Shown piece by piece: positions 1-64,000 of a stretch of 64,000 bases of DNA. The notes under the pieces were generated by a model. It worked only from the letters and a program-made list of their open reading frames with translations, did not search any database and was not told the DNA's origin. The DNA is from Clostridia bacterium UC5.1-2E3. Its GTDB lineage: Bacteria; Bacillota; Clostridia; Lachnospirales; Lachnospiraceae. Made by a program: the position numbers and the translations under genes. The DNA lies in the NCBI GenBank assembly GCA_001304875.1, contig BBZO01000010.1, positions 1 to 64,000 on the forward strand. Reading direction: 5' to 3'. Positions within the stretch are counted from its first letter, which is position 1. Each line of letters begins with the position of its first letter.

Positions 1-2362
1 AACAAGTGGAAAAATCAGTTTGAGCGTCATGTGAAGCGCGGCGAACACGGCATCACCATCATCGCACCCACGCCGTTCAAGAAAAAAATTGAGGAACAGA
101 AGCTGGACCCGGACACCAAGGCTCCCATCCTGGACGCGGAGGGCAAGGCGGTCATGGAGGAACGGGAGGTTGAAATTCCCATGTTCCGCCCGGTGAAGGT
201 GTTCGATGTGAGCCAGACCGACGGGAAACCGCTGCCGGAGCTGGCGTCCACCCTTTCCGGGAGTGTCCAGAACTACGAGGCTTTCATGGAGGCCCTGCGC
301 CGGTCCGCGCCGGTTCCGCTCTCCGTGGAGCCGATGGCCGCCAACATGGACGGGTATTTCTCGCCGGACCAGCAGCGCATCGCCATCCGGGCAGGCATGA
401 GCGAGGTGCAGACCGTTTCCGCCGCCGTCCATGAGATCGCCCACAGTAAACTGCATAACTACGCCCAGGTCCAGGAGGAAGCGGCCAGGGCCGGTGACAA
501 GGAGCCGCCCAAGAAGAAAGACCGCAACACCGAGGAGGTGGAGGCCGAGAGCATTTCCTACGCGGTTTGCCAGTATTACGGTATCCAGACCGGCGAGAAC
601 AGCTTCGGCTACATCGCCAACTGGAGCCAGGGTAAGGAGCTGCCGGAGTTGCGGGCCAGTTTGGAGACCATCAACAAGGCGGCCGGGGAACTGATCGCGG
701 ACATTGACCGGCATTATAAGGTTATCTGCAAGGAGCGCGGCATTGACCTGACCGCTGCCCCGGAACCGCAGCGGGACCCTATCGAGCAGTTGGCAGCCGA
801 CATCGACCAGTTTTCTTTTGACTATAATACCTATGAATACCGGGATCAGGTGGACAATCGGGAGGATGCGCTGCGGGAACTGACCGCTACGCTCCGCGGC
901 GGGGATGTCAACAGTGTTCGGGACTGGCTCCAGGAATTTGCCGATGAAAATGGACCTGGAGAAGCGGCCACAAAAGCTGCCGAGCTGTTGGAACGCCTGG
1001 ATCAGCTGGTGCCGGAACCTGACCCCAACCTTGTGAAAATGGCGGATGAAGCGATGGCGATGGGCGTAGATACTGCGTGGAACTCCGATAAGGAATTCCC
1101 GGTATCCTTCGATACTGAAACCACCCCGCCCAGCGCCGAAGCCCAGGAGGCCCTGTTGCTGGTTGACGATACCACCTATCTTCATGTTCAGCCTGCGACA
1201 CCGGCTGGGACTACACGCTCTACGATGTGGCGACCATGAAGCAGCTGGACGGCGGCCAGCTGGACGCGCCGGAGCTGCCCCTGTCCACCGCCGCGCTGAA
1301 AATCTGCGAGATGCACGGGATGGGCGGCCAGACCATTCAGTATGCGCCGCTGTCCATAATCGAGACCTTGCAGGAGGCGGCTGTCCAGCAGATGCAGACC
1401 GAGGCCAAGGCCGCCGCCCCGGAAACTACCCAGCTGCCGGACGCCCCGGAACAGCATCTGGACGAATATCCCATGCCGGACCCGGCGCTGACCCAGGACG
1501 ATTTGGAAAAGTGCGGCTACATGGACGGGGACCTTCTGCCCCTTTCCAAAGAACGCGCCTATGAGCTGATGGAGCGCGACCTGACCGTTTATATCGTCCA
1601 GCAGGGTGAGAATCCGGCGATGGCTTTTGATACCACCGACCTGGACGCCCATGACGGGATCTTCGCCGTCACCCGCGAGGAATGGGAGGAAAGCCCGGCT
1701 TTCGATGCCCAGGTCAAGGAGCGCATGGACCACCAGCAGGAACGGGAGCAGGCGTTCCTCGACCACAAGGGCGATTGCTTTGCCATTTATCAGGTGAAGC
1801 ACACCGACGAGCTGCGGGACATCCGCTATGAGGGGCTGGAATGGATCAAGTCCATCGGGCAGACGGTGCAGCGGGACAATTATGATCTGGTCTACACCGC
1901 GCCGCTGGCCCCCGGCGACTTGAAAGGCAGCGTGCTGGATAATCTTGAATACCGCTTCAACAACGAACACCCCACCGACTACCGCCACCCGTCTATGAGC
2001 GTCAGCGACATCGTTGCCATCAAGCGGGACGGCAAGGTATCCTGTCATTACTGCGACAGCTTTGGCTTTGCCGAGGTTCCCGGCTTCCTGCCGGACAACC
2101 CGCTGAAAAATACGGAGATGGCCGTGGAGGATGACTACGGCATGATCGACGGTATCATCAACAACGGCCCCAAGGAGCAGACGGTGGCCCAGCTGGAACA
2201 GCAGGCCCGTAGCGGCCAGCCCATTTCCCTGATGGACCTGGCTGCCGCCGCCCACCGGGAGGACCGGGACAAGAAGAAATCCGTCGTGGAGCAGCTGAAA
2301 AGCCAGCCCAAACCCGAACATAAAAAGACAGCGCCCAAAAGAGCGCGGAAAGGGAGATCTGA
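1..2362 (+). CDS. ArdC/YodL domain ICE protein (5' partial, one internal frameshift)
   Basis: The frame is open from base 1, so the start is upstream. The N-terminal part reads like an ArdC-type single-stranded-DNA-binding/antirestriction segment followed by a metallopeptidase-like HEIAH (HExxH) motif near base 433-447. The C-terminal half (about 1560-2150) is a YodL-type domain common in clostridial conjugative elements. One C appears lost near 1194, where the frame moves from the first to the second half. Near 2338 an A appears lost from AAAAA; restoring it ends the protein at TGA 2360-2362, two bases before the next gene, instead of fusing to it. Role inferred: protection of incoming single-stranded DNA during conjugation. 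The fold is recognised; the function is not shown here. Confidence 0.8.
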
Positions 2363-2363
2363 T

Positions 2364-2579
2364 ATGAACGCTTTGACCTTTGAGGAAACCAACCTGCTGT
2401 GCATCTACAACCCCGGCACCCGCCAGGGGGCCATCGAGGCCCTGACTGAGATGCGCGGCCACTTGCAGGCGGACGAGACCGGGCTGCTGGCCCTGACCGA
2501 CAGCACCCTCGCCAAGCTGCGCACTATGACCGACGCCGAGTTTGACGAGCTGGAGCTGTACCCGGATTTTGACGAGTAA
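2364..2579 (+). CDS. Transposon-transfer assisting family protein (TTRAP)
   Basis: A 71-residue acidic protein beginning MNALTFEETNLLCIYNPGTR, which matches my memory of the TTRAP family (C. difficile CD1104.2 type) found only in conjugative transposons. ATG 2364 has a GAAAGGGA ribosome-binding site at about 2348-2355. In the raw sequence the upstream reading frame runs into it without a stop. This is best explained by one lost A upstream, because restoring it gives a normal stop just before this ATG. Its position between the YodL protein and the helicase is usual for the family. Molecular function is unknown. Confidence 0.85.
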   Translation: MNALTFEETNLLCIYNPGTRQGAIEALTEMRGHLQADETGLLALTDSTLAKLRTMTDAEFDELELYPDFDE

Positions 2580-2598
2580 CCCACTGTTTTAACCAGCC

Positions 2599-2630
2599 GG
2601 GGCGGCCGCCGTGCCGCCCCATTTTCATAT
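2599..2630 (+). terminator. GC-rich hairpin after TTRAP
   Basis: An 8-bp stem GGGGCGGC (2599-2606) pairs with GCCGCCCC (2613-2620), followed by ATTTTCAT. The short, interrupted T run makes it a weak terminator or attenuator rather than a full stop before the helicase gene. Confidence 0.5.
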
Positions 2631-2654
2631 CCGAATGAAGGGAGGATAGAACCC

Positions 2655-5600
2655 ATGCCAACCAAAGCAGAACAATATGCGCAGATGGCCGACCAGGTGG
2701 CGCGGCAGCTCACCGGCAGCTGGCAAGAGTGGGCGGGCTTTCTCACCACCGCCGCCCGGCTTTACAAATATCCGTTCCATGAGCAGCTGATGATCTACGC
2801 CCAGCGCCCGGATGCCACCGCCTGCGCCGAGTACGACCTGTGGAACAACCGCATGGGCCGGTATGTGCGGCGCGGGTCCAAGGGCATCGCCCTGGTAGAT
2901 GATTCCGGGGACCGGCCCCGGCTGCGGTATGTGTTTGATATTTCCGACACCGGCACCCGTGAACACTCCCGCACCCCCTGGCTGTGGACGATGAACGAAG
3001 AACACACCGCGCCGGTCATGGCGATGCTGGAGGGCAACTATGGTGTGGGCGGCGAAGAACTGCCCCAGCAGCTGGCCGATGTGGCCGCCGGTCTGGCGGA
3101 AGAATACTGGACGGATCACCGGCAGGACATTCTCTATATCGTTGACGGTTCCTTTTTGGAGGAGTACGATGAAGAAAACATCGGGATGCAGTTCAAATCC
3201 GCCGCCACGGTCAGTATCGCCTACGCCCTGATGTCCCGCTGCGGGCTGGAGCCGGAGCAGTATTTCAGCCATGAGGATTTCATGGCGATCTTCGACTTCA
3301 ACACCCCCGCCACCGTGGGGGCGCTGGGCACAGCGGTCAGCCAGATAAACCAGCAGGTGCTGCGGCAGATCGGCGTCACCATCCAGAACTATGAGCGCGC
3401 CAAGAGCGCGGAAAGGAGTGCCACACATGGAGATCAACCTGACTTACACGAGGAACGGCGATTATCTGATCCCCGACCTGAAGCTGTCCGAACAGCCGGA
3501 GAAGCCCCTGGGCAAGTACGGCAGGATGAGGAAAGCGTACCTGAAAGAACACCGGCCCATCCTCTACAACCAGCTGCTGATGAGCGAGAAGCTGTACCCG
3601 CACCTTCGGGAGATCGACGAGACCGCGAACAGCCGTCTGGAGCAGATGATGCCCCGGCTGGCAGAGTCGGCGGGCGCGACAGAGGCGCTGAAAGCCCGCG
3701 ACCCGATGGCCTGGGTGGGCCTGATGAACACCTGCAAGGCCCAGGCGGAGGAGATCCTGCTGGCAGAACTTATCAACAGCTGACCTTAAACCTGTTCCTC
3801 TCCGAAGCGGAACAAATCCAGAATATCGACGAAGCAGAGAGTGTGAAAACGCCTCTGCTTTTTCTATGTCCAAGCCCGCTGCGCAGGCGGAACCCGCGCG
3901 CCGGGCGCTGACCCAGGCGGAGATCGACGCCGCCATCCAGGAATGGAACGGCAAGATCGAGAGCAAGCGCGCAGTCGTGCGCTACATGAAGGACCACGCC
4001 CGTGAAAAGGACACCGCCGCCTGGCTGCGGCAGGAGTACGGCGATGACCTCCCGGCCCTGCCTGTGACGGTGGACGGCGCGGCGTGCGATGTGCCCTGGC
4101 CCAAGGTGCAGCGCCGGATCGCACAGCTCATCAAGGAAGATCGGTTTTACACCGAGGCGGAGCAGGACCGTTTTGACAACATCGACCCCATCGCCATCCG
4201 GGAGGTCCTGGCCGAGCGCGGGATCGTGAACGGCCAGGTGGTGGACCCGGAAAAGCTGGACAACGACCCGTTCATCCAGCAGGTCATGCGGGATGTGGAG
4301 GCCGTCGCGGCAGAAGAACAGGCCGAGGCCGCATCGAAGCCGCCTGTGCCGGACTTATCCGGCCAGCCCGTCACCCGCGAGGGAGACACCCTCACCATCG
4401 GCAGCGGTGAACCCACCCATGAGATCGACATCACGGTGTCGGACGAGGAATATGCCGCTATCCGGGGCACTATCCCGGAGCGCACCTCTTACGACTCGTC
4501 CGCCCCGGTCTACAACATGGGCGATACCGTCTATCTGGATGACCGCGCCCACCAGATCACCGAACTGCGGGAAGATACGGTGCAGCTGCTGCCCACCGGC
4601 ATGAGCTATCCCATCTACCGGGCCGAGAGCCGGGAGCGGTTCGAGCAGCTTCTGCGGGCAGACAACCGCAACGACTTTTACACCGAGTTCCTGCCTGTCA
4701 ACCCCGACACGGCGGACCAGGACCTGCGGGACGTACTGGTCCACGGCCTCATCGGTGCGCCGGACAAGGCGGAGCTTTCCGAACTGCTGCGCACCGGCAA
4801 GAGCAACCGGGAGGTCGCCTGTGGCTGAGCCGGGCCTATCCTGACATCATCGAGACGATGGAGCTGGAGACCGGCGACACCGCCGACTACCGCACCATAC
4901 CCGAAGGCATTGAGCTGGAAGTGCTGGACGCGGACGAAAAACGGCTGGCCATGCTGTTCTTCCGCTGGGATGAGGTCGCGCCGCTGCTGCGCGGGCTATA
5001 TGCCCGCCAGCTGGACGGCTTTGTGCAGGAGCAGGATGAACCGTATATGGAAGCCCCTGCCGACGTGGAAGAACCTGCCGAAACCGCCAAGCCCATTGAA
5101 GAAGCCGCCGAGGCACCGGCGTTCCACTCCGAGACGGTGGCCGTCTACCCCGGCGACAAAAACGGACTTCCCTATGACGTGGTGGTGGAACGGCTGCACG
5201 TTGACCGGCCGGAACACACGCCGCCCGAACAGCGTCCGCCTGAGAATTTCCGCATTCTGGACGATGACCTGGGGAAAGGCGGGCCAAAGGAAAAGTTCTG
5301 GCGCAACATCAAAGCAATCGCTACACTGAAGCAGATCGAGCAGGAAAATCGCTATGCCACCCCAGAAGAACAGCATATTCTCTCACAATATGTAGGCTGG
5401 GGCGGCGTGGCGGATGCCTTTGACCCGGACAAACCCGCGTGGGCCGCCGAGTATGCGGAGCTGAAAGAACTGCTGACCCCGGAGGAATACGCTGCGGCCA
5501 GGGCTTCCACCCTCAATGCCCACTACACCAGCCTACCGTTATCCGAGCCGTTTATGAAGCTGTGGAGCAGATGGGCTTTCGTACCGGCAACATTCTGGAA

Positions 5601-8600
5601 CCGTCCTGCGGCGTGGGCAATTTCTTTGGGATGCTGCCGGAGAGCATGACCGAGAGCCGTCTGTACGGCGTGGAGCTGGATTCTATCAGCGGCCGGATTG
5701 CTAAACAGCTCTACCCCAAGGCCGACATCACCGTGGCGGGCTTCGAGACCACCGACCGGCGGGACTTCTATGACCTTGCCATCGGCAACGTCCCTTTCGG
5801 CCAGTATCAGGTGAACGACAAAGCCTACAACAAGCTGGGCTTCAACATTCACAACTACTTCTTTGCCAAGCGCTGGACCAAGTGCGGCCGGGCGGCGTGG
5901 TGGCTTTCGTTACCAGCCGCTATACAATGGACGCCAAGGATTCCACCGTGCGCCGGTATTTAGCCCAGCGGGCCGAGCTGCTGGGGGCCATCCGCCTGCC
6001 CAACAATGCCTTTCGCGCCAACGCCGGGACCGATGTGGTGTCCGACATCTTGTTTCTGCAAAAGCGGGACCGTCCGCTGGACATCGCCCCGGACTGGACC
6101 CAAACCGGCCGGACCGAGGAAGGCTTCACGGTCAACCAGTATTTTCTGGATCACCCGGAGATGGTGCTGGGCCGCCCTACCGCCGAAAGCACCCAATATG
6201 GCAAGCAGGACTATACCGTGGTCCCCATCGAGGGGCTGGAGCTGGCCGACCAGCTGCACGATGCTGTGAAGTACATTCGCGGCACCTATCAGGAGTCCGC
6301 ACTGCCAGAGCTGGGCGAGGGCGAGGACATCGACGAATCCCTCCCGGCTGACCCCAATGTAAAGAATTACTCCTACACGGTGGTGGACGGCGCGGTGTAC
6401 TTCCGGGAAAACAGCCGCATGGTGCGTCCCGACCTGAACGCCACCGCCGAAGCCCGCGTCAAAGGGCTGGTGGGGCTGCGGGACTGTGTGCAGCGCCTCA
6501 TCGACCTGGAGATGGACGCCGCCGCGCCGGATGCCGACATTCGGGCGCAGATGGCCGAGTTGAACCGCCGCTATGACGATTTCTCCGCCAAGCACGGACT
6601 TATCAATGACCGGGCGAACCGGCTGGCCTTTGCCGATGACAGCAGCTATTACCTGCTCTGCGCGCTGGAGGTACTGGACGAGGATGACCGGTTGGAGCGC
6701 AAGGCAGATATGTTCACCAAGCGCACGATTAAGCCCCATGAGGCCGTCACCGCCGTAGACACGGCCAGCGAGGCGCTGGCGGTCTCCATTTCGGAGAAAG
6801 CCTGCGTGGACATGGCCTATATGGAACAGCTCACCGGCAAAACCGGCGAGGAACTGGCCGCTGAACTGCGGGGCGTGATTTTCCGCCTGCCCGGCCCGGT
6901 GCCGGAGGGCGAACGGCCCCAATACGTCACGGCGGACGAGTACCTGTCCGGCAACGTGCGCCGGAAGCTGCGCCAGGCCCAACGGGCTGCGGAGCAGGAC
7001 CCGGCCTTTGCGGTCAACGTGGAGGCCCTGACCGCCGCCCAGCCCAAAGACCTGGACGCTTCCGAGATCGAGGTGCGGCTGGGGGCAACGTGGATCGACA
7101 AGGAGTACATCCAGCAATTCATGTATGAGACCTTCGACACGCCCTTTTACCTCCAGCGCAGCATTGAAGTCCACTATACCCCTTTACGGCGGAGTGGCAG
7201 ATCTCCGGCAAAAATGTCGTGGGGCAAAACAACGTGGCCGCCTATTCGACCTACGGGACCGGCCGCGCCAACGCCTATAAAATCCTCGAAGATTCCCTCA
7301 ATCTGCGGGATGTGCGTATCTACGACACCGTGGAGGACGCGGACGGCAAGGAGCGCCGGGTGCTGAACGCCAAGGAAACCACCCTGGCCGCGCAAAAGCA
7401 GCAGGCCATCCGGGATGCTTTCCGCGACTGGATTTGGCGTGACCCGGAGCGTCGGCAGGCGCTGGTACGCCAGTACAACGAGGAAATGAACGCCACCCGG
7501 CCACGCGAATATGATGGCAGTCACATTGTTTTTGGCGGCATGAACCCGGCCATCACCCTGCGGGAACACCAGAAAAACGCCATCGCCCATGTGCTGTACG
7601 GCGGTAACACGCTGTTGGCCCACGAGGTGGGCGCTGGCAAGACGTTTGAAATGGTGGGGGCCGCGATGGAGGCCAAGCGGCTGGGTCTGTGCCAGAAATC
7701 CCTCTTTGTGGTGCCCAACCACTTGACCGAACAGTGGCTTCGGAGTTCCTGCGGCTGTATCCGTCCGCCAAAATTCTTGTTACGACCAAAAAGGACTTTG
7801 AGAAGCACAACCGCAAGAAGTTCTGCGCCCGCATCGCCACCGGCGACTACGACGCCATCATCATGGGTCATTCCCAGTTCGAGAAAATCCCCATCAGCAA
7901 GGAACGCCAGGAGCGGCTGCTGCATGAGCAGATTTGGGAAATCACCGAGGCATCGCCGAGGTGGAGGCCAGCGGCGGCGAGCGGTTCACCGTCAAGCAGC
8001 TGGAACGCACCAAAAAATCTCTGGAAGCACGGCTGGAAAAATTGCAGGCCGAGGGCCGCAAGGACGATGTGGTGACCTTTGAACAGCTGGGCGTAGACCG
8101 GCTGTTCGTGGACGAGGCGCACAACTACAAAAATCTGTTCTTATATACGAAGATGCGTAACGTGGCGGGCCTCTCCACGACGGACGCGCAGAAATCCTCG
8201 GATATGTTCGCCAAGTGCCGCTACATGCACGAGATCACCGGCGGCCGGGGCGTCATCTTTGCCACCGGCACGCCGGTTTCCAACTCCATGACCGAGCTTT
8301 ACACCATGCAGCGGTATCTCCAATATGACCGCCTGCAAGAGCTGGGCATGGCCCACTTTGACTGCTGGGCGTCCCGCTTTGGCGAGACCGTGACGGCGTT
8401 GGAGCTGGCCCCGGAGGCACCGGCTACCGGGCGCGCACCCGCTTCTCCAAGTTTTTCAACCTGCCGGAGCTGATGAATCTCTTTAAGGAGATCGCGGACA
8501 TCAAAACCGCCGACCAGCTGCACCTGCCTACGCCCCAGGTGGAGTACCACAACATCGTGGCCCAGCCCACCGAGCAGCAGCAGGAAATGGTAAAGGCGCT

Positions 8601-10148
8601 CTCGGAGCGCGCTTCCCTGGTACACAGCGGTACGGTAGACCCGTCCCAGGACAATATGCTCAAGATCACCAGCGACGGGCGCAAGCTGGGGCTGGACCAG
8701 CGGATTATCAACCAGCTGCTGCCGGATGAGCCGGGCACCAAGGTCAATCAGTGCGTGGACAATATCATGCAGATTTGGCGGGACGGCGAGGCTGACAAGC
8801 TGACCCAGCTGGTGTTCTGCGACATCTCCACGCCCCAGGCCCGGCCCGCCAAAAAGGTAGCCAAGGCGCTGGACAACCCGACCCTCCATGCTTTGGAGGA
8901 CGCGGTGCCGCTGGATGAGCCGGAACCAGCCTTTACGGTCTATGAGGATATTCGGCAAAAGCTCATCGCCCGGGGCGTACCCGCCGAGCAGATCGCCTTT
9001 ATCCATGAGGCCAACACCGAGGTGCGCAAAAAGGAGCTGTTCTCCAAGGTCCGCACCGGCCAGGTGCGCGTCCTGCTGGGCAGCACGGCCAAAATGGGCG
9101 CGGGCACCAACGTGCAGGATCGGCTGGTGGCGCTCCATGACCTGGACTGCCCCTGGCGGCCCGGCGACCTGGCCCAGCGAAAGGGGCGCATTGAGCGCCA
9201 GGCAACCAGAACGAGACCGTCCATGTGTACCGATACGTCACGGAGGGGACTTTCGATGCCTACCTCTGGCAGACGGTGGAAAACAAACAGAAATTCATCA
9301 GCCAGATTATGACCTCCAAATCGCCGGTGAGAAGCTGCGACGATGTGGACGAAACGGCGCTGTCCTTTGCCGAGATCAAGGCGCTGTGCGCCGGGGACCC
9401 GCGCATCAAGGAGCGCATGGACCTGGATGTGGACGTGGCGCGGTTAAAGCTGATGAAAGCCGACCACCAGAGCAAGCAGTACCGTCTGGAGGACCAGCTG
9501 CTCAAAACCTTCCCGGAGGAGATCGAGAAAAACAAGGCTTTATCGCCGGACTGGAAGCGGATATGAAAACGCTGGCGGAACACCCGCACCCGGAGGACGG
9601 CTTTGCCGGGATGGAAGTCCGTGGCGACGCCCTCACCGACAAAGAGAACGCCGGAGCGGCGCTGCTGGACGCCTGCAAGGAGGTCAAAGGGGCCGACCCG
9701 GTGCCGGTGGGCAGTTACCGGGGCTTCGCTATGTCGGTGTCGTTTGACGCTTTCCGGCAGGAGTATATGCTCCTGCTGAAAGGCCAGATGACCCACCGGG
9801 CGACGCTGGGCACAGACCCCCGCGCAATCTCACCCGTATCGACAATGCGCTCAGTCAGATGCCCCAGCGGCTGGAGGCGGTGAAGAACCAGCTGGACAAT
9901 CTCTACCAGCAGCAGGCCGCCGCCAAGGCGGAGGTGGGCAAGCCCTTCCCCCAGGAGCAGGAACTGCGGGACAAATCCGCCCGGCTGGCCGAGCTGGACG
10001 TACTGCTGAACATGGACGCTGGGGCCGCCCTGCGCCGGAAGCGGTGCTTGCCAAGAGCAGCCGCCCCTCGGTGCTGGAGGGTCTGAAACGCCCGGTGCCG
10101 CGCAATCCCGAAAAGAAACCCAAACACCACGAACAGGAGGTGCGATAA
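2655..10148 (+). CDS. Giant DNA methyltransferase / SNF2-type helicase of conjugative element (12 apparent frameshifts)
   Basis: After correction the product is about 2501 residues, the usual size for this ICE protein. An N-terminal conserved domain (2655-3400) is followed by a disordered Arg/Pro/Gly-rich linker (3410-3780), a methyltransferase with motif I-like [10 protein letters not shown] (about 5598) and catalytic GNVPFG (about 5784), then an SNF2-like helicase. The helicase shows Walker [12 protein letters not shown] (about 7622), DEAH box VDEAHNYKN (about 8107), motif [12 protein letters not shown] (about 8269) and motif VI KGRIERQ (about 9181). Single-base losses fall near 3855, 4813, 5533, 5887, 7183, 7738, 7945, 8410, 9202, 9537, 9821 and 10025. 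Each restores known family sequence when one base is added, so the gene is probably intact in the organism. Inferred role: processing or protecting the element's DNA during transfer. Confidence 0.9.
3427..3783 (+). CDS. tnpV: TnpV family protein encoded inside the helicase gene in another frame
   Basis: A 118-residue protein with the family hallmarks [27 protein letters not shown] and a conserved C-terminal [15 protein letters not shown] 3427 is preceded by GGAAAGGAG at about 3410-3418. The whole gene lies within the linker of the helicase/methyltransferase, in the +1 frame relative to it, and both frames stay open. TnpV is an accessory protein of clostridial transposons with no known biochemical role. 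I see no frameshift in it, unlike the surrounding gene. Confidence 0.8.
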   Translation: MEINLTYTRNGDYLIPDLKLSEQPEKPLGKYGRMRKAYLKEHRPILYNQLLMSEKLYPHLREIDETANSRLEQMMPRLAESAGATEALKARDPMAWVGLMNTCKAQAEEILLAELINS

Positions 10149-10149
10149 C

Positions 10150-11225
10150 ATGAATACTGACAAAAATACGGCCCTTTATGAGAAGATGGCCGCCGAGCAG
10201 GACAAGTTCCGGGACTGGCTGAAAAGCCAGCCCCCGGAGGAAATTCTAAAGCATACCTATGAGTACACGGTCCGAGAGGACATTTTGATGGCGATGGAGG
10301 AGCTGGACCTGCCACAAAGCCGGGCCGCCGCGCTGCTGGCGTCGCCCTCCCGTTGGCCGATGTCTACAAGGAGTTTTCTGACCGGGAGACTTCCTACATG
10401 GATGTGGTGCGGGACAGCATCGAGCAGCGGGCCGAGGCGGCGCTGGACGCCCAGCGGGAACTACCGCTCTACCGGCACGACGCTGCCCATGCCCGCGAAC
10501 AGGGCGACCTGGATTTGTACCGGGCGTCCCGCCGCGCCAATATCGCCTGCAAGGAGGCCATTGAGGCGTCCATTTCGGAACATTACCCGAACAACCGGCT
10601 GGACAAGGACGCGGTGCCCCAGGTGATCGAGCAGTTCGGCTATACCCGCACCCTCTATGTGCTGGCAAACACCGTGCAGCAGAAAGAGTGGGATGAGCGT
10701 TTCAGCCCGGCCAACAAGGCGTGGGCCAGGACGGTGGACATCCCGCCCAACCCGGACGGCTTTGGCGGCGAACGCAACCTGGACTTTGTGGTGGACAGCC
10801 ACTCCGGCCTGGTCGATTTGTTCTTGAGCCAGGCGCGGCAGGACTATCTGCGGCTCCAGCCGCTGACGCCAGAGGAAATCCGCGCCGAGGCCGCCCGGCT
10901 CTTGCAGGAGCTTCGTGCGCCGGATACGCCCAACAGCCCCCACGGCACCCACTACATGGCCCACGTTTCGCCGGACTTTCTGGCCCGCGCAGGCACCCAG
11001 GCCCACGACCAGCTGATGGCGCTGCTGCCGTTCCGCAGTCTGGCGATCACCGGCATGAAGGACCTGCCCGGCACCTATGTCACCATCCTGGCCAGTGAGG
11101 ACCGCTCCAAGGAGCTGCGTCAGCGCCGCCCCTCGGTCCGTCGCCAACTGAAACAGGAGCCGCGTCCCGCTGAAAAGCCGGAGAAAAAATCCCCCATCCA
11201 TAAGAAAAAGGAGCCGGAACGGTGA
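10150..11225 (+). CDS. DUF3848/DUF3849 ICE protein
   Basis: About 358 residues once one C lost near 10346 is restored (the frame changes between ALLASPS and LADVYKEFSDRE). It begins directly after the helicase stop (TAA 10146-10148, ATG 10150) and ends overlapping the MobC start. The N-terminal YEKMAAEQDKFRDWLKSQPP segment is typical of DUF3848 and the body of DUF3849, a pair found in Tn1549-like elements. The tail is rich in Lys, Pro and Glu. No enzymatic motif is evident; probably an accessory transfer protein. Confidence 0.75.
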
Positions 11226-11565
11226 GCGCCCCCAAGCGCAAGCGGGAGGTGCAGCTGAACTTCCGGGTCTCGCCGGAGGAACTGGCGCTGATCGAGCAGA
11301 AGATGGCCCAGCTGGGGACGAAGAACCGGGAAGCCTATCTGCGCAAGATGGCCCTGGACGGCTATGTGGTGCGCCTGGAACTGCCGGAGCTGAAGGAGCT
11401 GGTGTCCCTGATGCGCTATTCCAGCAATAACTTGAACCAGCTGGCCCGCCGTGCGCATGAAACCGGGCGCATTTACGACGCGACCTGGAGGATATAACCC
11501 GGCGGCAGGAGGCTTTGTGGGATGGGGTGCATCAGGTATTGACCCAGTTGGCAAAGCTGACGTGA
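11222..11565 (+). CDS. mobC: Relaxosome accessory protein MobC
   Basis: About 114 residues with a MobC-type core: a basic N-terminus, NFRVSPEELALIEQKMAQLG, and SNNLNQLARRAHETG. The GTG start at 11222 overlaps the upstream TGA (GTGA), indicating translational coupling. One G lost near 11480 would give the C-terminal DLEDITRRQEALWDGVHQV and a stop at 11563-11565. MobC binds oriT and helps the relaxase open the strand. The relaxase normally follows directly; here it is displaced about 5.6 kb by later insertions. Confidence 0.85.
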
Positions 11566-11589
11566 CAGGGGCATACGCCCCGGCTGTGA

Positions 11590-11636
11590 GGGAGGTCCGG
11601 CGCGTGCAGGCTGCATCGCCGGGCCTCCCTCTTTTT
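11590..11636 (+). terminator. Intrinsic terminator after mobC
   Basis: GGGAGGTCCGGCG (11590-11602) pairs with CGCCGGGCCTCCC (11617-11629, one bulge) and is followed by CTTTTT. It closes the helicase-DUF3849-MobC transcription unit. Confidence 0.75.
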
Positions 11637-11699
11637 GTGACACAAGAAAAAATAAACCCCCTGCTATGCAGGGGGAGGGAAGATCTTTAGATAAAAGAG

Positions 11700-11754
11700 C
11701 TCCTGTGCTAAAATAAAAGTAGGTCTGCAAACCACAAATATAAAAGCACAGGAG
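11700..11754 (+). promoter_or_regulatory. Hairpin that hides the tnpA ribosome-binding site
   Basis: CTCCTGTGCT (11700-11709) is the exact reverse complement of AGCACAGGAG (11745-11754), and the second arm contains most of the AGGAGG ribosome-binding site upstream of ATG 11762. In mRNA the site would be buried in a 10-bp helix. IS200 of Salmonella is known to restrain its transposase by a 5'-UTR hairpin; the same logic is inferred here. Confidence 0.7.
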
Positions 11755-11761
11755 GTCCAGA

Positions 11762-14364
11762 ATGGACAATAATAGTTTAGCTCATACAAAATGGGAATGC
11801 AAGTATCACATAGGTGCGACCTGAAGGTCGTTGTTTGAAATGCGTTTCAACGCTATCATATCCATTCGTGATATCCCTACCACGAAATGCCCGGTAAGTG
11901 ATGAAAGGTGTGAAGCAGTGGGACAAAGCGGACAAGCGGTATCCACATCCGCCCAACTGCCAGGGATGGGTGCACAAGGTTAACATATGTGAATCATTAT
12001 AAGGATCGTGATACTTGAAATGGTGAAAGTGGATGATACACCATACCAAAAGGTAAGAGGGCGGGGATATGGCGGTTTCGATGTGCGCTGTATCGAATGG
12101 ACAGAGCACCTCCGGTCTAAAGATGGAACCTAAATGCATCGCAACAGTTCAAACAACGGAACAGGGAAATCCTCTTGCGCTCCCAACGGTAGGTCAATCG
12201 TAAGAAAGATACAATGCGCAGGAGGGAAGGATGCCAGAAGAAGCGAATGTTTCAGTGTAATGCTGAGAATAGGGATTCAAGATTTGTCCCATCCGAAAGG
12301 AAGCTGACGTCTGGCGCGTATCTAATCACAGGAGAGACATGGAATCTATGAATGCACAAAGTTCAATGGCGCGTAATGCGAGGACAATGCAGACGAAAAG
12401 GATAAAGTGGAAAGATATCAACTGGATAATAGCGGAATCCTACGTTAATAGACTACAGGTAAGGATTGTGAAGGCTGTACAGAAAGACAAATGGAGACTG
12501 GTTAAACGTCTCCAAAAGCTGATTACAAATTCTTTTTATGCAAGAGCGATTGCTGTAAAACGAGTGATAACAAACAGAAGGAAAACACACACCGGGAATA
12601 GATAAAGTGGTGTGGGAGACCGATGAAGATAAAAGCAAAGCGATAGAGAAGCTGGACACTTCGAAATATCATGCACAACCGCTAAGAAGAGTCTACATTG
12701 AAAAATACGGAAAAAAAGAAAAACGTCCACTTGGAATTCCAACGATGCAGGATCGGGCTATGCAGGGGCTGATGTTGCTTGCACTTGAGCCGGTCGCAGA
12801 GACAACAGCGGATAGAGTATCCTTTGGTTTTCGGAGAAACCGGAGTGCGCAAGACGCCATGGAATACATTTTTAAGCTACTGGCAAGGAAAACATCACCG
12901 CAGTGGATTCTGGAAGGAGATATAAAAGGGTGTTTTGACCATATCAGTCATGAATGGATGTTAGGAAATATACCTACAGACAAAAGAATCATGAGACAGT
13001 TCCTAAAATGCGGATATGTTGATAGAAGGACGTTGCTCCCGACAGAGGAAGGTAGCCCACAGGGTGGCCTCATCAGTCCAACTTATGCAAATCTGACATT
13101 GGACGGAATGGAGGAGCTTCTTCTCAAGAAATACAGTGCAAGTAGCACAGGATATACACATCCGAATTACAATAAGGAAAAAGTGCATCTATGCCGGTAT
13201 GCGGACGACTTTATCGTGACGGCTAAGAACAGAGAAACACTCTTAGAAATACAGCAGACGATTGAAAAATTCATGGAAGAAAGAGGACTGAAACTGTCGG
13301 ACGAAAAGACTGTCATTACAAACATTAATGACGGGTTTGACTTTCTTGGATGGAACTTTAGAAAATTTAAAGGGAAATTACTAATCCAGCCATCAAGAAA
13401 AATCGAAACAAAAAGTCACAAAAAGTCTCAGCAGAACGGTCAAATACTACCATGAAGCCAGCCAGGAATTATTGATAATAAAGCTCAATCAGATAACAAG
13501 AGGATGGGCGGAGTATCATCACTGTGTCTGCGCAAAGAAAACCTATGCACTCATTGACCACAGGCTGTGGGAAATGCTGTGGAAATGGGCAAAGAGAAGA
13601 CATCCCCGAAAGGGAAAGAAATGGATTAAGAACAGATACTGGCATCCTAAGGGAAATCGGGAGTGGTCATTCAGGACGGATAAAGCAATCCTGTATCAGA
13701 TGATGGACATGCCGATAGTCAGAATCCGGTCACTAGACTTAAAAAAGAACCCATTTCTTGACAGTGAATACTTTGAGCATAGAAGAAAACAACACAAAAA
13801 GGATAAAGAAACAGCTTATCTCTCAAGTACAGCTGCGCTTAGGGGATACTATGCGTTATAGATGCGTGAGCGGAATGCGGTGAAAGCCGCACGTTCCGTT
13901 CTTAGGGGAGGAATGGGTAGTAATGCCTATTCCTTACCCGACTTTTTGCGCCGAAGTATCGCAGACAGGTCATATACAAAGAAATAAAAGCGGATGTAGG
14001 GCAAATATTGGGAACATTATGCAGGAGAAAAGGAATCGAAATTATCGAAGCACAATGCATGCCAGACCACATCCATATGCTGGTACGGATTCCCCCGAAA
14101 TATTCGGTATCAGAAATAGTAGGATATTTAAAAGGGAAATCGAGTCTGATGATCTTTGAAAAGCATGCGAATTTGAAGTATAAATATGGGAACCGCCATT
14201 TTTGGTGCCGGGGATATTACGTGGATACAGTAGGGAAAAATACGGCAGCAATAAAGGCATATATACAAAATCAGATCAAAGAGGATTTAGAATATGATCA
14301 GATGAGTCTGGTAGAGTATATCGACCCGTTTACGGGTGAGCCGGTAAAGAAAAACAAGAAATAA
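11762..14364 (+). CDS. tnpA: IS200-type transposase TnpA, interrupted by a group II intron
   Basis: Exon 1 is 11762-11813 (MDNNSLAHTKWECKYHI plus one base) and exon 2 is 13943-14364. Joining them gives 474 nt, an uninterrupted 157-residue protein that crosses the junction as KYHI-VFAPKYRRQ, the normal family sequence. HUH motif: DHIHMLV. Catalytic tyrosine: in RGYYVDTVGKN. The protein ends PFTGEPVKKNKK. Y1 transposases move single-stranded DNA by peel-and-paste. The transposase can be made only after the intron is spliced. No frameshift is seen in either exon. Confidence 0.9.
12339..13861 (+). CDS. ltrA: Group II intron-encoded reverse transcriptase/maturase (two apparent frameshifts)
   Basis: About 506 residues from ATG 12339 (AGGAGAG upstream). 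Reverse-transcriptase hallmarks: RPLGIPTMQDR, SFGFRRNRSAQDAME, EGSPQGGLISP and the catalytic YADD at about 13198. The maturase (X) region includes IRGWAEYHH-like QITRGWAEYHH. No HNH endonuclease domain is visible at the C-terminus, so retrohoming may rely on nascent strands at replication forks. Frames change near 12580 and 13400. Here the correction needs removal of one A in an A-rich run, the opposite sign from most of the window. Function: aids splicing and mobility of the host intron. Confidence 0.88.
13868..13901 (+). ncRNA. Group II intron domain V
   Basis: A 34-nt hairpin starting GAGCGGAATGCGG, with a GAAA loop and closing CCGCACGTTCCGTTC. Length, the AGC-type catalytic base segment and the tetraloop fit the catalytic core helix of a group II ribozyme. 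Confidence 0.88.
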
Positions 14365-14404
14365 ACCACTTGGAGTGGTAGTAGGAAGTCAAAGCAAACC
14401 AGCA

Positions 14405-14563
14405 AGCCCCATTAGGGCTGCGCCGGAATAAGGAAGCACTGAATAAGCCCTTTAGGGGGCTGCTGTAAATGTGGTGCAGTTGGCAGGCCTCAGTGCGCCT
14501 TCCGGGCGCAAGCAGGTAACAGCCCCTTCTAGGGGCAGAACAAGCCACCCGCTAAGCGGGTGG
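14405..14563 (+). repeat. Row of five hairpins at the IS200 right end
   Basis: Five short, non-overlapping stem-loops follow tnpA: AGCCC/GGGCT (14405-14419), AGCCC/GGGCT (14446-14461), GCGCC/GGCGC (14495-14509), GCCCC/GGGGC (14522-14536) and CCACCCGC/GCGGGTGG (14545-14563). The last is the likely transposase-recognised right-end hairpin. The others may form a structured 3' RNA or terminate read-through. The rest of 14365-14655 has no gene. Confidence 0.65.
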
Positions 14564-14655
14564 TCTTGACTCTTCGCCGGTATCGTTGCAGACTCTATTG
14601 AAAAGCGGGTACAATAAGTCCAGGATGAGTTGCACCGACTAAGGAGCTGATTTGT

Positions 14656-14962
14656 ATGTTGACAAATGAAGTGGTGTTGAAAATTTTCGAGGAGTATTTG
14701 GCGGAAGATCAGGCGTTGGAAGTTGTCCTACCCGCCACGGCCATGCGGTCATGCTATGGGACAGTGCCGGGCAGGATTGGTCCGAGGTGACGTGCTGCCG
14801 ACGCCGGAGGAACTGTTTGACAAGCTGCTGGATGCGGCCACCGGCTACCAGGAGTATCTGATTTTGCGGGAAGATGAGATGGATCTTCTGGATGACGCAG
14901 GTGAGAAAAAAGTAGAACAGCTTCGGCTGAAGTATCTGGCGCGAAGGGAGGCATTGGGATGA
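14656..14962 (+). CDS. Small hypothetical ICE protein
   Basis: A protein of about 102 residues beginning MLTNEVVLKIFEEYLAEDQ, from ATG 14656 with AAGGAG at 14641-14646. Two single-base losses (about 14730 and 14804) separate the start from the C-terminal part TPEELFDKLLDAATGYQEYL. Corrected, it reads as one acidic helical protein. It ends in a 4-base overlap (ATGA) with the next gene, so the two are coupled. Similar small proteins occur in the mobilisation region of clostridial ICEs; no function is known to me. Confidence 0.6.
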
Positions 14963-15249
14963 GGCTTTTATTGAAATTGTTGGCGGCACCTGTTGTGCTG
15001 GCATTGACCTTATTTGTATGGCTCTGCATGGGAGTTCTGTACCTGTCCAGTTTTATGTTGGGGATCGTCAGCACCATTGTGGGCTTGCTGGGGTTGGCAG
15101 TCCTGGTTACATATTCCGTACAAAACGGCGTGATCCTGCTGGTGATCGCTTTTTTGGTCAGCCCGGCAGGCTTACCCATCGCAGCGGTCTGGCTGGTAGG
15201 CAAGGTGCAGGATCTGCGGTATGCGATCCAGGACGCGGTGTACGGCTGA
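14959..15249 (+). CDS. CD1845-family membrane protein
   Basis: A 96-residue, very hydrophobic protein with three predicted membrane segments (residues about 4-28, 30-50 and 56-80), ending GKVQDLRYAIQDAVYG. Resembles the CD1845 family of C. difficile conjugative transposons. It overlaps the upstream stop (ATGA). Presumably a small inner-membrane accessory of transfer; the role is unproven. Confidence 0.75.
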   Translation: MRLLLKLLAAPVVLALTLFVWLCMGVLYLSSFMLGIVSTIVGLLGLAVLVTYSVQNGVILLVIAFLVSPAGLPIAAVWLVGKVQDLRYAIQDAVYG

Positions 15250-15261
15250 ATAAGAATGAAG

Positions 15262-15293
15262 AATTGCCGGGAGTGAGTGCCCGGCAATTTTGA
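15262..15293 (+). terminator. Intrinsic terminator before abiE
   Basis: AATTGCCGGG (15262-15271) pairs perfectly with CCCGGCAATT (15280-15289), followed by TTGAC. It separates the upstream ICE pair from the toxin-antitoxin operon. Confidence 0.7.
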
Positions 15294-15304
15294 CTTACTT
15301 TCAT

Positions 15305-15328
15305 GCTAATTTCGCGTATAATATTAGC
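15305..15328 (+). promoter_or_regulatory. abiE promoter with overlapping operator dyad
   Basis: GCTAAT (15305-15310) and ATTAGC (15323-15328) form an inverted repeat that encloses a perfect TATAAT -10 box (15317-15322). No good -35 is spaced 16-18 bp upstream. In characterised AbiE systems the antitoxin AbiEi binds inverted repeats in its own promoter; this dyad is the obvious candidate site. Confidence 0.65.
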
Positions 15329-15348
15329 ACGAAAGGAAGGTGAAGAAC

Positions 15349-15942
15349 GTGAGCCAATTTCAACAGCTGGACCAGCTGATGGAACGTCAGGATGGGATGC
15401 TGCGCACCGGGCAGGCCCTCGCGGCCGGGATCTCAAAACCTGTTTTTTATCAATTCGTGCAGTCTCGTGGGCTGGAACAGGCGGCGCATGGGATTTATCT
15501 TTCCAAAGATGCCTGGGTGGACGCCATGTATCTGCTGCATCTTCGTTGTCCGCAGGCGGTTTTTTCCCATGAAACGGCGCTGTTTTTCCACGACCTGACC
15601 GACCGGGAGCCGCTTTGCTATTCCATTACGGTCAAGACGGGCTACAATCCGACCCGGCTCAAGGACGAGGGCGTTCAGGTTTTTACCATCAAGGCGGAGC
15701 TGCATGAGGTCGGCCTGACAACCGCGCAGACCCCCTTCGGTCACGATGTGCCGGTCTATGATATGGAACGGACGATCTGCGATGTGTTGCGCAGCCGGAG
15801 CCACATTGAGATGCAGACATTCCAGGACGCTTTGAAAGCGTATGCCCGCCGGAAAGACAAGGACCTGCGGACGCTGGTGCGCTATGCCAAGCTGTTCCGG
15901 GTCGAGAAGATTTTACGCCAGTATTTGGAGGTACTTCTATGA
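15349..15942 (+). CDS. abiEi: AbiEi-family antitoxin (type IV)
   Basis: A 197-residue protein from GTG 15349 (AAAGGAAGG at 15332-15340). An N-terminal winged-helix-like region (MERQDGMLRTGQALAAGISK, GLEQAAHGIYL) is followed by an AbiEi C-terminal segment (YDMERTICDVLRSRS, FQDALKAYARRKDKDL). AbiEi represses the operon and neutralises the toxin without direct binding. It overlaps the toxin start by 4 bases (ATGA). The gene is uninterrupted. Likely function in an ICE: stable maintenance and phage abortive infection. Confidence 0.85.
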   Translation: MSQFQQLDQLMERQDGMLRTGQALAAGISKPVFYQFVQSRGLEQAAHGIYLSKDAWVDAMYLLHLRCPQAVFSHETALFFHDLTDREPLCYSITVKTGYNPTRLKDEGVQVFTIKAELHEVGLTTAQTPFGHDVPVYDMERTICDVLRSRSHIEMQTFQDALKAYARRKDKDLRTLVRYAKLFRVEKILRQYLEVLL

Positions 15943-16784
15943 TAAAGACAGCCAGACAGCTGAAAGATTTGATCCGCAACCTGTCAAAGAAAAGTGCTGC
16001 GGATGCGCAGGTTTTGATGCGCAACTATATGATGGAGCGTTTTCTGGAACGCATTTCTCTCTCGTCATACCGGGACAAATTCATCCTCAAGGGCGGGATG
16101 CTGGTGGCCGCGATGGTCGGTCTGGACGCCCGCTCCACAATGGACCTGGACGCAACGGTCAAGGGAGCCAACGTCAGCATAGAGGATGTGGAGAACATGA
16201 TGGCCGAGATCATCGCTGTTCCCATTGATGACGGCGTTACCTTCCAGGTGAAAAGCATTTCGGAAATCATGGATGAAGCGGAGTATCCCGGCATACGGGT
16301 CACAATGACAACGCTCTTTGACGGGTGCGCACCCGCTGAAAATCGACATTTCAACCGGCGACGCCATCACCCCTAAAGAGGTGCGGTACAGCTTCAAGCT
16401 CATGCTGGAGGACCGCTCCATCGACGTTTGGGCTTATAACCTGGAGACCGTGCTGGCCGAAAAGCTGGAAACTATCATCATCCGGACCACGACCAACACC
16501 CGTATGAGAGATTTTTACGACATCGCCATCCTGCAACAACTCTATGGCAGCACTCTGGACCCGCACGTTCTCTATGACGCGCTGCTGGCGACAGCCCACA
16601 AGCGCGGCACCGAGCGCCATCTGGCCGAGGCCGCCGAAGTCTTTGATGAAGTGGAGAACAGCCCGGTCATGCAGGACCTGTGGGCGGCCTATCAGAAAAG
16701 TTTTCCTATGCGTCCGACCTTGGCTGGGATGCGGTCATGGCTGCGGTCCGTCAGCTGTTCGCTCGTTGCGAGGGCACGGCATGA
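15939..16784 (+). CDS. abiEii: AbiEii/AbiGii-family nucleotidyltransferase toxin
   Basis: About 282 residues after correcting three single-base losses (two near 16323-16335 in GGGG and CCCC runs, one in a T run near 16700). Motifs of the DNA polymerase-beta-like nucleotidyltransferase toxins are present: KGGM near residue 51 and RSTMDLDATV with the catalytic D-x-D, then KIDIST and LAEKLETII. AbiEii-type toxins use nucleotides to block growth during phage infection. It follows the antitoxin with an ATGA overlap, and its own stop overlaps the next gene. Confidence 0.85.
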
Positions 16785-17131
16785 AAAAGCGTGGACACTA
16801 CTGCAAGGTCTGTGGCGAGTATAAGGCAAACGAAAAGTTTTCCGGCAAGGGACACGCCGCGCACATTTGTAAAACCTGCGCCGCTCTCCCGCCAGAAAAG
16901 CAGGCAGAAGAAATGACGCTTACCCGGCTTGTCAACCTTCCCTGGCGATTATCCAAAGAACAACTTTCGTGGCTGAAGAAACGGATGAAGGACAAGCGGG
17001 ATGCCGTGCGAACCCTGGCGACGGAACAATATGAAATTCGGTTCCCGCCCAGGATAGAACTGGATGAATTGGAAGATGACTTTGAAGAAGATTTCGATTT
17101 TTATATGGACGAGGAAACTGATATAGAGTAA
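16781..17131 (+). CDS. Zinc-ribbon protein coupled to abiEii
   Basis: A 116-residue protein starting MKKRGHYCKVCGEYKANEKF, with CxxC at residues 8-11 and a second CKTC pair near 30-33, then a basic middle and a very acidic tail (DELEDDFEEDFDFYMDEE). ATG 16781 overlaps the toxin stop, so it is translated with the toxin. I do not recognise the family. Its consistent coupling suggests either a third component of the AbiE locus or an accessory of the relaxase that follows. Confidence 0.6.
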   Translation: MKKRGHYCKVCGEYKANEKFSGKGHAAHICKTCAALPPEKQAEEMTLTRLVNLPWRLSKEQLSWLKKRMKDKRDAVRTLATEQYEIRFPPRIELDELEDDFEEDFDFYMDEETDIE

Positions 17132-17188
17132 ACCGATGCGGTCTGTGATGAGCAGGCCGCTTATTTTTGGAAAGGAGGCGGACCCCAC

Positions 17189-18600
17189 ATGGCCACCACC
17201 CGCATTATACCGCTGCACGCCGGCAAGGGCCGCACGGTCGGCAAGGCGATCAGCGACATCATCGACTATGTAAAAAATCCAGAAAAGACCGACCACGGTA
17301 GGCTCATCACCAGCTACCAGTGTGACAGCCGCGTGGCCGATGCGCAGTTCCTGCTGGACAAGCAGACCTACGCCGCCCGCACCGGCCGGGTGCGCGGTGC
17401 GGACAATGTGATCGCCTACCACCTGCGGCAGTCCTTTGTGCCGGGCGAGATCACGCCGGAGGAAGCAAACCGCCTGGGCGTGGAGCTGGCCCGGCGCTTC
17501 ACCAAGGGCAAGCACGCTTTCATCGTCTGTACCCACATCGACAAGGCTCACGTCCACAACCATATTATATGGAACTCCACCACGCTGGAGTGTGACCGCA
17601 AGTTCCGCAACTTTTGGGGCAGCACCCGCGCTGTCCACCGTCTGAGCGATACCATCTGCATCGAAAACGGCTACTCCATTGTGGAGGCTCCAAAGCGGCG
17701 CGGCCAGAGCTACAACAAGTGGCTGGGCGATGCGGCAAAGCCTCCCACAAAGAGCAGCTGCGCCAGGCTATTGACCGGGCGCTGGCACAGAAACCGGCCA
17801 GCCTGGAGGAGTTGCTGCGCCTGTTGGAGCAGGACGGCTTTACCGTTCACCGGCGTGGAAAAACCATCTCCATCGGCGCGGAGGGCTGGGGCAACAACGT
17901 CCGCTTTGACCGGCTGGGTGACGGCTACACGCTGGACGATCTGCTGGCGGTCCTCTCCGGCCAGAAAGAGCATACGCCCCGCAAGCAAGCCGTCCCGCAG
18001 GCCGCTCCGTCCAAGGTCAATCTGCTGGTGGACATCCAGGCAAAACTCCAGGCCAGGAAAGGTGCCGGGTACGTCCGCTGGGCCAAGGTGTTCAACCTCA
18101 AGCAGATAGCACAGACCCTCAACTACCTGTCTGAACACGGGCTGCTGGATTATGCCGATCTGGAAGCAAAAACAGCAGAGGCGACGGCCCGTTACAATGC
18201 GCTGTCCGATCAGATCAAGGCCGCCGAGAAGCGCATGGCCGAGATTGCCGTGCTGCGCACCCACATCGTCAACTACGCCAAGACCCGCGAGACCTATGTA
18301 GCCTATCGCAAGGCTGGATATTCAAAGAAATTCCGGCAGGAGCATGAGGAGGAAATCTTGCTGCACCAGGCGGCCAAGGAAGCCTTCAACGAGCTGAATG
18401 TGAAGAAGCTGGCCACCATCAAGGAGCTTCAGACCGAGTACGCCCAGCTGCTGGCGGACAAGAAAAAGGCTTATGGAGAGTACCGGCAGGCCCGCGCCGC
18501 CATGCGGGAGCTGCTGACGGTCAAGAACAATGTGGATCGGGTCCTGGCGATGGAGCAGACCGAACCGCAACAGAAAGAAAAAGACCACGGCCAGCGGTGA
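17189..18600 (+). CDS. Relaxase (mobilisation nuclease), MobP-like
   Basis: About 470 residues from ATG 17189 (GGAAAGGAGG upstream). The N-terminal catalytic domain shows a Tyr-bearing segment (IIDYVKNPEKT) and the metal-binding HIDKAHVHNHI triad characteristic of relaxase motif III. The C-terminal part is a long helical region ending in a Lys/Glu-rich tail. One C lost near 17743 (AAGCCTCC) accounts for the single frame change. It nicks oriT and pilots the strand during transfer. It belongs with mobC, from which the IS200/intron, small genes and AbiE now separate it. Confidence 0.9.
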
Positions 18601-18617
18601 GCTGGTCGCGGTCAAAA

Positions 18618-18736
18618 GCGTTCGCAAGAACGCGCAGCCACAGATTGAAAATCTGTGTTCCAAGGGGGCTTGGGGGACTTCCCTCAACAAGCGCGTGGGG
18701 CTATCTGGATAGCCACAGGCATCGCTTGCCTCTTTT
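18618..18736 (+). other. Run of stem-loops and terminator after the relaxase
   Basis: Consecutive perfect hairpins: GCGTTC-GCAA-GAACGC (18618-18633), CACAGATT-GAA-AATCTGTG (18639-18657), CCAAG-GGGG-CTTGG (18660-18673), GGCTATC-TG-GATAGCC (18699-18714), then AGGCA/TGCCT followed by CTTTT (18717-18736), which is terminator-like. Such density in 120 bases suggests a structured RNA or an origin-of-transfer/single-strand recognition region. No gene is present in 18601-18787. Confidence 0.5.
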
Positions 18737-18787
18737 CCGCAGGAATAAAATAAGCCAGTGACGAAACCCACAAATTTCGCTCCTGGC

Positions 18788-19144
18788 CTACTTTGTTTCA
18801 AAATTCTTGGATAGTTCTGTCAATTCTCTGGTAGTTTCCTGTGTAAGTCGTAAAAGCGTTTTGCGCATTTCTAATGGATAGCTGCTGTAAAACATCTTCA
18901 TCTGATTAATCCCTTCATCTTCTGGAGAAACATCTGGATTGATCAGAGTGTCCAGGGAGATTGGAAGAACCTTTGCCAATGCCTTCAAAATCAAATAGGA
19001 TGGATTTATTTTTCCTTTTTCTATTTTTGCGATTTGCTTAATAGACACATGGCTCAGATCCGCAAGTTCTTGTTGTGTCAGGCCTTTTTCTTTTCGGGCT
19101 TCCCGCATTTTTTGCCCTAAAGCGGCCAAATCATCAATCGGCAT
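18788..19144 (-). CDS. XRE-family helix-turn-helix regulator
   Basis: A 118-residue protein. The HTH_3 fold is clear at residues about 8-65: KMREARKEKGLTQQELADLS, VSIKQIAKIEKGKINPS and LKALAKVLPISLDTL. The C-terminal 50 residues form an acidic helix that may be for oligomerisation. It is transcribed away from the solute-binding protein operon, so it may control the shared 330-bp intergenic region or the ICE. Intact gene. Confidence 0.85.
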   Translation of the reverse strand: MPIDDLAALGQKMREARKEKGLTQQELADLSHVSIKQIAKIEKGKINPSYLILKALAKVLPISLDTLINPDVSPEDEGINQMKMFYSSYPLEMRKTLLRLTQETTRELTELSKNFETK

Positions 19145-19473
19145 AATCGTTCACCTCAATGATATTTTATCGTGCCGATTAGAATCAAGGAATAACATGA
19201 TTATATCTATTAAAAGAGATGATTGTGCTGTTTTGATAGGGGCAAAAGAGGCGTTATGCTTGTAATGACTATTTATAGCTTGTATAATTAATGATGAAAA
19301 GACACAGTTCTGCAGTGTTGTTTGGAAATAGAAACTACCCGTCACGGGTAGGGCGGGGAAAAAAAGTTTGTACTATCCTAAAAAGGAAACGTGTTTGGGG
19401 AAACTGAGCACAGAGGTTCTTGGAAGCCTCTGGCTTTATGCGATACAGCTAAAATATGAAGGGGGATGAACCT
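19145..19473. other. Intergenic region between XRE gene and solute-binding protein
   Basis: 329 bases, AT-rich, without a gene. It holds the dyad at 19335-19351 and the -10 box of the rightward operon. The left half must contain the XRE promoter, but I see no clear consensus. Confidence 0.5.
19335..19376 (+). promoter_or_regulatory. Activator-type promoter with CTACCC-N5-GGGTAG dyad (copy 1)
   Basis: CTACCC (19335-19340) and GGGTAG (19346-19351) form a dyad, followed by GGCG, and a TACTAT -10 lies at 19371-19376. Its -35 position (19348-19353) has no consensus and is covered by the dyad, whose centre is about 40 bp upstream of the expected start. A near-identical arrangement recurs at 27488. 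Both fit binding by a LuxR/NarL-type activator. Confidence 0.6.
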
Positions 19474-20831
19474 ATGAAACAAAGGAAGCTCATTATTTTA
19501 TTGACTGCAGTGGCATTGTTCTGTACAGGCTGTTCCGGCACGGCAAAAAAAGAAGAGACGCCAACCACTATTACGGTCTGGCACGTCTATGGCGGTCAGA
19601 CAGATTCCCCACTCAACGACCTCATCGATGCGTTCAACCAGACGGTGGGAAAGGAGCAGCGGATCAACGTGCGGGTCACCTCCGTGTCCAACACCAACAC
19701 CATCCACGAGCTGGTGCTGGCCGCCGCCAACGGAGAGCCGGGCGCCTCGGAGCTGCCCGACCTCTTCATCTCCTATCCCAAGACGGTGATGGCCCTGCCC
19801 GACGACAGCATTTTGGTGGACTACCGGGACTATTTCAGCCAGGAGGAGCTGTCCGCCTTCCTCCCAGCCTTTCTGGAGGAGGGGACGGTCAATGACCGTC
19901 TGGTGGTGCTGCCGGTGGCCAAATCCACAGAGATCATGTTCATCAACCAGACCATCTTCGACCGCTTCTCCCAGGCTACCGGTGTAACGATCGAGGATCT
20001 GGATACATGGGAGGGGCTTTACAGGGCTGCGGAGATCTACGCGGACTGGACCGACGACCAGACGCCGGATATTCCGGGGGATGCCAAGTCCATGTTCGTT
20101 CACGACTACTACTTCAACTACTTCCAGGTAGGAGCCCAGTCCCTGGGCGAGGACTTCTTCCGGGGGGATGTGCTGGCCTTCGGCCCCGCCTTCCAGACGG
20201 CGTGGGAACCCTGGCCCGGGCCCCTGCGGGCGGCGTCTGGCTCAAGCGGGTACGCCACCGAGTCTATCCGCACCGGCGACAGCATCGTCAGCGTGGCCTC
20301 CTCTGCCAGCATCCTCTATTACAGCGATGTGGTGACCTATCCGGACAACACCTCTGAGGACATCACCATCATCTCCCGGCCCTGCCCGGTGTTTGAAAAC
20401 GGAGAAAAGCTGGTGATGCAGCGGGGCGCGGGCTTCTGTACCGTCCGCTCCACCCCGGAGCGGGAGCGGGCCGCGGTGACCTTCCTCAAATGGCTCACCG
20501 AGCCGGAGCACAATGTGGAGTTTGTGACCCGGACAGGCTACATGCCGGTGACCCAGGCTGCATTTGAAACGGAGCTGCCAAAGGCCATTGAAGGCTGGAG
20601 AGCGCCAAATATGCCTCTCTCTATCAGGCCTATCTGGATACCCAGCAAAACTATAAATTCTATGTGCCGCCCCAGTTGGAGAGCTACCTGAGCCTGGAAA
20701 CCACGCTGGAGGACCATGTGCGGGCCCAGCTGGCCCTGGGCCGCCGGGATTATCTGGAGGCCGGAGAGACCGGGCTGGAGCAGATCAGTGCGGACCGGCT
20801 CCAGTCCTTCCGGGAGATCATGGAGCGATAA
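19474..20831 (+). CDS. Extracellular solute-binding lipoprotein (ABC transporter type)
   Basis: About 452 residues from ATG 19474 (GGGGGATGA upstream). Lipoprotein signal with lipobox CTGC (MKQRKLIILLTAVALFCTGC), then TITVWHVYGGQTDSPLNDLI, typical of sugar-type SBP_bac families. Frame irregularities lie near 20210-20255 (compensating) and 20597 (one base lost; the C-terminus continues as KYASLYQAYLDTQQNYKF). No permease or ATPase genes accompany it. It is directly followed by a membrane-tethered regulator, so it may act as a ligand receptor for that sensor rather than in uptake; this is inference. Confidence 0.8.
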
Positions 20832-20854
20832 CCTGTAAGAGAGGAGGAACCACC

Positions 20855-22447
20855 GTGCGCAACAGACTGAAAGAACTCCGGGCGTTGAACGCCTTTGCCA
20901 AAAAGCAGAGCGTAGGGATGCAGCGAAAGCTGATGCTCTACTGGGTGTCCATGATCCTGGTGGTCTTCGCGGCGGTGATCCTTCTGCTGTCCATCGCTGG
21001 GGCCTTCTCCCGGGATGATGAGCAGTTCCATGAGGTAATGGAGCTCCACCTGAGCAACACAGGAGATACGCTGGCCAGCCAACTGGACCATCTGACCGCC
21101 CAGAGCCTAAATCTCTCCAAGGAGCTCAGCCGGGAGATCGAGGGGGCGCTGGTACAGGAGGGCATTTCGCTGCAGGAGGTCAACGATGATCCGGAGCGGC
21201 TGCTGAAACTGCAGCAGATCATGTACCCGCTGGTCAATACCACCCTCCAGACCGCCAACTGCAACGGAGCTTATGTAATTTTGAATGCCACGGCCAATAC
21301 CACCCTGGAGGTGGCAGATCACTCCAGAAGCGGGCTCTACCTGCGTTACACCAACCTCAGCGCCAGTAATCCGGTAGCCCCTACCGTGGTCTACTTCCGC
21401 GGCATTCCGGATATTGCCCGGCAAAAGGATCTGGAGTTGCACAATCGATGGAATCTGGAATTTGACACCGATCAGATCCCGGGCTGCCGGGAGCTGATGG
21501 ATGCGCCGCTGAGCCGGCCTGCCGACCGCTACTTCTGGTCCCGCCGGATCGATCTAAAGGATACCTGGGAATCCGCTATGCTGCTGTGTGTCCCCATTGT
21601 GGGGAGCGACGGAACGGTGTACGGCGTGTGCGGGGTAGAGCTCAGCGCCCTGTATTTCCAGTTTTCCTATCCCACCCTGGAGGGAAAGTTCGGCTCCGCC
21701 GTCACCGTGCTGGCTCCGGTCCAGGACAGCCGTCTGCTGCTGCCGGATGGATTGGTGGGCAGCGTCAACGGCACCTACCTGGACGGTCAGGAGACTCTGG
21801 CCATCCATCAGGGGCGATACTATAACGAATACGACACAGGAACCGAACGTTATATCGGTCTGCACCAAACTTTACCTGTCTCTAAAGGGGAAATAGAGGA
21901 TACCGTTTGGGCCGTCGCCATCCTGATTCCCCAGGAGAGCTATGCCGCCTACACAGCCGGTGTCCAGCAGACCTGGATCATTGCAGCTTTTGGATTGCTT
22001 CTGACATTATTGACTCTGTCCTTCTTCCTGTCCCGGCGATTTGTCCGGCCCATCACCGACAGTCTGAAACGGTTCCAGCAGGCGGAGGGGCCGGAACAGG
22101 GGATGTCCTCGGGCATCTCGGAGCTGGATGAGCTGGCGGAGTTCCTCAATGCCCGGGCGTGGAATCAGCGGCTGGAGCAGGGAGAGCTTCCTCCCAACAT
22201 TGCGGAACTGTTCGACCAGTTTGTGGAGCGGAAGGATCTGCTGACCGAGGCGGAGCGGAATATCCTGCGCTACTACATCGACGGGCACGAGATCGCGGAC
22301 ATCCCGGACCTGGCCTTTATCAGCATGAGTACGGTCCGCAAGCACAACCGGAGCATCTACGAGAAACTGGGGGTGGCCTCCCGGGATGAGCTGATGCTCT
22401 ACATCGATCTGCTCCGCCGCTGCGGAAGGCTTCAGGAACTTTTCTAA
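20855..22447 (+). CDS. Membrane-tethered LuxR-type regulator with extracytoplasmic sensor domain
   Basis: 530 residues, intact, GTG start at 20855 after AGAGAGGAGG. A first membrane segment (residues about 28-50) is followed by a ~290-residue extracellular region that looks like a dCache sensor, and a second membrane segment near residues 367-390 (TWIIAAFGLLLTLLTLSFFL). A HAMP-like stretch, FVRPITDSLKRF, and a C-terminal LuxR/NarL HTH (LTEAERNILRYYIDGHEIAD, STVRKHNRSIYEKLG) complete it. It has no kinase or receiver domain: signal input and DNA binding are in one polypeptide. Likely ligand partner: the upstream lipoprotein, 23 bp away. It may bind the 19335 and 27488 dyads. Confidence 0.85.
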   Translation: MRNRLKELRALNAFAKKQSVGMQRKLMLYWVSMILVVFAAVILLLSIAGAFSRDDEQFHEVMELHLSNTGDTLASQLDHLTAQSLNLSKELSREIEGALVQEGISLQEVNDDPERLLKLQQIMYPLVNTTLQTANCNGAYVILNATANTTLEVADHSRSGLYLRYTNLSASNPVAPTVVYFRGIPDIARQKDLELHNRWNLEFDTDQIPGCRELMDAPLSRPADRYFWSRRIDLKDTWESAMLLCVPIVGSDGTVYGVCGVELSALYFQFSYPTLEGKFGSAVTVLAPVQDSRLLLPDGLVGSVNGTYLDGQETLAIHQGRYYNEYDTGTERYIGLHQTLPVSKGEIEDTVWAVAILIPQESYAAYTAGVQQTWIIAAFGLLLTLLTLSFFLSRRFVRPITDSLKRFQQAEGPEQGMSSGISELDELAEFLNARAWNQRLEQGELPPNIAELFDQFVERKDLLTEAERNILRYYIDGHEIADIPDLAFISMSTVRKHNRSIYEKLGVASRDELMLYIDLLRRCGRLQELF

Positions 22448-22464
22448 AATGATTTCTATATAGC

Positions 22465-22508
22465 AAAACGCACAAAACCGAAAGGATGGTTTTGTGCGTT
22501 TTCTCTAT
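22465..22508 (+). terminator. Strong intrinsic terminator after the LuxR regulator
   Basis: AAAACGCACAAAACC (22465-22479) pairs perfectly with GGTTTTGTGCGTTTT (22488-22502), a 15-bp stem ending in T residues. It probably works in both directions. Confidence 0.88.
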
Positions 22509-22571
22509 TATCCAATAGATACCTTTTAAAAAGAGGCGGGAAAAGTATCCGGCAGACCATATACGCCAGCC

Positions 22572-22591
22572 TCTGTTACTGTTATAACAGA
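22572..22591 (+). promoter_or_regulatory. Inverted repeat upstream of the sensor operon
   Basis: TCTGTTA (22572-22578) and TAACAGA (22585-22591) with a 6-bp spacer lie 26 bp before the zinc-ribbon gene, close to its AGAGGAGG ribosome-binding site. Possible operator; no consensus promoter could be placed. Confidence 0.4.
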
Positions 22592-22617
22592 AGTATAGAT
22601 GAGAGGAGGTATGTGAT

Positions 22618-22971
22618 ATGTTCGATTTGTTGTGTAGTCATCTGGAAGATCAATCCACCCCTGAGTATTTCTGCTTTTCTATTCGTTGTGAGGTATGCGG
22701 TGAATTTTGGTACAGTAGCAGTATACCTTTTTCTAAAGTATCACAGGCGAAGGAGAATCGAGAGAAAAAGGAACTCTATGATGCCATTTACCAACGCGAG
22801 AAACAGCGGGCCAGACGAGCCGCAGGACAAGAGGCCAGAGAGAGATTCAGCCAATGTCCCATTTGCCGACGTTTGGTCTGCGATTCCTGCTTCCTTATCT
22901 GCGATGAAATGGATCTGTGTCGGGAATGTGCTGGACGGATGAAAGAGTGTGGAGAGCCGGTGGCGCTATGA
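22618..22971 (+). CDS. Small cysteine-rich protein heading the sensor operon
   Basis: 117 residues from ATG 22618 with a good AGAGGAGG site. Cysteines occur in three clusters: CEVCGEF near residue 24, CPICRRLVCDSC near 79-90 and CRECAGRMKEC near 101-111, suggesting zinc binding by one or two ribbons. A highly charged helix (residues 45-75) lies between them. Not recognised. The stop overlaps the next start (ATGA), so it is translationally coupled to the sensor. Intact. Confidence 0.65.
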   Translation: MFDLLCSHLEDQSTPEYFCFSIRCEVCGEFWYSSSIPFSKVSQAKENREKKELYDAIYQREKQRARRAAGQEARERFSQCPICRRLVCDSCFLICDEMDLCRECAGRMKECGEPVAL

Positions 22972-25385
22972 AACTTCGATGGCTTCTAATCCTTCTTCTG
23001 TGTTTGCTGGTTACAGGATGCAGTGCATCGACCTCCGGGAGCAGTTTGATTTCCGGAGCGGAGGGAACTGGCGTATATAGCGCAGTTCTCTCGCCTTTTC
23101 TTCCTGACTACTTACTTCAGACGCAGGAGGACACCCTCTATGCAGAGGTAAGCCGTGGCAACGTCGTGGCCTGCTTCGATGTGCAGGCTATCCCCGCCAT
23201 AGAACGGGGTGTTGGACGGTATTGGTATCCTCATGTTTCAACTGCTGTGGTACTGGCAGTGGATCGCACCCGGACGGATGCGGTCATTACCGGCTGGAAT
23301 AGCCTTTGGAAGAGCCCAGATCCTGTCGCTATAAGCGGTACAACCGTGATTCGCAATATGCTGGCCTTGGGGGCACTGTCTTACGGACTGAATCCAGAAG
23401 AACCTCAAAGCGGGATGCCTTGGAGTTGTTGGAACATCTCAGTCAGAATGGGAAATTTAAGTTGGATGCACCGGATGCCCCTATTCTGCTTTGCCTGGAC
23501 TACGAGGTTGCTGCGTGGAACCGAAATGGTGCCAATTATGAAATCATCGTGCCGGTGGAAGGAACGCTGGCCTTTCGTATGGGACTGCTCTCTGATGTTC
23601 CTCTGACTTTGGAATCCGGACTGGATGAAGCCCTGTTATCTGCGGGTTTATCCCTGGCGAATGGAGAGAGAGCCCGGTATTTCCCGGAGGATTACCAGGC
23701 AGTCCGCCTGTTGAATGAGGATGATTACGACTGGTTTCTGGAACTTACAGGAGACAGCAGTCGGGATTTGCGCAGGCAGGTACTTCATACCCGGCGCTAC
23801 ACCACAGCAGATCTCCGGGAACATATCTTATCTGTCCTGCTCATTGCCGTTGCCATTCTGTTGTGGAAGGGGACGGTATCCCACCGGATGATCCGCCGTG
23901 ATGTTCGTTGGGGTGTCGACACCATGGGGTGGTTGATGGTGTGCTGGCTGATGCTTCGCCTGTTTAAGTATCAGCTGACATCGGAGAGGCTTCTGTGTCG
24001 GATGTGCTGGTATGGTTATTACATCTTTCAGCTGGCTTTGCCGATCATCCTTTTGTATCTGACTGTTCTCTTGGATCATGAAGAGGGAGAAATACGATTA
24101 CTGTACCTATATGGCCGCCATTGGCTTGCTATGCCTTTTCAGTTCTGCTGGTACTGACCAATGATTTCCATCAGCTGGTATTTCGCTTCGACCCGGAAGG
24201 AAACTGGTCTCATGATTACTGCTACGGTCCGGGATATTGGATCGTGATGACTGCATCCCTCCTGTTCCTGGCAGCCGCAGTATGGAAGCTGCTTCGCAGG
24301 GGACGACGAAACTCTTTCTGGATTGGAAGAATGTTACCTTTGTTGTTTTGTGCGGGGCTTCTGGCTTACATTGCTGCTTACATCAAGCGAGTGCCTCTGG
24401 CTTGGGAGAGTGACCTTACAGTCAACATCTGTGTACTGTCTGCCCTGTTTTTCGAGACGGCACTTTACGCAGGTTTGATTCCGGTCAATCTTCAATATCA
24501 GCGTTTGTTCGCTGCTGCGCCCATTGGATTTACCCTGTTGGATGAGAATGGCCGCACCGTTTTATCCTCCAAAGGTGCGCCCCCAGTTTCCCACTCCATC
24601 TGGAAACGGCTGCATATGGATATGGAACATCCGCTGCTGAGGGACAACGATACCCAGCTTCATGCAGTCCCTATCCATGGTGGTATGGCGGTGTGGCAGG
24701 AAAACCTCTCTCAGATTAACCGGTTAAGGAGGGACATCCAGGATGTACAAACCCGTTTGAAAGCGGCCAATACGTTGCTGCGAGAAGAAGAAGAGGTAAA
24801 AAACGATTGGTGGCCGTGGAAACAAACAAAAACCTGTTTGAACAGCTGGATCGTGATATGGAGCGCCGTATCCGAACACTGGAACATTTGATTGAGACTT
24901 TCCCAGGAACAGAACATCCTCATGAACGGACTGCCTGCATTACCCTTTGCCTATGCCATATCAAACGCAGATGCAACATGTTTTTCCTGGCCCGCCAGGG
25001 GGAAGGATTGTCTGGAGACGAACTGAGCATGTATTTAGACGAACTGGCAGAACTGGCTCGCTATGCTGGGCTCCAAATGCTGATCCGCTGTGGACAAAGC
25101 GGTGTATTGGAGGTTCGCCGTGCAGCGCTCTGCTACGACTTTGCCTTTGAAACCATATCATGGGCGTTGCGGGAGAATGCCTCCCCTCTGTTGGGATATC
25201 TGGAATCAGAGGGTGCCCATCTGGTATTTCGTTTTCTTCCGGGCAGTGATCCCGGACAATGGAATTTCTCAGAGGAACTGACGACGGCAGCAGATGCGTT
25301 GGGCGGACAGATTATCTGCAAGGACCTGGACGATGCCGTTGGGATTTGTATGACAGTACCGTTGGGAGGTGATGTTCATGTCTGA
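22968..25385 (+). CDS. Membrane sensor resembling a degenerate histidine kinase (three apparent frameshifts)
   Basis: About 806 residues. Lipobox-like N-terminus (LLILLLCLLVTGC), a ~290-residue exported domain, about seven membrane segments (23820-24490), then a cytosolic coiled coil and a kinase-like C-terminus. Characteristic ACITLCLCHIKRRCNMFFLA replaces the usual H-box, and the ATP-binding N-box appears degenerate (CYDFAFETISWALREN). Single-base losses near 23403, 24113 and 24803 each move the frame by the same step. The reading frame ends overlapping the next gene, a complete histidine kinase. I infer a pseudokinase sensor that modulates its neighbour. Confidence 0.7.
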
Positions 25386-26808
25386 GTTTTACCGGTATCC
25401 TAATTGGGGAGTGACTGCATTGGTAATGGTAACTGCCCTGTGTATCGTGCTGCAGACCAGGGCGATTTCTTACAGTATCCGCCGCCTGCGGACCGGCTGG
25501 GTGCGCAGAGTGGAAAATGGAATGGAGTGTGTTATCCTAGCAGTATTGTTACTGTTTGCTGCGCTTCTGGCACAAGTGCAATATGGACTGTTCTGCGGCT
25601 TTTTGATACCTAGCTCTTACGATTTTGCACGGCAGGCAGTATTTTTACTGGCAGCAGTATTGGGAACCACCGCAGCTGTGGGAACGGAGCTTAGCTGGCC
25701 ATTTTTTGCCGTCGGTGCAGCGGCGGTTCTGCTCCCCTTAGCGGAGAAGATCACAGGGGCTGCATATCCATTCTTTTTCTGGCAAGTATGTTGTTCTTTC
25801 TGATTCGTAGTATACACATTTGCCTGCTGCGCCGACACGAGCTCTATACCAGATTTCTTCTATATCTGTGAAAGAGGCTATTGATACTTTGCATACCGGG
25901 CTGCTGTTCTTTCGCCCGGAGGGGGATATTCTGTTATGTAATCGCCAGATGGATGGATTGGCTCGCCAGGTGATGGGACATTCTCTGCAAAACGGAAGGG
26001 TTTTTCAGAAGCTTTTGGAAGATGGCCCCCTGTGTAAAGACTGCATAAGGGAGACTTTGGGAAATCAGCAGGTATTTCGTCTTCCTGATCGCTCTGTTTG
26101 GAGTTTTTCTGTTCATGAAATCTCCATGGGATGTCGGACAACGGTTTTGTTAATTGCCAATGATGTTACGCAGCGGTGGGATGCAGTGCTTCTCCTTGCC
26201 CAGCAAAACGAGGCGCTGGAACAGCGCGGACAGGAACTTCGCAGCGCCATCGAGAATCTTCAGACAATTTGTGAAGCGGAGGAGATTGCCCGAAGCAAGG
26301 GTAGGGTTCATGACCTTTTAGGGCAGCGTATCAGCCTGCTGCTTCGGGCACTTCGAGACAACCAGCAGCCAAATGAAACCCTTTTAATGGAGTTTGCCCA
26401 CAATCTTGCAACAGCGCTCCGTGAGGATCAGACGCCGGATCCAGCTCAACGTCTGAATCTTCTGAAGGAAATTTTTCAGAGTATGAAAGTATATGTGGAA
26501 ATTCGGGGAGCACTGCCGGAGGATCAGGCAGTGGCAGACAGCTTTGCGGAGATTGCGTCAGAGTGTGTCACCAATGCTGTTCGCCACGGGTATGCCACTC
26601 GTATTCAGTTCCACTTCTTTCAGAATGATTGTTGGCGTATGACAGTCACGGACAACGGCATTCCCCCGGTCGGCCGATTCGTGAGGGCGGTGGTATTGGC
26701 GGGATGCGCCGGAGGATTCAGCGGCTTGGCGGTACATTGAAGCTCTATATTGTCCCTAGATTTCGGATAGAACTATCTGTTCCGAAGGAGGTTGTGAAAA
26801 ATGATTAA
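25378..26808 (+). CDS. Sensor histidine kinase, HisKA_3/NarL type (three apparent frameshifts)
   Basis: About 477 residues from ATG 25378 (GGGAGGTG upstream), overlapping the previous stop. Six membrane segments in the first 145 residues, a PAS-like domain (LHTGLLFFRPEGDILLCNRQ), a HisKA_3 dimerisation motif with the phospho-acceptor in RVHDLLGQRIS, and an ATPase with N-box ECVTNAVRHG and G-box DNGIPP. After correction of a base lost near 26665 the C-terminus includes EGGGIGGMRRRIQ and ends at TAA 26806-26808, overlapping the response regulator by 8 bases. Two other losses are near 25783 and 25854. Confidence 0.85.
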
Positions 26809-27418
26809 AGTTCTGATCGTGGAGGATCATGCATCTATGAGAGAATCGCTGACAACGGCGCTGGTGGCTGCTGGAGATTTTTCCGTGGTAGGAGAAGTTC
26901 CCAATGCTGATTATGCCCTTGATTTCTGTAAGCACCTGCATCCGGATCTGGTATTGATGGATGTCTGCACCGAGGGCGGCGCTTCTGGATTGAAAGCAGT
27001 GGAGGCGATCCGAAAAACATATTCGGAGATTAAAATTATTGTCATGACTGCCTTTGATGAGATTACTTACATTCCAAGGTCTAAGGCTGCCGGAGCCAAT
27101 GGATTTATCTATAAGAGCCGAAGCCTGCATGATTTTCTGGAAGTAGCCCGGAAGGTGATGGAGGGAGGCAGCAGTTTTCCTGAGCCAAAGACGATCCCCA
27201 TGCCTCAGGGAGAGGCTCCTCTGACTGACCGCGAAATGGAAATACTCCGGTTGATGTGCAGGCATATGACAAACAAGGAGATTGCCCGGGAATTGTATAT
27301 CAGCGAAAATACAGTCAAGTATCACAAGACAAATATGCTTGGAAAAACCGGATTTTCCAAGGCAATCGATCTGGCCTTTTACATGATTTCCAACGGCTGG
27401 ATCAATCCGTTATATTAA
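26801..27418 (+). CDS. NarL/FixJ-family response regulator
   Basis: 205 residues, intact. Receiver domain with acidic pocket (IVEDH), phospho-acceptor Asp in DLVLMDV, Thr/Ser switch in VMTAFDE and Lys in IYKSRS. C-terminal LuxR HTH: LTDREMEILRLMCRHMTNKE, ISENTVKYHKTNML. Its start overlaps the kinase stop, so it is the cognate partner. It is a candidate to bind the dyad at 27488, about 70 bp after its stop. Confidence 0.92.
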   Translation: MIKVLIVEDHASMRESLTTALVAAGDFSVVGEVPNADYALDFCKHLHPDLVLMDVCTEGGASGLKAVEAIRKTYSEIKIIVMTAFDEITYIPRSKAAGANGFIYKSRSLHDFLEVARKVMEGGSSFPEPKTIPMPQGEAPLTDREMEILRLMCRHMTNKEIARELYISENTVKYHKTNMLGKTGFSKAIDLAFYMISNGWINPLY

Positions 27419-27435
27419 GAAAACAGACATTTCTG

Positions 27436-27465
27436 GTCCACTGGCAAAAGCCGGTGGACTTTTTA
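27436..27465 (+). terminator. Intrinsic terminator after the response regulator
   Basis: GTCCACTGGC (27436-27445) pairs with GCCGGTGGAC (27450-27459) across an AAAA loop and is followed by TTTTTATG. Confidence 0.88.
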
Positions 27466-27487
27466 TGTCATAGGAAATTTAAGAAAA

Positions 27488-27532
27488 CTACCCACTGCGG
27501 GTAGGGCGCAGATTAGAAATAAGCTTTACAAT
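27488..27532 (+). promoter_or_regulatory. Activator-type promoter with CTACCC-N5-GGGTAG dyad (copy 2)
   Basis: CTACCC (27488-27493) and GGGTAG (27499-27504), followed by GGCG, repeat the dyad at 19335; only the central bases differ. A TACAAT -10 box lies at 27527-27532, and the -35 position (27504-27509) has no consensus and overlaps the dyad. It drives the receiver-like gene and probably the envelope cluster. Confidence 0.62.
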
Positions 27533-27562
27533 AAAAATGTAATGAAGGAAGGTGCGAGGGAG

Positions 27563-27949
27563 GTGAATGGACTGAAAACAGTGCTTTTAATCATGCAGCG
27601 GGCATCGTTGGCACAGGGGTTGATGGCGAAAATGCGAGATGTCCCCGATATCCAGCTGTGCTACGAGCCGGACTATGCCAATGCGGATGCAGCCATTCGT
27701 ACCCATTTGGCTTCCGGAGCATTGCTGGAAGTTTCCGAGAATGATATCTATGGCATCGATTTTTGCTTGGATTTATGTACATGGCTGCGGAAAGTTACAC
27801 CTCATTGCCGTCTTATGCTGATGTGCTCAGAGAGGCAGATAGATGCTGTCAGCAGTGCCATTCAGGCAAAGAGAAAGGGCGAAATTGATGATTTTGTGTT
27901 TTATGATGTGTCCTTAGACTATCTGGCTGCCAGCTTGCGATCATTATGA
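27563..27949 (+). CDS. Receiver-like protein without output domain (paralogue of 42005)
   Basis: About 128 residues. Secondary-structure pattern of a response-regulator receiver (KTVLLIMQRASLAQGLMAK at the start), but the phospho-acceptor position reads ALLEVSEND, with no Asp in the expected place, and there is no DNA-binding domain. The ending IDDFVFYDVSLDYLAASLRS matches the protein at 42005. Start uncertain: GTG 27563, or CTG 27572 with the GGGAGGTG site at better spacing. Likely a phosphorylation-independent partner or decoy; function inferred only. Confidence 0.6.
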   Translation: MNGLKTVLLIMQRASLAQGLMAKMRDVPDIQLCYEPDYANADAAIRTHLASGALLEVSENDIYGIDFCLDLCTWLRKVTPHCRLMLMCSERQIDAVSSAIQAKRKGEIDDFVFYDVSLDYLAASLRSL

Positions 27950-27992
27950 CGGAAGATTAAGAACGATAATACGAGGTGAGGTGAATTCAAAC

Positions 27993-29379
27993 ATGAGGCA
28001 GAGAAGCTATTGGCGTAGAAGTAAAACAAATAAAAATTTGATAAAGGGGTTATTGATCCTACTGCTTACATTATGTCTTACGGCTTGCAGCGATAATACG
28101 GGGGATGGGAAAAGCGAGCAGTCTACACTAGATGTGTCCAACAGCAAAACAGCTTTTAATGAACAACCTACAGTTCCATCTCCCGATAGACCAGACAGCT
28201 CGTTGGGCGGCACTTACTGGACAGCTGTAAAGCACGAGTCCTATAACGAAGCCTTTGACCGCACTGAGGTAAGTCAAATGCCTACGGAAAGGTGGTGGGC
28301 CGATCTTTTCCTTAACGAGGATGGTACGGCACAATTTCGCGAAGTATTGGGAGACAGCTTTCAAGATTATCTGGGAGATGCAACCTGGTGGCTGGGAGTG
28401 GATAACACCCTGAGACTGGCAAGTGTGGATGACGGTGATAGCAATGAGATGAATGGCCGCATTGAAGATGAGTGTATCATATTGGAATCTGTTTATGGAG
28501 ATCGGTTCTATTTTGAAAAAGCGGAGCGGCCAGGACCTGGAGGAGAGTTATGCATCGCAAATCTGCATGGAACATGGAAGATGGCCAAGAGTGTGGTGGA
28601 AGGCAGGGAGCACAGCGCACGAGAAGATGGCATTGCCTCCATATTGTTTTTTGAAGCTAGATGGAGCGATGAGATAGGTGGGCATGAGCTGAGAGCAGAT
28701 TACTATTTTGCGGATTTTTGGATACGGAAGAACCGATATACAGACAGGAATTAGAACTTCGAATAGAACTCCTGGATAAACCGTTATTTCATGGGTTTTC
28801 CAATGAAATTTGGAGTATTCGGCTGTTTAATGAAAATACAGGCGCAGAGCTCTTTCTGGCTTTGTCTGATTCAGATACGCTGTATTTGCAGGAACACTAC
28901 AAGACAGACGGAGCTTCGGAGATTCGCACTGCGATTTATAAGAGAACCGAATCCATTCTGCCGGATTCGGTGCAAGAGGCATTGTATGACGAACCGGAAG
29001 ATAGCCTGATTTTCTACTGGTCCAGCCCGCCTGATGACGTATATACGGGGCTGGAGGCTCTGCCTGTCACAAAACTGGAGCAAGAAGGACTGGACAAGCT
29101 GTTGCTGGTGGGATGCTGGTACGAGACGCAGATCCGATTTTGTACTGGCGAACCAGTTTGGGCTGACAACGGAAGCTTCTGGAATGGGTGACAGATGAAA
29201 TATTGTACGATGAAACAATCAAGATCAATGAACCTAAGTGGTTTTCTTTGACGATTCCAGAAGGCGTACCGAACATCTGTCTGCACGTAAAACGACCATG
29301 GGATGATTTTTGGTATCTTTGGCCGATCGCCGACACAGACATTTACCTGAACGGCGACTGGATATTCCTGACACCATAA
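27993..29379 (+). CDS. Large lipoprotein of the envelope cluster (two apparent frameshifts)
   Basis: About 462 residues from ATG 27993 (GAGGTGAGG upstream). Type II signal peptide with lipobox LTAC, then a Ser/Pro-rich tether and a long Trp/Asp-rich domain with two similar-looking halves (GTYWTAVKHESYNE, LHGTWKMAKSVVEG). Single-base losses near 28712 and 29155 move the frame by equal steps; corrected, it is one protein. Not recognised as a named family. Expected to sit on the outer face of the membrane. Confidence 0.65.
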
Positions 29380-29409
29380 AATTAGTATTAAAAGAGAGGA
29401 GATTATATT

Positions 29410-30738
29410 ATGGGACTGATCAAAGCTGCATTTGGAGCTGCCGGCGGCATTATGGCTGAGCAGTGGAAGGAATACTTCTATTGTGAAGCGATCCCTGCCG
29501 ATGTACTGGCAGTAAAAGGGAAAAAGAAGGTTACGGGTCGTTCCAGCAACACCAAGGGGGATGATAACATCATTACCAACGGCTCTGTCATTGCCGTGGC
29601 AGACGGCCAATGTATGCTCATTGTAGAGCAGGGTAAAGTGGTGGATGTTTGCGCTGAGCCGGGAGAATATACTTACGATATGTCTACAGAGCCAGCATAT
29701 TCTCAGGTAATTTGGGGGAATCCATCAAGGGCGTGTTCCAGAATATCGGAAAGCGATTTACCTTCGGCGGCGAAGCCCCAAGGATCAGCGTGTCTACTAT
29801 TTTAACACCAAGGAGATTACCGGAAACAAGTATGGAACCCCAAGCCCCGTTCCCTTCCGGGTGGTGGATCAGCGGGCAGGTATTGACATGGATATTGCTA
29901 TCCGCTGTTTCGGTGAGTACAGTATCAGCCTGAAAAACCCTCTGTTGTTCTATACGAATGTCTGCGGCAATATCAGCGAGGATTATAGAACGGAGCAGCT
30001 CGCCGGGCAGATGAAGACGGAACTTTTGACAGCTCTTCAACCTGCTTTCGCTAAGATCTCGGAAATGGGCATCCGATACTCTGCCCTCCCCGGCCATACG
30101 CTGGAACTGGCCGAGGCTCTGAACGAACAGCTTTCATCCAGATGGCGTGACCTGCGAGGCATGGAGATTGTGTCCTTCGGTGTTTCCAGTGTCAAGGCCA
30201 ACGAGGAAGACGAGCAGATGATTAAGGATATGCAGCGTAATGCGGCCTTTATGGATCCTACCCGGGCAGCGGCTCATCTGGTGGGCGCACAGGCCAGCGC
30301 CATGCAGTCTGCGGCCAGCAACCCGAACGCAGGTCCTGCTATGGCTTTTATGGGAATGGGGATGGCCGGACAGATGGGCGGCATGAATGCCCAGAACCTC
30401 TATCAAATGGGTGCACAGCAACAGGCTCAACCTGCATCTTCTGAGGCTCCTGCGTCTGTTGCTTCCGGCGGCTGGATCTGCTCCTGCGGACAAAGAGGTA
30501 TTATTGGAAAATTCTGCCGGAGTGCGGCAAGCCCAAACCTGCTTCGGACGGCTGGATTTGTTCCTGCGGCGCGGTAAACAAGGGGAAATTCTGCCCGGAG
30601 TGCGGGGCGAAAAAGCCTGCCGGCGTGCCCCAGTACAAATGCGACAAATGCGGCTGGGAACCGGATGATCCCGCTCATCCGCCCAAGTTCTGCCCGGAGT
30701 GCGGCGATCCCTTTGACGATGGCGATGTGCAGGAATGA
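29410..30738 (+). CDS. SPFH-domain protein with C-terminal zinc ribbons (YdjI-like)
   Basis: About 443 residues from ATG 29410 (AGAGGAGA upstream). The N-terminal MGLIKAAFGAAGGIMAEQWK and an SPFH/Band-7 core match the 'virion core protein'-like group that includes B. subtilis YdjI. A Met/Gly/Gln-rich linker (MGMGMAGQMGG) leads to three zinc ribbons with paired CxCG/CPECG motifs. Frame changes near 29705, 29780 and 30515 are single-base losses. In B. subtilis YdjI works with YdjG and YdjH to recruit PspA to stressed membrane; homologues of those two occur at 37658 and 38810 here, but no PspA is in the window. The stop overlaps the next gene. Confidence 0.85.
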
Positions 30739-31699
30739 CGCGGGGAAGAAAAGCCGCCGTGTTTTCTGTTGCAGGTCTGTTCCTGCTCCTGGCGGCTGCG
30801 GGATATTGTTTCAGAGGTCATCAGGGAGGTGATTCACCGATACAGAAGAAATCAGCCGTGCCGCCCGGCATATTGTCCGGTGTCACGTACAACTACTCCA
30901 GCGGCATGATTGCCAGAGCGGATTTTGCAATCACGCTTTCGCCGGAGGCCATTTTAGAAGCGAGCTATTATCCGGCTCTTGATTCGGATACGGAGGAGGA
31001 TGAGGACTGGTATCAGCCATCCACCAAAGAAAATGTCCCCATTACCGCAGTGCAGTGGTCGGATGTGGAGGAGATTATTCTGGAGCTCTACCCGCTGATG
31101 GAGCCTATCCCGGAAAACCGGCGTGAGGTGAAACTGCCGCCGGGAATCGAAGTCATGGATGGTGGAGACTCCACCAGCCTGATCCTGACCTGGAGCACAG
31201 AAAACGGAGCACAGTATATCCATTATTATCCACCAAACGACCGCCGTATTCAGACACTAATCGCTCTGTTGGAGGAGCTGGCTGACCCCATCGGGCGTGA
31301 GATTCCCCGATATGCCCCGCCAGAACTCAGTGGTTTCTATATGGGCAGTCCGGAACTATCTTCTCCAAAGATTATTCGTTCCAATTCGACCAGGGTTCGT
31401 CCGACGTGTACGGAGAGGATGCCCCATATATCCTCCGGGCCAGATTTACCCCGCCCGGCCAACAACAGGAGATCTGGAGAGACTGGGCTGTGCCGGATGA
31501 GGAGTGGGATGCCTTCGCTGCATTTGTGGAGGAGATCGATCTGGAAGAACAGTTGGACGGCAGAACGGAAAAGCCGGCCTGCACCCTTTATTACTCTGAT
31601 GGCAAACAGCAGCAGAAGAAATTGGATCAGGAAACAGCGAAGCAGATCCGGGCTTATCTTACAGAAATGGCACTGCGGTTGCTGGAAGAACAGGAATAG
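30735..31699 (+). CDS. Membrane-anchored exported protein
   Basis: About 321 residues, starting ATG 30735 inside the stop of the SPFH gene. One N-terminal membrane anchor (KAAVFSVAGLFLLLAAAGYC) is followed by an exported acidic domain. One base lost near 31365 shifts the C-terminal half, which continues as YGEDAPYILRARFTPPGQQQ. Family not recognised. Coupling to the SPFH gene suggests they work together. Confidence 0.6.
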
Positions 31700-31742
31700 C
31701 GCAAAAACGAACAATAATAACATAACATAGGAGGATATTTAC

Positions 31743-32144
31743 ATGAAAGGTCAAAAGATTTTGAAAATTACATCCATTCTCATGATTATCGGCGGAATCA
31801 TTGCTGCTATCGCAGGTGTTATCGCCATTCTTGGTGTCAGCGCTCTGGCGGCATTATCGGGGAGTGCAGAGGGTACTGGGCTGCTCTATGCTAGTTCCAT
31901 TCTTGTGACGGTGGCTTCTGTGATTCAGTTCATTGCAGGCATCAAGGGCATCGGAGCTTGTAACGCTCCTCAGAAAGCAGCTTCCTGCATCAAATGGGGT
32001 ATTATCATTGCAATCTTAACAATTATCTCTATCGTCATTGGTATTGTTGGCGGAGGAGAGTTCAGTATCACCAGTCTGGTGCTTAATTTGCTGCTGCCAG
32101 GATTGTATGTATACGGTGCGATGCAGATGAAGGGTGCTGTATAA
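31743..32144 (+). CDS. Four-helix integral membrane protein
   Basis: 133 residues, intact, ATG 31743 after AGGAGG. Four hydrophobic segments (residues about 9-40, 47-68, 84-103, 108-128) with short loops. Similar small proteins accompany envelope-stress genes in Clostridia; no specific function is evident. Confidence 0.65.
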   Translation: MKGQKILKITSILMIIGGIIAAIAGVIAILGVSALAALSGSAEGTGLLYASSILVTVASVIQFIAGIKGIGACNAPQKAASCIKWGIIIAILTIISIVIGIVGGGEFSITSLVLNLLLPGLYVYGAMQMKGAV

Positions 32145-32169
32145 GCGGGTTCAGAAAGGAGTACAGATA

Positions 32170-33016
32170 ATGGGACTCTTTGGAAAGATATTTGATAAAA
32201 AAGAATGTTCGATTTGTGGCGGCGAGATCGGGCTACTTGGCAACCGTAAGCTGGAGGATGGAAATCTATGTAAGGAATGCGCTGCAAAGCTTTCACCCTG
32301 GTTTGGTGATCGCCGCCAGAGTACAGTGGAAGAGATTCAGAAGCAGTTGTCTTACAGGGAAGCCAATCAAGCCAGGGTGTCCTCTTTTCGCACTACGCGT
32401 ACGCTGGGCGAACGCATGAAAGTGCTTCTGGATGAGGATGCAGGTTTGTTTATGGTCACCCCTGCTAGAAATCTGTCGGAGGCCAATCCGGATGTCTTGT
32501 CTTTTTCTGATGTGACTGGCTGTAAGCTGGATATCGACGAGCGAAAAACTGAGATCGAATATAAGGACGCTGAGGGAAATCGTCAGAGCTTTAATCCCAA
32601 ACGGTATGCCTATTCCTATGATTTTTATATCGTAATTAACGTCAATCATCCATATTTTAACGAGATCCGTTTCAACTGAACAGCGACTCAGTGGACAATG
32701 ATGCAGAAACGCTGCTGGATGGACCAAACGGTATGGGATTACCTAGCGGCAGCCTCCGGGGAAAACAGTAGGCATGAGAAGCGGTTCTCTTATCTCCAAT
32801 GCAGAGGATGTGCGTTCCAGTGTGGAATATCGCCAATATGAGGAAATGGGATTGGAAATTCGGGATGCATTGCTTCAGGTTCGACAGCAGGTACGAGAGA
32901 AAGTGGCTGCGTCCGCAGCTCCCAAGACAGCAGTGACTTGTCCGTACTGCGGGGCGACCACAATACCGGACGCCAGCGGCTGTTGCGAATTTTGCGGTGG
33001 CGCTGTCAATGGATAA
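32170..33016 (+). CDS. DUF4428-type protein with N- and C-terminal zinc ribbons
   Basis: About 282 residues from ATG 32170. N-terminal ribbon KKECSICGGEIGLLGNRKL...CKECAAKL, a central beta domain (LDEDAGLFMVTPARN, VTGCKLDIDE), and a C-terminal ribbon CPYCGATTIPDASGCCEFCG. Two bases appear lost (near 32670 and 32758). The final KTAVTCPYCGATTIPDA resembles the SPFH-associated zinc-ribbon proteins. Probably a cytosolic partner of the membrane cluster; function unknown. Confidence 0.7.
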
Positions 33017-33084
33017 AAGGAATACTCTAAGAATTGTAAAGGAACGAAAAATTAGAAAGTAATGAAAGCGAAAGGAGTTGCACT

Positions 33085-33766
33085 ATGAAAAAGTACGAAA
33101 TTTTAGGAGATAATTTACCGGTTGTGGTATGTGAATTATTCCAGGAGAATCCATGATCACGGAGAGTGGGAGCATGAGCTGGATGAGTCCGAATATGAAA
33201 ATGGAGACTACTACCGGCGGAGGGATGAAGAAAATGCTGGGCCGTCTGGTATCGGGTGATTCTATGTTTCAGAATCGGTTCACCGCAGAAGGAAGCGATG
33301 GAACCATTGCTTTTGCATCCAGCTTTCCCGGGGCAATCAAAGCGCTGAATATCAGTGCCGGTCATTCTATGATCGTGCAGAAAAGCGCATTTCTTGCTTC
33401 CGAAGATGGTGTGGAGCTATCCATGCATTTCCAGAAAAAGCTGGGTTCTGGTATCTTTGGCGGCGAAGGCTTCATCATGCAGAAGCTGAGTGGAAATGGT
33501 ATTGCTTTATAGAGATTGACGGACATGCGACAGAGTATGAGCTGAGCGCCGGTCAGGAACTGCTGGTCAGCACAGGGTACTTAGCGGCAATGGAAGAGAG
33601 CTGCACGATGGATGTGGTGACTGTTAAGGGCGCCAAAAATATGCTGCTGGGCGGAGAAGGTATTTTTAATACCGTTGTCAAAGGCCCGGGAAAGGTGATA
33701 TTACAGACTATGCCAATCAGTAAGGTGGCTGAACTGTTGATGCCATTTTTTAGCAATAAAAAATAA
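33085..33766 (+). CDS. AIM24 / TIGR00266 family protein
   Basis: About 227 residues from ATG 33085 (AAAGGAG upstream). Contains the repetitive beta-helix-type sequence of the family: MITESGSMSWMSPNMKMET, FGGEGFIMQKLSG and GAKNMLLGGEGIF. Single-base losses near 33142 (GGG) and 33508 (TTT) explain why it appears in three pieces. AIM24 proteins are of unknown molecular function; in mitochondria the homologue supports inner-membrane architecture, consistent with a membrane-organising role here. Confidence 0.82.
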
Positions 33767-33792
33767 GGAATAAAATAGGGAGGTGAATGACC

Positions 33793-35254
33793 ATGAAAAA
33801 CAAGTTAAAGATATCGTTCTTGCTCCTCGCTGCACTGCTGTCGTTCAGCCTCACTGGCTGCGGCAAGGACAGCACAGAACCCAGTCAGACGCCGGAAGAA
33901 ACAGAGCAGACAACGCCTCCTGCTGAAACAGTGGCCGGAACGACGATAAATGCCGCACTGTGGGATCTTACTTATGATGAGACGGACGGCTGGATCTATG
34001 AGGAAGATGATTTTTACGATGATGAGACGTCTTCTAAGATTATTCTGTCGATCCCAAAGGAAGGGGAAGATGAAAGCATCGTTAATGCGGAAATCCGGGT
34101 TTCCATTGAAACGCCATATTCCTTCCGTGATTATCTCACCAGCTATGGATTTGACGAGTACGAATACGCAGTCAATCAGGCCTACGATCTGACCGAAGTC
34201 GGCGGCATCGACTGCCTCAAACAGGAAGGAAACTATTGGGGATCCCCCTGCCTGCGGTATATGAACCGGGTGGAGGCGCGGGAGCCACCGTATTTATGGA
34301 GATCATCGGCGAGTACGAGGATGAGCGTGTAGACAAGCTGCTCTCCGGCCTGACGATCCATCTGGAGGATACCGGAAACGAGGATGGCCCCTGGTACTGA
34401 GGGTGAGCCGTTTTCCGCCCAGCCCCGCAGCGTCATGGTGGGGACGTATACGCTCAGCAGCCAGTGGCTGCCTATTACAGACTGCATCATCACAAAGGAG
34501 ACCTTCGATCACGCGGCTGCTGTCACGGGAGATCAGGCTTACCTTCTGGTGGACGGAGAATTGAAGCGCTTCGATTACGACGGCGCCTCTTTGAAATTTG
34601 CGGAGGATATTGTGCTGGACGCGGAATATGAGGATATTTCCGCCGACACCACAGGGACCTCTGGCTGGCGAATTTTATGGAGCCGCTGATCAGCTGGAAG
34701 GACGGCGCACAGACGGCGTCCTATGAGGCCCGGATCACGTCACCATGCACCCATCCGGGACCTGGGGCGTCAGCTGGTTCTCCGGACCGGAATGTGAAAA
34801 GATCACGCTCTCCGGCGGAGCCCTCAAGACGGAGCCCATGGTATTCCAGGAAGTGGATATCCTCAGTCATCTGCTGATCGACGACAGCCACATCTATGTC
34901 TGCGGGTCTGCCGTGGACGGCAGCGGTCACAAGGTGTTTGTCTATGACAGCAATGGCGCGCTGCAAATGACTTTGGCAGATTCCGACGGAGGCGGCCTGG
35001 GAAGCATTACCTTTATTACGCAGACCGCAAATGGCTATCTGGCCCTGGACGGAAATATGCGTGAGGTGGTGCTCTGGACCAAGGACGGCGCCTATCTCGG
35101 CGAGGCGGATGACGGCGACCTGTTCGGCACGGACTATCCCTGGTTCTGCGGCGGCGCGAAGCTGGCTGACGGCAGCATCCTTGCCATTATGACCGAAGAC
35201 AGAGCGGACGAGTCCGCAATGGAACTGGTTGCATTCAAACTCAGTGGCTTTTAA
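33793..35254 (+). CDS. Lipoprotein with propeller-like repeats (several apparent frameshifts)
   Basis: About 488 residues from ATG 33793 (GGGAGGTG upstream). Signal peptide with lipobox LTGC, an acidic linker (PEETEQTTPPAETV), then an exported domain. The C-terminal half has short repeats resembling blades of a beta-propeller (YLLVDGELKRFDYDG, YVCGSAVDGSGHKVFVYDSN, YLALDGNMREVVLWTKDG). The frame breaks near 34270, 34400, 34665 and 34735; reconstruction gives one continuous protein. Likely an extracellular sensor or scaffold. Confidence 0.65.
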
Positions 35255-35266
35255 GGAGGGCCTGAC

Positions 35267-36277
35267 ATGAAACACACGAGGTTATTCTGCGTCCTGCTTG
35301 CGGCGGCGATGCTGCTCAGTCTGGCCGCCTGCGGCAAGGACGACCCGAAAGAGTCCAATTCGCTCCAGATCGGGGACTATGCGCTGCTCTACAAGGGGGC
35401 CAGCATCATGGAGGACTCAGATGGAAACGACGCGCTGGTCCTGACGCTGGATTTTACCAACAACAGCAAGGACAGCGGCTCCTATGTATGGTCCATCTCT
35501 GAAACAGCGATACAGAACGGCGCAGAATTGGCTATCGCCACCGTCTTTGCGAACAGCGACTCCTACGACACGGTGATCGACAGTCAATTTGCGGATGTCG
35601 CGCCGGGTGAAACCCTTGAACTCCGCACCGCCTTTGTGCTGGCGGATACCACCAGCAAGGTCGAAGTGACCTTTGAGGAGGCGTTCGGCGACAAAACCGG
35701 TAAGATCACCGTCGATCCGTCCACACTCAGCCGGGAAGCGGCGTGAAGCGGTACGGGTCAGGATACTGGGACCGGAGATATACTGCTGGACTGGTGGAAC
35801 GGCGACTGGTACGGCTGGTGGATCATGACCGGCTGCTCGGGCGACTACGAGGATCTGGAGGGCGCCTGGTGGGACATCTGCGGCGCCATTGACATCGGCG
35901 GGGACGGCACGGGGCACTGTCACCCTCTGGGATGAGGACTACACGAAGTCGGAACCGATGGTCTCCGCGTCGGTCAGCCTCAGTGATGATGGGACCAGCA
36001 TATATGGCACCATGACATCCGAGGGCGGCGCCTTCACGGATATTGCGCTGGAGCACGGGGACTGGATCGTTGACCCGGGACTGGTGGACTATGGGACATG
36101 ATCCACATTGACGGTGATTACGAAAACGGCGGAGATGCGTTCCACTATGATATCTACCTGCGCCCGTGGGGGACCTATTGGGTGGATGTGGACGAGGAGG
36201 ATCTGCCCAATCTCTATGACAGCTGGTATCTGCCTCTGATCGATGCGGAGGAGCCTATGCCGGACAGCATCGGATGA
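35267..36277 (+). CDS. DUF5067 lipoprotein (in-frame TGA and two apparent frameshifts)
   Basis: Starts at ATG 35267 with lipobox LAAC. The N-terminal ~150 residues form a DUF5067-type immunoglobulin-like domain (SLQIGDYALLYKGASIMEDS, LTLDFTNNSKDSGSY). A TGA at 35744-35746 interrupts the frame, but the same frame continues with GQDTGTGDILLDWWNGDWYG for about 55 more codons, so it is probably a base error or a real truncation. Further indels near 35912 (extra G) and 36099 (missing C) precede the end at 36277. Family function unknown; surface-exposed. Confidence 0.6.
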
Positions 36278-36369
36278 CACCAGAATGGGGATCGTTCCCG
36301 CCCCATTTGGGGCGGAGCGATTCCCGTTTGCGCAATGGTATGGAGCAGTGACGTTTGAAAGGAGCAGTT

Positions 36370-37588
36370 ATGAAAAGGACATCAAAACGAGTGATCGCAT
36401 TTTTCTAATACTGGTTCTGGTGCTGTCTCTCTGTGCTTGCGCGCAAAAACAGCAAGCGGGAACAGACGAACCAAATCGAAGCGCCGATGGTGAGACGCTG
36501 TCTGGTATGCCCGATCAAAAACTGCCGGAAAAGCTGCGCCCGGGGGTCGGGGGATCGGATATGCAGCCGACACCGACCGGATTCTCCGCGGAAGCGGAAC
36601 AATCTCTTGTTTGGCTGCGGGAGAGAATGGCTTTTCCGCAGACCATGTTCGGCGCGGCCTTCCTGGGCTATACCGGAGAAGCGTCTGATGGAGATTGGCT
36701 GTCAGAAACAGACCAAGCGGCGCTGCAGAAATACCCTTTTATTTCCGAAATCGATACGGGGCATATCATCGGGAACGATGACTATCTGTATTGTCTTGTG
36801 CCGATTGATGAAAATGCGACAGTTTCCGTCAATCTCATGCGGTGGGATTCGAAATCAGATACTGAAGAGGTCATCGAGGTTCTCTACCGGTCTGAAGTTG
36901 GAGATCCGCTGCTGATCTTTGCAGCCGGCGGGGACGATGCATACGCATACCTGTCCTACATACAGGTCCAGATCGTAGACAACGCAGGCAACAGCTGCGT
37001 GTGGGAGCCGCAGCTCTATACATCAACGGGGCACATCGTGCCATGTTTCTCGGAAAACGGAGACTACCTCTCCTTCGACTTTACGGAATACGGCTGGCAG
37101 GGCGTTCCTTCCGAGCTTGCACCGTGGCTGGCAGACGGCTGGAGCGGCGTCTATGCCTCCGGGCTTGGCGGCAGCTGGACAACGCAGGCAGCGGCATGGG
37201 ATACGGACCGTATCGCAAATTACTACCTGTGGTTCTTTCCCGAGGATGAGATGGGAGGAACGGTCGAACTGTATTGGGAATACGAGGGTGCCGATCCTTC
37301 TAAAACGACGTGGGAAGAGGTGTGGCGCGGTTTCTGGACGACCACATCCGTCATGGATGGGCCAGTTATGTGACCGTCAGCCTGTCCCTTGTTGGCGGTG
37401 ATAACTATGGCGTCATAGACGGCCCGTATTATATCTCGGAGACTTATCCGATTTTGATGAGTCCCAGCGGCGAGGAGATGGTGATCGGCGCTGGGGAGAA
37501 CGAAGTCAGCCTGCCGTTTATGCCGAAGTACGACGCGCAGCTGTGCGTCCTGACGCTGGACAGCTTGCTCACCGACCCGCTCGGCTGA
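36370..37588 (+). CDS. Lipoprotein, paralogue of the one at 40136
   Basis: About 406 residues from ATG 36370 (GAAAGGAGC upstream). One T missing from the run at 36402-36406 breaks the signal peptide; restored, it reads MKRTSKRVIAFFLILVLVLS with lipobox LCAC. The central region (AAFLGYTGEASDGDWLSETD, LYCLVPIDENATVSVNLMRW) aligns with the protein at 40136. A second loss near 37360 separates the C-terminus (YVTVSLSLVGGDNYGVIDGP). Not assigned to a named family. Confidence 0.65.
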
Positions 37589-37657
37589 TCTTCTGCGGAT
37601 TACGGCCTGTTTCGGTATAGACCGTTACAGCGCCGGCATGGGAAGGAGGAATTTCAG

Positions 37658-38790
37658 ATGCCAACACAGGTAACAAATTATCAATGCCCCAGCTGCACGG
37701 GACCGCTGCATTTCTCCGGTGCATCCGGCCGGTTGGAGTGCGAATACTGCGGCGCCAGTTATGATGTGGCGGAGATCGAGGCGCTCTACGCAGAGAAAGA
37801 AAAAAGGCGGCAGAAGCCCAGCAGGCGACGGAGGAAGGCGGCGCCGGGCAGGGCGCGCCAGCCGCGGATGGAGGCGCATGGGACACCTCTGACTTTTGCG
37901 AGGATTGGGGGGCTGAGGGCGACGGTATGCGGGCTTACGGCTGCCCCAGCTGCGGCGCGGAGCTCATCTACGAGGAGAGTACGGCGGCGACCTCCTGCCC
38001 CTATTGCGGGAACCCCACCGTGGTGCCGGGCCAGTTCTCCGGGGCACTGCGGCCGGATTTCATCGTTCCGTTCAAGCTGAGCAAGGAGGATGCGGTAAAG
38101 GCCCTCAAGTCCCACTACAAAGGGAAGTTTTTCCTGCCGAAAAGCTTTACCGGTGAAAATCATGTGCAGGAGATCCGGGGGATCTATGTTCCCTTCTGGA
38201 TGTTCGACGGCGAGGCGGAGGGCGACGCCCATTATGAGGCTGCCCGCTCCCGTACATACCGCTCCGGCGACTACGAGATCACGGAGACGAAACACTACGA
38301 TGTCTACCGGGCCGGAGCCGTCACCTTTGAGAAGGTGCCGGTGGACGCCTCCAGCAAGATGCCGGACGGCCACATGGACTCCATTGAACCCTATGACTAC
38401 AAGGAGCTGAAGCCCTTTTCCACCGCGTATCTCCCCGGCTTCCTGGCCGATAAGTTCGATGTGACGGTGGAACAGAGCCGGCAGCGGGCGGATCAGCGCT
38501 GTGAGGGAACCCTTGCCTCCGCGCTGCGCGGCACAGTGAAGCGTTATGACCTCTGCGTTCTCAGAGAAAGCAGCGTTCACCTGCGCAGGGGCAAGGTGCA
38601 TTACGCCCTGATGCCAGTCTGGATGCTGAATACCAAGTGGCATGGGAAGGACTTCCTCTTTGCCATGAATGGACAGACCGGAAAGCTGGTGGGCGACCTG
38701 CCGGTCAGCTGGGGGAAGTTCTGGGGGCTGTTTGCCGCCATCGCCGTCCCCCTATCTGTGATCAGTTCGGCGCTGGTCCTATTGCCGTGA
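37658..38790 (+). CDS. YdjG-like zinc-ribbon membrane protein
   Basis: About 377 residues from ATG 37658 (AAGGAGGAA upstream). Two TFIIB-type zinc ribbons: CPSCTGPLHFSG...CEYCG at residues 9-34 and CPSCGAELIYEE...CPYCG near 100-125, separated by an Ala/Glu-rich linker with one base lost (about 37806). A conserved domain (FIVPFKLSKEDAVKALKSHY, YVPFWMFDGEAEGDAHYEAA) and a C-terminal membrane helix follow. Resembles B. subtilis YdjG, part of the membrane-stress complex with YdjH and YdjI. It precedes the TPM gene by 19 bp. Confidence 0.82.
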
Positions 38791-38809
38791 GAAAGGAGGC
38801 GGACCGGAT

Positions 38810-40123
38810 ATGAAGAAAGCATATACTGCTCTCGCGCTGGCGTTCCTGTTGGCGCTGTCCCTCTGCTCTCCCGCAATGGCGGCAATGGAGTACGGCGTGA
38901 TCTATGACGAAACGGAATCCTTGGGATCGCAGGAGCTGACCATGCAAGGAGAACAGGCCCTCCCCCAGCTCTCCCAGACGCTGGGCCTTGATCTGCGGGT
39001 GGATGTATTGACCCAAAACAGCTATGACGGACTTGGCGACGCCGCCGCGGGGATCTATGAGGAATATGATTATGGCTATGGCGAGCACAAGGAGGGTGTA
39101 ACGCTGACCATTCTGCTGGAACCGCAGGATGGGGATACCTACAGGATGGTTGACGAAAATGACTGGTGTGTCTACACCAGACTGAGCGATGAGCGGGGCA
39201 GCGGCCAGGAATTGTCCGACGCCGTCTACGATGCGGTACAGCCCTATATGGCGGCGCGGGCATGGAACGGTGAGGACATGACCATGAGCGCCGTGGCGCT
39301 GACCCAGGCAGTGGACGCATGGCAGAAACGGCGGAGGAGTACATCCGCACAAATTGCCCGCCGGCCGGCTCCGGCGAGGATGCCGGTGTGGAAGAACCGG
39401 TGCAGGGCAGCGTCACGATGCAGTATGTATTTGATGCTGCAGACCTTCTTCCCTATGAGAAGTGGGAAAAGCTGGAGCTCGGGCCGAAGCTATTTCCCAA
39501 AAGCAGGATTGCGGCGTTTATTTTGCTCTTGTGGATGATTACACGGAATACGGAAACGGCAGTGTCTTTGAGGTCACCTATCAGCTCTATCACGCAGTGA
39601 GCTCGGTATGGGCAGCGGGCGGGATGGGATCATCGTGCTCCTGAGTATGGCCGAGCGGGACTACGCCATGTTCGTCTACGGCGAGTACGCCGAGTATGCC
39701 TTTGATGAATATGGGCAGGAGAAGCTGGAGGAGCAATTCCTGGGCGATTTTGGGGAAAACGACTGGTATGGCGGCATTTCCAATTACTTGGACGCCTGTG
39801 AGGAATATCTGACGAAGGCCGACGCCGGCAAGCCGGTGCGCCGTCCTTACTGGATCTGGTTCGTCATTTCAGCAGGATGCTCTTGTCTGGCCGCAGGGAC
39901 GGTTTGCCTATGGCTGCTGCGTAAGATGAAGTCCGTCCATCAAAAGGCGGAAGCCGATGCGTACCTCACCGCTGGCGGCTTACACCTGACAAAGCAGTAC
40001 GACCGGTACACCCATACCACCGAAACACGCACCAAGATCCAGAAAGAGAGCTCGGGCGGCAGCGGCGGCAGCACCTACAGCGAAAGCGGGGGCGGCGGCA
40101 GCGGCCGCAGCGGGAAATTCTGA
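38810..40123 (+). CDS. Tandem TPM-domain membrane protein (YdjH-like)
   Basis: About 438 residues from ATG 38810. A signal peptide (LALAFLLALSLCSPAMA) is followed by two TPM-like domains (about residues 25-160 and 195-335; the second contains SGRDGIIVLLSMAERDYAMF), one membrane helix (WIWFVISAGCSCLAAGTVCL) and a Gly/Ser-rich tail ending GGSGRSGKF, as is usual for this family. Single-base losses near 39317, 39478 and 39605. B. subtilis YdjH has one TPM domain; the tandem copy here is unusual. It forms a pair with the YdjG-like gene. Confidence 0.8.
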
Positions 40124-40135
40124 GAAGGAGGCCGG

Positions 40136-41274
40136 ATGATGAAGAATTTGCTCCGGCGCCGCTTTCTCCCGGCGATTTTGTGCATGGTACTGGCCCTTGG
40201 CCTGTCCGCCTGCGGAGGAAAAGACACACCGCCCGTTGAAACGGAAACGGACGGTGCGATGGGCACCCTTTCCGGCAGCAAGGGAGAAAAAGATTCCGGG
40301 GTGGGTGTGTTCTCCGGCAGCGGGGAAGAAATAGCGGAGGCGGAATTGGCGGAGGAGTCCCTGAACCTGTTGTATGACGTCATGGCATACGATGACCGGT
40401 ACGCCGGCGCGGTCGCCTATCTGGGATACAGGAAGCAGGGGGACTCCACCCCGCTGTCGGACTGGCTGGTGGAGAATTGTGCCGGATTGGTCGAGGCGAT
40501 GCCGTTTCTGCTGCATATACCGGCCGAACGTATCCTCGGCGCAGGTTGGGGGGATTTATTCTGCATCGTTCCCCGGGATGAGAATACCAGCCTTGCCGTG
40601 AACCATGTCACATGGGAATCTCTCGGTAACGGCGTTTGGCCTGTACCGGGTGAGGTGCTCTACCGGGAAGAGTGTGCCCAGCCTGTACTGATATTCGTAA
40701 ATTATGAGCAATGGCGGGATGAACCGGACACGGAGATCGTCCTTGTGACAAACGATGGCGTGGAGGTGAAGTGGATCCCTCTGACCGATGAATACGGCAT
40801 TCCCATCGTGCCCACCGGGGAGGACTATATCCCCATGCTGATGGATTTCGGCATCTGGGGCTATGTGACCGGGCTGGACTACCCCGAGGACTGGGGAGCC
40901 GTCCGGGGACGACTGGTGGCTACCGCCCACAGACTGGGGGCTGGCTTACACAAATTGGACCTGCGAGCACTGGTACATTGAGTTCGGCTGGGGCGACAGC
41001 GACCCGGACTACTCCGGGCGCATCGATCTCTACCATCAGCCGGAGGATGGGCAGGAGTATGCGTACTCGTATTCCGGCATCTGGCGTATGGAGGGCGACT
41101 GCCTGTATCTGGATCTCTCGGACGGCGCGGGCACCGTATGAGCGGCAGCTTCCCGGTGCTGATCGACCCCTCCGGCGAATCTCTCCATATCCAGCAGGAT
41201 CCTGAAACCGGTGTGTGTCCGCCCTTTTTGGCGAGGGCATGACCTGTATGGATCTGATACGCGCCTATGGCTGA
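40136..41274 (+). CDS. Lipoprotein, paralogue of the one at 36370
   Basis: Starts at ATG 40136 or 40139 (AAGGAGG upstream). Signal peptide with lipobox LSAC and a Gly/Ser/Glu-rich tether. AYLGYRKQGDSTPLSDWLVE, LFCIVPRDENTSLAVNHVTW and EVLYREECAQPVLIF match the 36370 protein region by region, so the pair arose by duplication. Indels near 40905 (extra G or two missing), 41137 and 41228 divide the C-terminal part, which continues WGLAYTNWTCEHWYIEFGWG. About 380 residues; function unknown. Confidence 0.62.
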
Positions 41275-41323
41275 GAGAACATCAGGCGCACGAGTGTGAG
41301 ACAGGCGTGAAAGGAGTATTTGT

Positions 41324-41893
41324 ATGAGTATTTTTGACAGGCTAAAGCAGTCCGCCGTGGATGCCGTGGCGACGGCAGCCACAGCCATTGGAAACAAGCG
41401 GGAAACCTTTACCTTCACGGCCCTCCCTGAGAGCCTTGCCCAGATGCAGGCTCTCTCGGAGGCGGCCCTTGACACCCCCTTTCAGACGGCGGCGCTGACC
41501 GTGCTGGCCCTGTGCGCCTATGCCGCTGACCGGCAGATCGGCACGGATATGCTGAATTGGCTGCGGGGGTCCCGTCCTTTGAACGGACAGGAGATCTCCT
41601 TCTTAAACGACCGCTTCCGTGATGGAAAGACCTATCTTCCCTTCACCTACTTTGCCGGTTCTACCCCCGACAACAATTACACACCCACCCAGCCCTATAC
41701 CATCCGGGTGGAAAGCAACCATGTTTCTGGTGAGGAGCAGGGCTATATGAAACTGTTCATCCCCTGCGGTGGTGCAGACAGCCCTCGCCCCATCAAACTC
41801 CGCCAGCGAGGCAGAGATGGGAAATGGTTCCTTTGGGAGCAATATCTGCTCACTGGCGTCCGCACGCCCAAGTCCGCCGATCCTTGGGCGTAA
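41324..41893 (+). CDS. DUF6935-family protein
   Basis: 189 residues, intact, ATG 41324 after AAAGGAG. Begins MSIFDRLKQSAVDAVATAA and contains FTFTALPESLAQMQALSEAA, LNGQEISFLNDRFRDGKTYL and a C-terminal GKWFLWEQYLLTGVRTPKSA, which I recall as the DUF6935 family of Firmicutes. No signal peptide; probably cytosolic. Biochemical role unknown. It closes the envelope cluster. Confidence 0.7.
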   Translation: MSIFDRLKQSAVDAVATAATAIGNKRETFTFTALPESLAQMQALSEAALDTPFQTAALTVLALCAYAADRQIGTDMLNWLRGSRPLNGQEISFLNDRFRDGKTYLPFTYFAGSTPDNNYTPTQPYTIRVESNHVSGEEQGYMKLFIPCGGADSPRPIKLRQRGRDGKWFLWEQYLLTGVRTPKSADPWA

Positions 41894-42004
41894 GCCGGGC
41901 AGAGAAACTGCGGAGGATTTGGATCATAGCGAATAGAATTTCCATTGGGGACGAACAGAAAACTATTTGTATGTGTTGTATGAATTGATTAGAGAGGGCC
42001 GCTC

Positions 42005-42381
42005 ATGAAAACAGTTCTATTTATATCATCCAATAAGATGCTCGGGCAGGGACTATCGACGGCCATTCAATCAAAACTGGAATTTGACTTTCTGTGGGCA
42101 ACACAGCTCCATTATTCACAGGCTATTGTGGGAGTTAATATTTTCCATACCGATGTGGTGATATTGGATATTGTGGATCAGGAAGATATGGGGCAGTCAG
42201 TTAAAATCTGCCAATCCATTCGGCAGGAGAGGCAGGATATAAAGATTCTTCTTCTGGTCAGGCCGGAACAGTCTACTGTATGCAGTCAGGTCGTAGAAAC
42301 AAAAAATGCCGGTTTGATTGATGATTTTGTTTTTATGATAGTTCCTTAAACTATCTACTTGCAAAATTGGAGGCATTGTAA
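42005..42381 (+). CDS. Receiver-like protein, paralogue of 27563
   Basis: About 125 residues from ATG 42005 (AGAGAGGGC upstream). Receiver-type fold with an Asp in DVVILDIVD, but no C-terminal DNA-binding domain. A T lost from the run near 42336 causes an early stop; restored, the end reads IDDFVFYDSSLNYLLAKLEA, closely matching the protein at 27563. The two lie at opposite ends of the lipoprotein cluster. Confidence 0.65.
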
Positions 42382-42483
42382 TTTTTATTGGATAAAAGTA
42401 ATCTGCATTAAAAAGTAACCACATCTTGATATGTTGGTAAAAAGCCGTCGAAAGATAGATGGCATGAAAATGTAGTATTCTAA

Positions 42484-42517
42484 AGCGGCTTTGAGAAATT
42501 CAGAGCCGCTATTTCTT
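42484..42517 (+). terminator. Hairpin after the receiver-like gene
   Basis: AGCGGCTTTGA (42484-42494) pairs with TTCAGAGCCGCT (about 42499-42510) and is followed by ATTTCTTTGG. Plausible terminator of the envelope cluster. The surrounding 42382-42584 has no gene. Confidence 0.6.
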
Positions 42518-42584
42518 TGGTTAAAATAGAAACGCGATAACCCTTATGTAATCAGCAGGAGCGGCATATAAGGAGAATGCCGTC

Positions 42585-42701
42585 ATGTTTGCATCAGTGG
42601 ATTACAATAACCATAAATTATATCAGTTAAAAAAGAATCTTCCCTCCACCGAGGCATTATACTACAATATCGGTATTATCATTCGGTATAAATCGATATA
42701 A
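42585..42701 (+). CDS. Possible 38-residue peptide
   Basis: ATG 42585 with AAGGAG about 10 bases upstream opens a short frame, MFASVDYNNHKLYQLKKNLP and so on, ending at TAA 42699-42701. It lies in an AT-rich gap between two terminators, so it would be its own small transcript. Not recognised; could be a leader peptide for the sigma-like gene or chance. Confidence 0.35.
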   Translation: MFASVDYNNHKLYQLKKNLPSTEALYYNIGIIIRYKSI

Positions 42702-42718
42702 TTATGGGTTTACTTGTT

Positions 42719-42755
42719 GCGCCAGTTTCCTATTGCGAGAAGCTGGCGCTTTTTA
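42719..42755 (+). terminator. Terminator/attenuator before the sigma-like gene
   Basis: GCGCCAG (42719-42725) pairs with CTGGCGC (42743-42749), followed by TTTTTATT. A second hairpin TTCGGGA-AAGC-TCCCGAA lies at 42766-42783. Together they form a structured leader for the gene at 42857. Confidence 0.65.
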
Positions 42756-42856
42756 TTGTCGATTTTTCGGGAAAGCTCCCGAAGTATATCGCTGCCGATC
42801 CCCGCCTCCGTTCGGTTCACCCGTCAACCACCCGTGAATCGAAATGGAGGTACACA

Positions 42857-43270
42857 ATGAAGAAAGTCAATCTTAGGGATTTATATCCCGATGTTTACAA
42901 AAATGACCACTTTGTAGGAGTAACCGAAGATGTGCTGGAGGCGATCCGTGCCGCTGAGCGTGCAGAAGCTGCCTATGACCGGAAGATGTATCGTTATAAG
43001 GCGTACTATTCTCTGGACAACGACAACGGCATTGAAAATGCGGTCCTGATGAAGCCCCAGATGCCGGAAATGATCCTGGAGGAAAAGCAATTGCGGGAAC
43101 AACTCTACACCGCAGTAATGGCTCTGCCGGAAAAGCAGGCTAAGCGGATCTATGCCCGGTATTACCTGGGGATGCGTGTGAGCGAGATAGCAGTAGCGGA
43201 GGGTGTAGACCCAAGCCGTGTCAGGGACAGCATCCGGCGTGGTCTGAAGCAGCTGGCAAAATATTTTTGA
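42857..43270 (+). CDS. Sigma-70 region 4-like regulator of the ICE
   Basis: 137 residues, intact, ATG 42857 after ATGGAGG. The C-terminal half is a sigma-70 region 4 type HTH (LPEKQAKRIYARYYLGMRVS, EIAVAEGVDPSRVRDSIRRG). The N-terminal LRDLYPDVYKNDHFVGVTED is typical of the clostridial mobile-element version. No region 2, so it is not a full sigma factor. Such genes commonly precede the recombinase of conjugative transposons and may control excision. Confidence 0.85.
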   Translation: MKKVNLRDLYPDVYKNDHFVGVTEDVLEAIRAAERAEAAYDRKMYRYKAYYSLDNDNGIENAVLMKPQMPEMILEEKQLREQLYTAVMALPEKQAKRIYARYYLGMRVSEIAVAEGVDPSRVRDSIRRGLKQLAKYF

Positions 43271-43767
43271 TAAAGTTTCGTTTTAAGCGCCTGTTTTTTG
43301 CTCTTTTTGTCAGAGTTAATAAGAAGGACAAGTTTTCCCCCTTCAACAGCACTTTGACAATTTCATAGACAGCATAACAGGTACATAACCCGTGTACGAG
43401 CGAGTGTGGAACGCCGCGAAGATGGAGCAGCCAGGGAGGTGATGAACAAAGCTGCTTCGGAGCGATCTACGATTTCACAAAACGGATGGTGGCAGATCCG
43501 GCGCGAGGACTGCACGGGGGCTTAAAGATACTTCCTCACGGCCTCCTAAAGACTTGGGGGGAACCCTGCGGCGCACGAGTAAAACGACGCTGCGGAGTTA
43601 TGACAACCGCGCCAGCGGAGACCTGCTATGTTCCCATCGTCAGGGTTGCGTGGCAAATGTGACGAGTAACATAAGTAAATCAGTCAACAGCCATATTGGG
43701 AAAGAGTGTGTATAAATAGCACCTCATCAACCAGTATGGCTGTTTTTTGGATATACATGGAGGATAT
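43271..43767 (+). other. Gene-free region before the recombinase module
   Basis: Nearly 500 bases without a credible gene in either strand. It contains short palindromic pieces such as GTACA...TGTAC (about 43381-43397) and GC-rich stretches unlike the AT-rich flanks, and ends in a terminator at 43688-43748. Candidate for a structured RNA or a recombination control region; I can assign nothing firmly. Confidence 0.4.
43688..43748 (+). terminator. Long-loop terminator
   Basis: CAGCCATATTGG (43688-43699) pairs with CCAGTATGGCTG (43731-43742, one G-U pair), followed by TTTTTTGG. It ends whatever is transcribed from the gene-free region. Confidence 0.7.
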
Positions 43768-43932
43768 ATGATTATGACAGCCGTAAGTGAGAAAGATGCT
43801 GTTATCTGTATCCATGACGATTATTGTACTGATATTGAAGCAGCCGAAATCTCACAAATTTTATTGAAGATAGGTGAGCTTATTTCTAATTCCTATCGCA
43901 GTACGAAAACAGAGGAGTTAAGCGAACCTTAA
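43768..43932 (+). CDS. Small acidic protein upstream of the recombinase
   Basis: 54 residues from ATG 43768 (or ATG 43774) with TGGAGG just upstream, sequence including DAVICIHDDYCTDIEAAEIS. Not recognised. Its position 120 bp before the serine recombinase suggests a recombination directionality or regulatory factor, but it lacks an obvious DNA-binding motif. Confidence 0.5.
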   Translation: MIMTAVSEKDAVICIHDDYCTDIEAAEISQILLKIGELISNSYRSTKTEELSEP

Positions 43933-44051
43933 AGCATAGCAGGCTTCTTCCCCATAAGCAAGGATGTGGCAACAGTAATCCGTATCTTTGCGAAAAGGAA
44001 AAGTGTTGAGTAAAATGGTAACAGAATAACCGACGGGAAGGAGGTGTGATA

Positions 44052-45573
44052 ATGGAACGGTATTTGATGTATTTGAGAAAATCCAGAATGGATACAGATT
44101 TTGACGAAGTTTCTGTCGAAGAAACTTTGAACAGACATCGGCGTATTTTAGAATCTTTTTGTAAGGAAAGACGATTAAATGTTGTTGAAGTTTTGGAAGA
44201 AGTGGTTTCGGGAGAGTCCCTGTCATCCCGACCGAAGATGCTTCGTTTACTGGAACTGGTCAATACCGGGATGTATGCAGGAGTTATTTGTATTGATATT
44301 GAGCGTCTTTCCAGAGGGTCATCTTTGGAATCCGGCTATATTATGCAGGTGCTTCAAACAAATAATTGTAAAATTATCACACCATCCAAGATTTATGATC
44401 TTCAGAATGAATCGGATGAACAGTTTACAGATATGAAGTTTATGTTCAGCCGGTACGAATTGAAAACTATCACAAAGCGTTTGGTTCGCGGAAGGAATCA
44501 ATCAGCTTCTGAGGGTAAATTTCTTGGTTCAGTAGCCCCTTATGGATACCGGATATACAAATTGGCAGGTGTAAAGGGTAATAGCTTAAAAATAGAATCA
44601 AGTGAAGCCAAAATCGTGCAAATGATTTTTGATATGTATGGGAAACAAGGCATTGGATATAATACCATAGCGTATCAATTAAATGAAATGCACATTCCGT
44701 CTCAGACAGGCACATGGGGGCAAACCTCAATCACGAATATCCTAAACAATGAAGTTTATTTAGGAATGATTCGTTGGAAGCATGAACCGACAAAAAGAAT
44801 TGTAAAAGACGGGATGCTTGCCAAAAAGAGAGTGGTAAGCAAAGACTATGAATTATATGAAGGATTACATGAGCCAATTATCTCCCAGGAGCAGTGGGAT
44901 ATGGTTAAATCTAAACAACAAGAGAGAAACCATTCGTCTGTCAATTCATATAGACAGCTAACAAATCCATTTGCAACAATTTTATTTTGTGAGAAATGTG
45001 GAGCTGTAATGAATCGCAATGTTCCATCAAAAAACAGAAAACATCTCCATGGTATCGTTGCCTACAAGGGGATGTGACTGTCGAGCAATAAAATGTGATT
45101 TTGCAGAGGAATCTATTCTCAAAGCAATGAAAGAGTGGCTGGCAGAGTATACAGTGAATATAGAAACTGAAAAAACGATTCAAGTTGATCCGGTAGAGAC
45201 TGCATTGAAGGTGGTTCGTGAGCAACTTGCAGAGACTCAGCTTCAACAAGATAAAATTTGCGAATATCTGGAGAAAGGTGTCTATACAGTCGAAATGTTT
45301 ACCAAGCGCAATGATACTTTGACCAGAGAGATGCGTAAGTTACAGGCATCAGAAGCTGATCTGCTGAAGAAGCAATCATCCCAGTCAGATATAAAAAATG
45401 CAGAAGCAGAAATTATTCCTACTACTCAACGGATTTTAGACAGTTATTCTCGATTGTCAGTCCCAGAAAAGAATAGCTTATGGAAGATTGTAATGGAAAA
45501 GATTACAATGTACCGTACTCCAGATGGGGAATTTAGTATGCATATCTATCCGAAGCTACCTATGAAAAATTGA
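44052..45573 (+). CDS. Large serine recombinase (two apparent frameshifts)
   Basis: About 507 residues from ATG 44052 (AAGGAGGTG upstream). The resolvase domain begins MERYLMYLRKSRMD with catalytic Ser at residue 11, then IDIERLSRGS. The recombinase domain (FLGSVAPYGYRIYK, SITNILNNEVYLGMIRWKHE) is followed by a zinc ribbon (FCEKCGAVMNRN and, after correction, WYRCPTRGCDCR) and a coiled coil. Two C bases appear lost near 45046 and 45062, inside the ribbon. It catalyses integration and excision at att sites. AT-richer than its neighbours, in keeping with horizontal transfer. Confidence 0.9.
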
Positions 45574-45580
45574 GTAATGA

Positions 45581-45626
45581 GCCATAGCTTATTCCAGTAT
45601 GGTGCCATAGCTTATTCCAGTATGGT
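45581..45626. repeat. Perfect 23-bp tandem repeat at the element's right end
   Basis: Two identical adjacent 23-bp units (45581-45603 and 45604-45626), each GCCATAGCTTATTCC followed by AGTATGGT. Each unit has CCATA and TATGG as an internal inverted repeat, giving four half-sites. They start 8 bp after the recombinase stop and end 3 bp before the next promoter. Candidate recombinase binding site or att region. Confidence 0.7.
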
Positions 45627-45629
45627 ATC

Positions 45630-45658
45630 TCGACTATCGCCTCCTTTTGTGGTATAAT
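45630..45658 (+). promoter_or_regulatory. Promoter of the TetM-like gene
   Basis: -35 TCGACT (45630-45635) and -10 TATAAT (45653-45658) with a 17-bp spacer and an extended TGG before the -10. It lies just outside the tandem repeat, so ICE insertion kept the promoter intact. Confidence 0.65.
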
Positions 45659-45693
45659 TCAATATTATGCAATCACGAAGGGAGGCGCCTTTT

Positions 45694-48452
45694 ATGGGCG
45701 AACAGAAGCCTGAAAAAGTAAAAAAACATATTTGTACGGGTCTGTTGGCCCATGTGGACGCAGGCAAAACGACGCTGTCCGAGGCGCTGCTCTACACCAG
45801 CGGGCGCATCCGCAGGCTGGGGCGGGTGGACCGGGGCGACGCCTACCTGGATACCTATGAGCTGGAAAAAAAGAGGGGCATCACCATCTTCTCCAAGCAG
45901 GCAGAGCTGGCCTGGAATCATATAAACGTCTCGCTCCTGGATACGCCGGGGCATGTGGATTTCTCAGCGGAAATGGAGCGGACGCTGCAGGTGCTGGATT
46001 ACGCGCTTCTGGTTATCAGCGGCACCGACGGCGTGCAGGGGCACACGCGCACGCTCTGGCGTCTGCTGGCCCGCTACGAAATCCCCGTATTTATTTTTAT
46101 AAATAAAATGGATCTGGCCGGGGAGCGGAAGGACGCGCTGATGGAGGAGCTGAAAAACCACCTGGACGGAAGCTGCGTCGATTTCGGGAATGCGGGGACA
46201 GAGAGCTTTTTTGAGGAAACGGCCGTTTGCAGTGAAGCGGCGCTGGAGGAATATCTGGAGACGGGAGCCGTCGGAAACGGCGTCATCCGGGAACTGATTG
46301 TGTCCCGGAAGCTGTTTCCCTGCTTTTTGGCTCGGCGCTGCGCTTAAACGGGGTGGAGGAGCTTCTGCAGGGACTGGAGGAATGGACAGCCCCGCCGCCC
46401 CGGGCCGGCGAATTTGGCGCCCGCGTGTTCAAAATCACCCGGGACAGCCAGGGAAACCGTCTGACCCACATGAAGATCACCGGCGGCGTCCTGCGGGTAC
46501 GGGATCTGGTAAACGGCGAGAAGGTCAGCCAGCTGCGCATTTATTCCGGAGAGAAATTCGAGGCGGTAAATGAGGTGCACGCCGGCATGATCTGCGCCGC
46601 GGCGGGACTTTCCCGCACGTCCGCCGGGCAGGGACTGGGAGAATGCAGCGAGGCGGCTCTGCCGGTGCTTGAGCCGGTGCTGACCTACCGGGTGGAGCTG
46701 CCGGAAGGAACGGACGCCGCGTCCGTTCTCCCCAGGCTCATGCAGCTGGAGGAGGAAGAACCGGAGCTCCACATCGTCTGGGAGGAGGAGAAGAAAGAGA
46801 TTCACGCCCAGATCATGGGCGAGATCCAGATGGAGATCTTAAAAAGCCTGATTGCGGAACGTTTCGGCATCGAGATCCGGTTCGGCGGGCGCAGCATCGT
46901 CTACAAGGAGACTATCCTGGACACGGTGGAAGGCGTGGGACATTTTGAACCTCTGCGCCACTACGCGGAGGTCCATCTCCTGCTTGAGCCGGGAGAGCCG
47001 GGCAGCGGTCTGTCCTTTGCCAGCGCCTGCAGCGAGGATATTCTGGACAAAAACTGGCAGCGCCTGGTGCTGACCCATCTGGAGGAAAAGGAGCATCGGG
47101 GCGTGCTGACCGGGGCTCCTATCACCGATATGCGCATTACCCTAATGTCGGGCCGGGCTCATGTGAAGCACACCGAGGGCGGCGATTTCCGGCAGGCCGT
47201 TTACCGTGCGGTGCGCCAGGGGCTGCGGCAGGCCCGCTCCGCCCTTCTGGAGCCCTGGTATGAGTTTTCCCTGGAGGTGCCGGAGCGCTTCATCGGCCGC
47301 GCCATGACTGATCTGGAGCGGCGGCATGGAACCTTTGAGGCGCCGCTTCTGGAGGACGGAACTGCGCTTCTGACCGGCACGGCGCCGGTGGCGGCTCTGG
47401 ACGGATATCAGACGGAGGTGACGGCCTACAGCGGCGGCCTGGGCCATCTTACCTGCACCTTACGCGGATATGGCCCCTGCCACAACGAGGAGGAGGTCGT
47501 CGCGGCCTCCGGCTACGATCCCGACGCGGACCTGGAAAATCCCTGCGGCTCCGTTTTCTGTACCTACGGGGCCGGGTTTGCGGTCCCCTGGGATCTGGTG
47601 AAGGATTACATGCATCTGCCCTCCTGCCTGGGCAAAGGGAAAAAGGCGGGCGGAGAGACGGCGCAGGAGGAAGCTGCGCGCCAGATCAGCCGGGACGCTC
47701 TCTCCGCCGACGGACGCGGCCGGGAACCGAAGGAGCAGCGCTGGCTGGGTACGGAGGAAATCGATGCGATTTTAGCCAGCACCTATTACTCCAACCCCAA
47801 AAAGAAGGCCGGCGAACGCCGGAGACCGGAAACGAGGGTGTACCGTGCGGCAGAACCGGAGCGCCGTGAATCTGGAAACGCCGGCGCGGGAACGTCCGCA
47901 AAGACGGGGAAACCGGCGGCAAAACGGGAAGAATATCTGCTGGTGGACGGATACAACATCATTTTTGCCTGGGAGGAGCTGCGCGAGCTGGCTAAAACCA
48001 ATATTGACAGCGCCCGCGGAAAGCTGCTGGATATTCTCTGCAATTACCAGGGAATCCGCAAATGCCATGTCATCGCCGTCTTTGACGCCTACCGGGTGCA
48101 GGGACATCCGGAGGAGGCATTGGACTACCACAATATCCACGTGGTGTTCACCAGGGAGGCGGAGACCGCCGACCGGTATATTGAGAAATTCGCCCACGAG
48201 AACGGAGCAAAACACACCGTCATCGTGGCCACCTCCGACTATCTGGAGCAGATCATTATCCGCGGCCAGGGGTGCATCCTTTACTCGGCCCGTGAGCTGC
48301 AGGAGGAGATCGCCCGCGCCGGGGCGGAGCTGCTTGCATCCTATGAAGGCAAAGATGCAGGACAGAAAAATTATCTTCAGGACTATATTCCTGAGGACGT
48401 GCTCCAAACCATATCCGAAGCGGAAAGCACCATGAAAAATAAAGACCTGTGA
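45694..48452 (+). CDS. TetM/EF-G-like GTPase fused to a YacP/Rae1-type NYN nuclease domain
   Basis: About 919 residues from ATG 45694 (GGGAGG upstream). GTPase motifs: G1 AHVDAGKTTL, G2 RGITIF, G3 DTPGHVD, G4 NKMD. EF-G/TetM domains II to V follow to about base 47650. After a charged linker comes an NYN_YacP domain: YLLVDGYNIIFAWEEL, VFDAYRV, ETADRYIEKFAHE, VATSDYLEQ. B. subtilis YacP (Rae1) is a ribosome-associated endonuclease that cuts mRNA in the A site. TetM proteins bind the same region of the ribosome. I infer ribosome-directed mRNA cleavage or rescue rather than classical tetracycline resistance. One T lost at about 46325 (CTTTTTGG). Confidence 0.88.
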
Positions 48453-48456
48453 CATG

Positions 48457-48487
48457 AAAAAACAGCCAGGGAAACCGGGCTGTTTTT
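48457..48487 (+). terminator. Terminator of the TetM-NYN gene
   Basis: AAAACAGCC (48459-48467) pairs with GGCTGTTTT (48478-48486) and runs into a T tail. Confidence 0.85.
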
Positions 48488-48841
48488 CATAATTATGAAT
48501 TTGGTTTTTAAAAAATATGAAACCCAGCCGTTTCCCCGATTTAAAACCAGAAGGACGTCTGAACGGAAGACTGAACCGCATTTTGTAAAGATAGCGAAAA
48601 GAAATTTCGCAAATTTTCCACATTTATTGTGCTGTTTGCATAAAAATACGAACGATTTCCTCGCGAAAGACAGATGTATATTTCAAAAATGCACAAAACG
48701 CCCTCTGAATGGGCGGTTTTCGTTTGTTGAATGTGTTTCATTTCCGTGATATACTTAGGCAAAAGCAGGTTTTAAAAATTTAAAGGGCTGAACCTGCTTG
48801 TGCCTGCGCGCGGCACCCACTGGAAAGGGGGAAATTTTTAC
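48488..48841 (+). other. Leader region of the symporter gene
   Basis: 354 bases without a gene. It has a second hairpin AAAACGCCC/GGGCGGTTTT (48695-48720), a promoter (see next entry) and a leader hairpin AAGCAGGTT/AACCTGCTT (48762-48800). The GC-rich stretch around 48800-48835 could form more RNA structure. I do not recognise a known riboswitch. Confidence 0.5.
48727..48755 (+). promoter_or_regulatory. Promoter of the symporter gene
   Basis: -35 TTGAAT (48727-48732), 17-bp spacer, -10 TATACT (48750-48755). Confidence 0.75.
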
Positions 48842-50337
48842 ATGTACGAAGCATTTAGCAACGCAGTAAACGCAGTCAATGGCATTATCGCCGGACCCGC
48901 AGTCGTTGTCCTGGTCGTATGCAGCGGTATCTATTTAAGTGTCCGTCTGGGATTTTTCCAGCTGGTTCACTTCAAAGACATGTGGAGCCGTATCATTGAC
49001 AAATCGTCTTCAGAGTCGGGTATCTCGTCATTTGCATCCTTCTGTACCGCCATGGCCATGCGTGTCGGTACCGGAAACGTGGCCGGTGTGGCCGTTGCCG
49101 TGTATATGGGCGGTCCTGGCGCCGTATTCTGGATGGTGCTTGCAGGTATTTTAAACTCTGCCGTCTGCTTCTCCGAATGTACGCTGGCAGTTCTTTACAA
49201 AACCCGTATCGATGGCCAGTACCGCGGCGGCGGCGCTTACTGTGCAGAGAGAGGACTGGGCTGGAAGGCTTATGGTACTCTCATGGCGGTCGTTATTATG
49301 GTTGGTACCGGTCTTTTCATGCCGGCTGCCGCTACCTTCACCATCGGTGACGGCTTCCTCCAGGCGCTGAATATCCCGCAGTGGATCACCGCTCTGGCAG
49401 TCGCTCTCATCACCGCCGTTGTCGTGATCGGCGGCATCAAGAGAATCGGCGATATCGCTTCTCTGGTCGTTCCTTTCATGGTAACTATTTATCTGATTGC
49501 TACCGTTGTTGTGTTAGTGGTTAACATCACCGAGCTTCCCGGCGTCATCGTTATGATTGTCAAGAGCGCCTTTGGTTTAGAGGCTGTCTTCGGTGCGACT
49601 CTGGGTACCGCGGTTATGCAGGGATTCAAGAGAGCAACCTTCTCATCCGCTTCCGGTATGGGAGAAGCTTCTCGACCGCTGCTGCTGCTGAGACCAGCCA
49701 CCCCATCAAACAGGGTATGGCCAACGCAGCAGGCGTATGGCTGGATACCGTTATCGTATGTACCTGCTCCGGTATGATGATGATTCTGACTGACTGCTAT
49801 AACACTGCCGGCGGATATATTGGAAGCGGCGCGGCTGAGCTTGGTCAGCTGGCTGCTGAGGGGTACAACGGCGTTCTGTTTGTACAGCTTGCCTGCCGTA
49901 CCGTTATGGGCAGCATTGCTCCCACATTTATCGCCATTATGCTGGCGCTCTTCTCCTGGACCTGTCTGATCAGCTACTACTATGAGGCTGAGACGGCTGC
50001 CATGTACCTGTTCCAGGGCAAGGAGAAGGAGAAAATCCGTAAGACCGTCATCATGATTCTCCGGATTGCCGTTCCGGTTATCATCTTTATCTGGGGCAAC
50101 ATCGACAACGCACTGGCATGGAGCATTTCCGATACGGCGCTGTTCGGTACCACCTGGATCAACATGCTGGTCGTTCTCTTACTTTCTCCGAAGGTATTTG
50201 CTCTTTACAAGGACTACGAGGAGCAGATGAAGGCCGGAAAGGATCCGTACTACAACCCGGATAAGCTTTGCTGGAAGGGCGTGGACGTGGAGATGTGGAA
50301 GGACGTCAACAAAAAATACATCGCCAACGATAAATAA
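48842..50337 (+). CDS. Sodium:amino-acid (alanine/glycine) symporter family protein
   Basis: About 498 residues from ATG 48842 (GGAAAGGGGG upstream), with about eleven membrane segments and AGCS family features (VGTGNVAGVAVAVYMGGPGA, YRGGGAYCAERGLGWKAYG). One G lost near 49675 breaks the frame in the poly-Ala stretch. At that place the normal family signature SNEAGxGSA reads SSASGMGEAS, so the conserved Asn-Glu is absent; substrate specificity may differ from alanine/glycine. It is a single-gene unit with its own promoter and terminator. Confidence 0.85.
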
Positions 50338-50421
50338 TCGCTGGACGGCTTCTTCCTGTGGGGGATGCCGATATACAGGAAAAGAGCCAGGGCTTTTACA
50401 GTCCTGGATGCTTAAGAAAAT

Positions 50422-50465
50422 GCAGCCCAACCACCGGGAAACCAATGGTTGGGCTGCCGTTTCGT
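50422..50465. terminator. Bidirectional terminator
   Basis: GCAGCCCAACCA (50422-50433) pairs perfectly with TGGTTGGGCTGC (50446-50457), followed by CGTTTCGTTTG. It lies between convergent genes and could serve both. Confidence 0.75.
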
Positions 50466-50471
50466 TTGTAA

Positions 50472-51231
50472 TTATGAGACGGATAATAAGTCAATATTGC
50501 TCTCTTTGTCGCGTTCACTCCAGCGAATTACTTTGGCGTCGTAATTTTGGAATGCGTCTTCGATACCTCGTGCAATATTGTTTTGATCATTTAATATTAC
50601 AATTAACTGACTTTCATTTTTTCTGGCGGGTTTTGTGTCATTCCACGCAAAAAGGATATTTCCCATGGTAGATTTGTTGGGATTATTTACCGCCTGGCAT
50701 AGCCGTTCCGGTTTTGTTTTGCTTCGCTGTATCAGAAAGTCATAGTTATGTGAGAAACCCGATACTCCCATAAACTGCACGTTGTCGGTGTAATAGATAT
50801 CTTTTTCCAGGAAAAATCCTGTATATCGTCTAAAAAGAAAGATGATACTCTGGATTTTGATACAGAAAACATGTCATCAATGCGAATCATCGCCTGAATG
50901 AACAGATGTTTCTTCTGCGCAAAATTTTTAACCGGTGCTTTTGCCGTGAGTTCATCTCCTTTTAACTGGACACCGAATTGATATAAAATTCGCTGGAGCT
51001 GAAGTTTCCGGTTTGGCGTTAATTGCAGACCGTTCATTTTTAAAGTGTGCATGGTAGCGCTGTCATCGGTAAAGAAAATATCATTGCCTTCCTGTTTCAC
51101 ATAAATCTGTAAATAGTCGTTCGCATGATCAAGATATGGAGTGGTAATCTCATAATATTCTCCAACCTTTTCAAAGGTAATCTCATTTTTAACCAGGATG
51201 TATAATCGTCAATTAATTTTTGAATATCCAA
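50472..51231 (-). CDS. DUF1828-DUF1829 protein
   Basis: About 253 residues from a TTG start at 51231, supported by AAAGGAGGTG (51237-51246 on the minus strand). The N-terminal DUF1828 region (YVKQEGNDIFFTDDSATMHT, NFAQKKHLFIQAMIRIDDMF) and C-terminal DUF1829 region (AVNNPNKSTMGNILFAWNDT, NYDAKVIRWSERDKE) match families often seen in prophages and defence-rich loci. One A lost near 51190 and one T near 50805 split the frame. Function unknown; possibly an antitoxin- or defence-linked protein. It forms an operon with the gene upstream. Confidence 0.75.
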
Positions 51232-51244
51232 GACTACACCTCCT

Positions 51245-51688
51245 TTATAATTCCGGCTGATAATGAATCACAGGCGGATCAATTACATTGAATTTATTTA
51301 AAAAAGAAATCGTATTTTCAGTGAACTGTTCACTTTGAATATCCTCTGCCGGGAAAGCCCAAAGGCGGCCATATTCTTCACTGTATAGATGCCAATGGCT
51401 TCCCGTTATTTTTTCTCCGTCTGGATTAATATGTATATTGGACGGATTAATATGTAATTCCAGTAATAGAATACCGTTTTTTATAATTCGGGCACCCATA
51501 TTGTATTTTAAAGAATTAATTTTGCCTCTGAAAATGTTAATTGCAAAAAGATCCTGTTTTTGGTCCCCGACAACGTCAAATTCTGTAGAATCTCCTTTTG
51601 AGGGGAAATTAATTTCTGAGACCAGCGAATGTTTCAGCATATTTAGAAGTCTGTCTGCTTCTTTTTGACTTATTTTGACAGCGGCCAA
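51245..51688 (-). CDS. DUF6978-type protein
   Basis: 147 residues, intact, with a TTG start at 51688 after GGAGGAGGGAA. Sequence features HLVSEINFPSKGDS-like SLVSEINFPSKGDSTEF, FAINIFRGKINSLKYNMGAR and HWHLYSEEYGRLWAFPAEDI. I recall this as the DUF6978 partner of DUF1828/1829 proteins. The next gene starts 14 bp after its stop. Both genes use TTG starts with strong ribosome-binding sites. Confidence 0.65.
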   Translation of the reverse strand: MAAVKISQKEADRLLNMLKHSLVSEINFPSKGDSTEFDVVGDQKQDLFAINIFRGKINSLKYNMGARIIKNGILLLELHINPSNIHINPDGEKITGSHWHLYSEEYGRLWAFPAEDIQSEQFTENTISFLNKFNVIDPPVIHYQPEL

Positions 51689-51772
51689 TTATAATTCCCT
51701 CCTCCGGATATCTTTTTTAAATTATACTATAAAGAATGATTGGTGTCACGTAAAACAGAAGAGACGATTATT

Positions 51773-53034
51773 TTATCTCCCCAGCCTCCCCTTAAAATCC
51801 CCATACCCAAACTCTTTCAGACACTCCGTCCTCCCATCCTCGCGGAGCACAAAGATTCCAGGCAGCGGCATCCCGTTGAAGGTATTATTCTTGCAGGTGG
51901 TATAGATGGCCATATCCCCGAACAGCAGGAGGTCTCCCTCTGCAAGCGGCGCATGAAACCCGTAATCACCGATCACGTCCCCCGACAGGCAGGTGGGGCC
52001 GCCCAGACGGTACGTGTAGGAAGATTCCCTGGCCTCCCCGGTTTTCCCGGTCTCGTCCTCCGCGCTTTCCCCGGTTCCTCCGGCCTCCCCCGGCCCCGTA
52101 GAGCGGCGGCCGGTAGGGCATCTCCAGCACGTCCGGCATGTGGCAGGCCGCGCTGGAGTCAAGAATGGCGATTTTCGTCTCGCCGTTCTGGATCACGTCC
52201 AGCACCCGGGTGGCCAGATACCCCGCGTTCAGCGCGCAGGCCTCCCCCGGCTCCAGATATACCTGCACGTTCCAGTCGCTCTGTGCCTTCCGGATGCAGC
52301 GCTCCAGCCGCTCGATGTCGTAGCCGGGGCGGGTGATGTGGTGGCCGCCTCCGAAATTCACCCATTTCATGCGGGGGAGAACGTCGCCGAAGCGCTCCTT
52401 CACCGCCAGAAGTGTGGTCTCCAGATCGTCGGAGTCCTGCTCGCAGAGCGTGTGGAAATGGATGCCGTCCAAAAGCCGATGAGCTCCGGCGTCATTTTCT
52501 CAGCCACTGGTCGCGGGTGGTTCCCATGCGGCTGCCGGCGCGCAGGGTCGTAGATGGCGTGTCCCTCCTGGGTCGAGCACTCCGGGTTGACGCGCAGCCC
52601 CACGCTCTTTCCGGCGGCCTTTGCCGCGGGGCCGAAGCGTTCCAACTGGCGGGGGGAGTTGAACACGATATGATCCGCATAGCGCAGCAGCTCGTCGAAC
52701 TCGTCCGCCCGGTACGCGCCGCAGAACACGTGAACCTCCTTCCCCGGCATCTCCTCCGCGCCCAGTCGCGTCTCGTAGAGGCCGCTGGCCTCTGTGCCTG
52801 CCAGATAGGGCTCCAGCACGGGGTAGAGATTAAAATTTGAAAACGCCTTCTGGGCCAGCAGAATCTTACATCCGGTGCGCTTCGCCACGCCGGCCAGGAT
52901 CTCGCCGTTTTTCGTAAGGCCGCCTCGTCCAGAATGTAGCAGGGCGTAGGAAGGGCGCCGAAGAGTTCCTCCGGCGCCTTACCGTCAAGCCCGGCGAAGG
53001 GCGGGCGGGCGTCCTTAATTCCGGGCGCTCCCAT
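51773..53034 (-). CDS. nspC: Carboxynorspermidine decarboxylase (several apparent frameshifts)
   Basis: PLP-dependent alanine racemase-fold decarboxylase of about 420 residues converting carboxy(nor)spermidine to (nor)spermidine. Features: LPTPCYILDEAAL, the KILLAQKAFSNFNL lysine region, HFHTLCEQDSDDLE, NFGGGHHITRPGYD, YLEPGEACALNAGYLA, DSSAACHMPDVLEMPYRPP. Four frame changes (about 52910, 52555, 52480, 52115). A ~20-residue Gly/Glu/Thr-rich insertion follows PPLYGAGEA and comes from a short GGGGAAACC-type repeat. The start overlaps the stop of the synthase gene (TGATG), so they are coupled. Confidence 0.88.
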
Positions 53035-54293
53035 CAGTCCACCAGAGCCGGCGCATGGCTCTCGCTTCTGGGAAGTCCGTACTGATCCAGCGCATCCAGG
53101 AAGGGATCGGGATCAAACTCCTCCACGGTATAGACGCCGGGCTTGTTCCATTTGCCGGTTAAAAGCATCAGCGCGCCGCACATGGCGGGAACGCCGGTGG
53201 TGTAGCTGATGGCCTGGCTGCCCACCTCGCGGTAGCACTCCTGGTGGTCGCACACATTATAAATATAGTAGGTTTTCTCTTTTCCGTCCTTCATGCCGGT
53301 GAAAATGCAGCCAATGTTGGTCTTTCCCTTAGTACGCGGGCCCAGGCTGGCGGGATCCGGCAGGAGAGCCTTCAAAAACTTGATCGGCACGATCTGGTGG
53401 CCCTCAAACTCGATGGGGGTGGTGGAGAGCATTCTCACGTCCTCCAGACAGCGCATGTGATCCAGATAGCTCTGGCCGAAGGTCATAAAGAAGCGGATGC
53501 GCTCCACCTCCGGGAAATTCAGGGCCAGGCTTTCGATCTCCTCGTGGTGCAGCAGGTACATGTCCTTCTGGCCCACCTGGTCGAACTCATACTCCCGCTT
53601 GATGCTCATGGCGGGAATCTCGATCCAGTGCCCGTTTTCCCAGTAGCTTCCGGGCGCGGACACCTCGCGTAAGTTGACTTCGGGATTGAAGTTGGTGGCG
53701 AAAGCGTAGCCGTGGTCGCCGCCGTTGCAGTCTAAGATATCGATGGTTCTGATGGTGTCAAACTCGTGCTTTTTGGCGTAGGCGCAGTAGGCCTGGGTTA
53801 CGCCGGGGTCGAAGCCGCAGCCTAAGAGGGCAGTGAGGCCGGCCTTCTCGAACTTCTCGCGGTAGGCCCACTGCCAGCTGTAGTCGAAGTAGGCGGAAAA
53901 GCCCGCCTCCTCGCAGCGCTTCTCGTAGATGGCGCGCCACTCGGGATCGTCCGTGTCCTCCGGCTCGTAGTTGGCCGTGTCCATGTAGTTGACGCCGCAG
54001 GCTAAGCAGGCGTCCATGATGGTCAGATCCTGGTAGGGCAGGGCGATATTCATGACCAGGTCGGGGCCGTAGGCTTTGATCAGGTCGATGACCTGGTTTA
54101 CGTCGTCCGCGTCCACCTGGGCCGTGGTGATCTTCGTGGCGGTTTTGGGAGCCAGCTCGGCGGCCAGCTTGTCGCATTTGGATTTGGTGCGGCTGGCGAT
54201 GCACAGCTCCGTGAATACCTCGCTGACCTGGCAGCATTTCTGGATGGCGACGGACGCGACGCCGCCGCAGCCGATTACAAGGACTTTGCTCAT
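53034..54293 (-). CDS. Carboxynorspermidine synthase (saccharopine dehydrogenase family)
   Basis: 419 residues, intact. N-terminal Rossmann motif VLVIGCGGVASVAIQKC and saccharopine dehydrogenase-like features (ANYEPEDTDDPEWRAIYEKR, LTALLGCGFDPGVTQAYCAY). It condenses putrescine with aspartate semialdehyde using NADPH, making carboxyspermidine for NspC. AAAGAGGAGAACGAACT precedes ATG. It shows that a full polyamine gene in this region can be error-free. Confidence 0.92.
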   Translation of the reverse strand: MSKVLVIGCGGVASVAIQKCCQVSEVFTELCIASRTKSKCDKLAAELAPKTATKITTAQVDADDVNQVIDLIKAYGPDLVMNIALPYQDLTIMDACLACGVNYMDTANYEPEDTDDPEWRAIYEKRCEEAGFSAYFDYSWQWAYREKFEKAGLTALLGCGFDPGVTQAYCAYAKKHEFDTIRTIDILDCNGGDHGYAFATNFNPEVNLREVSAPGSYWENGHWIEIPAMSIKREYEFDQVGQKDMYLLHHEEIESLALNFPEVERIRFFMTFGQSYLDHMRCLEDVRMLSTTPIEFEGHQIVPIKFLKALLPDPASLGPRTKGKTNIGCIFTGMKDGKEKTYYIYNVCDHQECYREVGSQAISYTTGVPAMCGALMLLTGKWNKPGVYTVEEFDPDPFLDALDQYGLPRSESHAPALVD

Positions 54294-54349
54294 AGTTCGT
54301 TCTCCTCTTTCCTTTATTTTTACAGTTTTATCATGTTTTAGTGAAACCG

Positions 54350-55212
54350 TTATTTGCAGCCGTGCAGTGCAAGGATCAGCTCGCGCAGAACCTTGCAGGC
54401 CGTGGCCGTGGATACGCCGCTGGCGTCTAAAAGGGGGGCCAGTTCATTGACGTCCGCCGCCACCACGCGGGCGGTGCAGACCGTGCGGATGGCATCTAAA
54501 AGCCCGGTGAAGCTGACGCCTCCGGCTCCGGCGTGCCCGTGCCCGGGAAAATGGAAGGATCCAGGCAGTCTAAGTCGATGGTGAAGTAGACCGGGACATT
54601 TTTTTCGCGGAGCGCCGTCACGGTCTCCTTAAGGCCGTCAAAGCCGAAGGGGTGAAGCTCAGTGTGCTCCTTCGCGAAGCGAAATTCCTCCCGATCCCCG
54701 CTGCGGATGCAGAACTGATGGATGCGCCCGTCGCCTAACAGGTCGTGGCAGCGGCGCAGCACGCAGGCGTGGCTCAGCTTCGCGCCCAGGTAGTCGTCCC
54801 GCAGGTCGGCGTGGGCGTCGAAGTGGATGATGTGAAGCTCCGGATAGCGGCGCACGGCGGCGCGCACCGCGCCCAGCGTGACCAGATGCTCCCCGCCCAA
54901 AAGCAGCGGGAATTTGCCGTCGGTGAAAATTTCCTCTGCGCGCTCCTCGATATCCTTGAGTGCTGTCTCAGAGCTGCCGAAGCAGAGCTCCATGTCGCCG
55001 CTGTCGAACACGGCGCAGTCGGTGAGGTCCGCGTCCTGGTAGGGGCTCCAGGTCTCCAGCCCGAAGCTCTCGTGGCGCATGGCCGAAGGGCCGAAGCGTG
55101 CGCCGGGGCGGAAGCTGGTGGTGGAGTCGAAGGGGGCTCCGTAGAGCACCATGTCCGCCTCCTCATACCCGCAGTCGCAGCCGATAAAGGTCTCAATGTT
55201 TGGATTCATCAT
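54350..55212 (-). CDS. speB: Agmatinase
   Basis: About 287 residues, hydrolysing agmatine to putrescine and urea. Manganese-binding motifs of ureohydrolases: GGEHLVT, HFDAHADLRDDY and DLDCLDPS. One base lost near 54530 (TGTPE, then AGGVSFTGLLDAI) breaks the C-terminus, which ends at 54350. ATG 55212 directly follows the speE stop. Confidence 0.9.
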
Positions 55213-56066
55213 CTATTTTTCCACCTCCTGCAGCATTTCCTCCAGGAAGGCGGGCAGCCAGAACGCGCCCACGTGCAGCCTGGGGGTGTAGTACCGTGTG
55301 TGAAGATTTAAGGAACGCCATGCCTCGGCGTCCAGATCGTCGGTGGGGTGGTATTTTTTGCTGGCAAACCCGAAGAGCCAATAGCCGGCCGCGTAGGTGG
55401 GAATGTGGGCCTGGTACACGCGCTGATGGGGAAGGTGTTCACGATCCGCTTGTGGCTGCGCTTCATGGCCTCGGCGTCCTCCGAGTAGAACGGGCTTCCC
55501 TGTTGGTTGACCATGATGCCGTCCGGGCGGAGGGCGTTGTAGCAGTTGCCGTAAAATTCTCTGGTGAACAGTCCCTCCGAGGGGCCGAAGGGGTCGGTGG
55601 AGTCCACGATGATCAAATCGTAGGAGCTCTCCCGGCGGCGGATGAATTTGAGCGCGTTCTCAAAATGGATGTGCACGCGGCGGTCGTCCATCCGGCAGGC
55701 GTTGCTGGGGAGGTACGTGCGGCAGGCCTCCACCACCTGGGGATCCATCTCCACCAGGTCGATGCGCTCCACCCGGTCGTAGCGGGTCAGCTCCCGCACC
55801 ACGCCGCCGTCCCCGGCGCCGATCACCAGGATGTCGCGGATACCGGGATGCACCGCCATGGGAACATGGGTGATCATCTCGTCGTAGATAAATTCGTCCC
55901 GCTCCGTCAGCATGACGTTGCCGTCCAGCGTGAGCACCCGCCCAAATTCGGGCGTCTCGAAAATGTCAATCTGCTGGTAGTCGCTTTTTTTAGAGTAAAG
56001 ATGTCTGGTCACCCGGATGCTGTGCTTGACGTCCGGGGTGTGAAATTCGCTGAACCACATTTCCAT
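55213..56066 (-). CDS. speE: Spermidine synthase
   Basis: About 284 residues. Aminopropyltransferase signatures: LTLDGNVMLTERDEFIYDEM, VIGAGDGGVVREL (SAM-binding), DLVEMDPQVVE and IIVDSTDPFGPSEGLF. One base lost near 55420 shifts the last 65 residues (RVYQAHIPTYAAGYWLFGFA). It transfers aminopropyl from decarboxylated SAM to putrescine. No SAM decarboxylase (speD) is seen beside it. Confidence 0.92.
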
Positions 56067-56079
56067 AAGTCGGTGCCTC

Positions 56080-57540
56080 CTATTCTAATACGTTGATTCT
56101 CTTTAAGTCCGGATCCTCGGAGCCGGTCATGCTGCAGCCCTTCTCCTTGGCGTAGGTGATGTGCTCCAGGATCTCGGCGGTGATGCGCTCGCCGGGAGCC
56201 AGGATCGGGATTCCGGGCGGATAGCACATGACGAACTCGCTGCACACCCGGCCCTCGCTCTCCTCCAGCGGGAGGCTTACCTTGCTGGCATAGAATGCCT
56301 CCTGGGGGCTGGTCACGACGGTGGGATCGATGTACTCCTGGTGCAGAAGCCCCGTGCCGTCCTTCTGATAGCGGCGGCGGATCTCCGCCAGCGCGCTGAC
56401 TAACCGCTCCAGCTCCTGGGGGCGGTCGCCGATGGAGAGGTAGGCGAGAATATTTCCGATGTCGCCGAACTCGATCTGGATGTCGTACTCATCCCGCAGG
56501 ATGTCGTAGACCTCGATGCCGGCCAGGCCGATGTCCAGGGTGTGGACGCTTAATTTGGTGGTGTCAAAATCGAATACGGAGTTTCCGTTCATCAGCTCAC
56601 GGCCGAAGGCGTAGTAGCCGCCCACCGCGTTGATCTCCTGGCGGGCGTACTCGGCCATGTCGGCCACCTGGTGGAAAATCCGGCGTCCTCTGAGGGCCAG
56701 GTTGCGGCGGCTGATATCCAGGCTGGACATCAGCAAGTAGCTTCCGGATGTGGTCTGGGTTAAGTTGATCATCTGGCGCACATAACCGGCGTGGACATTG
56801 GGGCCGATGAGCAGGAGGCTGGACTGGGTTAAGCTGCCGCCGCTCTTGTGCATGGAGACCGCGGCCATGTCGGCGCCTGCGGCCATGGCGGACACCGGAA
56901 GGCCGCCTCCGAAGTAAAAATGTGTCCCGTGGGCCTCGTCGGCCAGACAGAGCATCCCGGCGGCGTGGGCCATCCGGACGATGGCGCGCAGGTCGCTGCA
57001 GATGCCGTAGTAGGTGGGGTTGTTAACCAGCACGGCCACGGCGTTCGGGTGCTCGGCGATGGCCTTGGCCACCTGCTCCCGCTCCATGCCCAGGGCGATG
57101 CCCAGCCGCTGGTCCACCTCGGGATTGACGTAGACCGGCACGGCGCCGCAGAGCACCAGCGCGTTGATGACGCTGCGGTGTACGTTGCGGGGCAGGATGA
57201 TCTCGTCCCCGCGCTTGCAGGCGGAGAGAATCATGCTCTGCACGGAGCTGGTGGTGCCGCCCACCATCAGAAAGGCGTGGGCCGCGCCGAACGCGTCTGC
57301 GGCCAGCTCCTCCGCCTCCTGGATGACGGAGACGGGATGGCAGAGGTTGTCGAGAGGTTTCATGCTGTTGACGTCCACTCCCACGCACTGCTGGCCTAAA
57401 AATGCGGTCAGCTCGGGGTTTCCGCGCCCGCGCTTGTGCCCCGGCACGTCGAAGGGCACGACGCGCATCTGGCGGAAGGTTTCCAGCGCTTCGTAAATAG
57501 GAGCCCGGCTCTGATCCAGGCGGGTATGATCCTTCTTCAT
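56080..57540 (-). CDS. speA: Arginine/lysine/ornithine decarboxylase family protein, probably arginine decarboxylase
   Basis: 486 residues, intact. Fold-type I PLP enzyme of the Orn/Lys/Arg decarboxylase short form: DVPGHKRGRGNPEL, VGGTTSSVQSMILS, ADEAHGTHFYFGG and PLP-lysine SMHKSGGSLTQSS. Arginine as substrate is inferred from the linked agmatinase. It is first in the five-gene polyamine operon (speA-speE-speB-synthase-nspC) with AGAGGAGG before ATG 57540. Confidence 0.88.
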   Translation of the reverse strand: MKKDHTRLDQSRAPIYEALETFRQMRVVPFDVPGHKRGRGNPELTAFLGQQCVGVDVNSMKPLDNLCHPVSVIQEAEELAADAFGAAHAFLMVGGTTSSVQSMILSACKRGDEIILPRNVHRSVINALVLCGAVPVYVNPEVDQRLGIALGMEREQVAKAIAEHPNAVAVLVNNPTYYGICSDLRAIVRMAHAAGMLCLADEAHGTHFYFGGGLPVSAMAAGADMAAVSMHKSGGSLTQSSLLLIGPNVHAGYVRQMINLTQTTSGSYLLMSSLDISRRNLALRGRRIFHQVADMAEYARQEINAVGGYYAFGRELMNGNSVFDFDTTKLSVHTLDIGLAGIEVYDILRDEYDIQIEFGDIGNILAYLSIGDRPQELERLVSALAEIRRRYQKDGTGLLHQEYIDPTVVTSPQEAFYASKVSLPLEESEGRVCSEFVMCYPPGIPILAPGERITAEILEHITYAKEKGCSMTGSEDPDLKRINVLE

Positions 57541-57562
57541 TCGTTAGCCTCCTCTGGTTCCA

Positions 57563-57604
57563 GCAAAATAAAAACGCAAGCTGTGCCATGTGCACAACTT
57601 GCGT
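57563..57604 (-). terminator. Terminator-like hairpin in the speA leader
   Basis: On the minus strand, ACGCAAG TTGTGC and GCACAG CTTGCGT form a two-part stem followed by TTTTATTTTG. It is only 22 bp before the speA ribosome-binding region. A terminator here would stop transcripts before the operon unless bypassed, as in attenuation. Confidence 0.7.
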
Positions 57605-57837
57605 GAATCAGCTGAATGTACGCTGCAGCCCGTGGCCTTACCTGGTTCCTGGCGGGGCAGGGCGGGCTTCCTGGGCAGGAATGCGGTAAAAGTTCAGAAC
57701 AGGACGGAATGATAAGAGTCTATATAGCAATCATACTTTTACTACTCGTATTGACCGTTTCACAAGTCTGCGCACAGGCGCATTTCGGTTATGAAGGAAC
57801 CAACTTATAAAATTTGAGCTTCTCACTCAATCAATAG

Positions 57838-57910
57838 GGCTGCCCTTGGGCGGCCAATCGGCAGTGGACCCGGCTGTCCGTATGGCCTTGACTCCGTCCG
57901 GGAGTGGTCC
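57838..57910. other. GC-rich paired segments, candidate structured RNA
   Basis: GGCTGCCC-TT-GGGCGGCC (57838-57855) and GGACCCGG...CCGGG-AGTG-GTCC (57866-57910) form two adjacent hairpins inside AT-rich surroundings. They lie about 300 bp upstream of speA. Orientation is unknown. Confidence 0.4.
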
Positions 57911-57964
57911 AGAATAATTGCTTTGAAAAGACTTCTAAAATACCCTTTCCAAATTACTTAGAGC

Positions 57965-59070
57965 TTAACACAGATGGCTGTGCGTTGTCAAGTTTCCGAC
58001 AAATTTTCTCATCCATTCCTCGATGCGCCAGGCGGGGCGGTGTGAGAGAATCCAGCCCGCAAAAAGCGCGGCGGCCCCCACTGCGGCGCCGCCAAAGAGA
58101 TGTGCGCCGATATCCAGTTCCGTGACGCTTCTCCCGGAGACGAGCTGAAAGATCCAGGCGATGAGAAACTGGAGCACGTAGAGCGTCAGAGCCGACTGTC
58201 CGGCAGCCCGAAAGGGCGACAGCGCCGGGGCCAGCCTGTGCTCAATGAGGAGAAGAAGACCCAGGAGAATCAGCGAGCCGCCGGTTCCGATCAGAAGCTC
58301 GAAGGAGGAGCCGCCCTGCGGCGCGTCGAGAAACAGCATCTGCCACTGGACGGGCTGGACATTGAGCGGCCACGCCGCGTAGGGATCGGTCTGGGGATCG
58401 CAGTAGGCCGGAAACTGCAGGAGCCACTGGGTGCAGGCCTGGTACCAGCGGGGCAGGCAGAAAACCGCGATCAGTTTGAAGGGCACGAGGAGCGCGGCCC
58501 CGGCGGCGATCATGCGCCCGGCAGCAGCGGGGTGTGAAAGATTCATTTTCCCGAGGGCCATGCCTGCGGTGAACACGGGAGCCCACGCCAGGGCGGATAG
58601 GGGGCCGCCGGCGATATCGCCAAGGAGCGCCGCGTCCCAGAACAGGCTTAAGCCCACCAGCATGAGCACAGGCTCACGAGAAATAGGAGCCCGGAGATGC
58701 AGACGAGCGTGTAGGCCGTGTAGCGCACCAGGGAGAGGGCCAGGAGAAACAGCATGGCGTAGGCCGGGAGCACGCAGGCAAACGGCCCGTTTAACAGGAT
58801 GAGGATGTAGCCGGTCAGATCGATGAAGACGGCCCGCGCCAGCATTTTCACCGGAAAATGTCCGTTGTCCCCGGCCCGGCGGGCGCGCTCAAATGACAGG
58901 GTGTAGGAAATGCCGGAACACAGAATAAAGAGAATCATGGTGTTGCCCGACACGAAGCTGTTGTACTGGTTGAGGGCGAAGTGCTGGATGAACATTCCGG
59001 CCACAGCCAGCCCCCGCGCCGCGTCCAGCGCCGCCAGGCGTCTTTCATGGGTTTGATTGGATGGTTTCAT
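57965..59070 (-). CDS. Heparan-alpha-glucosaminide N-acetyltransferase-like (DUF1624) membrane protein
   Basis: About 368 residues from ATG 59070 (AAAGGATC upstream). Begins MKPSNQTHERRLAALDAARG; the ALDxxRGxAV motif (LDAARGLAVAGMFIQHF) and about ten membrane helices fit the DUF1624/DUF418 acyltransferase group. One base lost near 58676 joins ISGLLFLV to the remainder (VLMLVGLSLFWDAAL). Substrate unknown; probably modifies an envelope glycan. Confidence 0.75.
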
Positions 59071-59311
59071 ATGAACAGATCCTTTCTTTCTTTTTTGCAG
59101 AAATTGGTGAAACGGTGTCCGCGGATGTCTGGCGGACGGGGACAGCATAGCACACGGGACGGGGTGTGTGGGGAAAATGTCCTCAAAGGCGGAGATTCTG
59201 CCCGGAACGGATGGCGGGCACGGTGGTTCAGGACATTTTTCCTCTGTTCGGGACAACGCCTTCTCAGAGATTGAAAGATCTGCTATACTGGGGCGTGAGG
59301 TGAGAAGAACT

Positions 59312-60075
59312 GTGCTTAGGATTATTGTATGTGACGACGACCGGTTCACGCTCGAGCTGTCCGCCGGGTTTATTAAGCAGGCGGCTGAGGAGAGCGGCGC
59401 GGAGGCAAAGATCGCCTGTCTCGCGGCCAGCGGGGCGGAGCTTCTCCAGTTTACGGGCCGGACAGAGGAGTCCTTTTTATATTTTCTGGATTTTGATTTC
59501 GGGAAGGCGGAGCTCAACGGCATCGACCTGGCCAGACGGATCTATCAGAACGATCCGGAGGGGAAGATCGTGTTTGTCACCAGCCACGCGGAGAAGGGCA
59601 TGGAGATTTTAAAGAGCGGAGCCAGGGCCCTGGGGTTCATCGAGAAATCGCCGAACCGCAGGACGATGGTCGGAGAGTATAAGCGGTATCTGCGGATGGC
59701 GGCGGAGCTTTCCGGAGGTGAAGAACGGCGGGAGGAGGAGACGGTCCGCCTGCCGATCGGAATCGGAGAGGAGGTCTGCATCCCGGTGGGCGAGATCACG
59801 TTTGTAGATTCGGTCAAATCGGTGGCCCACTCCATCTGCTACCACACCTTTGACGGGTCGGAGATCACGCTGAGAGATACGCTGGAGCACGCGGAGCAGA
59901 TGCTGGGGTCGGAGTTCATCCGCTGTCACCGCTCGGTGCTGGTTAACCGGGCCCACGTGATTTCTCTGAAAAACGGGGTGATCCGCTGGCCAACGGGGAT
60001 AGCGTGGTCTGCGCCATGGGCAAGCGGAGAGCGGTCATGGAACAATGCTTTCCGGGGAGAGAAGAAGATGATTGA
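59312..60075 (+). CDS. LytTR-family response regulator
   Basis: About 254 residues from GTG 59312 (AGGTGAG upstream). Receiver domain: IIVCDDDRF and YFLDFDF with phospho-Asp, VTSHAEK, GFIEKS. LytTR DNA-binding domain: ITFVDSVKSVAHSICYHTFD, RDTLEHAEQML, FIRCHRSVLVNRAHV. One C lost near 59989 gives the true end (GKRRAVMEQCFPGREEDD) at 60075, overlapping the kinase start by 8 bases. AgrA-like organisation. Confidence 0.88.
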
Positions 60076-61614
60076 TATCTGGGGCATCGGGCCAGAGATT
60101 GACAAGATGGAGCTGCTGATCGGGAGCATGGGAGAGCTTCTGCGGTATATTCTGCATTTTATTCTGGTGTATGCGGCGGCGTATCTGATCCGGCGCTTTG
60201 TGCCGGGAGCGGGGGAGAACGGCGGCCTCGGTTCTTCTGGCGCTTGTCCCGGCGGCGTTCGTGTGGATGACGGGGAGAAAATCGGAGTTTGCGTTTTCGT
60301 TTCTCTGGGCGGCGCTGCTGGCCGCGGAGGCGAGGACGCTGGGAGTCGTGTCTCTGGAAAACGTGGAGACGGCGTTTCTGTTCTCCGCCATGATGTTCCG
60401 GGAAAGCTTTTTAATTACACGTCGGCGCTTCTGGGGAATCTGTGGATGTTCTGGCTGGTGTCCGCCTCCGTCTATGCGGGGGTGAGGCTCGGGGCCGGGC
60501 GGGTGAGGGGAAATCACTTTGCCTGCTATTTCCTCTCCCTGTTTCTGTCACTCTCGGCGTACCTTTATAATCTTGCCTGCGCCGTCCTGCCCCGGTTTTC
60601 GGGGAGACAAACCAGGGGTATACGCTGGCCTTCGTGGGAACGGCTGCCGCGGCGGCGGGCGTGCTGGAGCTTATCTGCCTGGGGATCAGAGGTCGGTTCG
60701 GGGAGCCGCTTAAGCGGCTGAATCAGCTGGGAAAGAGATATGGGGAGATCGAGAGGTATTTTCCTGTCCTTTCCTTTTTAATACTGGCAGCGGTGACAGT
60801 TATTTTTCTGCCGTTCACGTTTCTGGGGCAGCAGAACGGGCTGATCATGCTGCTGATCCCATGCCTGTGTCTGGTGCTTCTGGGGTGTCAGCTTCCCTTC
60901 GTGGGGCTTTTTTACCGCGCCGCGTTTTTAAAAGATGCCGCCGCGTTCCACCGGCGGGAGAAGGACGAGATTGTCTCTTATTATCAGAGCCTGTCCGGAA
61001 ATCTGGACGAGATGCAGAAGATGCGCCACGACATGAAAAATATCTTTTTCACCATGGGAAACTATGTGGAGCGCAGCAGTGACCAGGAGATGAAGGCGTT
61101 TTTCTGGGAGAAAATTTACCCCTACGCCGAGCGCACGCTGAGACAGAATGAGCTTCTCTCCAGGCTCTGCCGGATTCCCGAGGAGACGCTGCGCGCGTTT
61201 CTCCATCTGAAGCTCTCCCAGGCGGTGGCCATGAATGTGGCGGTTGAACTGGAGGTGCAGGTCGATCTGCAGCGGTTTTTCCTGGGACTTGACATCATCG
61301 ATCTGACCCGTGTGCTCGGCATTCTGCTGGACAACGCCATGGAGGAGGCCGCCCAGGTGCCAGGGGGAGTTCTGTCCCTCCGCATTGCGGAGGACGGGGA
61401 GGGATGCTCTTACATCATAAAGAACCCGGTCACGGGGGAGACCCGCGCCCGCGGCATTCATCCGGGAATTTCCTCCAAGGGCGAGGGCCGCGGCCAGGGC
61501 CTTAAAATCGTCCGCGAAATCCTGGAGCAGTACGCCGGGGCGGCGCTCAATTCGTCCCTGCAGGGGGAGGTGTACGTCCAGAGCCTGAATATTAAAGGTC
61601 CGGGCGGCAGATAG
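60068..61614 (+). CDS. GHKL sensor histidine kinase (AgrC-like)
   Basis: About 516 residues from ATG 60068. N-terminal region with six to seven membrane helices, broken by indels near 60215, 60400 and 60610. The cytoplasmic part is intact: a phospho-His in QKMRHDMKNIFF, N-box LGILLDNAMEEA and G-box GISSKGEGRGQGLKIV. Cognate partner of the LytTR regulator by overlap. No autoinducer gene is seen next to it. Confidence 0.85.
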
Positions 61615-61624
61615 TCCTTTTTCT

Positions 61625-61982
61625 TTAACTTACCATCCCCCCGATGGTCCCGCTCCCTGCGCACATTCCCAGGACAGTCAGAAGCTCCTTTACGTCCGCC
61701 TCCAGCCCGCCGTTTAAGAAAAACGAGGCCGCCAGAAGAATCAGAAAGTAGAGCACTCCCGTGGCCAGCCCCAGAGGAATTTGTGCTGCCCGCTGGCTTT
61801 GCCCGCCAGGATGCCGCCAACCAGGCAGGTAATCACGTACACGCCGGTCACAGCCATATTTACGGCGCTTTCCCCCAGCTGCAGCTTATAGAGCCCCAGC
61901 GCGAGGCTAAGAGAAGCACTCCTGTCAGAAAATAGGCGGCGAGAAGGGATTTTAAAAGTATCCACGCTTTTGTCCGTTCCAT
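61625..61982 (-). CDS. TIGR04086-family membrane protein
   Basis: About 119 residues from ATG 61982 (AAAGGAG upstream), with four hydrophobic segments: KSLLAAYFLTGVLLLS, TGVYVITCLVGGILAGKASG, FLWGLATGVLYFLILLAASF and a Gly-rich end GSGTIGGMVS. Two bases are lost (about 61770 and 61910). The family (B. subtilis YrzE) often lies near secDF and scfA in Clostridia. Function unknown. Confidence 0.75.
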
Positions 61983-62068
61983 AAGCGTCTCCTTTAAACT
62001 TGGCTATCTGGTTCAATATATTCCCGCGGAAGGCGGATATTCCGTTAAAACTGCTGCAAAATGTGCAC

Positions 62069-62097
62069 TTGCGCAAGCCGTGAACATGTGGTATAAT
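62069..62097 (+). promoter_or_regulatory. Promoter of scfA
   Basis: -35 TTGCGC (62069-62074), 17-bp spacer, -10 TATAAT (62092-62097) with an upstream TG. Confidence 0.78.
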
Positions 62098-62141
62098 CTC
62101 TTAGAATTTATGAAATTTTATAAGAGCGGAGGACATAAAGT

Positions 62142-62288
62142 ATGAAGCACGTGAAGACTTTAAGCGCAAACACTTTAAAGAACACCATGAAGAACGGCGG
62201 CTGCGGCGAGTGCCAGACTTCCTGCCAGTCTGCCTGCAAGACTTCCTGCACCGTAGGAAATCAGAGCTGCGAGAACAGCAACAGATAG
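62142..62288 (+). CDS. scfA: SCIFF peptide precursor (six cysteines in forty-five residues)
   Basis: 48 residues, ATG 62142 after GGAGG. Leader MKHVKTLSANTLKNTMKNGG and a core with cysteines at residues 21, 24, 28, 32, 36 and 43. TIGR03973 family, almost universal in Clostridia: a ribosomal peptide that ScfB modifies with a thioether bond. The biological role is still unclear. Confidence 0.95.
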   Translation: MKHVKTLSANTLKNTMKNGGCGECQTSCQSACKTSCTVGNQSCENSNR

Positions 62289-62309
62289 TTTCTTGCATCC
62301 GGGTCAGGG

Positions 62310-62368
62310 ATACCCGCAGTGGATAAGGGGACACGCGCGTTTGTGTGTCCCCTTATCACTGCGGGTAT
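62310..62368 (+). other. Long hairpin between scfA and scfB
   Basis: ATACCCGCAGTG and the following ATAAGGGGACAC pair with GTGTCCCCTTAT and CACTGCGGGTAT, a stem of about 24 bp with one bulged G. No T run follows, so it is more likely an mRNA stabiliser or partial terminator that lets scfA exceed scfB. Confidence 0.75.
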
Positions 62369-62417
62369 AGTTGCGTTTGCACTTTGTGATGAAAGACGAC
62401 AAAGAGGAGTATAGTCA

Positions 62418-63806
62418 GTGATACATCAGTATAAAAATAATGGATTTAATATCGTCATGGACGTGAACAGCGGCTCAGTCCACGTGGTGGATCCCGTTGT
62501 CTACGACGCCATAGAGATTCTGGCAGAGCTGGCGGGAGACATGGCCGGGGCCAGGCCGCTTTCAGAGAGCGAGAAGGCGGCGGTGAGAGAGAAGCTCTCC
62601 GGCGCTTATGAATGTCCCGAGATCGACGAGCGCTGGAGGACATACAGCTTCTCATCGACCGCGAGGAGCTTTTTACCGCAGATCTCTATAAGGACTATGT
62701 GCTGGATTTCAAGAAGAGGAAGACCGTGGTGAAGGCCCTCTGCCTGCACATCGCCCACGACTGCAACCTGGCGTGCCGCTACTGCTTTGCGGAGGAGGGC
62801 GAGTACCACGGGCGCAGGGCTCTGATGAGCTTCGAGGTGGGAAAGAAGGCCCTGGATTTCCTGATTGCCAATTCCGGCAACCGCAGGAATCTGGAGGTGG
62901 ACTTCTTCGGCGGCGAGCCCCTGATGAACTGGGACGTGGTTAAGCAGCTTGTGGAATACGGCCGCTCCAAAGAGGAAGAATATAATAAGAAGTTCCGCTT
63001 CACGCTGACCACCAACGGCGTTCTCTTAAACGACGAGGTCATGGAGTTCTGCAACCGGGAGATGGGAAACGTGGTGCTGAGCCTGGACGGCCGTCCGGAG
63101 GTCAACGATAAGATGCGCCCGTTTCGAAACGGCAAGGGAAGCTATGAGCTCATTGTCCCGAAGTTTCAGAAGTTTGCCGACAGCAGAAACCAGAACAATT
63201 ACTATGTGAGAGGCACATTTACCCGGGAGAACCTGGATTTCTCCAGGATGTGATACATTTTGCGGACCTGGGATTTAAGCAGATGTCCATCGAGCCGGTG
63301 GTGGCTTCCCCCGAGGAGCCGTACGCCATCCGCGAGGAGGATCTTCCGAAGATCATGGAGGAGTACGACAAGCTGGCGGTGGAGTACATCAAACGCCAGA
63401 AGGAGGGAAGGGGCTTCAATTTCTTCCACTTCATGCTGGATTTAAACCAGGGCCCCTGCGTGGCCAAGCGGCTTTCCGGCTGCGGTTCCGGTACGGAGTA
63501 CCTGGCGGTCACCCCTGGGGCGATCTGTATCCCTGCCACCAGTTTGTGGGCGAGGAAAAATTCCTTCTGGGAAATGTGGATGACGGCATCACCAACACGG
63601 AGGTGCGGGACGAGTTCAAGCTCTGCAACGTCTATGCGAAAGACAAGTGCAGGGACTGCTTCGCCCGCTTCTACTGCAGCGGCGGATGCGCGGCCAATTC
63701 CTACAATTTCCACGGTTCCATTCTGGACGCATACGACATCGGATGCGAGATGCAGAAGAAGCGGATCGAGTGCGCAATCATGATCAAGGCCGCATTGGCT
63801 GAATGA
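62418..63806 (+). CDS. scfB: Radical SAM SCIFF maturase (three apparent frameshifts)
   Basis: About 463 residues from GTG 62418 (GAGGAG upstream). Radical SAM motif CNLACRYC at about 62762. SPASM-type auxiliary clusters: PCVAKRLSGCGSGTEYLAV, CRDCFARFYCSGGCA and IGCEMQKKRIEC. Losses of G near 62631, G near 63255 and C near 63513 explain its pieces. It installs Cys-to-Thr thioether links in ScfA. An N-terminal peptide-binding region precedes the core. Confidence 0.93.
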
Positions 63807-63826
63807 AATTAAAGGAGAAAAGAACA

Positions 63827-64000
63827 ATGAAAAGCAACAAAGGAAAGGGCCTTCTGGGCCTGATCGTACTGATCATTGCTATCGCTGTTTTCGGGTATAT
63901 GGGCTACAGCCACATGAATGAGATCAAGCTGGGCCTGGATCTGGACGGCGGCGTCAGCATCACCTATCAGGCGGTCAAGGAGAACCCGACGGCCGAAGAG
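63827..64000 (+). CDS. secD: Protein translocase subunit SecD or SecDF (3' partial)
   Basis: Begins at ATG 63827 (AAAGGAG upstream) with membrane segment GLLGLIVLIIAIAVFGYMGY, then the conserved SecD motif LGLDLDGGVSITYQ. It runs off the window at base 64000. scfB directly followed by secDF is a common Clostridia arrangement. Confidence 0.9.
   Translation, partial: MKSNKGKGLLGLIVLIIAIAVFGYMGYSHMNEIKLGLDLDGGVSITYQAVKENPTAEE

Follow-up and report, generated by a model that had tools for sequence, protein, structure and literature searches.

The genes for a solute-binding lipoprotein (SBP, 19474-20598) and a membrane-tethered LuxR-type regulator (REG, 20855-22447), found in a window of 64,000 nucleotides from Clostridia bacterium UC5.1-2E3 in which all features given here lie on the forward strand, probably encode a binding-protein-gated one-component transmembrane switch that leads from ligand to DNA without a kinase. 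SBP directly precedes REG in 74 of the 76 relatives with readable upstream DNA, and this near-constant adjacency suggests a one-step path from an outside signal to gene control. Somewhat less firmly, we favor a phylum-wide class that combines an SBP as ligand sensor, a double-Cache (dCache) receptor and a membrane-held LuxR dimer on a dyad of its own (TCACCC-N3-GGGTGA in one subclass) near position -42 of a tiny regulon, with outputs that have been swapped.

The open reading frame carrying SBP (19456/19474-20691) matches Pfam SBP_bac_8 with E = 1e-21, covering model positions 2-270 of 279. Membership of the SBP_bac_8/SBP_bac_1 family is indicated by domain scores above the cut-offs (PF13416: 78.4 bits, cut-off 27; PF01547: 32.6 bits, cut-off 26) together with a lipoprotein-type N-terminus (...ALFCTGCSG), recognized by eye under the lipobox rule. 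The stop at 20691 does not mark where the protein naturally ends: from around 20598, the conserved C-terminus (~75 amino acids) shifts frame and continues at 20601-20831. The DNA near 20227-20245 diverges from that of relatives, and the predicted structure is poor (pLDDT 52). The nearest solved structures are transport SBPs, e.g., the glycerol-3-phosphate-binding protein 9lff (E = 1.6e-7). SBP and REG are each present as a single copy in the genome searched (86.7% complete).

REG comprises 530 amino acids in the order TM1, double-Cache, TM2, HAMP-like linker and GerE helix-turn-helix (HTH). The hydrophobic helices span residues 33-51 (TM1) and 375-393 (TM2), and the GerE HTH is located at residues 462-516 (PF00196, 38.4 bits; cut-off 23.5). 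As positive charge precedes TM1 and follows TM2, the middle part of about 320 amino acids is expected to lie outside the cell. This ectodomain (residues ~49-369; structure model with pLDDT 73) is a dCache domain by fold, with Tlp1 (4wy9) as the best match (Z 17.6, rmsd 3.7 over 254 residues, residues 53-369), and its Foldseek list also includes the periplasmic domain of LuxQ (3c30, E = 6.7e-3). By sequence, neither REG nor its 82 relatives have a Pfam Cache match; weak dCache_1 matches under the cut-off occur in four of the nine longer sensor relatives scanned. Pfam HAMP matches are likewise absent from REG (E ≤ 0.1) and from the 82 relatives (E ≤ 0.001). By eye, the linker consists of helices at 360-409 and 422-433 with a PI..L + E.DEL pattern, in a region where model confidence is low. 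A Pfam scan of REG yielded no kinase domain; the external sensor, two membrane helices and LuxR domain without kinase that the first-pass annotation had described are all recovered. GerE is matched in 81 of the 82 relatives, the exception probably being L008, which is cut before the HTH. A quorum-sensing LuxR receptor was rejected, as the autoinducer-binding domain is absent from the Pfam scans of REG and its 82 relatives.

SBP lies upstream of REG on the same strand in 74 of the 82 relatives, counted over the loci of best matches (82 with a LuxR output and 11 longer ones, excluding the own-genome copies L001 and L068). In six of the eight loci without SBP, the sequence ends at most 147 bp upstream of REG, which leaves 76 informative loci. 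The intergenic gap is below 200 bp in 73 relatives and 563 bp in L116, whose REG spans two frames. The two true exceptions to the linkage are L048, where an unrelated open reading frame takes the place of SBP, and L087/L148, which lack SBP and in which the first 50 residues of REG are unmatched. The 82 relatives form 80 clusters at 95% identity and 66 at 80%, and relatives at E ≤ 1e-15 occur in 35 of 391 class genomes and 23 of 398 phylum genomes (the source genome being counted in each). At 74/76, the adjacency exceeds chance, and the conserved SBP-sensor gene pair by which three-component sensory systems are recognized is present. The neighborhood survey that had been proposed for the pair therefore bears out a conserved association of a binding protein with a membrane-tethered LuxR regulator lacking a kinase. 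Literature searches, with most subscription journals outside their scope, returned no study of such a pair.

The same sensor is also found on other outputs. All 11 longer relatives of the REG sensor (L036-L046) have an SBP in front; three of them carry HisKA/HATPase/receiver domains and eight carry GGDEF (five of these with EAL). The combination of histidine kinase and response regulator, absent in REG, is thus the output of 3/11 longer relatives. One SBP-sensor unit occurs on DNA-binding, kinase and GGDEF outputs.

No transporter genes had been noticed near the pair, and indeed none of the 32 BPD_transp_1 matches of the genome lies on its contig (C10, 98.6 kb). Pairing with transporter genes in relatives, which would have spoken against a dedicated sensor, did not appear either: among 63 open reading frames with at least four predicted membrane helices, to which the permease screen of 54 neighborhoods extended, only two match BPD_transp_1, and both belong to a separate cluster with its own SBP in a single neighborhood (L056). 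An ABC importer operon was accordingly rejected, both on the contig and in the neighborhoods of relatives. Orphan SBPs using distant permeases are known, and SBP might serve an importer encoded elsewhere, its adjacency to REG reflecting merely co-regulated uptake. The 32 matches on other contigs and the closeness of SBP to transport SBPs such as 9lff are in line with this explanation. Nevertheless, the linkage to REG and, in 11/11 cases, to the same sensor on other outputs, together with import permeases near 1/54 neighborhoods, makes it very unlikely.

Upstream of the pair, a perfect dyad (motif A, CTACCCGT-C-ACGGGTAG, 19335-19351) has its center 31 bp ahead of the first base of a -10-like hexamer, TATCCT (19374-19379), which is TATACT in several relatives. 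A second site (27488-27504) lies upstream of a small receiver-like protein (27542-27949; by eye, no Pfam match), the first gene after this dyad. Allowing up to three mismatches, two motif A sites were found against 0.13 expected, and the only two CTAYCCR-N3-YGGRTAG sites of the 3.46 Mb genome are both in the window (control: 0). TANNNT occurs exactly 22 bp downstream of 22/22 motif A sites from 11 closely related group-A sequences (0/22 on the other strand), of which a strict motif scan yields fewer. Between the two dyads, SBP-REG is followed by a second sensory system (22618-27418) that the first-pass annotation had not mentioned. It consists of a 117-amino-acid Cys-rich, zinc-ribbon-like protein (22618-22971), a HisKA_7TM membrane protein (22962-25385; frame-broken, an intact 823-amino-acid open reading frame in L002), a HATPase-type kinase (25369-26740; frame-broken, 479 amino acids in L002) and a NarL-type response regulator with receiver and GerE HTH (26801-27418; recognition helix ISENTVKYHKTNMLGKTG). 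The Cys-rich protein is a recurrent third neighbor, as homologues of the one in L050 occur in 23/54 neighborhoods (phmmer, E < 1e-6). In L053, the homologue of the HisKA_7TM protein also matches SBP_bac_6.

The 19335 dyad is probably the site of this neighboring response regulator rather than of REG, because the site type follows the helix of the response regulator and not that of REG. Over the few lineages that the comparison spans, KYH/KWH helices of the response regulator go with TACCC-type sites (group A, L050, L052, L053), and KNH helices with an unrelated block, AGATCTTTYGRTTCATG (L011, L013 and L017 of group B, and L049). Neither site type is present in L048, whose regulator is KNH. A palindrome search in the DNA ahead of SBP in other same-family loci revealed no common pattern except in L050; the sites of L052 and L053 came from further comparison. 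It is nonetheless conceivable, if doubtful, that the REG of the window itself binds both dyads and autoregulates its operon. The first site directly precedes SBP-REG, and the distance from the -10-proximal GGG to the -10 is constant in all three site types (31.0, 30.5 and 30.0 bp from the dyad center for dyad gaps of 5, 4 and 3), as if a single factor had been evolving. Yet, the REG helix disagrees with the site in two loci: L049 has nearly that of group A but the KNH-associated block, while L053 has a very different one (EKYN) and a TACCC-type site. Moreover, L051 shares the REG helix of L052, but no response regulator and no site were found there. With the dyad assigned to the response regulator, the promoter at 19335, which had been put forward for REG reporter assays, does contain a real dyad but is probably the wrong reporter for REG. 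For the REG helix class of the window (RKHN), no REG site was found.

A candidate REG site did emerge for another helix class. A TCACCC-N3-GGGTGA dyad (up to one mismatch) with TANNNT at 29 to 31 bp from its center is present in 15 of the 22 neighborhoods in which the REG recognition helix reads KTH(N/T/S), a descriptive count, as these loci are also where the dyad was first seen; five of the 15 are from one family. The same rule gave 0/32 in neighborhoods with other REG helices and 0/1,080 in Markov-shuffled sequences. The sample comprised 54 neighborhoods (L002-L017, L048-L065 and L143-L162, with L066 and L067 excluded); 20 of the 48 class and phylum loci had extended neighborhoods. Helix classes were assigned by script, except that L154 (KTHS) was placed in the KTH class by eye and the truncated L008 was counted among the others. 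The seven failures are L145 (whose dyad is at the end of the contig), L060 (a variant), L153 (perfect dyad, but the -10 at 33 bp), L146 (no upstream DNA) and L057, L144 and L162 (no TCACCC dyad). Genome-wide, 15 perfect sites with TANNNT at the fixed distance were detected in 10 of 13 KTH genomes (one to three per genome) and in none of 10 others, and 10 of these 15 adjoin the SBP-REG pair; the scan also gave eight one-mismatch matches, some plainly due to chance, and three backward-control matches. A homologue of the response regulator of the window (E < 1e-20) is absent from all 22 KTH loci. On this sequence evidence, TCACCC-N3-GGGTGA is likely the REG operator of the KTH subclass. The -10 faces away from SBP in all 13 loci examined with a -10 at 30-31 bp, so autoregulation by REG does not follow.

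Compared to L002, the block in the window shows 16 gaps, all of them frame-changing: three in SBP, none in REG, seven in 22618-27418 and six between or after genes. Such gaps in SBP and the second system could mark the pair as a decaying passenger of a mobile region. A relaxase-like gene and reverse-transcriptase-like genes on the left (by eye) agree with this, as does the distribution of REG, with group-A proteins 78-90% identical in records named Flavonifractor, Mediterraneibacter, Anaerotignum and others, while identity is at most 43% among the 396 further genomes sampled from its family. We consider such decay unlikely, as REG is unbroken over 1.59 kb and as eight out of 10 gaps within SBP and 22618-27418 each consist of one missing base, which sequencing error can produce too; their contexts have homopolymers of just 2-4. 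A plasmid or phage gene was rejected, as tblastn against plasmids and phages gave no match.

Further downstream (29410-40123) lie genes for SPFH/Band_7_1 (~29410-30577), DUF4428 (32173-32679), AIM24 (33153-33512), a zinc-ribbon-like protein (37927-38790) homologous to one in L156, and a TPM/YdjH-like protein (38810-40123; by eye, no Pfam match). Together they raise the idea that SBP no longer binds a ligand and instead caps REG, as an inhibitor or a structural element, to report envelope stress; the response would then come from the AIM24, SPFH and zinc-ribbon neighbors. AIM24 and SPFH recur in 6/18 and 4/18 same-family neighborhoods, and DUF4428 in four of six group-B loci. PMC8581546 describes a role of the pspA-ydjGHI proteins at the Bacillus subtilis membrane during stress, and SPFH and YdjG/YdjH-like genes (the latter by eye) accompany the pair in several lineages, the window among them. 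Unlike in that module, no PspA was noticed near the pair in an incidental reading, and the connection to REG is one of neighborhood alone. The idea is distinctly unlikely: among 20 deep neighborhoods, AIM24, SPFH, DUF4428 or a TFIIB-like protein is found in L156 alone, and the SBP_bac_8 match is nearly full length. In the main text of a PSP survey (PMC11237479), a term search found neither LuxR nor AIM24.

We therefore retain a ligand-gated switch, whose computed support consists of the linked gene pair, the ectodomain fold, the occurrence of the sensor on kinase and GGDEF outputs with SBP in front, and a DNA site associated with one recognition-helix class; ligand binding, SBP-REG contact, activation and DNA binding in the membrane state are what we infer. 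Anchored outside the membrane, SBP would catch its ligand, probably a sugar-like or other small polar solute judging by its family, and would dock on REG at its double-Cache ectodomain. From there, the signal would cross both membrane helices and the HAMP-like linker, changing how the LuxR/GerE domains pair on the inner side of the membrane. A REG dimer would then bind a dyad centered ~42 bp before the transcription start and activate the promoter while still in the membrane, with neither kinase nor phosphotransfer. If true, SBP-dependent sensing is possible without a kinase, and receptor and transcription factor reside in one membrane protein. The KTH subclass would offer a ready system for studying how a LuxR protein held in the membrane locates its DNA, because perfect sites number just one to three in 10 of the 13 genomes examined, with one next to the gene. 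With one SBP-sensor unit serving three output types, ligand sensing could be studied separately from output. In the window, two easily confused LuxR-family regulators are told apart.

Several known systems share parts of this layout. ToxR and CadC, single membrane-crossing chains with the sensor outside and the DNA-binding domain inside, resemble REG as membrane-integrated one-component proteins. They have a winged-helix domain and one membrane helix, whereas REG has two, a dCache ectodomain, a LuxR HTH and an SBP partner. NarL/GerE-family regulators such as VraR and GerE have the GerE HTH and dyad operators in common with REG, which differs by its membrane anchor and the lack of a receiver domain. 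LuxP, the SBP partner of LuxQ, likewise combines a binding protein with a membrane sensor ectodomain (of a fold among the Foldseek matches of REG), but with a kinase output. NspS-MbaA of Vibrio cholerae, a periplasmic binding protein with a membrane GGDEF/EAL protein, resembles, as compared by description, the eight GGDEF-type sensor relatives, while the output of REG is DNA-binding. In XylFII-LytS, as cited in PMC10384115, a binding protein also works with a sensor ectodomain, again with a kinase output. A close parallel in layout is CuaD-CuaS-CuaR of Ruminiclostridium cellulolyticum (PMC10384115), one of the published SBP-dependent three-component systems. There, the gene of a lipoprotein SBP is located beside that of a sensor with two membrane helices, and CuaD, distinct from the transport SBP, binds the CuaS ectodomain in a two-hybrid assay. 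CuaS, with a 267-residue ectodomain construct and a HAMP domain, is a histidine kinase; its response regulator is of the YesN/AraC type, and it acts on a transporter cluster nearby, whereas REG carries its own DNA-binding domain and has no import permease nearby. A dedicated binding-protein receptor, which had been expected to be new, is therefore not new as a pairing; dedicated SBP-sensor pairs having been published already, the novelty lies in the direct DNA-binding output.

The solute-binding lipoprotein gene (SBP; 19474-20598, plus strand; SBP_bac_8 match, E 1e-21), whose C-terminal end shifts frame and runs on to 20831, lies a short way ahead of the regulator gene (REG; 20855-22447, plus strand), and both occur once in the genome. 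The sole Pfam match of REG is GerE, at the C-terminus. Its two hydrophobic helices (aa 33-51 and 375-393) carry positive charge on the N-side of the first and the C-side of the second. In the AlphaFold model (mean pLDDT 73; 15-row alignment), a long helix and a mixed alpha/beta structure lie between them, and the top Foldseek matches in the PDB are chemoreceptor ligand-binding domains. VIA-align superimposes the model on Tlp1 (4wy9) with Z 17.6 and rmsd 3.7 over 254 residues; dCache sensors form the majority of the 50 matches listed (Z 13.9-17.6). Based on domain matches, helices, charge and fold comparison, the predicted architecture is TM1 - dCache - TM2 - HAMP-like linker - LuxR HTH, in agreement with the external sensor, two membrane helices and kinase-free LuxR output described in the first-pass annotation. 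Compared with L002, a relative with long intact frames, the window block shows 16 gaps, all frame-changing: three in SBP, none in REG, seven in 22618-27418 and six elsewhere. Single missing bases make up eight of the ten gaps in SBP and 22618-27418. The same genes are long intact ORFs in L002 and other relatives, and the breaks reflect either sequencing error or decay. Left of the pair (12607-18600) lie mobile-element-like genes with partly broken frames: one resembles a relaxase gene (NF040665, E 7e-25, under cut-off), and others look, by eye, like reverse-transcriptase and IS200 genes. At 45667-48452, two reading frames together encode a translation-factor GTPase that by eye looks similar to ribosomal protection proteins.

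REG relatives were collected from 16 loci of named genome records and from the same family, class and phylum. Within the family, a match at E<=0.001 turned up in 118 of 397 genomes, in many of them covering just the HTH or the sensor, and 18 loci with near full-length relatives were sampled; at E<=1e-15, relatives occur in 35 of 391 genomes of the class and 23 of 398 of the phylum. The resulting 82 relatives (80 clusters at 95% identity, 66 at 80%) have a GerE match in 81 loci. The proposed pairing proved conserved: an SBP homologue lies 5' of REG on the same strand in 74 of the 82 loci, with a gap <200 bp in 73. In six of the other eight, the sequence ends 0-147 bp 5' of REG. Two real exceptions are left, namely L048, where a surface-protein-like ORF (L048:6749-7777, by eye) takes the place of SBP, and L087/L148, where SBP is absent and the first 50 residues of REG are unmatched. 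Transporter genes are indeed not nearby, as had been claimed: BPD_transp_1 has no match on the contig. Pairing with transporters in relatives, named beforehand as counter-evidence, was not seen either, since among 63 ORFs with at least four predicted helices from 54 neighbourhoods only two matched BPD_transp_1, both in a separate L056 cluster that has SBP-like and regulator genes of its own. Two other membrane LuxR proteins occur near the pair, one with 11 predicted helices and a GerE HTH (L057:12313-13785) and a HisKA_7TM-GerE fusion (L048:1982-2944).

The sensor of REG is shared by longer proteins in 11 further same-family loci, all with SBP in front. Pfam assigns HisKA, HATPase and receiver domains to three (L038, L066 and L067, the latter two being long versions of L036 and L037) and GGDEF to eight (L039-L046), five of which also carry EAL. 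Because SBP precedes LuxR-, kinase- and GGDEF-type relatives alike, a single SBP-sensor unit serves three outputs. L039-L046 constitute an SBP-linked cyclic-di-GMP branch of the sensor family.

The best evidence that REG may act on DNA while located in the membrane is a 19-bp dyad, AATCACCC-N3-GGGTGATT, which stands out 5' of SBP in deep relatives. Defined as TCACCC-N3-GGGTGA with at most one mismatch and TANNNT at 29-31 bp from the centre, it is present in 15 of the 22 neighbourhoods with a KTH(N/T/S) recognition helix in REG vs 0 of 32 others, a descriptive count because the dyad was first noticed in those very loci. Shuffled sequences gave 0 of 1,080, and 31 at two mismatches. The 15 loci span seven families (f10, f25, f26, f33, f44, f51 and f106), one of which contributes five. 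No homologue (E<1e-20) of the NarL-type response regulator encoded downstream of the window's pair (RR; 26801-27418, plus strand) was found in the 22 KTH neighbourhoods; L153 has a weaker match (2.7e-6) to some receiver protein. Genome-wide, the perfect dyad with TANNNT at a fixed distance occurs at 15 sites in 10 of 13 KTH genomes, ten of them adjoining the pair, and at none in 10 non-KTH genomes. This search also yielded eight one-mismatch sites, some plainly due to chance, and backward-pattern controls gave three matches in the 23 genomes. Thirteen loci with a -10 at a distance of 30-31 bp were read, and in every one it is directed away from SBP. On the side it faces, L149-L152 and L154-L156 encode a membrane protein resembling DUF4870, a lipoprotein resembling DUF6591 or the two together (by eye, except L152: DUF4870 E 0.0018, under cut-off; DUF6591 35.1 bits, over cut-off), and family f106 has other genes. 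Three of the five distant sites (G549, G478 and G451) lie 5' of related proteins of about 300 aa, and two of these sites are flanked on their opposite side by genes that look, by eye, like DUF4870 and lipoprotein genes. With the -10 set at -12 to -7 of an assumed start site, the dyad centre falls near -42, the position of class II activators. In L157-L161, extra direct GGGTGATTTT-type half-sites follow the dyad 5' of SBP (by eye), which suggests that more than one REG dimer is putatively bound.

The window itself presents a different picture. Directly 3' of the pair, a second sensory system (22618-27418, plus strand) encodes a Cys-rich 117-aa protein, a HisKA_7TM membrane protein, a HATPase kinase and RR. 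The L053 homologue of the HisKA_7TM protein also matches SBP_bac_6; such a fusion of binding-protein domain and 7TM sensor would itself be unusual. A perfect TACCC-type dyad, CTACCCGT-C-ACGGGTAG, lies at 19335-19351 (plus strand) and a looser one at 27488 (plus strand), the only two genome-wide matches to CTAYCCR-N3-YGGRTAG. This pattern has 19 sites in eight of 10 relatives' genomes, against two control matches, and is absent from the two group-B genomes among them. Across 11 closely related group-A sequences, TANNNT lies exactly 22 bp downstream at 22 of 22 sites (other strand 0 of 22). The first-pass annotation proposed the 19335 promoter for assaying REG. The promoter does contain a dyad, and all TACCC and TCACCC site types keep the proximal half-site equally far from the -10, as would be expected if REG acted at these sites too. 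However, site type tracks the RR helix. TACCC-type sites occur in group A, L050, L052 and L053, where the RR helix is KYH or KWH, and are replaced by AGATCTTTYGRTTCATG in group B and L049, where it is KNH. The REG helix does not follow this division: that of L049 is nearly identical to group A's, L053 keeps a TACCC-type site despite a very different one, and L051 shares that of L052 with neither RR nor site found. L048 has a KNH regulator with neither site type. In three genomes of this kind (G191, G1167 and G1168), a genome-wide search gave a single mismatch-free copy of AGATCTTTYGRTTCATG apiece; two one-mismatch matches were also found, one in the window's genome. The 19335-type site thus probably belongs to RR, and action of REG there seems rather unlikely.

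Small receiver-like proteins lacking an output domain (by eye) are encoded at 27542-27949 and 42005-42349; homologues of the former occur in six of 10 group-A loci, L052 and L053, often immediately 3' of the TACCC-type site. Further downstream (29410-40123, plus strand), SPFH, DUF4428, AIM24, zinc-ribbon and TPM-like genes, several with broken frames, recall ydjGHI; the window's SPFH, DUF4428 and AIM24 genes lie at 29-34 kb. According to phmmer, the Cys-rich protein is found in 23 of 54 neighbourhoods, SPFH in nine, AIM24 in six, DUF4428 in five and a TFIIB-like zinc-ribbon protein in four. Since these neighbours resemble the pspA-ydjGHI envelope module (PMC8581546), an envelope-related response is possible on the basis of neighbourhood.

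By the kinase criterion, REG falls outside the three-component systems, and SBP-REG is filed as a putative SBP-gated one-component receptor. Among described systems CuaDSR comes closest: there, the ectodomain of CuaS, a kinase with two TM helices, is bound by the binding protein CuaD (PMC10384115). A dedicated binding-protein receptor, earlier put forward as new, therefore has a precedent in CuaD-CuaS; what stands as new is the direct DNA-binding output. No SBP and membrane LuxR pair is described in the literature searched. As judged from sequence and model, REG resembles CuaS as far as the inner membrane face but, unlike this kinase, bears its own DNA-binding domain.
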